Assembly (NCBI GenBank): GCA_950295325.1
Contig: OX485808.1
Coordinates: 498,501-562,500, forward strand
DNA length: 64,000 nucleotides
Source: Polytrichum commune
Taxonomy: Eukaryota; Streptophyta; Polytrichopsida; Polytrichales; Polytrichaceae
Direction: 5' to 3'
How positions within the stretch are numbered: the stretch's first letter is position 1; every line of letters starts with the position of its first letter. The translations under genes were made by a program, and so were the position numbers. Of the stretch, positions 1-64,000 are shown one piece after another. The notes beneath the pieces were generated by a model, which ran no database searches, was not told where the DNA came from, and was given only the letters and a program-made list of their open reading frames with translations.

Positions 1-6
1 GCAATA

Positions 7-1183
7 TGTGAGGCCAAACCACCCACCCTTATGCGTCGTAGTCCGGGTGAGGGTATGTAGCTCACATCCAATGCTTATAGCATTTTCCCCTTTCAATCTC
101 ATCAACCTATGTCACACTCAACATCAATGTTGGTACACCAGTTTATTCCATAATGGAAGTACAAGCATTAAAAAATGCTCTTCTCTACCCTTTCCCCCCT
201 TCCTACACTCCCTCGCAACCAACACTAACTCCCTCCCTAAGGCTCACTCACTAATGCCACGATCTTGCACCTTGTGGCCTCCTAATTTATCCATACTCTA
301 ATTTACTAACCAATTTCTTCACCAATTGCCTAAGCAATTGATCCCCACAATAGAACACCCTTAATGCTAAGTACCCCTACCCTTTAATTCCCCTCAGTAT
401 CGGTATTTAAGCCGGGAAAATGCGTTGTTTGGCTCGGGGCCTAGCCCGTCATCGCCCGTCAATGGGTCGGGACTGGAGCTCCTTGGTCAGTTGCCTCTGC
501 GCTTCGGTGTTGTTGGGATCTCCCCCAGCTCGCAATCTAGCTCGCTACCTTGTTTCGGTGTTGTTGGGATCTCCCAGCTTGCATTCAAGCTTGCTACCCT
601 TTCGGTGTTGCTGGGATCTCCCCTAGCTCGCATTCAAGCTGCCTCCACACTTCGGTGTTGTTGGGATCTCACCCAGCTTGCATTCAAGCTCGCTACCCTG
701 TTTCGGTGTTGCTGGGATCTCCCCCAGCTCGCATTCAAGCTGCCTCCGCATTTTGGTCTCTCTCCCCTGTTGCATTACCCAGCGCCCTTCTCCTACACCG
801 CACTCTGTTTTCACTTCCCTCCGAATCCACAGAGAGAGCCCCTGGTCCTCGGCTGCCCTCACCTTACTCCTCGGTCGAGTCTATCTTCTAAAACCCGAGG
901 TTCCACCCTAAAATGGACAGGGATGTTGCCTAAGTCAATTCCTAAAACCCTGGGTTGAACTTACTAGTCTAAGGTTCTACCTAAGCCTTCACCCATAACA
1001 TAAATCTAGAGGCTTAACTTACTAACTCCGCATGTAAATCAAAACCCAATCTTAACTCAACTATAATCTACCTTAATGAACATCACTCTTTTTATGTTTT
1101 AATAAAATAATAACAATTCCAAGCTCGGGCCTTCATCAATTCTAAACTTAAACCCCATGTGGGCACATGCTTTTGGGCTCACA
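7..1183 (-). mobile_element. LTR-retrotransposon LTR, probably solo
   Basis: The block starts TGTGAG and ends CTCACA, the perfect short inverted termini typical of LTRs. It ends exactly where homology to duplication copy B (44887 onward) begins. A 19-nt stretch at 26-44 occurs inverted at 30551-30569, near the end of another LTR (28914-30588), and the TGTGAGCCCAAAA terminus (read on minus) is shared with that LTR. Flanking pentamers are caata (2-6) and catta (1184-1188), a possible target duplication with one mismatch. Because the window starts at base 1, a full element extending leftward cannot be excluded. Confidence 0.6.
503..757. repeat. Five-copy ~50-bp tandem repeat inside the LTR
   Basis: Five head-to-tail units begin with ttcggtgttg at 503, 554, 601, 651 and 702. 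Each continues with a ctgggatctc core and a gctcgcattcaagct-like core. Units differ by a few substitutions and 1-4 nt in length. Reading frames stay open through it on both strands because of the repetition, not because a protein is encoded. Confidence 0.85.
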
Positions 1184-1439
1184 CATTAGATGCACAATCA
1201 ACATCCATTCAATATAACATGCCTTGTCTTCATATGGCTATGCTAAGTGCCTTTATTGACCCCCTCTACAATATACACATTTGTATGTAAAAAATCTTGC
1301 AAAGAAAAATGTAGTTTCACTTACACAAAGCTCAAAGACGTTGTTTTTTTTTTAATCAACTTCTGATTGTGTTCAATAGCACCAAACAATATCCTTACAT
1401 CCACTGGATTCCGGATCCAATAATAAAGGACGTACATCA

Positions 1440-1935
1440 TGCATCCACCTACTAAAGGCCTATGGTATCTCTTACAAGCTTATTTACTAACATATTTGGA
1501 AGGGGGGACAAGAAGGCCAAACCAACCTCCAATATCTCCCATATTTTACAACTAGTTACTCAAGCTAGTTCTAGGATGTCAAATTAATCCATGCATCGGG
1601 TATCTTGTATAGGCCATTACGGCCTTTCAAATGCAACACATCAAAAATGTCAATATACCAAAGGCCTCTAGTATCTACTTTAGGCCATTCCAATCAAATA
1701 AATCCGACAAGGTCAAGGAAGTTGAGTTCCACAACATCCCTTGAACCTCACTTGAGCCTTTACACACATTTAAATATAAAGAAATCAAGGAGGTTAAATT
1801 ATCCCAAAGCCTCAAATATGTTTTTTAAGCCTTGACATATACGTAAGTTGACTTTAGTCCGAAAGATCATGTTGCCCACTTCCTCTAATATTTCTCTTCA
1901 GCTAATACCTAACGACTTACATTTTCAAGCCTACA
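1440..1935 (-). pseudogene. Fossil LRR units downstream of PNL-A
   Basis: Beyond the PNL-A stop codon the DNA still shows the skeleton of the 72-bp LRR unit (ggtatctcc / caagcc / ggtcaaggaggt). Recognisable echoes lie near 1467, 1600, 1669, 1818 and 1886, spaced about one or two unit lengths apart, with many substitutions and stops. The same fossil units lie at about 45140-45640 after PNL-B. The present stop therefore sits inside what was once a longer repeat array. Confidence 0.6.
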
Positions 1936-1942
1936 CAACCAT

Positions 1943-4900
1943 TCAATTTGATCGACAACATTGAAGCCAACACATCAATTTTCTCCAGAATTGACTCAAA
2001 TGTTTGCCCATGGATAACTTCACCTCTTTGACCTCCCTTGTCCCGCAAAGATCAATTTCCTCCGAGGTCGTCACAAAGGTCTTATCAAAGGCCTTTGGTA
2101 TCCCCTTCAAGCCATCACAACCACTAATGCACTGGGAGGTCAAGGAGGTCAAGTTACCCAACGCCTCCGGTATCTCCTGCAAGCCTTCACAACCACTAAC
2201 GTACAGGGAGGTCAAGGAGGTCAAGTTACCCAACGCCTCCGGTATCTCCTTCAAGCCTTTACACCAACTTAAGTCGAGGGAGGTCAAGGAGGTCAAGTTA
2301 CCCAACACCTCCGGTATCTCCTTCAAGCCTTTACACGCACTTAAGTTGAGGGAGGTCAAGGAGGTCAAGTTACCCAACGCCTCCGGTATCTCCTTCAAGC
2401 CTTCACATTCACTTAAGTCGAGGGTGGTCAAGGAAGTCAAGTTACCCAACGCCTCCGGTATCTCCTTCAAGCCTTTACACCAACTTAAGTCGAGGGAGGT
2501 CAAGGAGGTCAAGTTACCCAACACCTCCGGTATCTCCTCCAAGCCTTTACACCAACTTAAGTCGAGGGAGGTCAAGGAGGTCAAGTTACCCAACGCCTCC
2601 GGTATCTCCTTCAAACTTTGACACCCCCATAAATTAAGGGAGGTCAAGGAGGTCAAGTTACCCAACGCCTCCGGTATCTCCTTCAAGCCTTCACACCCAC
2701 TTAAGTCGAGGGAGGTCAAGGAGGTCAAGTTACCCAACGCCTCCGGTATCTCCTTCAAGCCTTCACACTCATTTAAGTTGAGGGAGGTCAAGGAGGTCAA
2801 GTTACCCAACGCCTCCGGTATCTCCTTCAAGCCTTCACACCCACTTAAGTCGAGGGTGGTCAAGGAGGTCAAGTTACCCAATGCCTCCGGTATCTCCTTC
2901 AAGCCTTTACACTCACTTAACTCAAAATAAGTCAACATGTTTAAGTTGCCTATGGTGCTTGGTAAGGATGGTAAATTTGGGCAATCTTTTATTCTCATTT
3001 TGTATAAGAATTTCAATTGTCCGATACTATCACCAATTTCGCATAGAGTAGATACGCCTTCAATCACCAAAATTTGCAAATATATGTGATTCTTCCAATT
3101 GAACAAAAATGGATTTGAGGTCATTTCAAAATGAGGATTTGGTTGGCAAATCACCATCAAACATTGGAGATTTTTGGATTGATTCAAAAATTTATCAAAT
3201 GACATTGAACCCTCAAAACCTTGAAATCCAAAAAATCGAAGCGAAAACAAAGGTATTTCCACATCAAAGTGTGTTTGAAATTCCTTCATTTGTTCATTGA
3301 AAGAAAGACATTCGATACGCTCCATAACGTTTCGTGGTTTCCCACTCCATGTTGCTTTTTGTATTTTCCACCATCGAGTACCAATATACATGGGGTCTGT
3401 TTCCACAATCATACGTCCCATATCCCGTAATTGTTCATGGACTTCGTAGACTCCATCTTTGTCAATCTTAACTAAAGATTTATCTTCCAGATGTTTCAAA
3501 GACTCTTCAGCATTTTTGTTGACATCTCTCCATAAAGATGATGAGGTCACAATTTTTAATGTATCCATTGGGACCAAATCTTTGCTGAAATAACAACATA
3601 GGTCCAAAAACAAATTCTTTTCTTCTTGGGTAAGGTCATCGAAGCTTATCCGTAGGCAATGCCAAACCTCATTGTTATTCTCCAATCCCAAGGCTCTAGC
3701 CCTTTGTAGTCTTTGCAAAGCTCGCACCCAAATGCGTAGTCTCTTGAATCCATACAATGTTCCACCCACAACCTTCAAGCTCAAAGGCAACCCTTTACAT
3801 GCATCCACAATTTTCTCGACGATGTCCACCATATGAGATGGTGTTTCATATCCTTGATCACCAAAAGCATGCCTCGAGAATAATTTCATAGCTTCTCCTT
3901 TGATGAGTTCATCCAAATCTACACGACCAACATCTCCGAGGTGTTCCACAAGGTGCCAATCACGAGTTGTGATGATCATCTTGTTAGTACTCTTGGCTTT
4001 AAAGATCTCAACATCCATCAATTCATGAATTTGTGTACTATTGCCAATGTCATCAAGAACAATGAGAGTTTTTTTATTTGTGATTGTTTCACAAAGATGG
4101 GTCTTTGCTTCTACAATGTTTTTCACATCATCCACCTTTGCCCCCAAGTTGTTCAAAATTTCTTTGAATATCTCGATCTTGCCACAATTTTCGTTCTTCA
4201 TGAAAGTAAAGCTAAATGCTTCAAAACGACCACGCATGCACTCCATCACAGTTTTGGCCAATGTAGTTTTGCCCATTCCACCCATCCCTATAATGGCCAC
4301 TATAGAGTGTTTCTCCAATGCTTTCATGACCCCTGGGAATCTTTCTTGCGAACCAACAAACTCGTTTCCTCCTTTCTTTGCACTTGCGTCCCCCTTGTGC
4401 TCCATAGTATCTATTGTTGGTAGAATGTTCCCACTAGTTTCTTGAGTTCGAGGCATGCTGGACTTGTCCATCTCCACAACATGGTTCATATTGTTTGAAG
4501 CATTCAAATGAAGTTCTTGCCGAATTTGACGGAGCCTCGAACAAATATCTTGAAAGGTTGGCCTTTCTGATGGTTCAAAAGACCAACAATCTTTGATCAA
4601 AGATGCCAATGACTTAGGGCAATCGGGTGGCAAACTTGGCCTCTCTCCAGCTTGCATACTTTCTTTGACCGCGGCTCTCTTACCTTGTGAGAATGGAATC
4701 ACCTTCGTGACAATGTAAGAACACACCATGGCAAAGCTAAATACGTCACTTTTGAAAGCATTCACATGAGGTTTCAATAGATCATCAGATCTTGAAAATG
4801 TCTCTGGTGCCCTAAACCCGGTCGTACCTAGATTATGGGATGTTGGCTCTTCGTATGCATCTTGTGCTTCAATTTTTGAAATTCCAAAGTCCACCAATTT

Positions 4901-5938
4901 AACTTTCATGTAGCCTATGGAATCCAATATGGGATCATTGAAGGAGCTCACAAGTATATTATCGGGCTTCAAGTCACGGTGCGCAACATTCATGTCATGG
5001 AGATAGAGCATTCCGCTTGCAATTTGGAACATCACATCAACGACAACAAGGTTGGATTGTAGCAAATCAAGGTTCTTGATAATTGCAACTCCAAGATTTC
5101 TCTCCATCTTCTCCATCACTATATATCGCCATTTGCCATCATGGTCATATCCTTCACCACAACATATGAACTTAACAATGTTTGGATGACTCAACCCTGC
5201 TAAGATACCCGCTTCTTTCTTGAAGTTTTCATACGCTTTATCATCATAACATATGTCAACCGCTTTAAAAAACTTCATAGCCAATTCCAAGCCGAAGCAA
5301 TTTGTTTTGTATACTTGTCCACAAGCACCGCCTCCCAACCGAGTTGATCGTTCAGGAATCCGGTTGTATGTTGGAAATGTTCCATAATTCAACTCAGCGC
5401 CTTCTCCATTCATTCGACAAACCAACCGCTCGTAAGCATACTTTGCAACTTCCTCATCCTTCAAGGACTTTGTTGCATCAATATGTGTCAACAAGTGTTG
5501 GACCAACGCGTTTTGGTCTTCCTCCACTTCTGTAATATTGATCGGATTGAAGTCTATGGACTTTCGAAGGCCCATGGTCATTTTCCCCAATATTTGGAAT
5601 TGCTCACACAATGTATTGAAAACATGATTGAGCTCTTCAAGTAACTCGCGAAACTCCTCTTCATTATTCATCTGCCACAATGATGCATGAATCCAATCAT
5701 CCCTACCACAATCTTGGATTAATGCCTCGATTTTACACACAACTCGATATAAATCTTCCATATTTGGTCCAAGCTCCAGTTTGTGATGAGCTTGTCGAAC
5801 CCAAGTCATGAAATACTCTCCAACAAGTTTCGATATGATTTTTAAATGCAAACATTGCTTTGCATTCAATAAAATTCTCTTTTGATCCAATTGCTTCAAT
5901 TTTTTTGAGCACTCCATAAATAACAAGGAGTTGTCCAT
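1943..5938 (-). CDS. Protein kinase-NBS-LRR (PNL) disease-resistance-like protein, copy A
   Basis: Intact, apparently single-exon gene of 1331 residues from the first ATG at 5938 (the frame is open a further 9 codons upstream, without an ATG). Order: helical N-terminal region (1 to about 190); kinase (about 199-475) with glycine loop GGGACG (202-207), VAIK-type lysine (222), HRDLKPDN (320-327), DFG (350-352) and APE (377-379), all intact; NB-ARC with P-loop GMGGMGKT (551-558), kinase-2 LIVLDD (625-630), TTRD (657-660), GLPL (716-719) and VHEQLRDMG in the MHD position; 12 LRRs of 24 residues (992-1279); and a 52-residue tail ending QCCRSN. The LRR consensus is IPEALGNLTSLTSLDLSGC. By family knowledge, such proteins sense pathogens inside the cell, with the NB-ARC as nucleotide switch. 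The kinase could phosphorylate a partner, which is inference. A nearly identical copy lies at 45650-51445. Confidence 0.93.
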   Translation of the reverse strand: MDNSLLFMECSKKLKQLDQKRILLNAKQCLHLKIISKLVGEYFMTWVRQAHHKLELGPNMEDLYRVVCKIEALIQDCGRDDWIHASLWQMNNEEEFRELLEELNHVFNTLCEQFQILGKMTMGLRKSIDFNPINITEVEEDQNALVQHLLTHIDATKSLKDEEVAKYAYERLVCRMNGEGAELNYGTFPTYNRIPERSTRLGGGACGQVYKTNCFGLELAMKFFKAVDICYDDKAYENFKKEAGILAGLSHPNIVKFICCGEGYDHDGKWRYIVMEKMERNLGVAIIKNLDLLQSNLVVVDVMFQIASGMLYLHDMNVAHRDLKPDNILVSSFNDPILDSIGYMKVKLVDFGISKIEAQDAYEEPTSHNLGTTGFRAPETFSRSDDLLKPHVNAFKSDVFSFAMVCSYIVTKVIPFSQGKRAAVKESMQAGERPSLPPDCPKSLASLIKDCWSFEPSERPTFQDICSRLRQIRQELHLNASNNMNHVVEMDKSSMPRTQETSGNILPTIDTMEHKGDASAKKGGNEFVGSQERFPGVMKALEKHSIVAIIGMGGMGKTTLAKTVMECMRGRFEAFSFTFMKNENCGKIEIFKEILNNLGAKVDDVKNIVEAKTHLCETITNKKTLIVLDDIGNSTQIHELMDVEIFKAKSTNKMIITTRDWHLVEHLGDVGRVDLDELIKGEAMKLFSRHAFGDQGYETPSHMVDIVEKIVDACKGLPLSLKVVGGTLYGFKRLRIWVRALQRLQRARALGLENNNEVWHCLRISFDDLTQEEKNLFLDLCCYFSKDLVPMDTLKIVTSSSLWRDVNKNAEESLKHLEDKSLVKIDKDGVYEVHEQLRDMGRMIVETDPMYIGTRWWKIQKATWSGKPRNVMERIECLSFNEQMKEFQTHFDVEIPLFSLRFFGFQGFEGSMSFDKFLNQSKNLQCLMVICQPNPHFEMTSNPFLFNWKNHIYLQILVIEGVSTLCEIGDSIGQLKFLYKMRIKDCPNLPSLPSTIGNLNMLTYFELSECKGLKEIPEALGNLTSLTTLDLSGCEGLKEIPEALGNLTSLTSLNLNECEGLKEIPEALGNLTSLTSLDLSGCEGLKEIPEALGNLTSLTSLNLWGCQSLKEIPEALGNLTSLTSLDLSWCKGLEEIPEVLGNLTSLTSLDLSWCKGLKEIPEALGNLTSLTTLDLSECEGLKEIPEALGNLTSLTSLNLSACKGLKEIPEVLGNLTSLTSLDLSWCKGLKEIPEALGNLTSLTSLYVSGCEGLQEIPEALGNLTSLTSQCISGCDGLKGIPKAFDKTFVTTSEEIDLCGTREVKEVKLSMGKHLSQFWRKLMCWLQCCRSN
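2102..2965 (-). repeat. 72-bp tandem array encoding 12 LRRs (PNL-A)
   Basis: Twelve consecutive 72-bp units, each one 24-residue LRR. The first (LPSTIGNLNM...) is divergent, and most of the other eleven differ only at the solvent-side positions after LDL. Because 72 is divisible by three, gain or loss of units keeps the frame. The opposite strand is also open in long stretches (REVKEVKLPNASG repeats), which is a by-product of the periodicity. Confidence 0.95.
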
Positions 5939-5975
5939 GATGCAAAACTTGCCACACGCCCTCAACTATATCTAC

Positions 5976-5981
5976 TTTATA
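5976..5981 (-). promoter_or_regulatory. TATA-like box upstream of PNL-A
   Basis: On the minus strand TATAAA lies 38 bases before the ATG, in the context ggttttataaag. The same sequence at the same distance occurs before PNL-B (51483-51488). If used, the 5' leader would be only about ten bases, which is unusually short. The real promoter may be farther away behind a leader intron. Confidence 0.3.
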
Positions 5982-6095
5982 AAACCTTAATTCCAAAGGA
6001 ATTTGTATTACAAAGGAAGCTTGAAGGATCATATAATCATCTGCACATCCAAGCCAAAAGTCAAAAATAACAATGCACCTCCATGTACTACACAC

Positions 6096-8341
6096 TTGTA
6101 CTGACATGCAACATATATTACATTCGACAAAATCAAATCTAGGATTTAAGAATAGAAACATGTATTCTAAAAAGTCCTCCTTAATAGTTCCAACGCTATA
6201 TAATCTACCAGGGAACATACACAACTTAATCACTTCATGTGATAAACATTTTTGTAACATAATGTAAGACGTTAAATCATCTTGGGCAGCCTAGATTTTC
6301 CACATTTATAGAAGATATTAAGGTGTAAAGAAATCTTCATAAACCATTCATACAATATAACATAAGCATTGTACTATATACAATACAAATGTTTTCAAAC
6401 TTGTATCATGATATTATTGAAGTATTTGTACTATTACATTTATAATCCACTTTGAATTCTTTTCATCCATAATATATAACCCATATTGACCTAACCTTAA
6501 AACACACATCGTTTGGATTAAATATGGCAAATTAGATGAAAACGATACATCTATTGTCAATGATATCTCTAAATTTTTTTAAAAAGAAACTTGTGCATTT
6601 TCTAGAAATTTCCTTGCAGAGTTGTGTTAACTTTCCAATTACCACAAAGATATGTACCAAAATTAGCAAAACATGTATCCAGAGTCGCTCCTAAATTCAC
6701 TTGGTTTGACTCTACCACCTTGAAAAACGTTTATCAATCAACTATGAACCACACATCAACTCTTTAAGACAAAAAACTTAACGTACACTTCTTAGAATTC
6801 TCGCCACTAAGGTTGCATCATGAGTGCTAGGCTTTAATGGTGTAAAATCTATTTTGCTTTCATCCTTCAATTTCTATGCAACATGAACACATCATAATAG
6901 CCCCAAACTCACTTCGTCATCATAATGAGGTTGCCTTCATGCTATGACATGTTGTTGGCTACAAAGGTAGGAATAAGTGTACTACAGCTTGTGTAAGTTA
7001 CAAATCTTCGCACATTCTTTTTTAGGTGATCATAGGCGATGCATGTGTTGGTCGGAAAGCAAACTCAACTAGAGACGGTGATGATTAATTACTTTGCCCT
7101 ACTCTTTGATTAATGAGACGGGACTCGCTCGCTACTTGGATGTTAGTGGCTTCTCACAAGATCAATCATGTCAATCAACTTTCATAATCCTTCAAGAGTG
7201 GACTTGGGACTCAAGACCTTTATTTATCACCCAATTTGATGGCATTGCATCAACTATAGATAGTTTATCCACATTCGTAAAATCAAATTTGTCTCCAAGC
7301 AACGTTTGAATCCAATGTAACGAACAAATTGTTTATCTCCAAACATCGCGCGAGATACTAGAAATTTGAACAATTGAGTTGGAGCAAGTTTATTGGTGGT
7401 TACTACGACATATAATACTACAGACTTCCATCTTCGAACATATCCGAACAAAATATGCCCATTACTAGATATCAAGTAAATCTATGTTGATGCATGAATA
7501 TTGGACACAATGCAAATGTATACGTGTAGCCTTATCAATTGCTCTTCTAGTAAAAATGGGGAAACGAGGATTTGATTGGGACTACATTTATTGTTGGACA
7601 CGCAATTTTGTTGGGTGTTATTTGATGAAAATAACACATCTAAAGTGGTACTTCGAACACATAAATGTTTTTCAAACCATGTACATAAATTAGGAATTCC
7701 ATCAATGTTGATATTTTTTTCCCAATGTTAGTTGGGAAACAAGTTTGTTTGTTTTGTAATGCACATGTACCAACGTATGACGGAAACAATACCCGCACAT
7801 GCATTATTATTTTCGTATAAACTATTTTGTCTAAATTTACTTAGATCCTAGTACTCTATTAGATGAGCATAACATTCGAATCTAAGCGAGGTTGTACTCA
7901 ACACGCTTGGGTTGATGAATTCATACTAAATTACCACCTCTATGTGACGAGATGGATAACATCCTTTAGTCTATTCACAATTCTCTTCAAGCAATTAGTT
8001 TGCTCCTAAACACCCACAATAGTTTACGACTGCACATGCCACTCAATAACATTATCACGCACCACTATCCCTCCGAGTCCTTCAACTATTCCCAAATAGG
8101 ACGGTAATTTCGATCCAAGAACATGGTGGATAGAAATCATGCAAGCACATGATTGTGTTGAAATAGAGAAAGATATGCAACTATGTGAAGGGATAGGATA
8201 TACCAATGATGGTGGTGATGTGGTAAGATTGCCCTTAAAGTCAACTTCCCAATCTTCATGACCCATGCTATTGGGGGAGTTGGGGAGTCGCACAAGTCCC
8301 TACTCTACAACACCACACTAAATGTTGAAGTTAGCATGGCC
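6096..8341. other. 2.2-kb segment present only in duplication copy A
   Basis: Copy B runs continuously from the equivalent of 6095 to the equivalent of 8342. Copy A carries about 2246 extra bases, flanked on both sides by a cacac pentamer (left ctacacac, right gcccacacc). No gene, terminal inverted repeat or LTR was recognised inside; short open frames (for example near 7094-7309 and 7484-7693) have no recognisable motif. It is either an insertion in A or a microhomology-mediated deletion in B. Confidence 0.7.
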
Positions 8342-9470
8342 CACACCAGATATCACCATATGCATACATATGTCTTGTAGTCACTGAGTGGCAACTAGGG
8401 AGGGTGTCATACCACACTTGGTGCTACATGACAAGTCATGAAGACCACTCTAATCAACATGGTCCACCGTTTTTAATCCCACACTCAATGTCTATGGTCT
8501 TGATTGCTCACTAATTTGTTGGGTGCACAAGATCCCTAGGAACAACCTTTGCTCAACTCAACATCGAGGCAACCAAGTTTCTTCACTAAACAACCACCAA
8601 CAAATATGATCCACAAAGAAGAGCGCAAGTAAATAAGAAGCAACCTACATGTGAAGTAGATTACCTTGTATTTACCCACCTCTCTGCATGACAAACACCT
8701 ACTTCACTTCAAGATATTGATTCGTCTAAAAAAAACAAACAAATCTTCAGCTATTGGTAGAACCACAAGTTGCACACAAATTGGTCGAGCCAAGCGTTAT
8801 TTCTAACGATTACATACCTTTTCTTCATCGTTGCAGAGTGAAACAAGAGGTAGCATCCAACAAAGCCTGGGAAGCGAAAGGGACGAGGAGCCCAAAGAAT
8901 AATAAATCAATGCCCATGCCCCGAGTGTCAGAAACCACTGCCGTTGCCAGCCACGAACCACCATCACCAAAGAAACTGTAAGTTATGGGAGTTGATTGAT
9001 CGTGAGAGCCAAAGTGGTGAACAAAGGCCAGCAGGAGAGAAGGTTGGCTATAGCAGAGAAGAAGGCGCTTTTGTCCAAGGATCGTGGTTCCCAAGTCCAC
9101 GTCCATAACTTAATGGGCAAGGAAAACCCGGACTTGGTCACACTGGGTCACCGATTCTACAGAGAAGACCCACGCTGGCCAAGGTGTCTGTACTTACTCG
9201 AGATTCGTTCTCCTTGCATTATTGTCCTGCCTTTAAGAGGTGCACAGTCAGAAACCTTTAATTTTTCAATATGATAATGTTTCATGCCTTGCGGATTCCA
9301 AGTGTACCTTGGGGGATGAGCAACACTTGGACCTTGGACCATTATTGGGTTTCCTCCCTCCACCTTAGTTGGCAGGCTAGCCAAAGTGTCTGTATTTAAA
9401 TCACTCCACGTTTGCGTCCGTGCCAGCAACCTAAGCTACCCTCCTCCACACTTCCTCTAGTGCTCAATAT
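8342..9470. other. Intergenic: duplicated to 8933, then copy-A-only sequence
   Basis: 8342-8933 matches 51603-52194. After that the two copies diverge abruptly. 8934 to about 9384 has small open frames but no recognisable domain. 9385-9470 is a diverged partial copy of the repeat described at 9471-9741. No gene can be supported. Confidence 0.6.
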
Positions 9471-9741
9471 AATAATTGTTCACATAAACAATGGATCCCA
9501 CAGAGTGCATGTAGTTACATCAAAACATTTCTATACATCTATGCTACATTTCAAAAGCACACAAGGGACAAAAGCGTCTGTATTTACATCACTCGATATT
9601 TGCGCCCTTTACAGACACAGATGGATGATCCCAGCTTTGGATGCACGCAACCCTCAACCCCTGCCTGCAAGCTATGTTACCCTCCACAACACTTCCTACA
9701 GTGTTCCATATAATAACGTTCATGTTCCCTTGCTGAGTCAA
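9471..9741. repeat. 270-bp dispersed repeat, copy 1
   Basis: Aligns in direct orientation with 13606-13877 (shared landmarks aataattgttc, ggatcccacagag, cgcaaccctcaacccctg, gttcccttgctgagtcaa). A third, partial, more diverged unit precedes it at 9385-9470. It ends exactly where homology to duplication copy B resumes (56690), so it marks a rearrangement boundary. No coding content recognised. Confidence 0.75.
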
Positions 9742-10588
9742 CCTAATGTGATTGACAACAGAGAAATAATTGTGCAACAAGGCTGAGCACTTATACTTAA
9801 GAGTCCTAATTTTTACCCCCAAAAACCTGATTCCCTCCATTGAAGCCAACACTATCTGTACATTTACTGCACTTCTCCATAAAGGAGTCACATTTTGCAC
9901 ATTTTTGTTAGACTCTCCAACATGTTGGTGAAGTTATCGTTCTCTTAAGATTTTTGAGATGCTTCTGCTTCTCCTGTTGGCTGCACAACATATAAACAAG
10001 GCATGTTATTTTTGGTCACTGCACAACAAGCTTAGGATTAGGCATTCAATGGGTGGTGTTGAGAGTATCCTTGTAAAAATTGTTCTTCAAACGATCGTTG
10101 CAGATGAAAGCACTAGTACACCATATAATAAGAATGACCAGAGATGGTTAATCCAGAGCTTTTAGGGTTACATACTCAATACAAAGCTATCAGAAACTAG
10201 AATGAAAATAGAAAATAAAAACAGACATGCTGCAATAGCCAAATGGTGGCAAGCCATATGACCAGGGACCATCCACAACATCCCCACTGACTTCAAAAGT
10301 TCTTGATAATGGATCCTTGTCTTGAGTTTCTGTTACATCTCCAGAGGTAAGGGGAAGACTCAAGCAAATTGTTGTATAGCATGTGTACCAAGACCTCAAT
10401 TTCAACGCAAGGAACCCATGGGAGATAAGACAAACCCCTGAAGTAGGAAGATTGCTAAGAGTGGAGTTAAGAAGCTCAGAGGAGTGTTGGAATTGGTGAT
10501 GTACTTTGTTAGCACAATGCTATGTTCTAAAGGGTGGGCTTTTGATGAAACTGTGAATACCAGAGGAAAACATAATGTTTACCATTGT

Positions 10589-10957
10589 GAGGTGTGCAGG
10601 CCTTTCATGGTCACCTTTAATTGAGCAGCCATATTTGAGTGGTGTGTGGTTGGATGTGAATGTAAAAACGGATACCAAAAAAACATGTGTTTAAAAGAAA
10701 TTGGACTACATACTCCAAATTTGTTAGCCATTCTAGGCTCAATAATCAACATAATTGGGGGCCTACCGTTTGATGAGCTTGAAAAAGCTCACACTTTGTT
10801 AGTGAATGAAATATTCATATGAGCTCCAGAAGCAATGAGGCAAATGGCTACGGACACAATTTGGAATTGGCAGTCATTTCGCTCTGATTGCATGTTTTGC
10901 ATCCTACGAGATATGAGTGCAGAGCTTAAAATGTCCATTTAAGGCCTGCTTACTTAG
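10589..10957 (+). mobile_element. MITE-like element with GCAGGCCTT termini, copy 1
   Basis: The left end reads gtgcaggcctttcatgg and the right end, reversed, reads taagcaggccttaaatgg: imperfect terminal inverted repeats around a ~370-bp body with no coding capacity. Other members in this window lie at 52769-53055 (inverted), about 53405-53725, about 55970-56258 and 57540-57915. The last is the duplicated counterpart of this one. Exact ends and target duplication are uncertain. Confidence 0.55.
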
Positions 10958-11066
10958 TCTTATTGTAGAGATGCAACAAAGAATTCAGATTAATGTGTGT
11001 CGGTGGAGCTGATTGAGAGGGCAATACAGAGCATCATAACAAAAAAAGGGAGAGAAAAATAAGAAC

Positions 11067-11195
11067 CTTGTCTTGTGCATAATGCCATGAGATGCCACGA
11101 GTGATGTTGAACACCAGGTTTCATCCAACCCAGAGTGTGGCGAGCCCCAGCCCTGCTGTCACACTTTTGTATGCGACATCTGCAAACTTCACCAT
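11067..11195 (-). pseudogene. Broken coding exon of a small membrane-protein gene (copy A)
   Basis: This is the copy-A counterpart of the exon at 58024-58152. It starts MVKFADVAYKSVTAG and is near-identical, but codon 25 is TGA (11121-11123) where copy B has GGA, so translation would stop after 24 residues, inside the predicted membrane segment. The ttgcag acceptor before the ATG and the AAG/GT donor after AQDK are retained, so the break is recent. Upstream promoter-like sequence (CCAAT at 12003-12007) is also retained. Confidence 0.7.
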
Positions 11196-12002
11196 CTCTG
11201 CAATAAATTACCTGTAGGTACAAAGTTCCATCAATTTATGGCCGATAACATTCACTTCCAAGCCCTAAAAGCCAGGAAATACTACTAAATACTAAAGCCT
11301 AGTTTGTTTTGCGTCGTGCACCCTGTGCCAACTACACATTCCCTGCAACACCTGAAACAAGAGTAAAACCCTTCCTCAACTAACCGACACGCAGCTGAAG
11401 TCCACTTGCAGTCAGTACGATGGTAAATGCTTCGAATCTGTCAATTTCTCACAAGTAAAAACACCGTGATCGATTGACCGATTTACGAAGAATCTCTATC
11501 TCCAAACCTAGTACCACAATAATTGATTTCAAGACAGACGAGAAACAGCTCTCCAGAATAACATGAATGTTCTCTGATACGAAGAACACTCGCGAGAATA
11601 GAATACAATACAATCTCCTACATATCCTCTTTCCACACTCACTTCGACTCGGTAGAAGTCTACTAGTCTAAATCCCCATGGACATTGACTCTAACAAGTC
11701 GTTCAAGATCTTCTCCAGTAATTCGGATTGACATGAAAGAATCCCCTGACCTTGCCAACACCAGCCACAATCAAATCAAACAGCACCAGAACTTCATACC
11801 CTACAATGAACAGAGAGAGAGAGGACTCTCACCGCAACAACAGAGCACCAAACCCCAACCTCTCTCTCCAACCGCAAAACAGCACGGATGTTGGCGAAAA
11901 TTGGTGCCCTGCTCCGGCGAAAGGACAGAAATTAAGGAACACACGCAATGTCTAGACGATGGGTGCAGCGTGTATGCGACTGGGCGCATATGGTGGGAGC
12001 GT

Positions 12003-12007
12003 ATTGG
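12003..12007 (-). promoter_or_regulatory. CCAAT box of the small gene, copy A
   Basis: On minus, gccatagCCAATacgc lies in a GC-rich block (about 11700-12170) with AAACCCTAA close by (read on plus). It is conserved at 58992-58996 in copy B and, more diverged, at 54227-54231. It sits about 800 bases upstream of the coding exon, suggesting a promoter followed by one or more leader exons. This is inference from composition and conservation. Confidence 0.4.
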
Positions 12008-12288
12008 CTATGGCGCAAACCCTAAGTCTGGGTTTCGCGACAAGGGAGCGTGGAGGACCGCCTCCAAGGCCACCACCGCTCTTGCCTCCGTTCCCACGAC
12101 GATCACGTTGGGTTCCCTCTCGTTCCCAAACGAACTAGAAAGACTACATTGGTGACTAGCCAAAAGAGCATCTCCACCAACACTAGACATTAAGTCAAAG
12201 ATATGTCAAAGTGGGTTTATTATTCATTACCCTTTAACCCCTAAACGCTCAAGCCTTCACATTCCATTTTCGGGCACCTCCAGCACTA

Positions 12289-12599
12289 CACTAAATAGGG
12301 TATTTAGTGTTTGATACACTAAATACGAACACATGCACTAAATATCAATAACCTATGAAAGTAAGTAACATTAAATGTAAACTCAAACACTAAATATCAA
12401 CTATGGTAACATGTGAAAATTATATATTCTAAATGAATGTTAGTAAGGATATGAAAACAAATTAACAATGATAAAAGAAGAATTCCAACATATTTTCTAG
12501 CATATCTTCTAACTATCAAAGAATAAAAAAACTAGCGTTGAGTAGGGTAGGGTGATAAAAATATTAAATATAATCAAACACTAAATATCCTATTTAATG
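12289..12599. mobile_element. MITE with CACTAAATA termini, TA target (copy A)
   Basis: The ends are 26-bp inverted repeats with two mismatches (cactaaatagggtatttag... at the left), flanked by TA on each side (12287-12288, 12600-12601). The interior is AT-rich and non-coding. The same insertion is present in copy B (59278-59507), so it predates the segmental duplication. The TA target fits Tc1/mariner-type (Stowaway-like) MITEs. Confidence 0.65.
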
Positions 12600-13431
12600 T
12601 AGTTCCAAAAAAAATTATATAGCAAAATAAAATATGTTTTCTTTGAAATCCAGCCAACAACGAGGAGCTGCAACCAGTACCAAGCCAAGAGGAAGCGGAG
12701 AATGAGCAGAAAGCGTAGACCTCTACCGGTCGATGGTCGGGATGATACCCGGATGATACCATAGGGGGTCATAGGGTATCTAGAATATTTGAAATCCCAC
12801 CGGTAGATATCATGCCATGCACTTGGGGAATTGAAAATTTTCTGATTTCAATAACGGCCCTACCTCTTTATATCCGGCCGGGTCCATTTCTTTCCCAATT
12901 GTCCATCCGATACATAGTCATGCCAAACGGCTATTAGCCAACCCAACCGATCGGCATGTAACTACACTAAATATGATATTTAGGGTCATATGGCTTTAAT
13001 TGCGTGTATGATGTGTGTTATCAATAATTTGTCCAGGTGATTGTTTGGGGAGGAGGGGTTTCGTATGTGTTTTTGAAGCTATCTATAAAAATGAACATGT
13101 CGGTGGTGAGTGTTTTTGTATTTTCTATAGCGATTAGTATTGTGTATAGTTATGGCCTTGGTAAATTCAGGTAACCTAGTAGTATGGCAGCTATTTGAAC
13201 TTGGAGTGGGTCGTTGAAGACACGTACTCCTACTATGTTGTCATTATCGTTGATGTCTGGGCAAGTAAAGGACCCACCCATGTAGTATGATTGGGATGGT
13301 AGCTATTTGAGTGGGTGGATGTTGGTGAGTTCGGGTGGGAGGGGTGTGTGTATTATTTAGGTTTAGGGTTTTTGAAGATTTTGATGATTTTGTAGGGTGT
13401 TGCGGGGAAGGGTTTGGGTGTTTGGGTGATT

Positions 13432-13605
13432 GTGTCGCAACCCTCGCTAACCCCCTTAACAATCTTGCCAATTTTCATTCTTAGCCTAACCCTTCGCATT
13501 CCGCCATGCTAATGGTTAGCTCCTTCTACCCCGGCCCTTATAGTTCGTAAGAGGGGAACCAGCCCTCCTACTTTGCTTTTGGGATTCACCCCTTAATTGG
13601 TAACC
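13432..13605 (-). mobile_element. LTR fragment, family 2
   Basis: Begins TGTCGCAACCC and is an inverted match to the end of the complete solo LTR at 38766-39738 (matching part about 39545-39738). Shared landmarks are gccaattttcatt, cgcattccgccatgc and cggcccttatag. Only the terminal ~175 bases remain. The fragment lies exactly at the right end of duplication copy A, abutting the 270-bp repeat at 13606. Confidence 0.6.
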
Positions 13606-13877
13606 AATAATTGTTCCCACATAAACAATGGATCCCACAGAATGCATGTAATTACATTTAAATATTTACATAAGCCTATGCTAAATTTCAAAAGCACACA
13701 AGGGACAAAAGTGTCTGTATTTACATCACTCGATATTTGCGCCCTTTACAGACACGGATGGACGATCCCAGCTTTGAATGCACGCAACCCTCAACCCCTG
13801 CCGTCAAGCTATGCTACCCTCCACGACACTTCCTCCAGTGTTCAATATAATAACGTTCATGTTCCCTTGCTGAGTCA
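13606..13877. repeat. 270-bp dispersed repeat, copy 2
   Basis: Direct repeat of 9471-9741. Together they bracket the block 9742-13605. Sequence similarity is high through the whole length and stops after gagtcaa in both copies. No coding content recognised. Confidence 0.75.
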
Positions 13878-14387
13878 AGCCGCACATCCACCTATGGGCA
13901 GCACTTTCACTTTGGTCGCGGTGTGCAGCTCCGCTTTCAACCCTCCTACGTTGATCACTGCCACTAGATATCTTACTTCCACTAGAAATCTGATTTAGTA
14001 CAAGTGGGAATACATGGGATTTTGGGCCTTCTAGATGCACTAGAAATGAGATTTGTGGACGAAGTGGCCCTTCAGGTATGCAAGTACGATTTATTTTTGA
14101 AAGTTGGGCGGAAGTGGACGGTCGAGTTATGCTTTCTAGGGAAGGCCCAAGACTTGCAGGCGATGGTCCCAGCCTTCATCCCCCTTCATCAAAGCTGGAG
14201 ACTCCCTATCATGATATCGTTATATCATTATATGTAACATCGGAAGGGATTTGTCACTTCACCTGCATTCCGACCTCAAAGGTACCCTCACAAAGATGTA
14301 CTTGAGAAAACAGCATCCCTTGATCTGAGCTGTCTCCGCCAGCTTAATCCTATCTATTGTTTAATTATAATAATTGATTAATGAATG

Positions 14388-14843
14388 CGTATGAATACTT
14401 GTGAAAGTAGACGGCATTACCTAAAATACTATAAAATACACATAGTAAATCAGCACACTAAATTGAAGTGTCATTTTAGAATGACGAAGACAATTTCAAA
14501 TTGTGAGTTACAAAAATTATAACCTCAATGCTAGTGAGGGTTTTGTAATATTTTTGACTTCCAAGTTAATTACATGTTTTATTGACGGTTTCACTTTGAT
14601 AATGAAACCCCAGTCAATTGCTTATTTACTCAATGGAAGTGAACATATAGATTGGATTTTGGCCCTTGAAGGTGAAGTGCACTCAATATGGGATTTGTGA
14701 GTAAGTGGCCTTCAAGAATGCAAGGGCAATGGTTTTTTCAAAATCGGGCGGGCGGGCAACAGTTTTCGGTCGCGTCCGAAAAGTCCAAATTTTCTGGCCG
14801 GGCGGCTGCCCCAGCCCGGATCTGACACCCCGAAAAGTTCGTG
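14388..14843. mobile_element. Stray single arm of the long-TIR foldback element
   Basis: Matches the right arm (23354-23821) of the element at 22578-23821 almost end to end: gtatgaatacttgtgaaag, aatgacgaagacaatttcaaat, caagaatgcaagggcaat and ggatctgacacccc are all in order. No partner arm is adjacent and the outermost ~35 bases are replaced, so it is a truncated or recombined copy. A run of 11 G follows at 14843-14853, then an 11-bp perfect hairpin (14896-14906 with 14919-14929). Confidence 0.75.
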
Positions 14844-15496
14844 GGGGGGGGGGTATTTGGCGTCCCCCCATCCCCACCGAGGTCCTTAGACGCCGGGTCT
14901 CAACCAACTTTAGGGCCCTGGTTGAGACCTCGATGAGGACGTGGGGTTCTGGGCCCATCATCTCCTCGTGTCTTCATCCATTTTTTCGAGATTCATTCCC
15001 TGGTTATGATCCGGATACGTTTTAAAGTAGTGAGGTTGGGGAGGATGAATAACTCATGCTTTTGTAGTTTGTCATCCATCCCCTTCCATGATAAGCTAGT
15101 GCATATTGTGGCAAGGCGACATGTATATGATATCGAACGTAGCATTCACCATATTGTGAGGTTGCTTGCTACTTTCTATATGTGTTGTGCTCGTGTCCAA
15201 TGAAGAGAGGACACATCATGAAGATTGAGGTGGTGAGCGTTGTGTTATGTGTTTGTTGTTTGAAAATAGCAATCCCAAGGTCTTCGCATTAACGCTCTAA
15301 GAAACTCCATCTTTGCATTGGTTGAGGTGTTAAGACCCCCTCAAGCCCCACATGGGTATTATTGCAAAGTAAAAGTTGTGTCGTTTTGCCAAGTTCAATT
15401 GGTCCAATTTTTGCTTGAATTCATTAAGGTAGTCATAATCATGTCGTGTTTGCTAACATGATTGAGGAGGACAAATGGCTCAAGGCTTCCATAGTT

Positions 15497-15960
15497 TGTC
15501 ACCCTATAAGCCCAAAATGGTTGCTCATATTTGTTTTATGTTTAGAATTTATTTAGAATTGCAATTGAGGTCATTGTTGAAATATCAAAAAGTATAAAAA
15601 GAGTGAGGCTTGGTGTGGATTTATGTTTTAGGCCTTAAGCCTATTTTGTGTGGTTAATTAGAAGCTTAGTGGCATTAAGGAGTGTTTTGGTTACGTGAGT
15701 AGTGTTTGATGAAGCAAGGGGAAGGTCCTTGGGTTTAAGTGTTTGAATTGGGATCTATCTTGTTGGTTTAGGGGGTGAGGGTTTAGTGGATAGGATAAGA
15801 TCCTACTAAGTAGGAGAGGGTTAAGGAGTTTGTGGTTTTGGGTGCCCTCTCCTCCTCTTCTCTCTCTCTCACTCTCTTCTCTTCCTCACCTCTCTCTCTC
15901 CCTCTCTCCCTCTTCTCTAGGAATTTGAGCTCTTAGAGCTAGAAAAAGATGTGGGAATTA
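15497..15960 (+). mobile_element. Decayed LTR fragment, family 1
   Basis: Starts with taagcccaaaatgg and follows the same landmarks as the minus strand of 37870-38259: agtataaaaagagtgaggctt, tgtgtgg, a block with gggtttaagtgtttgaattgggatc, then a polypyrimidine tract (15841-15918). It is clearly related but its 5' terminal TG is lost and no right end was found. Confidence 0.45.
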
Positions 15961-16499
15961 GGTAGGAGCTTAGTGGAATTAGTGGGTTTAGGTGGGGTAA
16001 TTAGGTAGGGGGCTGGGTAGAATTAGGTAGATAGTTAGGAGCCTGCTGGATTTGACGGCTTAAAAGGCATCCACTACAAGTTGGTGGATTATGTTGCATA
16101 GAATGTATTGCTTACCGAGACTTAATTAATGCATCTAGCAAATTGCACTAGGATGGGATTGAAAATGTTGAACCATCAATTGGTTGAAGACACATCGAGA
16201 TCTTTTGCCTTGGTGATATCTTGGATAAGCATTTAGAGTTGGATCATGATATTGTCGATACATGAGTGACGAATATTATCATTGTATCCACCCATGCTTT
16301 TGGAATTGTCCCACCCTTATGGCAATCGAGTCAATATAAAATAAAATAACATGATTAATAAATATACATGACATTAATATACAAGAGCACCTCTATTTCA
16401 TTTGGCATATAACTCGTCCACTATAGGTTTGTAGCCAATTCATCTCAATGATGTGCATTAGACTAAACCAAGGTCTTCAAAACTACTTTCAGATGCATA

Positions 16500-16502
<3 letters not shown>

Positions 16503-16553
<51 letters not shown>
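16503..16553. repeat. (TC)n microsatellite
   Basis: An uninterrupted dinucleotide TC run of about 25 units, ending tccctatc. Such runs are length-variable and prone to assembly error. Confidence 0.98.
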
Positions 16554-16555
<2 letters not shown>

Positions 16556-17718
16556 ATCTTGCTCTTGTTTAAAGCCATATATTTTGTTTAAGCTTGTATT
16601 CCTTTACTTTATACCTATCATGCACACATAAATAAAAAAATAGTTACTGTATGGACTAAGTGTTCATAAGTATAGATGAATGATACAAGGTGACTAGGGT
16701 TAAGGATGTAGAACACATCCCTAACACGTGGTAAAATTAGGGTTGTACAGAACTTACCTTGGGTAAGATCTCCAATATAAACCCGTAAACCCTAAAAGAG
16801 GCTCTTTTTTACCATTCGCACAAGGGCTTGGTGAGGTAACTTGGAGCACACTTGCTGGGATACTAGATACGTGTGCTAAGTGAAGTAGAGGATACTTAGG
16901 CTATTCACCAAGGAGAGCATTCTACTTGTGGTGATACAATCATGGCTAAAGAACAGGTTTGAACACCCATTTGACATTTTGTAATGAGTGTTACTATTAG
17001 CAATACTAATATGCATGTAATGTAAGTTTGATGTGTGTGACATGGATAACAACTGGGTCCTGCTGTTATTTACCTCGTGTACGTAACTAATCCTCAATTA
17101 TTTGTTGGTTGGTTGCATGGGCACAGGTGAGGCATGCCCTTCACACTTACAATACTACGAAGTATTGTGAATATGACATTTTATGTATTCCTTTTGGTTG
17201 ATACTACTAGGCATATCTCCTGGTATGTTTTCCATATATATAATAGTTAGGGTACATCCTTGTTGGAACAATGCATGAAGAGAGGTAATTAGATCTACAA
17301 AGGTATGATGGGGTCAGCCACAATTTGTTTTTGAGTACTTAGGAACTATGTATGAGTACTGAAACCCTAAGTATGATACAAATACTTATGAAAGTACAGT
17401 ATATCGCATTATTACATGTTTGTATTGTTTACATACAATTAGACATGGGCATTTACAAAGAGCATTGAACATACTTAGCCTTAAAACGATATGATGAGAA
17501 GGTTAGATTTGAGGTAATGAGGGTTATGAAAAAGTTCCCACCCACCCACCCTTGCATTGCAATGAAGAAGACATTGAAGGATTAGGCCTCTGAAAAGAGG
17601 AAGGTCAAGCTTTGCAAAAAGCATTGAAAAGTCAGCTCTCTCCAAATATAAATTTACGAATGTCATCCAAAGAATGTTTAATCAAACTTCAAACAATTGC
17701 AAAACACGACATTGATGC

Positions 17719-17990
17719 TCCCAATTAGTGTGTCTTATTGTTTGGAATCACGCTATAATTATTCAATGAGAATGTAATATTTTGCCAAGAAAAGTCATTT
17801 ATGGTCTAACCTATTTGAACAACCTATTGAACTATTGTTACAAAAATTTAAACTCATGAATAAGACGTTATTGCACTACTTAACTCCAATTCGAAACACT
17901 CACTAATTGGGATAATGTGTGTAGTGTGACCCCAAATACCCCCGTCAATGTAGTCGAGGCTCATCCACTCTAGAGGTCTATCTGTACAAG
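17719..17990. repeat. Dispersed repeat, copy 1 (related to 25955-26240)
   Basis: Direct similarity to 25955-26240. The core is bordered by inverted ends (caattagtgtgt... and ...cactaattggg), suggesting a MITE. In the second copy the ends are clearer and flanked by gatgatcg / gataatcg. Similarity continues about 100 bp past the right inverted end, so the mobile unit may be larger than the TIR-bounded core. Confidence 0.45.
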
Positions 17991-19351
17991 AGTGTTAGTA
18001 TTGTTAAATCATATTGTCACACTAATTTGGGTTCAGGATTGCTCTTAGCTACCATACAATTCAATGGGTTGCACTAACTTTCTGAAGCTCATTCATGCGC
18101 AATAATACAACACTAAGGTTTGAGTTTGACATTTTAATGAGGAACAACATAACATTTTGAAACTATTGGTTTCTCTTGAGATAGTATTTGTTATCATCCT
18201 AAATTATACTATTATTAAATTTATCTTTGATGACAATTGTTTGCAAACCAAGTGGATCATGATAATCAATACGGGATCAACACATTCATAATCAACATTG
18301 ATGCTCGTGTTCGATCTCGATGTTAACAAATGTGGTCATCTTTTACTCAAAGATTCGTGAAATCACAATTAGTGTGGGCCACACAAGTGGCAGTTTTATG
18401 GTGTCGTGAATACTTGCTAAGGTCCGGGGCCTCAAGGAGTCAAGCCCTTGTGCGTAGGATGATGTGCAATATCTCCCTCACCGGGCTCAATGAGATTCCA
18501 TGATGCAAGAATGATTAATGGTTGGCGAATACTTTATTCAAGTATGTTATCCAAGTCATTCATAACGTTTTTAGGCAGGCATGTGATGGTCTTTTTTCAA
18601 AGAAAGAGGCTTGGATTAGGGCGACATTCCATGTAGGTCACTCACCCACTAGATTCTAGAAAATAATGGGTCGGAGGTGTTTGCATGTATTAAATGTGCG
18701 AGATATCATCTGACCACATTAGAGGTTTGCTAGAATGTGGAGGGTTGTGGACTCAAGCCGCTAGATTTCCATGTGTTCATTAAAGAATCTTTAGCTTACA
18801 TGTGCCGGTCACCAAAGTTTTTGAAGATTGGTTTTGTAAGGAGGAGGAGGCTTTAACATGCAGGAGGAGTTTAGTACGTGGGCCCAGAATCGAGAAGATG
18901 GGAGTAGCTAGTTGGCACGTACGAACCTTAGCCCTGCCATATTCCCTCTACACTTGGACGGATTTGTTCTTATTCACAGTAGAATATGGTGGGCGAGTGG
19001 CCTACATGGAAACTCACCCTTAAAACACTATGATAATTCACAACTACTTATCAAAAACTTCACAGTTACAACCTAAGTGCTTTCTGTAAACGATAAATCT
19101 TGGAATTAAAGGAGAGTTTTGTTGTTGTGCTATGTGGTCGCATGGAATGTAACAAAGAAGATGTGTAATGTTATGTTCCCAAAAGAGTTGAAACATGTTG
19201 TTTCATACTCAAATGTTAGCCCTTTCAAGGGTTTAGGAGCCTCATTGAAGTGTTTCAAGATTAAGAGTTTTCTATTAGCAAGAAACTTCTGGAGAAAACT
19301 ATAGAAACCCAAGTGCAGGCATTGGCCATTTTGGAGAATATAACTTAGGTA

Positions 19352-19505
19352 ACTTTCACTAAGTACGATATCTAGTGTCATATGATATTCTATGTCACTA
19401 TGGTAACTTTTGGATGATACTTCTTATGAATGAACAAATACTATAATGGATGATGGATGAGTTCATCCATTGGCCAAAACTCTACCTTCTCTTGTCAATA
19501 ACTAA
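19352..19505. mobile_element. Truncated CACTAAATA-type MITE
   Basis: Inverted match to the right half of the element at 22008-22376 (shared agtgtcatatg, gtcactatggtaactttt, gatgatggatgag, taccttctcttgtcaa). Only one terminus is present. Confidence 0.55.
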
Positions 19506-20138
19506 AATCAACAAAGTTTGTTGCTCTTTCTATATATATTTTTGGCACAAAATGCAAAATCAATTGCAAGGAAGGATTTTTTTGCTCTTTCTAACATAGT
19601 AGACAAAAATGGGTAGCATCCTTTACCACGAGGAGTTTCAAAATGCACTTAGAAGTCACTTTTCAAATTGTATTGCAAAACAAATGAAAAAAAATTAAAA
19701 AATTAAAAAATTAAAAATCCCATAGTCTCCCAACGAGGTTTCCTACATAAGTAGTCATGTCCAACACCTCAAAGTATAGATTCATAAATTTATAAATTAA
19801 AAAAACAAGAAGATTCGCAAGGTTACAAAGCATCTCATATTTTGTCACCCAAGGATGCTAATACACAAGAAAAAAACTCAAATAATAGCATGGTGCCTTA
19901 CAACTATGATCGTAGGCGGTTGGATAGTTTGGTGGCCACACCAACTTGCCATACTATAATTTGAGGCCAATAGTAGATTTCGGCTTTTAACTTAAACCTT
20001 ACATTTGGAAAGTAGCCAAATTAGGTAGATTAAAAATATTATTTCACATTATTTCTAATCTAACTTCTAGGCATGGTAAATGTGACAAAAAATACATACA
20101 ACACAACATGTAGGAGCCATGCATGTGATCTGTGGACT

Positions 20139-20990
20139 TCATAATGCCTTTGAAATGTGCATCTTAATGGCATATTGGGAACGTAATACCCACATGTGGA
20201 GCGAAACCACAACCGCATTAAGATCGTCAACTAGAAACGCTAAACCTTCTAGATCAAGCATCCTAAGACTTGGCAAGTTGCACAATCTTGATTTTGCGCA
20301 ATTTAACTCAAACAACATTGTTGAATATTCAATGCCTGGGTTGTGGTCAATCTTGGATCGCAGTTTGTCCATAACTTGTAATTTTGTCAACTTGCGGAGA
20401 TCAAGGAGTCTTTCAAAGTTAAAACATGCACGTAACACCAACTCCTTTAAAGAAATGCCTCCCTCTAGCCTTGGAACTTCAATGATGTCGATAATCAAAT
20501 AATTTTGAGTGATTCAAGATTTATACAATCTCTCAAGTTTTGTGTAGAAGTGCCATAGTTGTGCCTTTGCATCCAATTATAGGGCAACTCCAAATGCAAA
20601 TGCCTCGATGATGTCTAGGCGAGACAACATGACAATTGTGTGAAATCTATATAGAGAAGATTGTTCAAAACCTTCCAGATGCACTTCCTCCAATACTTGA
20701 CAATACTCCAATTATAAATATACTAGGTTCTCCATATGTTGTACATCAAGTTTTTTCAACATTGGACAACATTGGAAGATTAACACTTATGTTGTTGAGC
20801 AATTATTGCCAAAATAAGTCCTTTGTCAAGTTGTTTATTTTCACGCCATCCATGATGGGCCTTCATTCCCAAAACAAAAAAACAAAAAGAAACAAAAAGA
20901 ACATAGTGCTCGTTTGCATAAAGATGGCAAGCTTCTCCTCAAATGTTGGAACCCTTTGTTAACCACCTCCATGCACACAAATTCCAAGTA
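20139..20990 (-). pseudogene. Decayed LRR-region relic of an NBS-LRR-like gene
   Basis: On the minus strand, broken stretches read as LRRs: LKKLDVQHMENLVYL and LEYCQVLEEVHLEG (about 20660-20770), then SLKELVLRACFNFERLLDLR and LPSLRMLDLEGLAFLVDD (about 20200-20460). Stop codons and a frame change separate them, and no NB-ARC or kinase motif was found nearby. The LRRs are irregular and unlike the uniform 24-residue units of the PNL genes, so this is an older gene of another subclass. Only the longest stretch (20139-20498, 119 residues) is open. Confidence 0.55.
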
Positions 20991-21429
20991 CATGTCATGG
21001 ATATGAACACCTATATCTCAAATGTCCTCAACAAATGACCTCATCTTTAGCTCCTTCAAACTATCATAAAATCACTCAGGTGATGAGTGGTGTTCAATTA
21101 CCCTAACTTTAGATTTAGTCTAAAGCATTGGGACTCCAACATTTGGTGTCTTTATTTCTCGAATCTATTATTGGGCCCATGAACACAACTCACCAGTTGA
21201 CTAATGTTACAATCCTTCATCAACAATACATTAGAGTACACTTAGAAAAATCCATTTTGAATTGACAAAACCACTAAAAGAATTCATTTAATTAATACAA
21301 AATTTTGGTAACATTGTCAAGTTTATACGCCAACAATTGACAATTATCCTTTATATTAGCATGAGTTTTGCTCGGGAGTTGGTTGTTTTGGGTAAAACAT
21401 ATTCCATGTTTAGTAGTTTTTGGTAATTT

Positions 21430-21839
21430 CACGGGGAGATCACTCCATTGTCAAGTTGAACACCACGTGCGACCAAAAAAAATCTTCTTTTGGTAAGTTG
21501 GACCACCAAAATGGGTCAAAATTTTATCAAATTTTTTTCATGAGTAGATATACACAGTACCTATGACATAATTAAAAGTGGTAACTAAATTTGATGATTT
21601 GTTTTTTTCATAAAACATACCGTTGTTAACTAGAATGACACAGAATTGAACTAAAACAATTACTAAAAAAAATAAAGATGACTAAAAATTTCAAAAAAAT
21701 ATACAAAAGATACTATCAATGATTATGTACATGTAGAAAAAATATCATAAATTTTAAAATTATATATGGCATGTAATATAGGGGTAGCAAACTTTGTCCG
21801 CACGTGGTGTCAACTTGACAATGAAGTGACCTCCCCATG
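21430..21839. mobile_element. Non-autonomous TIR element with 8-bp target duplication
   Basis: Termini cacggggagatcactcc and (reversed right end) catggggaggtcacttc continue as about 45 bp of inverted repeat including attgtcaagttga and ccacgtgcg. Perfect flanking octamers ggtaattt lie at 21422-21429 and 21840-21847. The 410-bp body is AT-rich and non-coding. An 8-bp duplication fits hAT-type transposition. A related left end occurs near 60718. Confidence 0.8.
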
Positions 21840-22007
21840 GGTAATTTATCAGAGGTAGTGCAAATGTTTGAATGAAACTAGGATTTAAGTATTTGGATTT
21901 ATACATGAATTTTGGACAATTCCAATTGCCAAAATATATGAGGAGCGTTTGGGCACATTGGTGAGGCCCGATGAGGTGGGCATAGCTACTTGTCCAACAC
22001 TAAACTA

Positions 22008-22376
22008 CACTAAAGATGATATTTAGTGTCACCAATTCTAATTGTCTTGCTCCATACTAATTGTCAAATGAGGTATAGTGTCAGCAACACTAAATGTACC
22101 AACATTATTTGTCATTCCTTGTGATTTTTTTGGGAGATTATAGGTTTACAATGTTGCATTTACTGCCACTTACCAAGTGATCTTTCAACCAAAGTTTAGT
22201 CATCCATGACAATATTTCATGACAAGTTGTTGACAAGAGAAGGTAGGGTTTCGGCCAACGGATGAGCTCATCCATCATCCATGACAATACTTGGTCACTC
22301 ATTCATAGCAAGTGTCATCAGAAAAGTTACCATAGTGACATAAATTACCATATGACACTAAATAACATATTTAGTG
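22008..22376. mobile_element. CACTAAATA-type MITE, full copy
   Basis: Inverted ends cactaaagatgatatttagtg and (reversed right) cactaaatatgttatttagtg are flanked by TA at 22006-22007 and 22377-22378. The body is 369 bp and non-coding. It belongs to the same family as 12289-12599 and the fragment at 19352. Confidence 0.7.
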
Positions 22377-22577
22377 TACTTCTAACTCCTCTTATCTTTG
22401 ATACCTTAATCTTATCTTATCTTAGCTTGTTTGCTCCAAAAAGATAATCCGTTGTTAGTTAGCAAGATTATCGAGTAAAGAGATCTGTTAGTTAAAGATC
22501 ATCGAGTAGTTTACTAGATTGCCACTAATCCATTCTTATCCACTAGCTTTATCATAGCCTAGTTGAATTTATCTTTG

Positions 22578-23821
22578 GCGGACATTAAGTTCGCCCATAC
22601 GAACTATGGGGGGTGTTAGATCCAGGCGGGGGCAACCTCCAGGGAAATTTTTGAACCCGACCGAAAACTGCTGCCCGCCCCGTCCAACTTCGAAAAAAAT
22701 ATTGCCCTTGCATTCTTGAAGACCGCTTGACTACAAATCCCATATTGAGTGCACTTTGCCTTCAAGGTCTAAAATCCAATATATATGTGCACTTCCAATT
22801 AGTAAATAAGCAATTCATTGGGATTTCATTCTAGAAATGAAACCATCAATGAAGCACGTAATTAACTTGAAGGTCAAATAAAATTACAAAATCCTCATGA
22901 ACATTGAGGTTATAATTTTTAGGAGTTACCATTTGAAATTGTCTTTGTCATTCTAAAATAACACTTAGATTTAGTGTGTTGATTTAGTATGTATATTTTA
23001 TAATATTTTAGTAATTCCGTCTACTTTCACAAGTATTCATACACAATTAATTAATTATATTAATTACTAGAAAGAACTAAATAAATAAATAAACAACTGT
23101 AATTAATAATTAAATTAAATTAAATTAATGGAATTACTGGAATTAATTAATTCACTCATTTAATTACTGAAATGAATTACTGGAATGAATTGGTTCATTT
23201 AATTAATTATATTTAATTCCATTAATTAAAATTTATAATTAATTAGTCTTAATTAATTTGGTAAGCATACTTTTCTGATTTATTTGGGCTTAACTAGGAT
23301 TAATCAGAATTAATTAGACTTAATGACATTAAATCACACTTAATTGGTTTGAATGTGTATGAATACTTGTGAAAGTAGGCAGCGTTACTAAAATATTATA
23401 AAATATACATACTAAATCAACACACTAAATTTAAGTGTCATTTTAGAATGACAATGACAATTTCAAATGGTAAGTCATAAAAATTATAACCTCAATGTTG
23501 ATGAGGATTTTGTAATTTTATTTGACCTCCAAGTTAATTACGTGCTTCATTGATGGTTTCATTTCCGGAATGAAATCCCAATGAATTGCTTATTTACTAA
23601 TTGGAAGTTCACATATATATTGGATTTTAGACCTTGAAGGCGAAGTGCACTCAATATGGGATTTGTAGTCAAGTGGCCTTCAAGAATGCAAGGGCAATAT
23701 TTTTTCGAAGTTGGGCGGGGCGGGCAACAGTTTTCGATCGGGTTCATAAATTTCCCTGGAGGATGCCCCCGCCCGGATCTGACACCCCCCATAGTTCGTA
23801 TGGGCGAACTTAATGTCCGCC
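22578..23821. mobile_element. Long-TIR foldback DNA transposon (MULE- or hAT-like), non-autonomous
   Basis: Two inverted arms of about 468 bp (22578-23045 and 23354-23821) enclose a 308-bp very AT-rich centre full of aattaatt motifs. The termini are gcggacattaagttcgccc and its reverse complement. Flanking ttatctttg is repeated perfectly at 22569-22577 and 23822-23830. Because a G can belong to either side, the target duplication is 8 or 9 bp: 9 suggests Mutator-like, 8 suggests hAT. There is no coding capacity. A lone arm of the same family is at 14388-14843. Confidence 0.85.
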
Positions 23822-23830
23822 TTATCTTTG

Positions 23831-25950
23831 AGGCTTTATTATAGTCTAGTTTCGTCTAAAGGTCGTAATAGTCTAGTGCCCATCAAGGAACTTAGATCTA
23901 GGAACATCGAAGAGGTGTTTTGAAGCCCATGTGTACTTTTGGTTTTCTTGTAATAAAGTAACCATTTCCTTTGGAGATGCGACATGGCTTTTCATACACA
24001 TTGGTTGACATGCACTAGATTGCAAAATTTACACAACTATGCTAGTTGGTGAACATGGACTATAAAACAATTCAAGTTGTCGTTGTTGTGGTGTTGCTTT
24101 TGTTGTTGGCGTATGATGTTTTTGTCCCCACATGTGCACATCCCTTTTTATTTTTGGACTAGTATTTTTTTAATATAATTAAATGTTAGTTTAAAAAAAG
24201 TATGTACATTGATTTATTTCAATAAATCAAGATGTGCTAAAATAAGTTTGGTATGTAGTAAACCATAATAGGTTTCTATTGCCTCAAATTTAGACACTAC
24301 CCCCAAAGCATGCACCACAAGTAGAAAAGAAATTATTTGTGTTGACTACAACCAATGAGATATTTACTAGGGGACCAACTCCAAACAAAAAGTCTCATTG
24401 AGTTAAAGGATTAGTCTAATGTATGTCCATTTTAATGATTTTAAGCCTAAGTTTACCAAAATGTCATTATTCTAGGATGAGGACTTAACTCACCCCTTCA
24501 TGAGATAAAATATATTTTGAGCTTAAACACAATAACATGAAGTTGAGACAATGCATGTTGCTCATTACTAGTCCACATCTATAACTTTCCTTTGGCATGC
24601 ATATTCTCAAGAGTGTGAGGTAACCTAGCACCACGTAATCTTCACATAGTTCAATTTAATTGCATGCACACTAGCTTGAAGGCTTGGCAGATGGAACCTT
24701 AGCATGCTTGCTTTAAGCCTATAAACATCAATCTTTTAGACATTACGTTCTCCAATATCTTTTGATTGGGTGTCATCTTATGGAACCAAATCAAATACTA
24801 AGGTTGACAAACTCGAAAACACTCGACCAATTGTCCTCGTATATAGGTGAACTTCAAAAATTCTTTGATGTTGATCATTCTCTTGTAGTTGCATGCTTTA
24901 TGAATGCAATCAACAAGCAAGTCTATACCAAGAAACATCTTTGGATAGACTACTTTTGATGATGAATCAAAACTTGATCCCAATCTAAAAAATATTGGAT
25001 GCTCATCATCTTTGCTAATTTGGTTCAAATCTAGTCTCCATGTCTTTCCACTTCGAGGGATCGGGGCCAATCTCGGCACCTACAACCTTCAATGCAAGTT
25101 AGTGGATTCTCCACCCTCATCTACAAATCACCACAATTGTCAATGCCATCATCTTGTAAAACCTCTTACTTGGCTGACATGAGTACCAAAGAACTTTCAC
25201 CTTGGATTCGTTCTCTACATATTATTGACAAATAGTTTTGTTATTAAGAAAACCCAAGTGAACAAGGTGCTACTCATGTAAGGCTTTGCCCGATGGATTA
25301 ATTTATGACATAATTCTTGACCTCTCCTCGTCCATAGCTCTCCCCATGCCTCATCTTAAAAGCGGGAGTCGACTTAGATTGTAAATAGCTCTATCTAGTT
25401 TCTTACATGGATGTCTAGTCAACCAAAGTTAACTCAATTTCGTGCACATTGAATCCATGTATCACCTCACATGGAGATGAAGGTTTGCGTCATCACTCTC
25501 AAAGACTCTCACAAGACATTCATCCACAAGACAAACCATCAAGGGACAAACTTATAGGCATAAATCTAAACAACAATTACAACTCAACCAAAAAAATAAA
25601 AAATAAAAAATACATCTCTCAGGGCTAGCAACTAGGGTATCTCCTCCACCTGCAAAACCTTGTCAAACAATCCCACCCATTACCTCATAAAACTACCATG
25701 CTAAATTTGGCACATGGTTTTGACACGATCTATATAGGGAGCTTCCACGTGTGACCTTGGAAGCAATTTCTTGGCCTAATTCCCACCAAAGCAAGCCCAT
25801 TGTTTATCTCCGAGTCCACAAGAAGCTACATCTAATGTATTGCACGCTCGTGCATAGTTCACATGGAGCATCATATGAGTTTGCATGGACAATAGAAGAG
25901 ATTGATGTAGTTTGCGTCGCTAAATAGTGTGCACCCACAGTACACGGATG
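23831..25950. other. Intergenic, no gene supported
   Basis: AT-rich sequence without recognisable repeats. The only open frame of note is 24798-25079 on minus (93 residues, PRLAPIPRSGKTWRLDLNQ...). It has no motif I recognise and no visible splice or promoter context, so it is left uncalled. Confidence 0.5.
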
Positions 25951-25954
25951 ATCG

Positions 25955-26240
25955 CAATTAGTGTGTGTTACTATTCGGAGTTACGCAGTGCTATAACCAC
26001 TTAAAGAGAACGTGATATTGTACCAAGCAAAGTCGTTTATGTTCTATAAGGTCGGAACAACCTCTTGAACTTCTCAATAAGACATTACTACATTGTATAG
26101 CTTCGAATAGTAACACATGCTAATTTGGGATAATCGGTGTAATGTCTCCCATGTTTTTAGCATGGGTCCCTTATTATTGGTGTGGCCCCCAATATTTACC
26201 ACAATCAATATAGTTGATGGTCACCTAGTGGAGATTGCAT
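25955..26240. repeat. Dispersed MITE-like repeat, copy 2
   Basis: Inverted ends (caattagtgtgtgttactat and reversed ccaaattagcatgtgttac) bound a core of about 174 bp (25955-26128) flanked by gatgatcg (25947-25954) and gataatcg (26129-26136), one mismatch. The whole region resembles 17719-17990. Confidence 0.5.
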
Positions 26241-28908
26241 TGACGGTAAGGTGGTGAGTCAACCACTTGGATCAACCAATGCATAATCACAAAGACTGAT
26301 TTGTGGTAGCCGGGGCGAAGAGGCTCTTCATTCATGCTTGCTCTGGAAGGAATTGAATGCTTGTATCTAGTTGTATGTATTATAGCCATGTAGATTGAAG
26401 ATGAAAGCGTTGGGGACCTCTTATAATTTTTTAGTTCGTTTGACACCAAAAACAAACATCAAAGAACCCACATTAATCTAGTGAAATGACGTTGGAATGA
26501 TTCGCCAACAAACTTGTAGGGCTTTATTGGACAGTGCCTAACACGATTGCTATGAATCTTAACCTTTGACATGGCTAGTATCAAACATTAATGCAACAAT
26601 ACTAATATCGGTCTTTAGTTTCACGTGGCCTACTTTGGTGGATTTGAAATGAAGATAAGAATATTCAATTTATTCTAAAAAGTAGTATTCGACAAGATTC
26701 AGAATCACCATGGCCATTTCCCCCATTAAAACCATTCTTAAATGTTACTTTTTCTTAATATAGAATTTATATGATATGTTCAAACGATATTTGGTTCCAC
26801 AAAACGCAACCAAGGAGTTGAGTAATGTTATGCAATATTCCTGCAACAACATGCACAAATATAAAAAATAATTTCCTGGTAGTAGAGTTATTTACAAAGT
26901 AAATGAGAGTAAAACATGGGTTTAGTCCCAAACCTTAAGTTTATGAGAATTAAAGCAAAGTCACCCAAGTTTTTCTAATGCTTGAAATGTCATGTACGCA
27001 AAAATGACATCGGGCTATTGAGAATTGGCTTTCTAGCTTTATCCTACTAGGATGGGTGGGCCAAGGTAGCCTTGCATAGCACGATCCGGGATATAGGACG
27101 AAGCCCACTTCATTAATGATAGCATGTTAATTTATATGGTAGGATTCTTCAATATAATATGCAAAGATCATGATGATCATGTCAATTTTATTATGATTAT
27201 ATTTTCATTAAAGATTATTTGCTTATATGAATTAAGATACATTGATTTTATTCATCGTAGTTTAATATCATAACACACATACAACATTGAGGATTCATAT
27301 TGTCATATAACATCTAGATATATGGAAAGTCCATCATCAAATCTGCCTATAGATTCAAGATAGCCAAAATTGCAATTCTTTGAGAAGTAGAGGACAAATG
27401 TTTGGACCCCCCCCCCCCCCCCGCAAAAAAAAAATCCTCTCCTCCACAAAGAAGGGTGAATTAATTTCTTTGGAGAACAAGAATTGGCGGCAATCACAAT
27501 TGTAGCACAGGTTGAGGTTTGAGGAGGTTGAGCTGACCACCGAGTCTCTATTATGGAACTAGAAATTGACATTCATTTGAGCTATTTGTGTGTGTGTGAA
27601 AATATGATGATATGGGATTGGGATTGTCATATTTTACACTAGTTTTCTTCAAGGTGGAATATTCATGTTATTCAAATCTTGCCTAAGTCTTTTCATATAC
27701 TTTGAATTAATTTACGTTTTCTAAAACTTAAGATACAAAGGGAAATAAATCTACTCATGTAACGCTCAAATGGATGAAATTGATCATAGGCACATTCCAA
27801 CTTGCACATGTTGCTAGAATGTTTTTAACAAGTGGTGCAAGCATGGTAAAGTGGACAACTCTTGATCCTTGCTCAGGTTTAAATGAAAGTGATCCAAAAC
27901 TATATACTAACTTTGAATTTCATGATAGAAATTCATAAACATTTAGAAACATATGAATCTACAAAGCCAAGCAATTTATGCTCATAATTTATTTTCAGTA
28001 AACATATATGTATTTTAGTAGACGGTGGAAGTGGTGAAAAAGTGGGTGACATTGAAAGATAATTGTCAAAAACTTGTTCAAAATATAATTACATTACATT
28101 AAATTGATGAATCTTTGAAAAAAAATTACGATGACCTCAATTTTATAATGAATTCAAGGAATTTGAAAAAAAAATCCAAGTTCAAAATATTTAAGGTCAT
28201 GAAGTTTATGCTCAAAACTATATTTAGTCAGTTGCTTTTATGCATCACTTTTGATGATAAGTTTTGAAGATCTCATATTGATATTCTATATTTCAATACC
28301 TAACTTAACAATAGAGGTCATTATGAAAAAAATAAATTTAAACAACATTTTGCTACTACGTATAGGCATTTGACCAAGAAAATCATGGCTTTTGTATACT
28401 GGAGCATGTTTTTGGTCCACTTTACTATGCTTGCACCCTCATAGATAATTGTCTACCATATAACATAAACATCTAATACACACTTCAAGGAATGGGAAAT
28501 AACTAATTTCAATGAACATATATCATTCTCTTTAGTGTGGGTTTAATATTATATGAGACATTTTCATAAATCTAGCTAGTATCTTGCATTAATGTGGTGC
28601 ACATTGCACATTATAGTGATACACCACAATATTCCACATAAATAAATACATAAATAATTGTAATGTGTACGGAATATCACATTTCACATTGTAACATACG
28701 TTTTGTTGTAAATTTTCTGATGTAACATGAGTTTTGTTGGGTAAGTCTAGTTGGTAGAAGTTGGAGATCATGAAAAACAAACCAAATAACACCCACATAC
28801 CTTATGCTCCACCCAATCATAGTAAGGTATCTTGGTGAATCACATACTCGCAACCAACCATGTGAGAACCTAGAGGCTTTGCCCTTGGGGGAGATAGGTG
28901 TTGATAGA
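26241..28908. other. Intergenic, no gene supported
   Basis: AT-rich, with a run of 16 C (27407-27422) followed within three bases by 10 A (27425-27434). No open frame has a recognisable domain and no terminal repeats were found. Confidence 0.5.
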
Positions 28909-28913
28909 CTTGT

Positions 28914-30588
28914 TGTGAGCCCAAAATGTGGGCCACATGACCTAGTAATCATAAAAATCATAAAAATATGGAAGTTGTGGGTTGTTTGGGATAAAAGGGA
29001 ACAAGAGCTTAGAATTAGTTAAAAGGGTGGAGTTGTGGGTCGAGTGGGATTTGATTGGGTTACTTACGGAAGCCGAGTTATTAACGGAATAAAAAATAAA
29101 CAAAAGAAGTTGGTTGGGTAAACGGAATACCCAATGATTGCAGGGCTGGGAAGGTGTTTAGGCCGAAGTAATTTCTGTTTTAGAATACATTGTTTTAGTT
29201 TTCTCTTTTTAGAAATTGCCAGCAAGGAAGGGGGGAAGCCCCCTCCAGAAAAGAAGAATCCGGTGAACACAGGGACCGAGCATTGAGTTCAGGAGGGGCT
29301 TATCCACGGGGAGGAAGAAGGAAACAGGGGCCTACCGAATTCCTCCTCAGCAGTAGGGGAAGGCGTTAGAATGCAGGAGATGTTTTCGTGAAGGGGGATG
29401 ATGCGACTGCCAGGAAGAACAGGATGTTCTTCCTCGAGGACGGATGCGCTGGTGGTGGTGGGTGGCAGGCTTGCTTAGAAGGCGAGTGCGGATCAATGCT
29501 CAATGAACTGCAAAGGCGGCAGTCAAGGGAGGAGATCAGGTGGAGTTCAAAGATGCAGAAAGGGTGAGTTACCTGTAATCGACCCAGCCACATTCTCCTC
29601 CAATGCTGCCTAACAGGCTGTGCAATCCACAACTGCAGCTCGATTAGTAGGGCGCTGGGATTAGGGTGATTGGACAGCGGAATTCATGAGGACGGTGGTC
29701 GAATGCGGGAGAAAAATGTGAAAGTTGGGTTGCACTAGGTGGAGAGTGCTGGGCAGCGATGGATGAGAGCAGAGGGAAAGGGAAGCACGGAGCGTCGGTG
29801 AGCTGGGCACCGAATTCTTACCCACAAGAACACCCACATTCATACCAGTGTTGTGCAATTTGAGAGCAGGGGGTGGAAAAGGACTTCCCCATGATTGAGA
29901 TCAAGTTGAATGTAGCGGCATGATGGGGAGCTGGAACTGATCAGAAGGGAGGATAGGGTGGCTGCCTCTGGATACCGTGCTGCTCTCAGCTGCGGGGATC
30001 GAGGGAGTGAACCTAACTGAGGAGTGCTGCCTATTCCTTAGTGGTGCCACTCAAGGGGAAGATGGGCTCGGCCCAGAGACCGAACTGAGGCTACAGAGGC
30101 TGGCTGCTGCCCTCAAAACAGACCATAGGTTGGGGTTAACGACAGTTAGGATTTCTGGCCAGTAGGGTATAGTTAGTGTGTGTGAGATTTATTAGCAGCT
30201 GGTAGGAAGTTGGTTCCATTTTTAGGGGCTTAGGACTCTCAATTCCCATGCACCCTTTAGCATTGCAATATCTCAATGGGGAGGATCAAAGGGGGTTAGG
30301 GTAGTGATTGAGAATTAGGTCTCTTCTACAAGCATTGGTGAATGGTAATGTATGGCACTTCCTTCATTATTAAGCGCATGAGTGCATTGATTTCATTTGT
30401 TAATACACCAACCAAGATGGTTGGGAGGATTGCACGGGTTGATTCGAACATGTGAGCGGTAGGCTACACTTGAACGATGACATTAAAGGGGTGAAGGTTG
30501 AAGTTACATGTTGATTGCGTTAAGAGCGTGTGGGCCATGAATTCTCACCTGGACTACGACGCATAAGGGTGGGAGTTTGTGGCTGACA
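28914..30588 (+). mobile_element. Solo LTR, family 1, with 5-bp target duplication
   Basis: Starts TGTGAGCCCAAAATG and ends GTGGCTGACA. Perfect flanking pentamers cttgt lie at 28909-28913 and 30589-30593, the signature of LTR-retrotransposon integration followed by LTR-LTR recombination. At 1675 bp it is long. The 19 nt ggactacgacgcataaggg near its end recur inverted at 26-44. Open frames inside (for example 29366-29632 minus) are not credible genes. Confidence 0.8.
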
Positions 30589-31487
30589 CTTGTCCAATGC
30601 CTATTCAAGTTCTTCACCTTCACGAAAAAGGCAATCGTCTTTGAGGACCATGTAATTCTCATAACGCCTATTTCAAGATTCCATATAGACTTAGACAAAC
30701 TAAAAAATTGAAGCAATGCCATAATTCACGTTGGTGACAATATTAGAATCATTGTTATTTCTTTATTTCATTCTTTATTTGTTTGACACAAGAGTTAAAT
30801 AAGAAGAAGAAGGGGGGACAAGTACGGTGGGAAATGATTGAAGCACTTTGCTCCAACCATGATGCGATTGACTTGTGTGGCACAGAGAGATATGAAGGTC
30901 TTGTATGCTCATGGCTAAAAAAATGCCTTTCTTGGTGGATTCTCACATGTCTTGTGGATGACTTGAAGCATGTCAACTTTAACAAATGGTCACCTTAGCC
31001 CTGACGCGTAGTGAAAAGTGATCAAGGTAAGGAAGAACGGGCTCCCATTCACGTTGGTGCAAAATAAAAGCAGTGACGGTATTTTTAGTTTATTTTATGG
31101 TCACCTTATTTCTCGTATATATCATCATGGATTTGAAGGATCGCAACGGCTTGTTGAAGGTGTAGGTGATTTCTATTGTTGAGGATGTTGTGGGGATATG
31201 GTTGTTCGAGTTTGAGCCCTTCAAAACTAACAGGAGATCAATGATGGCATGGATTTGATTCATGGAGGTCACAAAAAAACAAAATGTTTAGAAGTTTAGT
31301 AATATGGGTAGAAATGGGAGAAGATTGATAACATATTCATATAATTATCATAGAATACCATCAAAATTGAAGTAATATGTAGTTACTATATGTATCAAGG
31401 GGTATGGTTTTTTGGATGGGACGTTCTTATAGACTAGGATACGGTGCAATGATGGTGCGTGGATATGAGGGCTAGGTATGGATTATG

Positions 31488-32023
31488 CCCGGGTACGCAA
31501 CTCCCATATCATACGCAGGGGGCATCGTACTTAAAACGGCTTAGAGGACGGCTTTTGTAAAAATTATATCAAATTAAAATTGATCAAAAATTTGGGTGAA
31601 GACCAAATTAAATAAAATGAGATGAAAAAATAGTTGGGTAAAGACCAAATAAAATAAAAATAAATAAATAAATTGGGTTGCATATTTATTAAGCCTCCCA
31701 TTAAAATTATAAGCCACGAATAGTTGCCTCCCATTAAAATTATAAGTCATTCACGATGTTAAAATTTTATTAAAAAGTCCAAACAATTGGGTAGTTTGAC
31801 CTATGGTACCTGTATTAAAAAATATATATAATTAGGTTTTTAATGCAATTATATGCTTCAAAATATATTCATTTCCTATATATAATTACATTTTTGGATT
31901 CCTTTTTAGAAGGGCTACAAGGGTTTCCTACATTAAAACAAATTGTATCACTCAATATTGGACTAAAACGCATTATAAGTGATTATAATCAGGACCATAT
32001 AATATGGGAGTTGCGTACCCGGG
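31488..32023 (+). mobile_element. GGGTACGCAACTCCC TIR element, copy 1
   Basis: A 536-bp element with inverted ends cccgggtacgcaactccc. A perfect 8-bp target duplication ggattatg lies at 31480-31487 and 32024-32031. It is AT-rich. A short open frame (31843 onward, beginning MQLYASKYIHFLYIITFLD) is shared with copy 2 but resembles no transposase. Copy 2 is at 40196-40741 in the opposite orientation. Confidence 0.85.
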
Positions 32024-32206
32024 GGATTATGATGCAAATGTTGGATTTGAAAGATGGTAGTGAATAACTCAATAAATTTTGCCTATACTCTTCGTGAATG
32101 ACATATGGTCTACTCATACATGTTGTGTGTGTGAAGTTAAAAAATAGAGTGCAAATATATACAAGACCAACAAGATGTCCATTGAGGAGAAAGTGAGAGA
32201 GGCTTT

Positions 32207-32862
32207 GCAACCTCCTTGCAACTCCCAATTCCATAACAATAAAAGGCACGTGAATAGAATATGACATTAGTCAAAGGCACCACGGGCCTTCGCTTGGTGG
32301 TTAGGGCTCATGGCCCCCAATGAGGAGGTTGTGGGTTCTATTCCCCATACCGGCGTGGTGCTCACCACCTTAGTCCACCCAACTATGGTGGGGGGTCCTT
32401 TGGACCTTGTTGTATGGGTACCTCAAAGCCCTTTGGGGGGATCCATGTCCGGTATCTTCAAGGCACTAGTGGCTAGCTAGGAACTAGTATAGTGTGTCAC
32501 TATAGTGTCCATCCTCGAAAGGGGAGAGTAGTATTGTCCCAATGTCCCCTTGTCCAGTGGGCATCGGGTCATTGGCATTACGAACGGACACTTTATTCAC
32601 GCCGGCCCCTTGCTTGAAAGGGGTTGGAGTTTCTATCTATCTGACATTAGTCAATAAGTTTAGGTAGTTTCTCGCATCATGTTGACATTGTTGCTTTGTA
32701 TGGCAAAAAGCTACAAGATTCTCAAGAAATACTCCCTTCGATTCCATGACCCACCAAAGTAGCTAAGCTTGTTGATTAATGTTATGAGTGGAGATCAGAT
32801 GTACCTACATCTTTAACACCTATCGATGTGGCCCACTTTACTTTTGACATACCACAATAATG
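32207..32862. repeat. Hairpin-type repeat interrupted by a SINE
   Basis: Aligns directly with 41447-41724 once the SINE at 32275-32641 is removed. The core is bordered by inverted repeats (attagtcaacaagcttagg type), giving a MITE-like hairpin. The flanks (gcaacctcc... and ...tatcgatgtggcccacttt) are also shared. Confidence 0.7.
32275..32641 (+). mobile_element. tRNA-derived SINE, copy 1
   Basis: The 367-bp element has a tRNA-like head: an A-box-like gcttggtggttagggc at 32295-32310 and a B-box-like ggttctattcc at 32337-32347. The 3' end is a ctat microsatellite tail. A perfect 13-bp target duplication tgacattagtcaa flanks it (32262-32274 and 32642-32654). The related sequence at 41447-41724 has the same site without the element. 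A second member is at 55207-55584. RNA polymerase III transcription and LINE-driven mobility are known for this class. Confidence 0.9.
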
Positions 32863-33741
32863 TCTTCATTTCCGACTCCAATATACGATCGTCTGCATGC
32901 TCTTTGTTTTTTGCACCTTCATCATCCTCCATCTCCATTGTTGATATTGTATAAAAATCCAATGTCTTTACAGTTTTTTTTATCGTACTCAAAAGATATT
33001 TTCCCCTTCCCTACTTGCATTTTTCTTTCCTATACTCAGTCTGAACCTCTCTTTCTCAGATATAAAATACAAAGTTTTCCTACGCCTTCTCTTCCGCCTC
33101 ACTGGTGTTCCCTCTACATCCTCCACCATCGTTGGTGTCTATGATATGCCCTCTACCACTCCACTTTCATACATTCTTCTAGTGTTTATATCTCACATAC
33201 ACTGGCGCGTGTACGATCATCCGTGTTGCAATTGGCGTCCAATGACTGAGTTATATCAACACATCTTTTAATCTATTTTTATTTTTAGTATATCTGCCAA
33301 ATTTATCTGATATCCCAACCTTCCACGTCCACTTTGTTTTATTTATAATGGCCAATTATTTACTTTTCCGGCCAAATTCAATTGTTCCCGCATCTACATC
33401 CAGCCTACACAGTCACATTTTAAAAGTCTTCCAACTTGTTTATTATTTGACGCCGTTTTCTTCATGATATCCGTACCCGCATTTATCTCATGTCGTAATC
33501 TTATATTACACAACTCCTTTGTGGGTTCAAATATCCTATGGCTTACTTTCTAAAGTAGATATTATATTTAGGATTTGGTTTAGGATTCTATGCCTTATTT
33601 GCAAATATTCTCTGAATACTGTTATGATCTGTCTCCTTCTGTATTATTGGATACTATGGTATCATATGTTTTTATTTCCATCTATTATTATATTGTACAT
33701 CACTCAATATAAAAACGACATTAAACCAATATTATTGTGAT

Positions 33742-36710
33742 GTGTTGTTCATCTGTTCTTTGTTGTCCATGGCTACTATTAGAGCTCACGGATCTTTTGT
33801 TCCCTTCATTTTGTCACTTCAAGATGATGGTCATGTGGATGTCTCGGAGGATTTGCTTAGTTTGAGATTCAACCTCCAGATGGGAACCATGTATTTAGAG
33901 CATGAGATGTACTCTACAGATGGAGAGGTGTATGAAACCATTTTGGTTTAAAAAAATAGAATTGAGGTTGGTTTTATGTGGATCATAGGACCTAATTCAT
34001 TTAGGGTGATAGGTCTTTTTGAGTCTAACATGCAAGCTTCAATTGTCATATTGACAAATGAATCCGGTACACCACAATTCAAATTTTCTTTGTCGCACCT
34101 ATTAAATTAGAACCCATTGATGACACTATATTTGTGCTATCAAATTCAGAAGATGACATTTGTACATTTGTTGATCTTTCAAATACCCGTTCCATTTAAA
34201 AATGCTAATTCCACTCCTTCACAACTTCCTATACATGTAGCCAAATTCCCATACGGTCCTTTGTACAAGAGGTTGGTTTCCCAAATCTTACCTTCTTAAC
34301 GTCCTCCACTACATCCTTCACCTTCATCTATAGGGTTGACTATCGTTAATGCCTTAAAGCTTATAAAGTCAAGAAAGATATCAAAATCAGATCTTACATC
34401 CATTGATTTTAACAATATAGATGTCCGTAATGTCAAGTACCTACCATTTTTTTTAATGGCGACATTTTGTTTCTCTTGCCCCATGTGACACTTAGAGGTC
34501 CAAGTACGTATGGCCGTTCAATGGACGACATGGACAAATTGTGCGACGGTCAGTCTTGGTGCACCACATAAACCACGAATATCCAAAATAATTTTGAATT
34601 ATCCTTCCGGCGGTCTATTTGTGTAGGTCATTTCCTATGTCCTAATGACTATTGTGATTACGTGCATCGCAATGGGGGTCTCCGGAACAACACTGAATGA
34701 GCTGGATCAACTCCTCTCCCATTTGTTGTGGGTAATGTTCCCCATACTAGGTCCACTATTGAATGTAAGATATGATGTTCCACACTTATGTGCATTACTT
34801 TGTGTTATGCTCGAATAATATACATCTACTCCACATCTATTGGAATGTCCAAGACTTGTATTCATCTTGGTGTTCATGATAATCCTGTGGACAATGACAC
34901 ATGCCGTGAATCATTGGACATGATATACCAGTGGTATTAAAAACACCTACAACAAAAAATTAGCCATAGTTATGTGAGCGAGCAAACAATTTTTGGCCGG
35001 TTACCTTCTCAAATATTCCGCTAGTGGCGAAAACCATCACTTGGTTGGTTCATCTTTAGAGGTGTTCATGGACAAATTCAACATTCTTGCGTCCCCAAAT
35101 TATCGTAATTTTGTATCTGTATCAAAGCGTTTTTTGCGTAGTGGAATAGAAACTATGGATAATATTATGGCACTTAAATATACTTTGCTTTTAAGTTCGT
35201 CCATGGTAGTCGGTTCCCATGGCAATAAAAAAATAAAGTGTTTGTTTTTAAGATGTCTGTAGATCTTCCAGATAGTGGTGTAGAACTTGTGAAGAAGATG
35301 CAAGTCAGGGGGGATATGGAGAATTCATGAATTATGTTTGACCATGTCAAACGTTTGAAAGATTGGACGATAATGGTTTGCCATGTGTACAACAGTCGAG
35401 AATGTAAAGTTTAAATCAATGCGTGTTGTCACATGCAATCTGAAAATGCTGCAACACAAATTTTCTTTTGGAAATATTTTAATTATGTTATGGCAGAAAA
35501 TAATGTATGAAACATAAACTTCAAAGGGTTTATGGCTGATAGTGCTCAAGATACTTGGAATGCGGTGAGGGCGATTTACAGGGATGGTGACCCAAGTCTA
35601 CCCATGGTTGCACGTGAGCGCACATATTTTTTCCATTGATCTGCGAGCTTAGATAAGGTGACCCAAAAGTGTATATATTCATCATTTAAATTTCAATACA
35701 AGGAAATATGTAAGGATTACAAAGAAGCGAAAACAATGGACGACGCCAAGACTAAGTATCATGTGATTCGTTTTTGGTGGTTATCATCCGGAGCTGCCAC
35801 GCAAGAGGGCATCCTTGGCCTTTCAAAGTGGTTGGGTTTTGGCATTTTCGTTACAGACAATGGGGTGGTCATATGCTATTTGTAAGTATATATCAAAATT
35901 CATTATTCAATGTTATTCAATTTTCTTCCACTATTATATATATCTTATGTTTTTCTTATTATCATATTTTTTTGTTGTTCATAGGATATGACAATAGAAG
36001 AACGTGCGGAAATGCCAACATGCAACCTTGTAAAAACTGTATAGAAAAAATGGCTCCAATAGTCCGGCAACAAGATGATTTGGTTATATGAAGTTACAGT
36101 GGATGACATAATCCGTGCTTTCAAACAAATTGCAAATTACCGGACATGGTTGAAAAGGGAGTCTGATAGTAAAGGTCTTGATTCGGCATCCTTGAAACTA
36201 AAAGCAGCTGCTAGGTGTGGAGATCCAAAAATGTTGGCTGATACCATGAAATCTTACTCAGGGGCAGAAGAGATCAACACTAGATATTGTGCATTGGAGG
36301 GTCAGAGTTCTTTAGTGCCACCAAACACAAATTTAACCTACCACCGGGTGCTAATTGTGACTTTAATCGACTCGACAAAGTATATTATTCCATTCCTCAT
36401 CCCAACACCCGAGCAACTCGTCAACGCATAGAGGAATCGTTGAATTTTGCAATTCATAGTGTGGCTCATATTACATCTGTGTTTGAAACTAATTGTCTTA
36501 TTTCCAAGTGGCACATTGCAAAATTACCACCCAACTCAGCCAAACAGTGTTAAACACTGCATGCCATTACATGGACTATGTGCAATGCCAAAGTCGGCAC
36601 TAGTATACATGACACACTTGCTCCAACATACAAAGGGCTCAGGAAGTGTCACCAAAAATTCCCCACCCTTCGATTTCGTCCTAGCCCGAGTTGAAAAATT
36701 ATAATGACAC
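33742..36710 (+). pseudogene. Transposase-like gene relic, N-terminal and central part
   Basis: A long plus-strand coding signal shifts between frames with several stops. Early stretch: SMATIRAHGSFVPFILSLQD (33766 on). Then a Cys/His-rich stretch C-x5-C-x4-C-x3-H (34620-34670) and CIHLGVHDNP (about 34860). Next DKFNILASPNYRNFVSVSKR (about 35070). Then GFMADSAQDTWNAVRAIYR (about 35527), whose D resembles a catalytic aspartate of DDE transposases. Then WWLSSGAATQEGILGLS and, after a frameshift, FWHFRYRQWGGHM. A likely GT-AG intron spans about 35883-35984. The tail PNTRATRQRIEESLNFA reaches 36500. The C-terminal parts are at 38260-38765 and 39739-39947. A Mutator-like family is my best guess. 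Confidence 0.6.
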
Positions 36711-36821
36711 GTAGAAAATCTTCCCTCGGTAATTCAATATATGATTCCAATATACCCTTGGAATATACACAACTTGACTAATCTCACACTATGTCATCTT
36801 ATATTCTTTAACTTCGGGTAA

Positions 36822-38259
36822 TGTCACATCCTTTGCGTTCTCCAATGTCCACCCGGCCGCCTTGGCTACGCCTGCCTTCAATGATTTCTTTCGTGTGAAT
36901 CGAGTCCTCGCCGTTGATTCCACACTACTGCACGAACCTTGGCTTGTTGATTCTATGAAGCATATAAGTTTAAGTATTAACAAATACTTGTGTAACTTAT
37001 GGTGGCCTCTCCTTTACAGGCCTTCACATTCCATTACTAAGTTCAACCTCAATGGTCAATCACCAATACATTTAAATGTTACACACACTCCTTCCTACCT
37101 AATGAATCCAACACTTAAAGTCTAAACATCATAAGTAAAAAACTATAAGAGTGTGTCACTAGTTTTTGGAAGTTTGGACATAGTCTCGGTTTTTTGGCTC
37201 TCAAAAATTCATATGAAGTCCAAAAAATGAGTTCTTCGTATCCATGGATAGGAACTGAAGTCCTCTACATGAATATGCAATAATATTTTTACTGCCACAA
37301 AGTATATGGTCGCAATTCTACGTTGTTCCCTTTGAATCTGCACTTTTTTACTAGTTTTTGGAAGTTTGGACATAGTCTCGGTTTTTATCTCTCAAAAATT
37401 CATATGAAGTCCAAAAAATGAGTTCTTGGTATTCATGGATAAGTAATGAAGTCCTCTACATGAATATGCAACAATATTTTCACTGCTAAAAAGTATATGG
37501 TCGCAATTCTACGCTGTTCCCTTTGAATCTACATTTTTTCACTAGTTTTTGGAATTTTGGACATAGTCTCGGTTTTTTGGCTCTGAAAAATTCATATGAA
37601 GTCCAACAAAACTAAATGCTCCAATAAGAGACTTTGCACATCCGCATAAGTATAAGGCTAATCAATGTAAATCCAAGGATTCAAACAAAGCCATAAATTG
37701 AACTTTAAATCATTCACGCCCAACTATTAACTAACAAGAGGTCAAGCCCTCTTCAAGGCCAACTAGCCTTGGCTCCTAACCTTACACCCATGCACACACA
37801 TGTACTCCTATTTTGCTTCCCACACACTCTCATTTATAACACGTGGGGTGCCAAGGAGCACGAAGGAAAGAGAGGATGAATGAAGGAAGAACAAGGTCTT
37901 AAATAGTGAGTTTGAGGAGGTGAGCACCCTCAAGGCTCACGATAAGCCTTCGATATTTCCTCCTATTTTGTAGGGTCTCATCTTATCTCCTAAGCCTTCC
38001 TCCCTCAAACCATCAACAAAGATCCTAATTCAAATATTTAACTATCTTTGGCTTTCTACCTACCACACTTTCCACCAAGGTCATGTCCTCACACTACTAA
38101 ACTTATTCAATCCACTCCACACAAGCCTAATGCTTAAATTTAGTTTTCTTCAAGCTTCACTCTTTTTATATTTTTGTGAATAGTCATAAATCATAAAAAC
38201 ACCACTTGTAATGTTTTACAAGTGTTAACAACACATGTGGGCATCATTTTGGGCTCACA
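36822..38259 (-). mobile_element. LTR, family 1, inserted in the transposase relic
   Basis: On minus it begins TGTGAGCCCAAAATGATG (38259) and shares internal landmarks with 15497-15960. The other end is probably TGTCACATCC at 36822, by alignment with the ends of the LTRs at 7 and 28914. No convincing 5-bp target duplication was found (ggtaa against ggaag), so the left edge is approximate. It contains a 192-bp tandem repeat and separates two coding parts of the transposase relic. Confidence 0.5.
37158..37605. repeat. 192-bp tandem repeat, about 2.4 copies
   Basis: Units start actagtttttgga at 37158, 37350 and 37541 and contain gacatagtctcggtttt, aattcatatgaagtcc and gtatatggtcgcaattctac. Units are nearly identical, so the expansion is recent. 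It lies inside the LTR-like block. Confidence 0.92.
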
Positions 38260-38765
38260 GGAAGGAATTTCATTCTCCCAACAATGTGGAGTATGAATTT
38301 TGGTTTAGCCCTGATGACATCAAGTGTTGTGTGACTGGCAATAAGAAGAAATATGTGTTGGATTGGCCTATAGTACCCAACACGTGGCCGTTGAAGATAG
38401 GTACCAATCTATCGAGAAAAGAGGTTTTGGCACTTAAAGATGTTGGATTTTAACTACAGCAGACAGAAACATTGTCCCGTCGTCGTAGGCTTTCAACAAT
38501 CGCAAGTCTTCCCATCTTTCGCTCGCATTTTTGTATGCCACCAAACCCGGACGCCCATCCTATATTCAGATTTGGAAAGACACTGCGTCGTAATCCAACA
38601 CCACCGCTGGTGGATCACAAAAACAAATCCAAGAGCGCCGGACTCATGAAAGGTTAATATGTGGTTGGGGTCACTGTCATTCTATATTCGGGCTTTGGAA
38701 TGATAATCAACATTGTCTACAACCAGGACATGACAAACCATGTCACAATTGACAACATCCCGTAT
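38260..38765 (+). pseudogene. Transposase-like relic, segment before the zinc finger
   Basis: Open coding stretch KEFHSPNNVEYEFWFSPDD ... KKYVLDWPIVPNTWPLKIG, then (one frame with a stop at 38453) RRRRLSTIASLPIFRSHF and DHKNKSKSAGLMKG, ending ...TIDNIPY exactly at the target site of the LTR at 38766. The reading frame resumes with a cysteine on the other side of that LTR. It is the continuation of the relic at 33742-36710. Confidence 0.55.
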
Positions 38766-39738
38766 TGTCACGCACCTCTCCATGAGGAGTGCCCGGAACA
38801 CCATGGGCACAAGAGGGACCCCAGATTGACACCGGGACTTGTGGAGCCATTGGTGAGAGGGCCCAAGTGATCCTAGTGTGGGTGAGGGCCCCGGGCGTTG
38901 GGAGTGCCTCCCGCCCACGGAGACTAGGAGGCACGAGGGTAAGGCCATGTGCTATGCTTAGCTTATGGTGTGCAGATTTCATAATGCTCTAGAACACCTC
39001 AATCGGAGGTGTGAGCTAGGAGTTATGGCAATTTGAGTGGGGCACTATCCCGGGACAGTGCCCTGGTACAGCAGTGGCCTGGGAGTGCCTCCCGGGACTG
39101 CCAAGGTTTGAACAACCATAGCTTCCTCAATACGTGCCTGAATGAGGCATGTGAGGGGTCCATCGGCATCCACGTGAAGCGTAGATGAAGATGGAGTGGT
39201 AATTTGTTAGCATCTGGCATCATACAAGGAAGTTATGATGGTCTGAAGCTGCTAAGGGCTTCTAGGCCCAGCGGCTAAGGGAAAATGTCTATTTGGTCCC
39301 AACTTTTGGTAGAAAGACAAAAGGTTTCTTGACGGTGGGGTAGGGGCCCCGCCTAGACTGCTAGAGGCTTATATCGGTGAGGTGGTGTGGCCTCACCTAC
39401 CCGAGGTCGAACGGCACGGCCTCCATGGGCATTGGCCCAATATGAGGCCATAGTTGCCTAGTATGCTTCGGGTTGTTATAGTGTTGCTCCGGCAATGCGA
39501 TGATGAACATAGGATTGGACTTCCATAGATGGAAGTTTACATCAAAGAATTGGTTACCGATTAAGGGGTGAGTCCCGAAAGCAAAGTAAGAGGGTTAGTT
39601 CCCCTCTTATGATCTATAAGGTCCGGGGTAGGAGGAGCTAATCATTAGCATGGCGGAATGCGAAGGGTTAGCGCTCGTAAGCTTTGCTAGAAATAAAAAT
39701 TGGCAAGATTGTTAAGGGGGCTAGCAAGGGTTTCGACA
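38766..39738. mobile_element. Solo LTR, family 2, interrupting a SWIM zinc finger
   Basis: Starts TGTCACGCAC and ends TTTCGACA. The flanking pentamers are cgtat (38761-38765) and cgcat (39739-39743), one transition apart. Removing it and one pentamer joins the coding IPY to C-I-W-S-DFTKMSSH in frame. Its end is shared (inverted) with 13432-13605. It is GC-richer than its surroundings. Confidence 0.75.
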
Positions 39739-39947
39739 CGCATTGCATATGGTCGGATTTCACGAAAATGTCTTCTCATGCATTGGGAAAGAAAGGAAAA
39801 TGGGTGTATTGCAAACATCTTTATTATGTGTTTAGATTTTTGTGCAAGGTAGATTACGAGAATGGCAAGTTCATTCATGCACCTACATATACCTATAATG
39901 AGGTCATGCAAATACTTGAACTTGTTGGTATTGTAAAATGCGAGTAG
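39739..39947 (+). pseudogene. Transposase-like relic, SWIM zinc finger and C-terminus
   Basis: Reads DFTKMSSHALGKKGKWVYCK then HLYYVFRFLCKVDYENG and ends HAPTYTYNEVMQILELVG to a stop at 39947. The C-x-H of a SWIM finger (CKH) is intact. The preceding C-x-C is degraded (C-I-W). SWIM fingers are typical of plant MULE transposases and their domesticated relatives. The piece is clean but cannot be expressed as a whole because the gene is interrupted by two LTRs and several stops. Confidence 0.6.
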
Positions 39948-40195
39948 TATTACAAGTGTTCTATTAAGCAACATATATTTGAATGTCAATAAATGACATG
40001 TTTTGGTTTGATTTATTATAATAAAAATTAGCAATGGACATAAAGTATTTAAAATGATTCATGGGAATACATTTCCTCCCTCCTGCTTCATTTAAAATAT
40101 TTATAATTAAACATATTCAATTCATGTAGTACTATATGTAGTTTATGATCCCTAAACCCATGCACCTTTACTAATTTTGAATTCATTACTCATGT

Positions 40196-40741
40196 GTCGG
40201 GTACGCAACTCCAATATTATATGGTCCTGATTATAATCACTTATAATGCGTTTTAGTCCAATATTGAGTGATACAATTTGTTTTAATGTAGGAAACCCTT
40301 GTAGCCCTTCTAACAAGAAATCCAAAAATGTAATTATATATAGGAAATGAATATATTTTGAAGCATATAATTGCATTAAAAAACCTAATTATATGATTTT
40401 TTAATACATGTACCATAGGTCAAACTACCCAACTTTTTGGATTTTTTAATAAAATTTTAACATTGTGAATGAATTATAATTTTAATAGGAGGAAACTATT
40501 CGTGGCTTATAATTTTAATAGAAGACTTAATAAATATGCAACCCAATTTTTTTTTCATCTCAATTATTTAATTTGGTCTTACCCAACTATTTTTTCATCT
40601 CATTTTATTTAATTTGGTCTTCACCCAACTTTTTGATCATTTTAATTTGATATAATTTGATATAATTTTTAGAAAAACCGTCCTTTAAGCCGTTTTAAGT
40701 ACGATGCCCCCTGCGTATAATATGGGAGTTGTGTACCCGGG
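40196..40741 (-). mobile_element. GGGTACGCAACTCCC TIR element, copy 2
   Basis: A 546-bp inverted relative of 31488-32023, with ends gtcgggtacgcaactcc and cccgggtacacaactccc (reversed right end). A perfect 8-bp target duplication actcatgt lies at 40188-40195 and 40742-40749. Its private target duplication shows an independent insertion. Confidence 0.85.
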
Positions 40742-40749
40742 ACTCATGT

Positions 40750-40855
40750 ATTACCGCTCATTGCTCATGTGTTACTGCTCACTGCTCATGTGTTACTGCT
40801 CACTGCTCATGTCATACTACTCACCCTTCACTGCTCACTGCTCATCGCTCATAAG
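40750..40855. repeat. Short tandem repeat of ctcatgtgttactgctcactg
   Basis: About four imperfect units of 10-24 bp built from gctcactgctcatgtgttact, immediately right of the TIR element copy 2. The first unit includes the element's target duplication (actcatgt), so the repeat may have attracted or followed the insertion. Confidence 0.75.
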
Positions 40856-41446
40856 ATAGTTTCCGTCATCATGGCACATTGTTAACGGACATATAGACGT
40901 CAATATATAAGGTTCATATTTTGATAATTTTCTCGTTTTTATTATTATGTTGATTGTCATTTCTTTTGGTGTTTATCATAATTTAAACATCATGAGTTTG
41001 CTCAATGTTATTATCTCCAACCGATCCATGCTCTTCACGTTGACACTATTGATCATTTGTCATCACGTGTTGCCATTTTTGGTATGCCACAGTTTAATCA
41101 TTGACATTTGGAGCACCATGGTTGAATTGCAACTAGTTAGTTTCTTATGCACAACTATGTTGCAATTAACTAATTGAGCTGATTAAAAAACTTTAAAAGC
41201 TCAATGAAAATTATCCAGAAAGGGGGGGGGATGAACCCCTAAATTCTATAAGTAAAATATCCTCAGTTAATCCATATCATTAAGGAATTTATGTCAAACT
41301 ATAAGGCATCCTAGATACACCCTTTGTAGATTTTTATATCAAGATACGGTTGTCTAAAAAGCAAGAATTAAGGTAAATAACCCCCCATCAAATACCATGT
41401 TAATTCATGTGTATACCTTAAATTACAAGGAATGATCTCTACGAAT

Positions 41447-41724
41447 TTGCAACCTCCTTTCAACTCCCAATTCTATAACGATAAAATGCTCATTAGTTGA
41501 ATATAATATTAGTCAACAAGCTTAGGCACTTCCCCACATCATGTTGACATTGTTGCTTTGTATGGCGAAAAACTACAAGATTCCCAAGAAATACTCCCTC
41601 CATTCCATGGCCCATCCAAGTGCCTAAGCTTGTTGACTAATGTTATGAGTGGAGATCGCATGTAACTACACTTTGACACCTATCGATGTGGCCCACTTTG
41701 CTTTTGACATAGCACAATAATTTT
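41447..41724. repeat. Hairpin-type repeat, SINE-free copy
   Basis: Direct relative of 32207-32862 without the SINE. The inner inverted repeats attagtcaacaagcttaggc and gcctaagcttgttgactaat flank about 90 bp. It provides the empty-site comparison for the SINE insertion. Confidence 0.75.
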
Positions 41725-42282
41725 GATCAATATAACTTTCTTTGAACCATAACCTTATGAACCCACAATGTCATATGTCCAAAACTAGAATATGAAATAA
41801 ATGATTTTAAATACATATAATAGTTTTAAAAATAGAAACATGGTTTATTGTGGATAAAATATAATATCAATGTAGTAATAAGATTGTATCAAAGTATGTA
41901 TTATTTCATTTAATTTCATTTTCAATATAAACATGCAACTAATGATAAGGCACCTTAATTTTCAACATACACATAAACTACAGTGGGTTACGACACTTTC
42001 TACCCATCCCAACTTCCAACCATAGTAATAGGCGTAAACAATGTACTGCTTAAATCAATAATTTTGACTACTTGACTCCATGTAATAATTGATTGCCAAA
42101 GGTATGCTTCATGGTAAATATTTATGGAAGCCCCAAATTACACAAGAATTCCAAACGTGTCATTGGCAACATAGCCGAATGCAACGATGCAATGGAATGA
42201 TTGGGTCCTTCATTTTGCACATTTATTTCTTTATTTACCCATATTGATGGACAACAAGCACATACAACTCAAGGCGTATTTA

Positions 42283-42650
42283 CACAAAAGCCATTAGGCC
42301 ATGGCTCTTGAGAATCTTGGAGTTCTCATTGGTTGAGAGTGTCACGAGCCCCTGCTTTAGGTTTACGTGAGGGTAGTTTTGGACCACAACCCATCACATC
42401 CTCAAAGAATGAAAAAGCTTCATGGAATCCCACATGCCAAGTATGGTTAATATTGGCCAAGATTGTAAGGATTTTTTTAGACGGCTCTTGCAAGTGAGCT
42501 TGGTGATATTTTCTATAGGAATTTGGGTTTACACTAAGGACTTGAACCCTCCAAAACACTTTGGGCTATAGTTCATAGACTTGTTTATGGTGTCATCCAA
42601 AAAGCGGGGTGCCATGGTCATTTAAGAGCCATGGCCTAATGGTTTTGGTG
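42283..42650. mobile_element. TA-target MITE (CACAAAAGCCATTAGGCC ends)
   Basis: Inverted termini of about 27 bp (cacaaaagccattaggccat and reversed caccaaaaccattaggccat, both continuing ggctctt) are flanked by TA (42281-42282 and 42651-42652). The 368-bp body is non-coding. Only one copy was seen in the window. Confidence 0.7.
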
Positions 42651-42652
42651 TA

Positions 42653-44886
42653 ATAACGACCTTAAAAAGCATCCAAAACTCCAATCCTTATTGCATGAAA
42701 GTGGATTGCATTTATTAAAACAAAAAAGTCTAAAAGGTGGTAAACAAATTAGAATAACGTATGATTACACTTAGTGGTTTTGAGGAATTCACTTAGCCTT
42801 ATGTGTGGTATACACGTGAGTAATCCGGGTATTTTATTGGGGGCTATAATGTGAATATTTAGAACTGTAAGTGACCCAAATTTCATATGAATTGGTCCTC
42901 CAACTCTACTAGTACTTATAATTCTTGGCCATGTGTTTTTAAGGGATCCTATGTTAATTGTAAAGTTTTGAAATGGTTTCTCTACATTGTCCAACAACAA
43001 TACAATCAAATATAAAACATCATGTTGGCGGAAAATTTATTTTGAGCATGTCAACACTCTTCACCACTGTGCACCTCCTACATATTCACTCCTTTCAATA
43101 ATGATGACAAAGATAATGCCCTTGATCAAAGCAAAACTCGTATAATTTAGTCATCGAGAAATTCATTAAAGTGACACGAGAGTCATAGCTTCATTGATAG
43201 GAGAAGAGCACACAAGTTCTAAGCTCTTGTTTACCTCTTGCCAAATGCCAATGCATATGTGACTTGCTCTTGCGACCCAACTCATAGTGTCCGTAGTTGT
43301 TTTACAACCTCCATGTTGTGTTCAAATTTTGAATCCTAAACCTTCAAAGTTCCAACCCTTACCTCACCAAACAATTGACATCCCCAATTGTCCAAGGTAT
43401 ATCCATGTTTCAACACAAATGTAATGTCTTTTCATCAAGCCCATTGAACCTACTATACAAAAATTAGAATATTCTATGCACATACTACATTTGAAAAAAT
43501 GTAATCTAATGACGTGGAATTTGTAGAATTGTATATTAATTGATATAGCATTCTAACCTTTATGCTACTAATTGATACTATGTAACTTCAACTCCAAATA
43601 TGATAATTATTTTAAAGGAATGAACTGCACCCTGCATTTTAATTTGGACCTTTTTGTTCTAATTTACCTGAACTGGAATCCCCGGGCTAGTCGTGTGATT
43701 GGGATTGTCTTTCAATGCACGTATTAGTTTTATGCAACAATTTGCTTCATTTCACTATACTATGGTGCATAATAGAAAGAGAGGAGAAAGTCTTATGACT
43801 ATCATACAAAATTATTATTTGTATGATGCTATTTCAACATTTTATTATCTTGACATGATAAATTTGCATCTAGAAAGTGTGTGATGTCACTAAAATTACA
43901 ATGTCGTTGGTCCTATGTGGACAATTTATATGAACAACATGCTTTATAATTATTATTTTTGGATGTGTTCCCGTCGTTAATTCCGCACTTCGAATCTTTA
44001 TCTAATCGATTCCTTGCCAAGACTTGCGGAAGAAACCCATACATAAAATGTACAACATCTTTGTTGATGCTCCACGAATTCCAAGAAAAGGTTCACCAAG
44101 GTGGAACGTGTTGTCTCCACATGGATAAGTGCAAACCTCAACATAGATCATGTTGTCCAATCGAAATATGCATCTACATTCACGAGCTTCACAAATCAAA
44201 ATGCAATATCTAGACAAGGATTTATAAAAGTCCAAAAATTGGAAAATGACCAATTAACAAGTAAAGAAAATTTCAATGTTGGGTGATTTTGACGTTTCTT
44301 CGCGTCGAAGAATGTTGGAAGAAATTTTGCAAGACCATGAAATGTTTGATCCATCTCACGCCAAAGTTTGATGGGTTTTTTTTCTTCACCTCTCATGGTG
44401 AACTTTTGCCCCAAAAAGCATTTGGCTTTGCCAAAAAGAAAACATTGTATGTCACCACTTTCAATGAAAGCCTTCCAATTGAGCTCTATTGTTGTTGTTG
44501 TTGATTGCTAAAATGTGGACACAATGTTATGCTTTGTGAATCTTGAGCACCTTTTCCTCCAGTGGGTTGCGAAAAAAGTAACAAAAGTTGCATTTTTTTT
44601 TTTTTTTTTCTCCCCGGTGGTACAACAAATTCGCAATCACAATGATGGGAGTATTCTTCCATCCAAAATCAAAGTCTTGCAAATATGGTTTCACTTTCTT
44701 GTGAGGAGAGAGTTGGAGAAAACATTATCTACATGTAGATAGTTCCAATGATGGAGTGGAAAGTTGAGAGAAGGCGTGTGGCAATGTATATTGCTTTGTT
44801 TTGTTGACGAGTAGATGAGATATGCAAATACTTGCAAAGTTTTGTGGGTAGACCATGAAGAAGTTGAGAGTTACATGGAATGGATG
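42653..44886. other. Intergenic, possible unidentified coding relic at 43950-44500
   Basis: No intact gene. Short plus-strand stretches in changing frames (for example SKYASTFTSFTNQNAISRQ near 44160 and FDVSSRRRMLEEILQDHEM near 44290) suggest an old coding relic that I cannot assign. A run of 17 T lies at 44593-44609. Confidence 0.35.
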
Positions 44887-45808
44887 CATTAGATGCACAA
44901 TCAACATCCATTCAATATAACATGCCTTGTCTTCATATGGCTATGCTAAAAGCCTTTATTGACCCCCTCTACAATATACACATTTGTAATGTAAAAAATC
45001 TTGCAAAGCAAATGTAGTTTCACTTCATAAAGCTCAAAGACGTTGCATTTTTCAAATCAACTTCTGATTGTGTTCAATAGCACCACACAATATCCTTACA
45101 TCCACTCAATTCCGGATACAATAATAGAGGAAATACATGATGCATCCACCTACTAAAGGCCTATGGTATCTCTTACAAGCCTATTTACTAACATATTTGG
45201 AAGGGGGGACAACAAGGCCAACTCATCCAACCTCCAATATCTCCTTCCACATTTTACAACTAGTTACTTAAGCAAGTTCTAGGATGTCAAATTAATCCAC
45301 GCATCGGGTATCTTGTATAGGCCATTACACCCTTTCAAGTGCAACACATCAAAAATGTCAATACACCAAAGGCCTCTAGTATCTACTTTAGGCCATTCCA
45401 ATCAAATAAATCCAACAAGGTCAAGGAAGTTGAGTCCACAACGTCCCCTGAACCTCATTTGAGCCTTTACACACATTTAAATATAAAGATATTAAGGAAG
45501 TTAAGTTATCCCAAAACCTCAAATATGTTTTCTAAGCCTTGACATCTACATAAGTTGACTCTACTCCGGAAGACCATGCTGCCCACCGCCTCAGATATTT
45601 CTTTCCAGCTAATACCCAACGCCTTACATTTTCAAGCCTACACAACCATTCATTTTGATCGACAACATTGAATCCAAGACATCAGTTTTCGACAGAATTG
45701 ACTCAAACGTTTGCCCATGCATAACTTCACCTCTTTGACCTCTTTTTTCTCGCAATAAACAATATTCTCCACCATCGTCACAACGGTCTTATCGAAGGCC
45801 TTTGGTAT

Positions 45809-48472
45809 CCCTTTCAAGCCTTCACAACCACTAAAGTTGAGGGAGGTCAAGGAGGACAAGTTACCCAATGACTCCCGTATCTCCTTCAAGCCTTCACACC
45901 TACTTAAGTCCAGGGAGGTCAAGGGGGTTAAGTTACTCAATGCTTCCGGTATCTCCTTCAGGCCTTCACACTCAATTAAGTCGAGGGAGGTCAAGGAGGT
46001 CAAGTTACCCAACGCCTCCGGTATCTCCTTCAAACTTCGACACCCCTTTAAATTAAGGGAGGTCAAGGAGGTCAAGTTACCCAACGCCTCCGGCATCTCC
46101 TTCAAGGCTTCACACCAACTTAAGTCGAGGGAGGTCAAGGAGGTCAAGTTACCCAAAGCCTCCGGTATCTCCTTCAAGCCTTCACACCCACTTAAGTCCA
46201 GGGTGGTCAAGGAGGTCAAGTTACCCAACGCCTCCGGTATCTCCTTCAAACTTCGACACCCCTTTAAATTAAGGGAGGTCAAGGAGGTCAAGTTACCCAA
46301 CGCCTCCGGCATCTCCTTCAAAGCTTCACACCAACTTAAGTCGAGGGAGGTCAAGGAGGTCAAGTTACCCAAAGCCTCCGGTATCTCCTTCAAGCCTTCA
46401 CACCCACTTAAGTCCAGGGTGGTCAAGGAGGTCAAGTTACCCAACGCCTCCGGTATCTCCTTCAAACTTCGACACCCCTTTAAATTAAGGGAGGTCAAGG
46501 AGGTCAAGTTACCCAACGCCTCCGGCATCTCCTTCAAGGCTTCACACCAACTTAAGTCGAGGGAGGTCAAGGAGGTCAAGTTACCCAAAGCCTCCGGTAT
46601 CTCCTTCAAGCCTTCACACCCACTTAAGTCCAGGGTGGTCAAGGAGGTCAAGTTACCCAACGCCTCCGGTATCTCCTTCAAACTTCGACACCCCTTTAAA
46701 TTAAGGGAGGTCAAGGAGGTCAAGTTACCCAACGCCTCCGGCATCTCCTTCAAAGCTTCACACCAACTTAAGTCGAGGGAGGTCAAGGAGGTCAAGTTAC
46801 CCAAAGCCTCCGGTATCTCCTTCAAGCCTTCACACCCACTTAAGTCCAGGGTGGTCAAGGAGGTCAAGTTACCCAACGCCTCCGGTATCTCCTTCAAGCC
46901 TTTGCACCAACTTAAGTCGAGGGAGGTCAAGGAGGTCAAGTTACCCAACGCCTCCGGTATCTCCTTGAAGTCTTCACAAAAACTTAAGTCGAGGGTGGTC
47001 AAGGAGGTCAAGTTACCCAACGCCTCCGGTATCTCCTTCAAGCTTTCACACCCACATAACTTGAGGTAGGTCAAGGAGGTCAAGTTACCCAACGCCTCCG
47101 GTATCTCCTTCAAGCCTTCACACCCACTTAACCTGAGGGTGGTCAAGGAGGTCAAGTTACCCAACGCCTCCGGTATCTCCTTCAAGCCTTCACACCTACT
47201 TAAGTCGAGGGAGGTCAAGGAGGTCAAGTTACCCAAAACCTCCGGTATCTCCTTCAAGCCTTTACACCCACTTAAGTCCAGGGTGGTCAAGGAGGTCAAG
47301 TTACCCAACGCCTCCGGTATCTCCTTCAAGCCTTTGCACTAACTTAAGTCGAGGGAGGTCAAGGAGGTCAAGTTATCCAACGCCTCCGGTATCTCCTTCA
47401 AGCCTTCACACCTACTTAAGTTGAGGGAGGTCAAGGAGGTCAAGTTACCCAACGCCTCCGGTATCTCCTTCAAGCCTTCACACCAACTTAAGTCGAGGGA
47501 GGTCAAGGAGGTCAAGTTACCCAAAGCCTCCGGTATCTCCTTCAAGCCTTTACACCCACTTAAGTCCAGGGTGGTCAAGGAGGTCAAGTTACCCAACGCC
47601 TCCGGTATCTCCTTCAAGCCTTCACACCTACTTAAGTTGAGGGAGGTCAAGGAGGTCAAGTTACCCAACGCCTCCGGCATCTCCTTCAAGGCTTCACACC
47701 AACTTAAGTCGAGGGAGGTCAAGGAGGTCAAGTTACCCAAAGCCTCCGGTATCTCCTTCAAGCCTTCACACCCACTTAAGTCCAGGGTGGTCAAGGAGGT
47801 CAAGTTACCCAACGCCTCCGGTATCTCCTTCAAACTTCGACACCCCTTTAAATTAAGGGAGGTCAAGGAGGTCAAGTTACCCAACGCCTCCGGCATCTCC
47901 TTCAAAGCTTCACACCAACTTAAGTCGAGGGAGGTCAAGGAGGTCAAGTTACCCAAAGCCTCCGGTATCTCCTTCAAGCCTTCACACCCACTTAAGTCCA
48001 GGGTGGTCAAGGAGGTCAAGTTACCCAACGCCTCCGGTATCTCCTTCAAGCCTTTGCACCAACTTAAGTCGAGGGAGGTCAAGGAGGTCAAGTTACCCAA
48101 CGCCTCCGGTATCTCCTTGAAGTCTTCACAAAAACTTAAGTCGAGGGTGGTCAAGGAGGTCAAGTTACCCAACGCCTCCGGTATCTCCTTCAAGCCATCA
48201 CACCGATTTAAGTTGAGGGAGGTCAAGGAGGTCAAGTTACCCAACGCCTCGGATATCTCCTTCAAGCCTTTACACCTACTTAAGTCGAGGTAGGTCAAGG
48301 AGGTCAAGTTACCCAACGCCTCCGGTATCTCCTTCAAGCCTTCACACCCACTTAAGTTGAGGGAGGTCAAGGAGGTCAAGTTACCCAATGCCTCCGGTAT
48401 CTCCTTCAAACCTTTACACTCACTTAAGTCAAAATAAGTCAACATGTTTAAGTTGCCTATGGTGCTTGGTAG
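45809..48472 (-). repeat. 72-bp tandem array encoding 37 LRRs (PNL-B)
   Basis: Exactly 2664 bp, or 37 units of 72 bp. A seven-unit series (FCEDF, WCKGL, SGCEGL, WCEAL, KGCRSL, SGCEGL, WCEAL) occurs at units 5-11 and again at 21-27, showing block duplication within the array. Confidence 0.95.
46025..46888 (-). repeat. Higher-order repeat: four 216-bp (2 x 432-bp) blocks
   Basis: Units 23-34 are four copies of a three-LRR block (SGCEGL / SWCEAL / KGCRSL). Copies alternate at one site: ttcaaggctt near 46104 and 46534, ttcaaagctt near 46319 and 46750. The true last-duplicated unit is therefore 432 bp (six LRRs). The same alternation appears near 47690 and 47904. Confidence 0.9.
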
Positions 48473-51400
48473 GGATCGCAAATTTATGCAACTTCTTATT
48501 CTCATTTTGTATAAGAATTTCAATTGTCCGATACTATCACCAATTTCATATAGAGTAGATACGCCTTCAATCACCAAAATTTGCAAATCTATGTGATTGT
48601 CCCAATTGAACATAAATGGATTTGAGGTCATTTCAAAATTCCATTTTGGTTGGAAAATCACCATCAAACATTGGAGATTTTTGGATTGATTCAAAAATTT
48701 ATCAAATGACATTGAACCCTCAAAACCTTGAAATCCAAAAAATCGAAGTGAAAACAAAGGTATTCCCACGTCAAAGTGTGTTTGAAGCTTCTTCGTTGGT
48801 TCATTGAAAGAAAGACATTCGATACGCTCCATAACGTTTTGTGTTTTCCCACTCCATGTTGCTTTTTGTATTTTCCACCATCGAGTACCAATATACATGG
48901 GGTCTGTTTCCACAATCATACGTCCCATATCCCGTAATTGTTCATGGACTTCGTAGACTCCATCTTTGTCAATCTTAACCAAAGATTTATCTTCCAGACG
49001 TTTCAAAGACTCTTCAACATTCTTGTTGACATCTCTCCATAAACATGATGAGGTCACAATTTTCAATGTATCCATTGGGACCAAATCTTTGCTGAAATAA
49101 CAACATAGGTCCAAGAACAAATTCTTTTCTTCTTGGGTAAGGTCATCGAAGCTTATCCGTAGGCAATGCCAAACCTCATTGTTATTTTCCAATCCCAAGG
49201 CTCTTGCCCTTTGTAGTCTTTGCAAAGCTCTCACCCAAATGCGTAGCCTCTTGAATCCATACAATGTTCCACCCACAACCTTCAAGCTCAAAGGCAACCC
49301 TTTACATGCATCCACAATTTTCTCGACGATGTCCACCATATGAGATGGTGTTTCATATCCTTGATCACCAAAAGCATGCCTCGAGAATAATTTCATCGCT
49401 TCCCCTTTGATGAGTTCATCCAAATCTACACGACCAACATCTTCGAGGTGTTCCACAAGGTGCCAATCACGAGTTGTGATGATCATCTTGTTAGTGCTCT
49501 TGGCTTTAAAGATCTCAACATCCATCAATTCATGAATTTGTGTACTATTGCCAATGTCGTCAAGAACAATGAGAGTTTTTTTATTTGTGATTGTTTCACA
49601 AAGATGGGTCTTGGCTTCTACAATGTTTTTCACATCATCGACCTTTGCCCCCAAGTTGTTCAAAATTTCTTTGAATATCTCGATATTGCCACAATTTTCG
49701 TTCTTCATGAAAATAAAGCTAAATGCTTCAAAACGACCACGCATGCACTCCATCACAGTTTTGGCCAATGTAGTTTTGCCCATTCCACCCACCCCTATAA
49801 TGGCCACTATAGAGTGTTTCTCCAATGCCTTCATGACCCCTGGGAATCTTTCTTGCGAACCAACAAACTCGTTTCCTCCTTTCATTGCATTTGCGTCCCC
49901 CTTGTGCTCCATAGTATCTATTGTTGGTAGAATGTTCCCACTAGTTTCTTGAGTTCGAGGCATGTTGGACTTGCCCATCTCCACAACATGGTTCCTATTG
50001 TTTGAAGCATTCAAATGAAGTTCTTGGCGAATTTGACGGAGCCTCGAACAAATATCTTGAAAGGTCGGCCTTTCTGATGGTTCAAAAGACCAACAATCTT
50101 TGATCAAAGATGCCAATGACTTGGGGCAATCGGGTGGCAAACTTGGCCTCTTTCCAGCTTGCATACTTTCTTTGACCTTGGATCTCTCACCTTGCGAGAA
50201 TGGAATCTCATTCGTGAGAATGTAAGAACACACCATGGCAAAGCTAAATACGTCACTTTTGAAAGCATTCACATGAGGTTTCAATAGATCATTAGGTCTT
50301 GAAAATGTCTCTGGTGCCCTAAACCCGGTCGTACCTAGATTATGGGATGTTGGCTCTTCGTATGCATCTTGTGCTTCAATTTTTGAAATTCCAAAGTCCA
50401 CCAATTTAACTTTCATGTAGCCTATGGAATCCAATATGGGATCATTCAAGGAGCTCACAAGTATATTATCGGGCTTCAAGTCACGGTGTGCAACATTCAT
50501 GTCATGGAGATAGAGCATTCCGCTTGCAATTTGGAACATGACATCAACGACAACAAGGTTGGATCGTAGCAAATCAAGGTTCTTGATAATTGCAACTCCA
50601 AGATTTCTCTCCATCTTCTCCATCACTATATATCGCCATTTGCCATCATGGTCATATCCTTCACCACAACATATGAACTTAACAATGCTTGGATGACTCA
50701 ACCCTGCTAAGATACCCGCTTCTTTCTTGAAGTTTTCATACGCTTTATCATCATAACATATGTCAACCGCTTTAAAAAACTTCATAGCCAATTCCAAGCC
50801 GAAGCAATTTGTTTTGTATACTTGTCCACAAGCACCGCCTCCCAACCGAGTTGATCGTTCAGGAATCCGGTTGTATGTTGGAAATGTTCCATAATTCAAC
50901 TCAGCGCCTTCTCCATTCATTCGACAAACCAACCGCTCGTAAGCATACTTTGCAACTTCCTCATCCTTCAAGGACTTTGTTGCATCAATATGTGTCAACA
51001 AGTGTTGGACCAACGCGTTTTCGTCTTCCTCCACTTCAGTAATATTGATCGGATTGAAGTCTATGGACTTTCGAAGGCCCATGGTCATTTTCCCTAATAT
51101 TTGGAATTGCTCACATAATGTATTGAAAACATGATTGAGCTCTTCAAGTAACTCGCGAAACTCCTCTTCATTATTCATCTGCCACAATGATGCATGAATC
51201 CAATCGTCCCTACCACAATCTTGGATTAATGCCTCGATTTTACACACAACTCGATATAAATCTTCCATATTTGGTCCAAGCTCCAATTTGTGATGAGCTT
51301 GTCGAACCCAAGTCATGAAATACTCTCCAACAAGTTTCGATATGATTTTTAAATGCAAACATTGCTTTGCATTCAATAAAATTCTCTTTTGATCCAATTG

Positions 51401-51482
51401 CTTCAATTTTTCTAAGCACTCCATAAATAACAAGGAGTTGTCCATGATGCAAAACTTGCCACACGCCCTCAACTATATCTAC

Positions 51483-51488
51483 TTTATA
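51483..51488 (-). promoter_or_regulatory. TATA-like box upstream of PNL-B
   Basis: TATAAA on minus, 38 bases before the ATG at 51445, conserved with copy A. Confidence 0.3.
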
Positions 51489-52373
51489 AAACCTTAATTC
51501 CAAAGGAATTTGTATTCCGAAGGAAGCTTGAAAGATCATATAATCATCTGCACATCCAAGCCAAAAGTCAAAAATAATAATGCACCTCCATGTACTACAC
51601 ACCAAATGTCGATGACCATATGCATCTATATGTCTTGTAGTCACTGAGTGGCAGCTAGGGAGGGGTGTCATACCACACTTGGTGCTACATCACAAGTCAT
51701 GAAGACAACTCTAATCAACATGGCCCGACGTTTTTAATCCCACACTCAATGTCTATGGTCTTGATTGCTCACTAAATTGTTGGGTGCACAAAATCCCTAC
51801 GAAAAACCCTTGCTCAACTCAACATCGAGGAAACCAAGTTTCTTCACTAAACAACCACCAACAAATATGATACACATAGAAGAGCCCAAGTTAATAGGAA
51901 GGAACCTACATGTGAAGTAGATTACCTCGTATTTACCCACCTCTCTGCATGACAAACACCTACTTCACTTCAAGATATTGATACGTCTCAAAGAAACAAA
52001 CAAATCTTCAACAATTGGTAGAACCACAAGTTGCACACAGTTTGGTCGAGCCAAGCGATATTTCTAACGGTTACATAGCTTTTCTTCATCGTTGCAAAGT
52101 GAAACAAGAGGTAGCGTCCAACAAAGCCTGGAAAGCGAAAGGGACGAGGAGCCCAAAGAATAATAAATCAGTGCCCATGACCCCCAGTGTCATGGAGGAA
52201 TTCCTTTTAACAAATTCTCCATGTCCTTGAAAAATACACCAGGGGGAAACTGCAATAGCGCAGGTATACCAATTACTCCACTTCTCTTCCGTTTCCAGAA
52301 ATCTGAATGTGAAACGTTTGTACAAGAAGCCAAGGCTCTAGAAAAGATGCAGCAAGCAGATCTGTTGTCTCTT

Positions 52374-52568
52374 TTAGTCCCCTGCACCTGATGCAGCTGC
52401 TTCCTCCTTGCCCCTGGTTATATAATACTCAGGGAAAGCCTCTTCAATGTATGACTCCGAGCGCCTCCGGTCTGGGAGCCACACCCTGGGTTGGGCTTCT
52501 GCAAGAGAAGCACCAAGGCAGCCCAGGCTCCCCGGCAGAGAAGGGTATATCTTAAGAATGTCACGCAT
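52374..52568 (-). CDS. Candidate small exon or hypothetical protein, copy-B-only region
   Basis: A 64-residue open frame starting MRDILKIYPSLPGSLGCLG and containing QPRVWLPDRRRSESYIEEAF, preceded on minus by an acceptor-like ttattacag. Composition is protein-like and GC-richer than its surroundings, but I do not recognise the family. Just upstream (52611-52680) the sequence resembles the leader-exon region of the small gene at 58310-58380, so this may be the coding part of a diverged paralogous locus sharing that promoter type. Absent from copy A. Confidence 0.3.
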   Translation of the reverse strand: MRDILKIYPSLPGSLGCLGASLAEAQPRVWLPDRRRSESYIEEAFPEYYITRGKEEAAASGAGD

Positions 52569-52599
52569 CGAGAATCCCTGTAATAATTACGCACACTCC

Positions 52600-54400
52600 T
52601 TGCACTTGCCAAACTGCTTCAAAATAAGAAGTTTGTCACATTCCTGAAACAAGAGCCAAATCCTACCTCAACAGAGTACAGCTCAAGTGTCCATTTCAGG
52701 GAAATCCTTTGGTCAATAATCTGAGATGAACGTGAGATTAACCTTCAACTGAGGTCTCTGGACAATATAAAGTAGGCAGGCCTTAAATGGACACTTTAAG
52801 CTCTGCACCCACATCACCTAGGATACAAAACATACAAATAGTGCGAGATGATTGCTGATGCCAAATCGGGTTAGTTAGCCATTTGCCTCATTAATTTCAG
52901 AGTTCATATAAGTATCTTATAGTTTATCAAAGTAAAAATTCTCGTGGACATAAATGGTCATATAGGTCCCCCCCAATTATGATGACTAACCACACACCAC
53001 TCAAGTATAGCTGTCTAATTAGCAAAAGTGACCATGAAAGGCCCGCTTACCTTAGCTCTTTGCTGGCTCAAATTCCCTCACTAACAGTCCAACACAACCC
53101 CCTGATCCAATTACCACTTCCGAAACTCCTCTTGCAATGGACCTCGCCTATGGCTACCCCTGTCCAAAACCCGTCCGACATGGGGCCCAGGGTGCACACC
53201 TCCAAAAATCCCGACAAGCTCTCCAACTCCACCGCTCCTCAACCAAATGAGATGATTCCTGACTTCAACCCACGCACCTAACAAGCCAAACATTACCGGC
53301 AAGTAAACCCCCGCACTTAAATTACCCACCCTCGCTCCTGCATCCTCAAAATTCGCATGCGGTAAACGTGCCTAATTCCCACCTAGCAATAATTTGGACG
53401 CCTGTATTTGATTGGTATGTGGTTAATAGTGGATCTAAGAACGGGCACCAAAAAGACATGTGTTCAAACTATACTAACTACTCTAGGCTCAATAGTCGAT
53501 ATGATTGGGGGACCTATATGACCACTTAATGAACACAAGAATCTTCACTTTGATAATGAATAAATCATTCAGATGAGATCCAAAAGCTATGAGGCTAATG
53601 GCTACGGACACAAATTGCAATTGGCAATCATCTGCACTAATTGCGTGTTTCATATCTTACTTCCCTAGAAGTGGGTGCACAGAGAGAGGTATCTAAATTA
53701 GGCACACCTATCTTATCCTTATTCTCGAGATCCAAAACTACCCGATCCTAAAATACGATAATCGACGCTCCAAGGTAACACGAATGTTCTTGATAGGAAC
53801 AAGAATCACAAGACATCATCATCAATTCATCCAATCCTCTTCCCAAATTCTATCAATTCGATAGACGAGTCCTTTACAACGTAATCTCACTCACAGTGGT
53901 GGACCAGAAACTCCTCGTGAGCCGGCAATGCAGAACAACAACAACGATGAAAATCGAAGATTCTCACCTTCTCACAACCAACCACAACCGCACCGACCTC
54001 GATCAGGATTTGATGCTCCCGCCACGGCCTGCTTGTTGACGAGAAAACCAGCGGAAAAGGGTGTTCACCGCCACATGAGAGCACCAAACCCCCTATGTGG
54101 CCCGCGGGACCTTGGAACAGCACAGAATTTGCGAAAGAAAGGGTTGGGAGTAACGGCAAGAGGAGAAGGAGCGCATGGAGGGACGATGTAATGAGGGCAC
54201 ACGCGGATGGCATGTGCGGGGAGTGGATTGGTTGGCTATGGCGAAACCCTAGGCAGGGCGCTGCGACAGGGGAGCGTGGCATCCAGGTAGCAGAGCTGCC
54301 ACCGCTCTCGCATATCCTCAGCGGACCTCCGTTCCCCATTTGTTCCCAGCGTTCCCTCATTGTTCCCTAGCGGCCAAGAAGGAAGCTCTTGGTGAGCCTT
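52600..54400 (-). other. Third, diverged copy of the small gene's promoter/leader region
   Basis: Parts resemble 58310-59140: 52611-52680 with 58310-58380, 53740-53870 with 58490-58650, and the GC-rich block 53880-54390 with its CCAAT (54227-54231) in a gccatagCCAAccaat context. A GCAGGCCTT MITE (52769-53055, inverted) and another relative (53405-53725) lie inside. The 157-residue open frame 53887-54360 is read here as leader/promoter sequence, not a gene. Confidence 0.4.
52769..53055 (-). mobile_element. GCAGGCCTT MITE-like element, inverted copy
   Basis: Left end gtaggcaggccttaaatgg and right end gtgaccatgaaaggcccgc are the two termini of the family in inverted order. The interior aggtccccccaattatgatg matches 10750 reversed. 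Confidence 0.55.
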
Positions 54401-55194
54401 CCCGCCACACATTGGAAGCTGCTACTTGTTAGGGGCGCTCTAACAAAATGGAGCAATCCTATTGGCCGAGAGGTGTAAATTGGACCCAAGGCCACGAGCT
54501 CAGGGTCCCAGACCAAGAAGAGGCAAAGTGAGGAGTCTCCTACATGGCATCGTTTTGGAGGGAAACGTTATTGATCGGACTCGAGAAATGAAGCTCACAG
54601 GAGAGCTCGTGTTTTGGAGAACCACTTTGGAAGGAAACGTCGAAGGGAGGGGCCAATTTAAGGGTTCAATTTTGCCTCAAATTATTTCAAATTGGTCCCT
54701 AAGTCCTTGGACTGTGGAACCCCATTTTAAAAACCCCTTGGATGGCATGGGACAGTTTCGTGGCAAGATATCGACAACTCTATATGTTGTGGCGAGATTT
54801 CAACCCGGTTGTCATCCCTATTGTGGAATATAAATATCCGTGGGTCTCAAGAATTTAAGTGAACAAACAACATTGATATTCATCAAATATATTTCTCAAG
54901 TAAAGTCTTATTCCTTATAATTTCTTAGTTATGAAGACATCAAATTTATTCATAAATATTTTTAAGCTTGGAAAAAGTCAAAATAATGTTTAACATGATA
55001 AATTAGTTGCATCTGAATGAATTACAACTTTTCAAGAAAAAGGAATTTGTTAAATTGAATTGGGTCTAAGTACGTTTTACGAAAAGATTTTTGATGCATG
55101 ATGTTTGTTGCTCTCATGATGTAATTTAACATAATTTTACCTAAATGCCTTAATAATATCAAGAATGAGATTATCGGTTTTGGGTGAACATTAA
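54401..55194. other. Non-coding stretch, no gene supported
   Basis: 54462-54833 is open on plus for 123 codons, but I see no recognisable domain or context. The rest is AT-rich. Nothing repeated elsewhere in the window was found here. Confidence 0.4.
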
Positions 55195-55206
55195 TATTTT
55201 TATGCA

Positions 55207-55584
55207 GATAGATAGAAAGATAGATAGAAACTCCGGTCCCTTTTTAGCAAGGGGCCGGCGTGAATAAAGTGTCAGTTCATAATGCCAATGACCTAATGCC
55301 CACCGGACAAGGGGACATTGGGACAATACTACTCTACCCTTTCGAGGATGGACATTGTAGTGACACACCATACTAGTTCCTAGCTAGCCACTAGTGCCTT
55401 GAAGATACTGGGCATGGTATCCCCCTAAAGGGCTTTGAGCTACCCATACAACAAGGTCCAAGGACCCCCCACCATAGTTGGGTGGACTAAAGTGGTGAGC
55501 ACCACGCCGGCATGGGGAATAGAACTCACAACCTCCTCATCGGGGGCCATAAGCCCTAACCACCAAGCCAAGGCCCGCGGTGCC
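55207..55584 (-). mobile_element. tRNA-derived SINE, copy 2
   Basis: Inverted copy of 32275-32641, 378 bp. On minus the tRNA-like head lies at the right (ggttaggg and gggttctattcccc motifs) and the tail of ctat repeats at the left. A perfect 12-bp target duplication tatttttatgca lies at 55195-55206 and 55585-55596. It is longer in the tail than copy 1. Confidence 0.9.
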
Positions 55585-55596
55585 TATTTTTATGCA

Positions 55597-56689
55597 TACT
55601 TTATTTAATCTAAATTTGTAGGGATGTAAACTAGCTTTGACATCAACATGCCCTAGACATTGAGACTTTAAGCTTAGAAATCAACAAGAAGTATGTTAGT
55701 GGTATTGATCTCACAACCGGATCTCATAAAGGGAATTTGCCTAGTCATAAACCTCAAATGGTGCCCCTCATGCATCGTCCAATCCTAGCTCTAAAATTGA
55801 AGAACATGAATACAATCACATGAAATTCAAATGGTGGTCCCATTCCCAAGTCATACATTCCTTGGAAGACACAAAGAGCTACATAATGCAAAGACTTTTA
55901 GGTAGAAAAGCCCAATTATGTTACATGTCTTAATCAGATATAATGTTCAACTACATATCAATCAGATATGAATGGTTCAACTACATGTTCAAAATATGAT
56001 AACTATTCTAGGCTCGATAGTGAACATAATTGAGGGGACCTATATGACCACTCAGACGAGCACAAGAATCTTCACATTGATAGTGATTAGATTATTCATA
56101 TGAGCTCCAAAACATTTTTGAGGAAAGGGGCTACAAACTCAATGTGGATTGGCTACTTTCTTGTACTGATCACGTATTTCATATCCTAGGAGAAGTGGGC
56201 TAGTCAGGAAAAGTAACCATTTAAGACCCATTTACCTTAATCTGAGATCTTTCCTTTCAATAATTTTGTTTCATTTCATAGGACCATGTCTTGCATTCAG
56301 ATTGCATTCAGACCTTGACTTACATGGTGGAAATTATAAATTCGTAAATACAAGATGGGTTGTGGACTGTATTATCTGTTTTTCAAGGCAAGGTTGTCTC
56401 AAAGAGCAGCTGTGACAAAATGCTACACTCATCAGCAAATCCTTTGAGGCCAATGCAATTAAGTTTTGAACACCATGCGATTTAGATATGGTCTATGGGA
56501 AGCAAGATGCGAATGACCTTGACTGCCCCTTGTTTTGAATAATGTTGAGCTTTGCATTTGTATCAACGGTGTGAGCTCTGTGTCTTATCCTTGAATTATA
56601 GGTACTTCTTTCATTTCCACAACTCCTAAACACATATCTGAAAGTAATGTCACACTCCTGAAGATTACTTCATGGATATGAAGGGAAAC
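55597..56689. other. Copy-B-only intergenic with a GCAGGCCTT-family relic
   Basis: About 55970-56258 resembles the family at 10589 (ctattctaggctcgatag, catatgagctcc, catatcctaggag). No gene recognised elsewhere. Homology to copy A resumes at 56690 (cctaatgtgattgacaac). Confidence 0.5.
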
Positions 56690-57539
56690 CTAATGTGATT
56701 GACAACAGAGAAATAATTGTGCAACAAGGCTGAGCACTTATACTTAAGAGTCCTAATTTCTACCCCCAAAAACCTGATTCCCTCCACTGAAGCCAACACT
56801 GTCTGTAGATTTACTGCACTTCTCCATAAAGGAGTCACATTTTGCACATTTTTGTGAGACTCTCCAACATGTTGGTGAAGTTATCGTTCTCTTAAGATTT
56901 TTGAGATGCTTCTACTTCTCCTGTTGGCTGCACAACATATAAACAAGGCATGTTATTTTTGGTCACTGCACAACAAGCTTAGGATTAGGCATTCAATGAT
57001 GTGGTGTTTAGAGTATCCTTGTAAGAATTGTTCTTCAAACGATCATTGCAGATGAAAGCACTAGTACACCATAAAATAAGAATGACCAGAGATGGTTAAT
57101 CCAGAGCTTTTAGGGTTACATACTCAATACAAAGCTATCAGAAACTAGAATGAAAATAGAAAATAAAAACAGACATGCTGCAATAGCCAAATGGTGGCAA
57201 GCCATATGACCAGGGACCATCCACAACATCCCCACTGACTTCAAAAGTTCTCGATAATGGATCCTTGTCTTGAGTTTCTGTTACATCTCCAGAGGTAAGG
57301 GGAAGACTCAAGCAACTTGTTGTATAGCATGTGTACTAAGACCTCAATTTCAACGCAAAGGAACCCATGGGAGATAAGACAAACCCCTGAAGTAGGAAGA
57401 TTGCTAAGAAGAGTGGTGTTAAGAAGCTCAGAAGAGTGTTGGAATTTGTGATGTACTCTGTTAGCACAATGCTATGTTCTAAAGAGTGGGCTTCTGATGA
57501 AACTGTGAATACCAGAGGAAAATATAATGTTTGTCATTG

Positions 57540-57915
57540 TAAGGTGTGCGGGCCTTTCATGGTCACTTTCTTTGATTGAGCAGCCATATTTGAGTGGTGT
57601 GTGGTTGAATGTGTATGTAAAAACGGATACCAGAAAAAACATGTGTTTAAAAGAAATTGGACTACATACTCCAAATTTGTTAACCATTCTAGGCTCAATA
57701 ATCAGCATAATTGGGGGCCTACCAATTGATGAGCTTGAAAAAGCTCACACTTTGTTAGTAAATGAAATATTCATATGAGCTCCAGAAGCAATGAGGCAAA
57801 TGGCTACGGACACAATTTGGAATTGGCAGTCATTTCGCTCTAATTGCATGCTTTGCATCCTAGGAGATATGAGTGCAGAGCTTAAAATGTCCATTTAAGG
57901 CCTGCTTACCTTAGT
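57540..57915 (+). mobile_element. GCAGGCCTT MITE-like element, duplicate of 10589-10957
   Basis: Occupies the same position as in copy A relative to the small gene, just downstream of its coding exon, so it was present before the segmental duplication. Ends gtgcgggcctttcatgg and (reversed) taagcaggccttaaatgg. Confidence 0.55.
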
Positions 57916-58023
57916 CGTATTGTACAGATGCAACAAAGAATTCAGATTAATGTGTGTCGGTGGAGCTGATTGAGAGGGCAATACAGAGCATCATAACAAA
58001 AAAAGGGAGAGAAAAATAAGAAC

Positions 58024-58152
58024 CTTGTCTTGTGCATAATGCCATGAGATGCCACGAGTGATGTTGAACACCAGGTTTCCTCCAACCCAGAGTGTGGCGA
58101 GCCCCAGCCCTGCTGTCACACTTTTGTATGCGACATCTGCAAACTTCACCAT
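58024..58152 (-). CDS. Small single-membrane-span protein, first coding exon (copy B, intact)
   Basis: A 43-codon exon: MVKFADVAYKSVTAGLGLAT, then LWVGGNLVFNITRGISWHYA, then QDK. It is preceded by the acceptor ttgcag/agATG and followed by AAG/gttctt, a GT donor before a T-rich intron. Residues about 12-30 form one hydrophobic span; the short basic start and the tryptophan-histidine motif after it are reminiscent of very small plant inner-mitochondrial-membrane proteins, but I cannot name the family. The next coding exon was not identified. Without splicing the frame ends after 10 more hydrophobic residues. Upstream, on minus, lie a leader-exon-like segment (about 58310-58350) and a GC-rich promoter region with CCAAT at 58992-58996. 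Copy A carries the same exon with a stop. Confidence 0.55.
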
Positions 58153-58991
58153 CTCTGCAATGAATTACCTGTAGGTACAAAGTTCCATCGATTTAGGGTT
58201 GATAACATCCACTTCCAAGCCCTAAAAGCCAGGAAACACTATTGATTACTAAAGCCTAGTTTGTTTTGCGTCGTGCAGCCTGTGCCAACTACACATTCCC
58301 TGCAATACCAAACTTCTTCAGACAGTGAATGTCAATCAGCTCCTGAAACAAGAGTAAAACCCTTCCTCAACAAACCAACACACAGCTGAAGTCTACTTGC
58401 AGTCAGTACGATGAGAAATGCTTCGAATCTGTCAATTTCTCACGAGTAAAAACAGCGTGATCGATTGACTGATTTACGAAAAATCTCTATCTCCAAACCT
58501 AGTACCACAGAAATTGATTCCAAGACAGACGAAAAACAGCTCTCCAGACTAACATGAATGTTCTCTGATACGAAGAACACTCGCGAGAATAGAATTGACT
58601 ACAAACTTCTACATATCCTCTTTCAACACTCACTTCGACTCGGTAGAAGTCTACTAGTCTTAATCCCCATGGACATTGACTCTAACAAGTCGTTCAAGAT
58701 CTTCTCCAGTAATTCGGATTGACATGAAAAAATCCCCTGACCTTGCCAACACCAGCCACAATCAAATCAAACAGCACCAGAACTTCATACCCTACAATGA
58801 ACAGAGAGAGAGAGGACTCTCACCGCAACAACAGAGCACCAAACCCCAACCTCTCTCTCCAACCGCAAAACAGCACGGATGTTGGCGAAAATTGGTGCCC
58901 TGCTCCGGCGAAAGGATAAAAATTAAGGCACACACGCAATGTCTAGACGATGGGTGCAGCGTGTATGCGAATGGGCATATGGTGGGAGCGT

Positions 58992-58996
58992 ATTGG
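58992..58996 (-). promoter_or_regulatory. CCAAT box of the small gene, copy B
   Basis: Minus-strand gccatagCCAATacgctccc in a GC-rich block (about 58740-59140), about 840 bases upstream of the start codon. Conserved in copy A (12003-12007). Confidence 0.4.
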
Positions 58997-59277
58997 CTAT
59001 GGCGGAAACCCTCAGTCTGGGTTTCGCGACAACGGAGCGTGGAGGAACGCCTCCAAGGCCACCACCGCTCTTGCCTCCGTTCCCACGGCGATCACGTTGC
59101 GTTCCCTCTCGTTCCCAAACGAACTAGAAAGACTACATTGGTGACTAGCCAAAGGAGCATCTCCACCAACACTAGACATTAAGTCAAAGACACGTCAAAG
59201 TGGGTTTATTATTCATTACCCTTTAACCCCTAAACGCTCAAGCCTTCATATTCCATTTTCGGACACCTCCAGCACTA

Positions 59278-59507
59278 CACTAAATACGAACGCATGCACT
59301 AAATATCAATAACCTATAAAAGTAAGTAACATTAAATGTAAACTCAAACACTAAATATCAACTATGGTAACATGTGAAAATTATATATTCTAAATGAATG
59401 TTAGTAAGGATATGAAAACAAATTAACAATGATAAAAGGAGAATTCAAACATATTTTCTAGCATATCAACATTAAATATAATCAAACACTAAATATCCTA
59501 TTTAGTG
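59278..59507. mobile_element. CACTAAATA-type MITE (copy B)
   Basis: Same insertion as 12289-12599, between TA at 59276-59277 and 59508-59509. It is shorter: the left terminus has lost part of the inverted repeat (cactaaatacgaacg follows directly) and an internal stretch is missing. Confidence 0.65.
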
Positions 59508-60320
59508 TAGTTCTAGAAAAAAAATTAAAAAATAATGTGACACAATAAGATATGTTTTCATTGAAATCCAACCGACAACGAGGAGCCGCAACGAGTACCA
59601 AGCCGAGAGGAAGCCGAGAATGAGCAGAAAGCATAGACCTCTACCGGTCAATGCTGGGGATGATACCCGGACGATACCATAGGGGGTCGCAGGGAAACTG
59701 AACTTTTTGAAACCCCACTGGTAGATATCCGGTCATGCACTTGGGGAATTGAAAATTTTCCGATTTCAATAATGGCCCCACCTCTTTATATCCGGCCAGG
59801 TCCATTTCTTTCCCAATTGTCCATCCGATACATAGTCATGCCAAACGGCTATTAGCCAACCCAGCCGGTCGGCATGTAACTACACTACATATGATATTTA
59901 GGGTCATATGGCTTTAATTGCATGTATGATGTGTGTTATCAATAATTTGTCCAGGTGTTTGTTTGGGGAGGAGGGGTTTCAGATGTGTTTTTGAAGCTAT
60001 CTATAAATATGAACATGTATTTGGTGAGTGATTTTGTGTTTTCTATAGATAGTTATGCCCTTGGCAAATTCGGGTAACCTAGTAGTTTGGCAGCTATTTG
60101 AACTTGGAGTGGGTCGTTGAAGACACCTACTCCTACTATGTTGTCATTGTCGTTGATGTATGGGGGAGTAAAGGACCCACCCATGTAGTATGATTGGGAT
60201 GGTAGCTATTTGAGTGAGTGGATGTTGGTGACTTCGGGTGGGAGGGGTGTGTGTAGTGGTGTGGGGGCCTTGTGCCAGTTTTTGAAGGTTTTGATGATTT
60301 TGTAGGGTGTTTGGGTGCTT

Positions 60321-63300
60321 GGGTAGGTGTTGCTTGAGTTAAGAATTATGGGTGGGAGGTTATGTGTGTTGGTATGTGTTATGATGATGATTAAGATTAG
60401 GAGTTTTTTTGGTGTTATAGTATGTGGGAAGTGTAGGGTGTTGTGGATATTGTACTAGGAGCGGTGGTATTGTGATGACGGGGATTACATTGGGTTGTTG
60501 AATGGGTTGAAGGTATAATGAAACGAGTCATCGTGGTTTATGATTAAGATCATGGTGCAGTTTGGGTTTGTTCAGGCTGCCATTTTGGCCCATTTCATGG
60601 CTTTTGGGGCAAGGGCGATGCCTTTTACGTGGACAAGTCCATCACCTTTCCATTGGTGTGAGAAGGTTGTGCATAATGACCAAAGATGATGTGTCTTTTG
60701 TGTGGGGAGTGGTATTGTCATGGGGAGGTCACTTGCGAAAATCGTAGAAACAACGTGCGATAAAAAAAATAGGGTCTAATATACTCATTGTAGGTAAATT
60801 TTGCAAAAAAACGTACATATAATATAGGGGGTTTTAGAATAATGAAACATGTTTACATGTAAAATACCATCACATATAATAGCCTCTTTTATCTAGTCAG
60901 TACATGTAAAATAACGTGGAAACATTTACTAAGGGTAGCGGGTCTAGGGTAGGGTTTGTGCGAGTGGATGAAAAAAAAAATTCTATTGAAAATGCTTGGA
61001 TGGATGACTTTGCACGTTGGCTTGCTTGAGCGTTACTGAACCGACGGTTCCAATTTGGAGTTAATGGTCTCTACCCACGTATCGGAAGGGAAAATTTTGG
61101 TGCTCTGTTTGAATTGCAATCTTCTTTCCAAAAGAAAAGAGAAGAGTTTTTTTTTTCTTCAGGCTGCCCTAAGACCGTTGGCCACAGGGCAGCACATGAA
61201 AAAAAAATGGCGAAGTTGGAGGGGTCTTGGTAGTATGGGGTGAGAGGCTCATTAAGTAGCAAGAAAATGAGAGTAGGAGAGGGAGGGCGGAAGCCCTGCT
61301 TCGGTGAGAGGCATTGTGTGCTCTCGTTGTGTGCTCTTGTCGTGTTAGTAACAAAGAACCTTTAGTGATAGGAGTTGATCCAATAAGTAGAGTGGATACT
61401 TTTGTGTTGAGGGTTATTAGAGTTCATAAGAACAGAGAGCAAGGTTTAGGATTTTGGAGTTTAGGGTTCAGGTGCAGCGGGGTTGTGAATTCGCCGTATG
61501 TTAAGGTGCTTGAACATCATCTTTCGGCTTCAATCTGTTGGGTGTGAGATTGGGTCTAGGGTAGGGTTTGATCAGATAGAGCCTCGAAGTTTAAGCTTGA
61601 CTCACATTATTTTCCTTTTAGTTTGATTGCTCAAAGTATAAGGTTTCTCTTATCTTTCGTGGTGTTTGATTGATCTTCGCATGCTTGCCCACACTAGTTG
61701 ACAACAACTTAAAGTAAGCACAAACAAAGAGGAAACTGTTTGATCTTGTGCAAGTAAATTAATCTTTCTGCTTATAAAGAAGCGTGTTGATTTGCAGGGT
61801 GATCGGACTACAGGAGGATTACAGGCCAACAAAAATTGCGAATAGACTCACCACACTGGCACACTGACTCTACGTTCTGGCTTTCAAGAACTCAAAACAC
61901 GGAGGTAAGTGCCGAACCTCATTGTTGTGAAGCAGGTGTTGCACAAGAAAAAACTAATGATAAGATTCACCACCCTAGCAATATGTCTAATATGTCTCAT
62001 TTCATCCATCAGAGAGCAATCAATCATTATTTGGGTTAATGTTGAGGGAGAAGTATGCTAATCAACACCTAGTGGATCGCTCAGAGATTCTCTAAGTGTG
62101 TGTTATAGTAAAAGTGCATCAAATTTTCTAATTTTTCAAGAATTTCAAACCTGGTGGTGGGTAGGTGCACATTGAAAAGTACTTTGATGAGGTAATGGTG
62201 ACAATGGAACTAAATTCTTGTCATCCAAATTGGATTTCGCTTTTGCCTGAGCAAAAGCAGTAGGAGAGAATCAGTTCATCCAATTTCCATAATTACGGCT
62301 TATGTCTTTCACAATGACATATGCTATCTCTGCTACTTGTGCCAACAATCCACAAGTTTTAAATAGATGTACGTTGTTCTGTTTCATGTATGTCTATAAT
62401 TGCTAAGTTGAATAAAGAACAACTCTAAGAGCGATTGAGAAGTGATGGATGGATTTAAGCAGGAGTGTTGTTTACATCCTAGAAATTGCAACTATATTTG
62501 TCAATGCTGGTAGGGTTTTATTATGTTGCCTGTGCGCTTCTCACTAACTAAAAATTGTTCAAATGGTCTTCTAGAATCTAGAATGTTTGAACGTAACTAG
62601 AGATGACATTTTACTAGATCGAAGGATGCTTGTCAGTGGAGATCAACTCCTTGCACTAAACTCCTGGCTTTGACTTTGTTGAAGCACCAATTTACTTAAA
62701 ACAATCGCATAATAGAATGCTCCATATTTCAATGGAGAAGCAATTTGTTCCAAAGCCTCTGTCTCACATCATTTTGATTGCCTTGCATGCTCGGAATTTG
62801 AATGTGTGATTATGGAGCACTGAGCAAGAGAGCTTTGGCTGCTGCATCACGTGGATCTTGTATGTTGTTGGTTTGTGGAGCTAAATCCTCTTGAAGGTGA
62901 TGATCAATTCTTAGAGTGCTACAGGTGGTGTACATGCTAGTAGATTTTGCGCATATAGTGCCTTGTATCTCAGTACATATTCAATGCACAAATGTTTGGT
63001 GCATTTAGATAACCATAATCCATACGCATTTAGTGGCCTACCCCGTGCAGTCTTTATTGTTGTGGGCGTTTTTTTCTTTGATTTTTTAATTTTTTTTAAT
63101 TTTTTTTATGGGAGAGTGCTATTAACTCTTAGGATTGAAGCTTTGAATGGTTTTTTCATGGATGCTAATGCAGATCGTTTACAAGGGTATGTGAATCTAT
63201 GAAGTACATCATCTTTTGTATTTGAATGTTCGTTGGTCTAGTAACTCACTAGCTTTCTTATAAGTGATTGGCTATAGGGTTTACACTTCTGATCACCGTG

Positions 63301-63357
63301 AGGGTCAAGCAATACTTCTGAAAATGCGAAGGGGATCCACCAAAACTACTAAGTCCG
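60321..63357. other. Largely non-coding; possible promoter and leader exons of the gene at 63358
   Basis: Near 60718 catggggaggtcact resembles the terminus of the element at 21430. 61310-61900 has exon-like, less AT-rich sequence with plausible splice sites (an acceptor tttgcag at about 61796 and a donor gtaagt at about 61904). It could be untranslated leader for the following gene, which is inference. No protein domain recognised. Confidence 0.35.
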
Positions 63358-64000
63358 ATGGATGCAGAAGAAAATACCTCTTTGTTAGCTTTGAGGAAAC
63401 GACTGGAAGAATCGAACGTGTTCAAGCGGCTTGGACCATTTCAATTATGGGATGTAGAAGAATGTTGCAGGATCGACAGCAACTTCGAAGCCTTGAATTC
63501 CATTGGAGATAGCAACCACCTCATTCTAGCATATTCAAATTCGGAGGTGAACTACAGCAAGCGTCCTCGTCTAGGCAGCGTTGGAGAATCAATGGGCACT
63601 GGAAATGATGTTGGCAACAACATGCAACTTGAACCTATTGCAAGAGAACCTAAATCTACGGAAATTAGGCTCACAAATCTAGTCTCCACTGCGAAGGTTG
63701 CAATATCAGAGGAGCATTCATGTACATATGGTGAAGCGCTAAAGTCCACCCTCTTGCCTCAAGATGTATTGCAGTAGTACTTGAATGGGGAAGAGAAGCT
63801 TCGTGCAGATTTGAAGGTCCAGGCCATGGACGATCACGTCTGGTCCTTACAGTCATGGGATCAAGACGGAGCAACTGTTGTCAAATTGTTTTGTGGAGAG
63901 TGTCAGAGTTGCACAGGGGGTAGCACTAACAAACACAACAAAAACACGGTGTCCAATTTGTTCTCTAATTTCCGGAAGAGCCACTTGATCAGCACATGGC
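63358..64000 (+). CDS. Partial gene with Cys-cluster motif, in-frame TAG, runs off window
   Basis: First in-frame ATG at 63358, after a stop at 63319. The frame reads MDAEENTSLLALRKRLEESN, later FKRLGPFQLWDVEECCRID, then a low-complexity polar segment, to a TAG at 63775-63777 (after LLPQDVLQ). The same frame then stays open to the window end with strongly protein-like sequence: NGEEKLRADLKVQAMDDHVW and KLFCGECQSCTGG followed by SNLFSNFRKSHLIST. The Cys cluster C-x2-C-x2-C followed by a KSH...ST stretch resembles a zinc-binding DNA-binding motif (BED-like), which is tentative. The TAG is one base from CAG (Gln), so this is either a young pseudogene or contains an unseen intron. Family not identified. 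Confidence 0.5.

What the first reader, a model, noticed from the sequence alone, without database searches (positions are those of the whole stretch)
45809..48472. LRR array expanded from 12 to 37 near-identical units between two otherwise almost identical PNL genes
Both arrays are exact multiples of 72 bp and the genes are near-identical elsewhere, so array length is changing much faster than the rest of the gene. Variation is concentrated at the residues after LDL, the solvent-facing part of the LRR. This looks like a system for generating recognition diversity by unit exchange.
Basis: partly seen in the sequence, partly recalled or inferred. Interest (0 to 1): 0.75.

Follow-up and report, generated by a model that had tools for sequence, protein, structure and literature searches.

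The report
Fast-changing LRR arrays in immune receptors
In this plant genome the sensing part of the NLR immune receptors that were examined is a chain of near-identical 24-amino-acid blocks, and the number and order of blocks changes, by block duplication and swapping between genes, much faster than the rest of the gene.

Summary
Gene A has 12 LRR units and gene B 37, all exactly 72 bp, in kinase-NB-ARC-LRR genes whose kinase/NB part differs by 2.8%. B is probably dead: it has an in-frame TAG in unit 16 and lacks 2.25 kb of upstream DNA present at the other 21 genes of its subfamily. "12 expanded to 37" is not the likely direction: A is a chimera (5' part like a paralog on another chromosome, 3' end like neighbour L005), and its nearest relatives by the core carry 37-78 units.

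The wider pattern is stronger than claimed. In 32 of the 38 detected paralogs, arrays hold 12 to about 110 units; all 23 pairs with core divergence under 3% differ in unit number. One pair shows the event: L023 equals L025 plus an exact 44-unit (3,168 bp) tandem duplication, with 1 mismatch in the 12,169 bp of L023 compared. Replacement variation sits around the predicted LRR strand. Six of six further NLRs, from two classes, have such arrays. Most likely mechanism: in-register unequal exchange and gene conversion, with selection on the LRR face; it resembles fungal WD40 NLRs, built with LRRs. The recognition role is inferred.

The parts
1943..5965 (-). gene A open frame, 1340 aa, kinase-NB-ARC-LRR, intact; probable start ATG at 5936-5938
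   Evidence: the Met is shared by 32 of 32 paralogs, start codon inferred
4532..5347 (-). kinase domain of A
   Evidence: Pfam residues 207-478, coordinates by arithmetic
3638..4312 (-). NB-ARC domain of A
   Evidence: Pfam residues 552-776, coordinates by arithmetic
2090..2953 (-). LRR array of A, 12 units of 72 bp
6096..8352 (.). 2.25-kb non-coding segment upstream of A, conserved beside the other subfamily-1 paralogs and missing at B
45650..51472 (-). gene B; first frame 51472-47339 (1377 aa), then open again after the stop down to 45650
50039..50854 (-). kinase domain of B
   Evidence: Pfam residues 207-478, coordinates by arithmetic
49145..49819 (-). NB-ARC domain of B
   Evidence: Pfam residues 552-776, coordinates by arithmetic
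45797..48460 (-). LRR array of B, 37 units of 72 bp
47339..47341 (-). in-frame TAG in unit 16 of B
47669..48172 (-). B units 5-11, first copy of a 7-unit block
46517..47020 (-). B units 21-27, second copy of that block (lag 16 units)
46013..46876 (-). B units 23-34: four copies of a 3-unit (216 bp) block
51602..51612 (.). place in B where the 2.25-kb upstream segment is absent

Best explanation
The arrays are the leucine-rich-repeat sensor of kinase-NB-ARC-LRR immune receptors of a land plant, probably a moss (inferred). Each LRR is one 72-bp unit, and the frame from kinase to LRR is uninterrupted, so whole units can be added or lost without breaking the frame. Shown: blocks of units are duplicated in register (44 units in L023; copies at lags of 3, 8, 14, 16 and 48 units elsewhere), and paralogs carry chimeric arrays or tails, so units move within and between genes; unit number differs even between genes with identical cores. 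Shown: replacement variation is concentrated in and just after the predicted beta strand while the leucine framework is conserved. Inferred: the exchange is unequal crossing-over plus gene conversion (a 3-kb exact block is hard to explain by polymerase slippage), and selection, presumably by pathogens, on the concave LRR face keeps variants, so the arrays act as a generator of recognition surfaces. Gene B is one product of this turnover and probably a dead copy; gene A is an intact recombinant with a short array.
For: Array lengths 12-109 in 32 paralogs, 1289 of 1314 spacings exactly 72 bp. 23 of 23 pairs under 3% core divergence differ in unit number (pairs not independent). L023 = L025 plus a 44-unit tandem copy: 0 of 3168 mismatches between copies, 1 of 7066 on the 5' side, 0 of 5103 on the 3' side; flanks differ at 6 of 5946 sites, so two loci. 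L022 chimeric between L025-like and L021-like arrays. A: core nearest L001, tail nearest L005; AU p 2e-4 (core) and 5e-30 (tail) against the alternative groupings, which I named after seeing the distances. Replacement diversity at positions 8, 9, 11, 13, 14 is 1.74 times overall synonymous diversity (1.47-2.15), 0.32 in the framework and elsewhere. Strands at unit positions 9-11 in the model. Arrays with other unit consensus in 6 of 6 further NLRs.
Against: Against the same codons' own synonymous diversity the excess is small: local piN/piS 1.32 (1.02-1.70), and 22 of 32 genes. Genes that are not intact show the same lengths (Mann-Whitney p 0.95) and the same replacement pattern, so length change needs no selection and the pattern is not peculiar to working genes. 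One assembly, no reads, no alleles, no expression, no recognition data. L022's sequence after its array matches neither presumed parent. Only 32 of 38 paralogs and 6 hand-picked other NLRs were examined.
Confidence: 0.7

Rival explanations
1. Neutral coding minisatellite: the 72-bp arrays grow and shrink by recombination errors, the LRR framework is kept by purifying selection, and the variable positions are merely less constrained; unit number and order carry no recognition information.
For: Intact and non-intact genes have the same length distribution (p 0.95) and the same variation pattern; local piN/piS is only 1.32 with a lower bound of 1.02.
Against: Replacement diversity at the strand positions exceeds overall synonymous diversity (1.74, 1.47-2.15) and third-position diversity of other codons in 31 of 32 genes; long arrays stay open in working genes (up to 109 units).
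Confidence: 0.22
2. Assembly artefact: array lengths were changed by the assembler, and the difference between A and B (or L023 and L025) is not real.
For: Near-identical tandem units are the classic case for mis-assembly (for Podospora, short-read assemblies were unreliable: PMC12222747, abstract); no reads could be examined; the L023 duplication is exact.
Against: Distinct units alone differ: 11 in A, 21 in B, 36 in L001, 31 in L002. L023 and L025 have different flanks. L022 differs from L025 in unit content, not only in copy number. The sequenced pieces hold no N.
Confidence: 0.05
3. A dedicated or programmed recombination system acts on the arrays.
For: Array change outpaces substitution, and arrays occur in two NLR classes with different unit consensus.
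Against: Tandem homology is enough to explain it; copy lags vary widely (3, 8, 14, 16, 44, 48 units). No recombination signal or enzyme was looked for.
Confidence: 0.03

Closest known systems
Podospora anserina nwd/hnwd genes (het-d, het-e, het-r): PMC1805685 (passages), PMC2873952 (abstract and first part of Results), PMC12222747 (abstract and impact statement); fungal NLRs with conserved repeats, PMC4986451 (passages)
   Same: NLR-type receptors with near-identical tandem repeats, repeat number variation, exchange within and between paralogs, arrays kept also in pseudogenes, and replacement variation at surface positions.
   Different: NACHT and WD40 (or ANK, TPR) repeats, arrays of about 2-15 units in the table seen; the fungal survey reports no LRR. 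Recognition was shown there by genetics and is only inferred here.
Rice Xa1/Xo1 zfBED-NLR genes, PMC7004385 (passages)
   Same: Plant NLR genes with nearly identical tandem LRR repeats whose number differs between genes.
   Different: 93-aa repeats, five full ones in Xa1, zfBED domain; among more than 1000 rice NLR sequences found only at that locus. Here 24-aa units, 12 to about 110, in all 38 NLR genes examined.
Melon Vat/Pm-w cluster, PMC10807702 (passages)
   Same: Number of conserved LRR repeats differs between cluster members; the authors suggest unequal crossing-over, and link repeat number to resistance specificity.
   Different: 65-aa repeats, 1 to 7 copies between imperfect LRRs, CC-NLR type.
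Moss kinase-NLR genes (PNL, Pkn-NLR), PMC3352924 (passages), PMC11218826 (passages)
   Same: Protein kinase, NB-ARC and LRR in this order.
   Different: PNL genes of P. patens have phase-0 introns between kinase and NBS and between NBS and LRR; the 32 genes here show no such interruption. The passages seen do not mention array turnover.

Membership tests
Kinase-NB-ARC-LRR receptor (PNL / Pkn-NLR) by domain order | N-terminal protein kinase, central NB-ARC, C-terminal LRR | tested here: met
   Pfam on A and B: kinase 207-478, NB-ARC 552-776, LRR to the end
PNL class as described in P. patens | phase-0 introns between kinase and NBS and between NBS and LRR | tested here: not met
   A and B read from kinase through LRR in one frame, as do the intact paralogs. 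So I use the architecture name only. Other kinase-NLRs of this genome (L040-L042) have the kinase in a separate frame
Fungal NLRs with highly conserved repeats (hnwd type) | NACHT or NB-ARC NOD with WD40, ANK or TPR repeats | tested here: not met
   NB-ARC with LRR: works alike, not a member
Fungal NLRs with highly conserved repeats (hnwd type) | high internal conservation of repeats (PMC4986451 uses over 85% identity over 100 aa) | tested here: inconclusive
   mean pairwise aa identity of inner units 0.71-0.86, mean best-match identity 0.85-0.99 over 32 genes; I did not apply the published procedure
Fungal NLRs with highly conserved repeats (hnwd type) | repeat number variation and exchange within and between family members | tested here: met
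   between paralogs of one genome; between individuals not testable here
Fungal NLRs with highly conserved repeats (hnwd type) | positive selection at surface codons of the repeat | tested here: inconclusive
   1.74 (1.47-2.15) against overall synonymous diversity, 1.32 (1.02-1.70) locally
Xa1/Xo1 type | zfBED domain and 93-aa near-identical repeats | tested here: not met
   no zfBED among the families listed, unit is 24 aa

The most novel reading that the evidence does not exclude
In this lineage LRR arrays of near-identical units are the general NLR design rather than the exception, and they turn over so fast that individuals, or even branches of one clonal plant, carry different sensor repertoires: a plant counterpart of the fungal repeat-shuffling recognition system, used against pathogens or for self/non-self discrimination.
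Probability: 0.15. Interest if true: 0.88.

Novelty: new variant of a known kind. Interest (0 to 1): 0.6.

Why it matters
Repeat-shuffling receptors are described in fungi, where the survey seen found no LRR NLRs (PMC4986451). In flowering plants the examples seen are small: five full repeats in Xa1, one to seven in Vat. Here all 38 NLR genes examined, from two classes, carry 72-bp-unit (in one case 144-bp) LRR arrays, up to about 110 units, and one block duplication is caught before any substitution separated its copies. That would be the same evolutionary design reached with a different repeat fold. It makes testable how fast a sensor can change shape and whether repeat number itself sets specificity, and it warns that short-read assemblies and gene models of such receptors may be wrong.

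Tried and rejected
Reading the 2.25-kb difference upstream of A as an insertion in A: rejected. A match lies beside 21 of the 22 subfamily-1 genes examined (at L004 only 255 bp of it) and none is listed at B; none is listed beside the 10 subfamily-2 genes (in which 40 of 94 candidates were scored).

A coding exon in that segment: no long conserved frame; conserved pieces occur in all three frames.

Correlation of length difference with core divergence: weak in subfamily 1 (Spearman 0.26, 231 non-independent pairs), absent in subfamily 2 (-0.13, 45 pairs). It used first counts, in which five arrays ran off the fetched end; these were extended and recounted, but the correlation was not repeated.

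Register error: my unit index for L023/L025 was off by one (10 and 11 mismatches reported); one search repeats it in the right register (0 and 1).

Naming the organism: contig numbers C1-C7 appear among the matches, and the kinase-NLR type suggests a moss, but no call tested it; one search listed no paper that settles it.

Literature for such arrays in moss NLRs: searches showed none in the rows listed (3 of 3, 20 of 66, 10 of 110, 12 of 59, 10 of 31 and 8 of 13 papers); the library lacks most subscription journals.

Fold search: the model of the A LRR (mean pLDDT 61; blocks over residues 191-410 at 82-90) matches many LRR proteins, RPP1 among them at ranks 40 and 50. It confirms an LRR solenoid and nothing more specific.

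Full report
What is there. The window holds two copies of a kinase-NB-ARC-LRR gene on the minus strand (Pfam). Gene A has an open frame of 1340 aa ending at 1943; gene B one of 1377 aa ending at 47339. A carries 12 LRR units (2090-2953) and B 37 (45797-48460); the unit is 24 aa and every spacing in both arrays is exactly 72 bp.

The frame of B stops at a TAG (47339-47341) in unit 16; beyond it the frame is open for 21 more units, to 45650. B also lacks about 2.25 kb that in A lies just upstream of the gene (6096-8352). That segment matches at 98% beside L001 and 95% beside L005; a match, often partial and at lower identity, lies beside 21 of the 22 subfamily-1 genes examined, and none is listed at B (none is listed beside the 10 subfamily-2 genes either). 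It has no long conserved frame, so promoter or leader is my guess. With two lesions B is most likely a dead copy, or at best a 15-unit receptor. B's length is partly block copying: units 5-11 recur as 21-27, and a 3-unit block stands four times as units 23-34. Distinct 72-mers: 21 of 37 in B, 11 of 12 in A.

Direction of change. A search of the whole genome (408 Mb, 64 contigs) with the kinase region of A listed 78 matches, 38 of them at 54% identity or more. I examined 32 of these 38: A and B from the window and 30 fetched genes. In the core tree A pairs with L001 (contig C4, 78 units), then B (37), then L002 (43) (units as). The 900 bp after the array tell another story: there A is nearest L005 (3.1%) and 8.3-8.4% from L001 and B. 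The tail data reject A+B+L001 as one clade (AU p 5e-30) and the core data reject A+L005 (p 2e-4) (I named these groups after seeing the distances, so the p-values flatter). So A is a chimera; L005 has 14 units, and a short array gained or made by exchange is at least as likely as growth from 12 to 37.

The family. The 32 genes hold 1346 units; 1289 of 1314 spacings are exactly 72 bp. Lengths run from 12 to 78 in 22 genes of subfamily 1 and from 30 to 109 in 10 genes of subfamily 2; a looser scan counts 110 in the longest. All 23 pairs with core divergence under 3% differ in unit number; 10 of these pairs are among five genes of one cluster. 16 of 32 genes are open from the start region through the last unit; the other 16 meet a stop or frameshift earlier. 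Lengths in the two groups do not differ (Mann-Whitney p 0.95), which suggests that length change goes on as a mutational process whether or not the gene works.

An event caught in the act. In a cluster at C6:37.18-37.34 Mb, L022, L023 and L025 have cores with 0-1 differences in 3078 bp but 32, 110 and 66 units (looser scan). L023 is L025 with units 9-52 repeated once: 44 units, 3168 bp, 0 mismatches between the copies, 1 mismatch in 7066 bp from the locus start through the first copy, and 0 in 5103 bp from the second copy to the end. The upstream flanks differ at 6 sites and 2 gaps in 5946 bp, so these are two loci and not one assembled twice. L022 matches L025 in its first 17 units (0-1 differences each) and L021 in units 25-31 (0-1 each), an exchange between neighbours; the sequence after its array matches neither, which I cannot explain. 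Older block copies appear in L027 (lag 48 units), L029 (14) and L001 (8). Among 1250 inner units 540 are strictly nearest to a unit of their own array, 295 tie and 415 are nearest to a unit of another gene.

Where variation sits. First and last two units and units with stops or low scores were dropped before these counts. In the 16 intact genes replacement diversity at positions 8, 9, 11, 13, 14 is 1.74 times overall synonymous diversity (bootstrap over genes 1.47-2.15), at 16-17 1.76 (1.26-2.32), elsewhere 0.32 (0.29-0.36). The 16 non-intact genes show the same pattern. Second-position diversity at 9, 11, 13, 14, 16 exceeds third-position diversity of the other codons in 31 of 32 genes, but that of the same codons in only 22 of 32; the local piN/piS is 1.32 (1.02-1.70). 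Diversifying selection is thus supported, not proven. A single-sequence AlphaFold2 model of the A LRR (window 1946-3430) has strands at unit positions 9-11 and short helices at 23 to 3, with pLDDT 82-90 over residues 191-410 and low confidence at both ends (the mapping to unit positions is my arithmetic). The variable residues lie in and just after the strand, which in LRR proteins lines the concave face (general knowledge).

Beyond this family. Six further NLRs, chosen by hand from the listings, all have such arrays (6 of 6): three with a kinase in a separate frame (L040-L042) and three of CC type (L043-L045; NB-ARC with Rx_N and/or RPW8 hits). In L040 the array changes frame, so that gene may be broken. 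The unit consensus differs between these genes and from the A/B family, though L044 and L045 resemble each other; L042 has a 144-bp double unit. This looks like a genome-wide NLR design, but it was not surveyed: the NB-ARC search scored 126 of 466 candidates.

Comparison. The closest system in behaviour is the Podospora nwd/hnwd family: near-identical WD40 repeats, repeat number polymorphism, concerted evolution within and between loci, positive selection at four codons (PMC1805685, passages), and spontaneous mutants mostly by in-frame repeat loss (PMC2873952, abstract and first part of Results). The fungal survey reports WD, ANK and TPR repeats but no LRR (PMC4986451, passages). Plant examples are smaller: Xa1/Xo1 (PMC7004385, passages) and Vat (PMC10807702, passages). 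Kinase-NLRs are known from mosses (PMC3352924; PMC11218826; passages). No report of such arrays in moss NLRs appeared among the rows listed. Hence a new variant of a known kind.

Limits. One assembly, no reads, no alleles, no expression; the organism is not identified. That the arrays serve recognition is inferred from the receptor type and from where variation sits.

Noticed in passing
window 1184-13401 and 44887-60311: A and B lie in a larger duplicated stretch: further matches 9740-11352 / 56687-58309 (96%), 11351-12506 / 58342-59467 (93%) and 12560-13401 / 59468-60311 (89%). What these pieces encode was not examined.
   Followed up: no
window 45837-47069 (+) and 47421-48293 (+): Open frames of 410 and 290 aa on the opposite strand of the B array; most likely by-products of a stop-free repeat unit, not genes.
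   Followed up: no
window 503-747 and 37156-37611: Two other tandem repeats: a 51-bp unit (4.8 copies) and a 191-bp unit (2.4 copies).
   Followed up: no
window 31488-32021 / 40198-40741; 22577-23045 / 23354-23821: Inverted repeat pairs of about 540 and 470 bp, 92.5% and 94.7% identical, perhaps mobile elements.
   Followed up: no
L042 (G000 C5:989000-994900): NLR array with a 144-bp double LRR unit, 25 copies, 93% mean identity: two LRR types alternate strictly.
   Followed up: partly
G000 C6:37185200-37347200 (L021, L022, L023, L025, L026): Five kinase-NLR genes spaced 35-41 kb apart with cores 98.8-100% alike, which looks like a recent amplification of a whole segment.
   Followed up: partly
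L022 after its array: The sequence after the L022 array matches neither L021 nor L025, although its array is shared with both.
   Followed up: no
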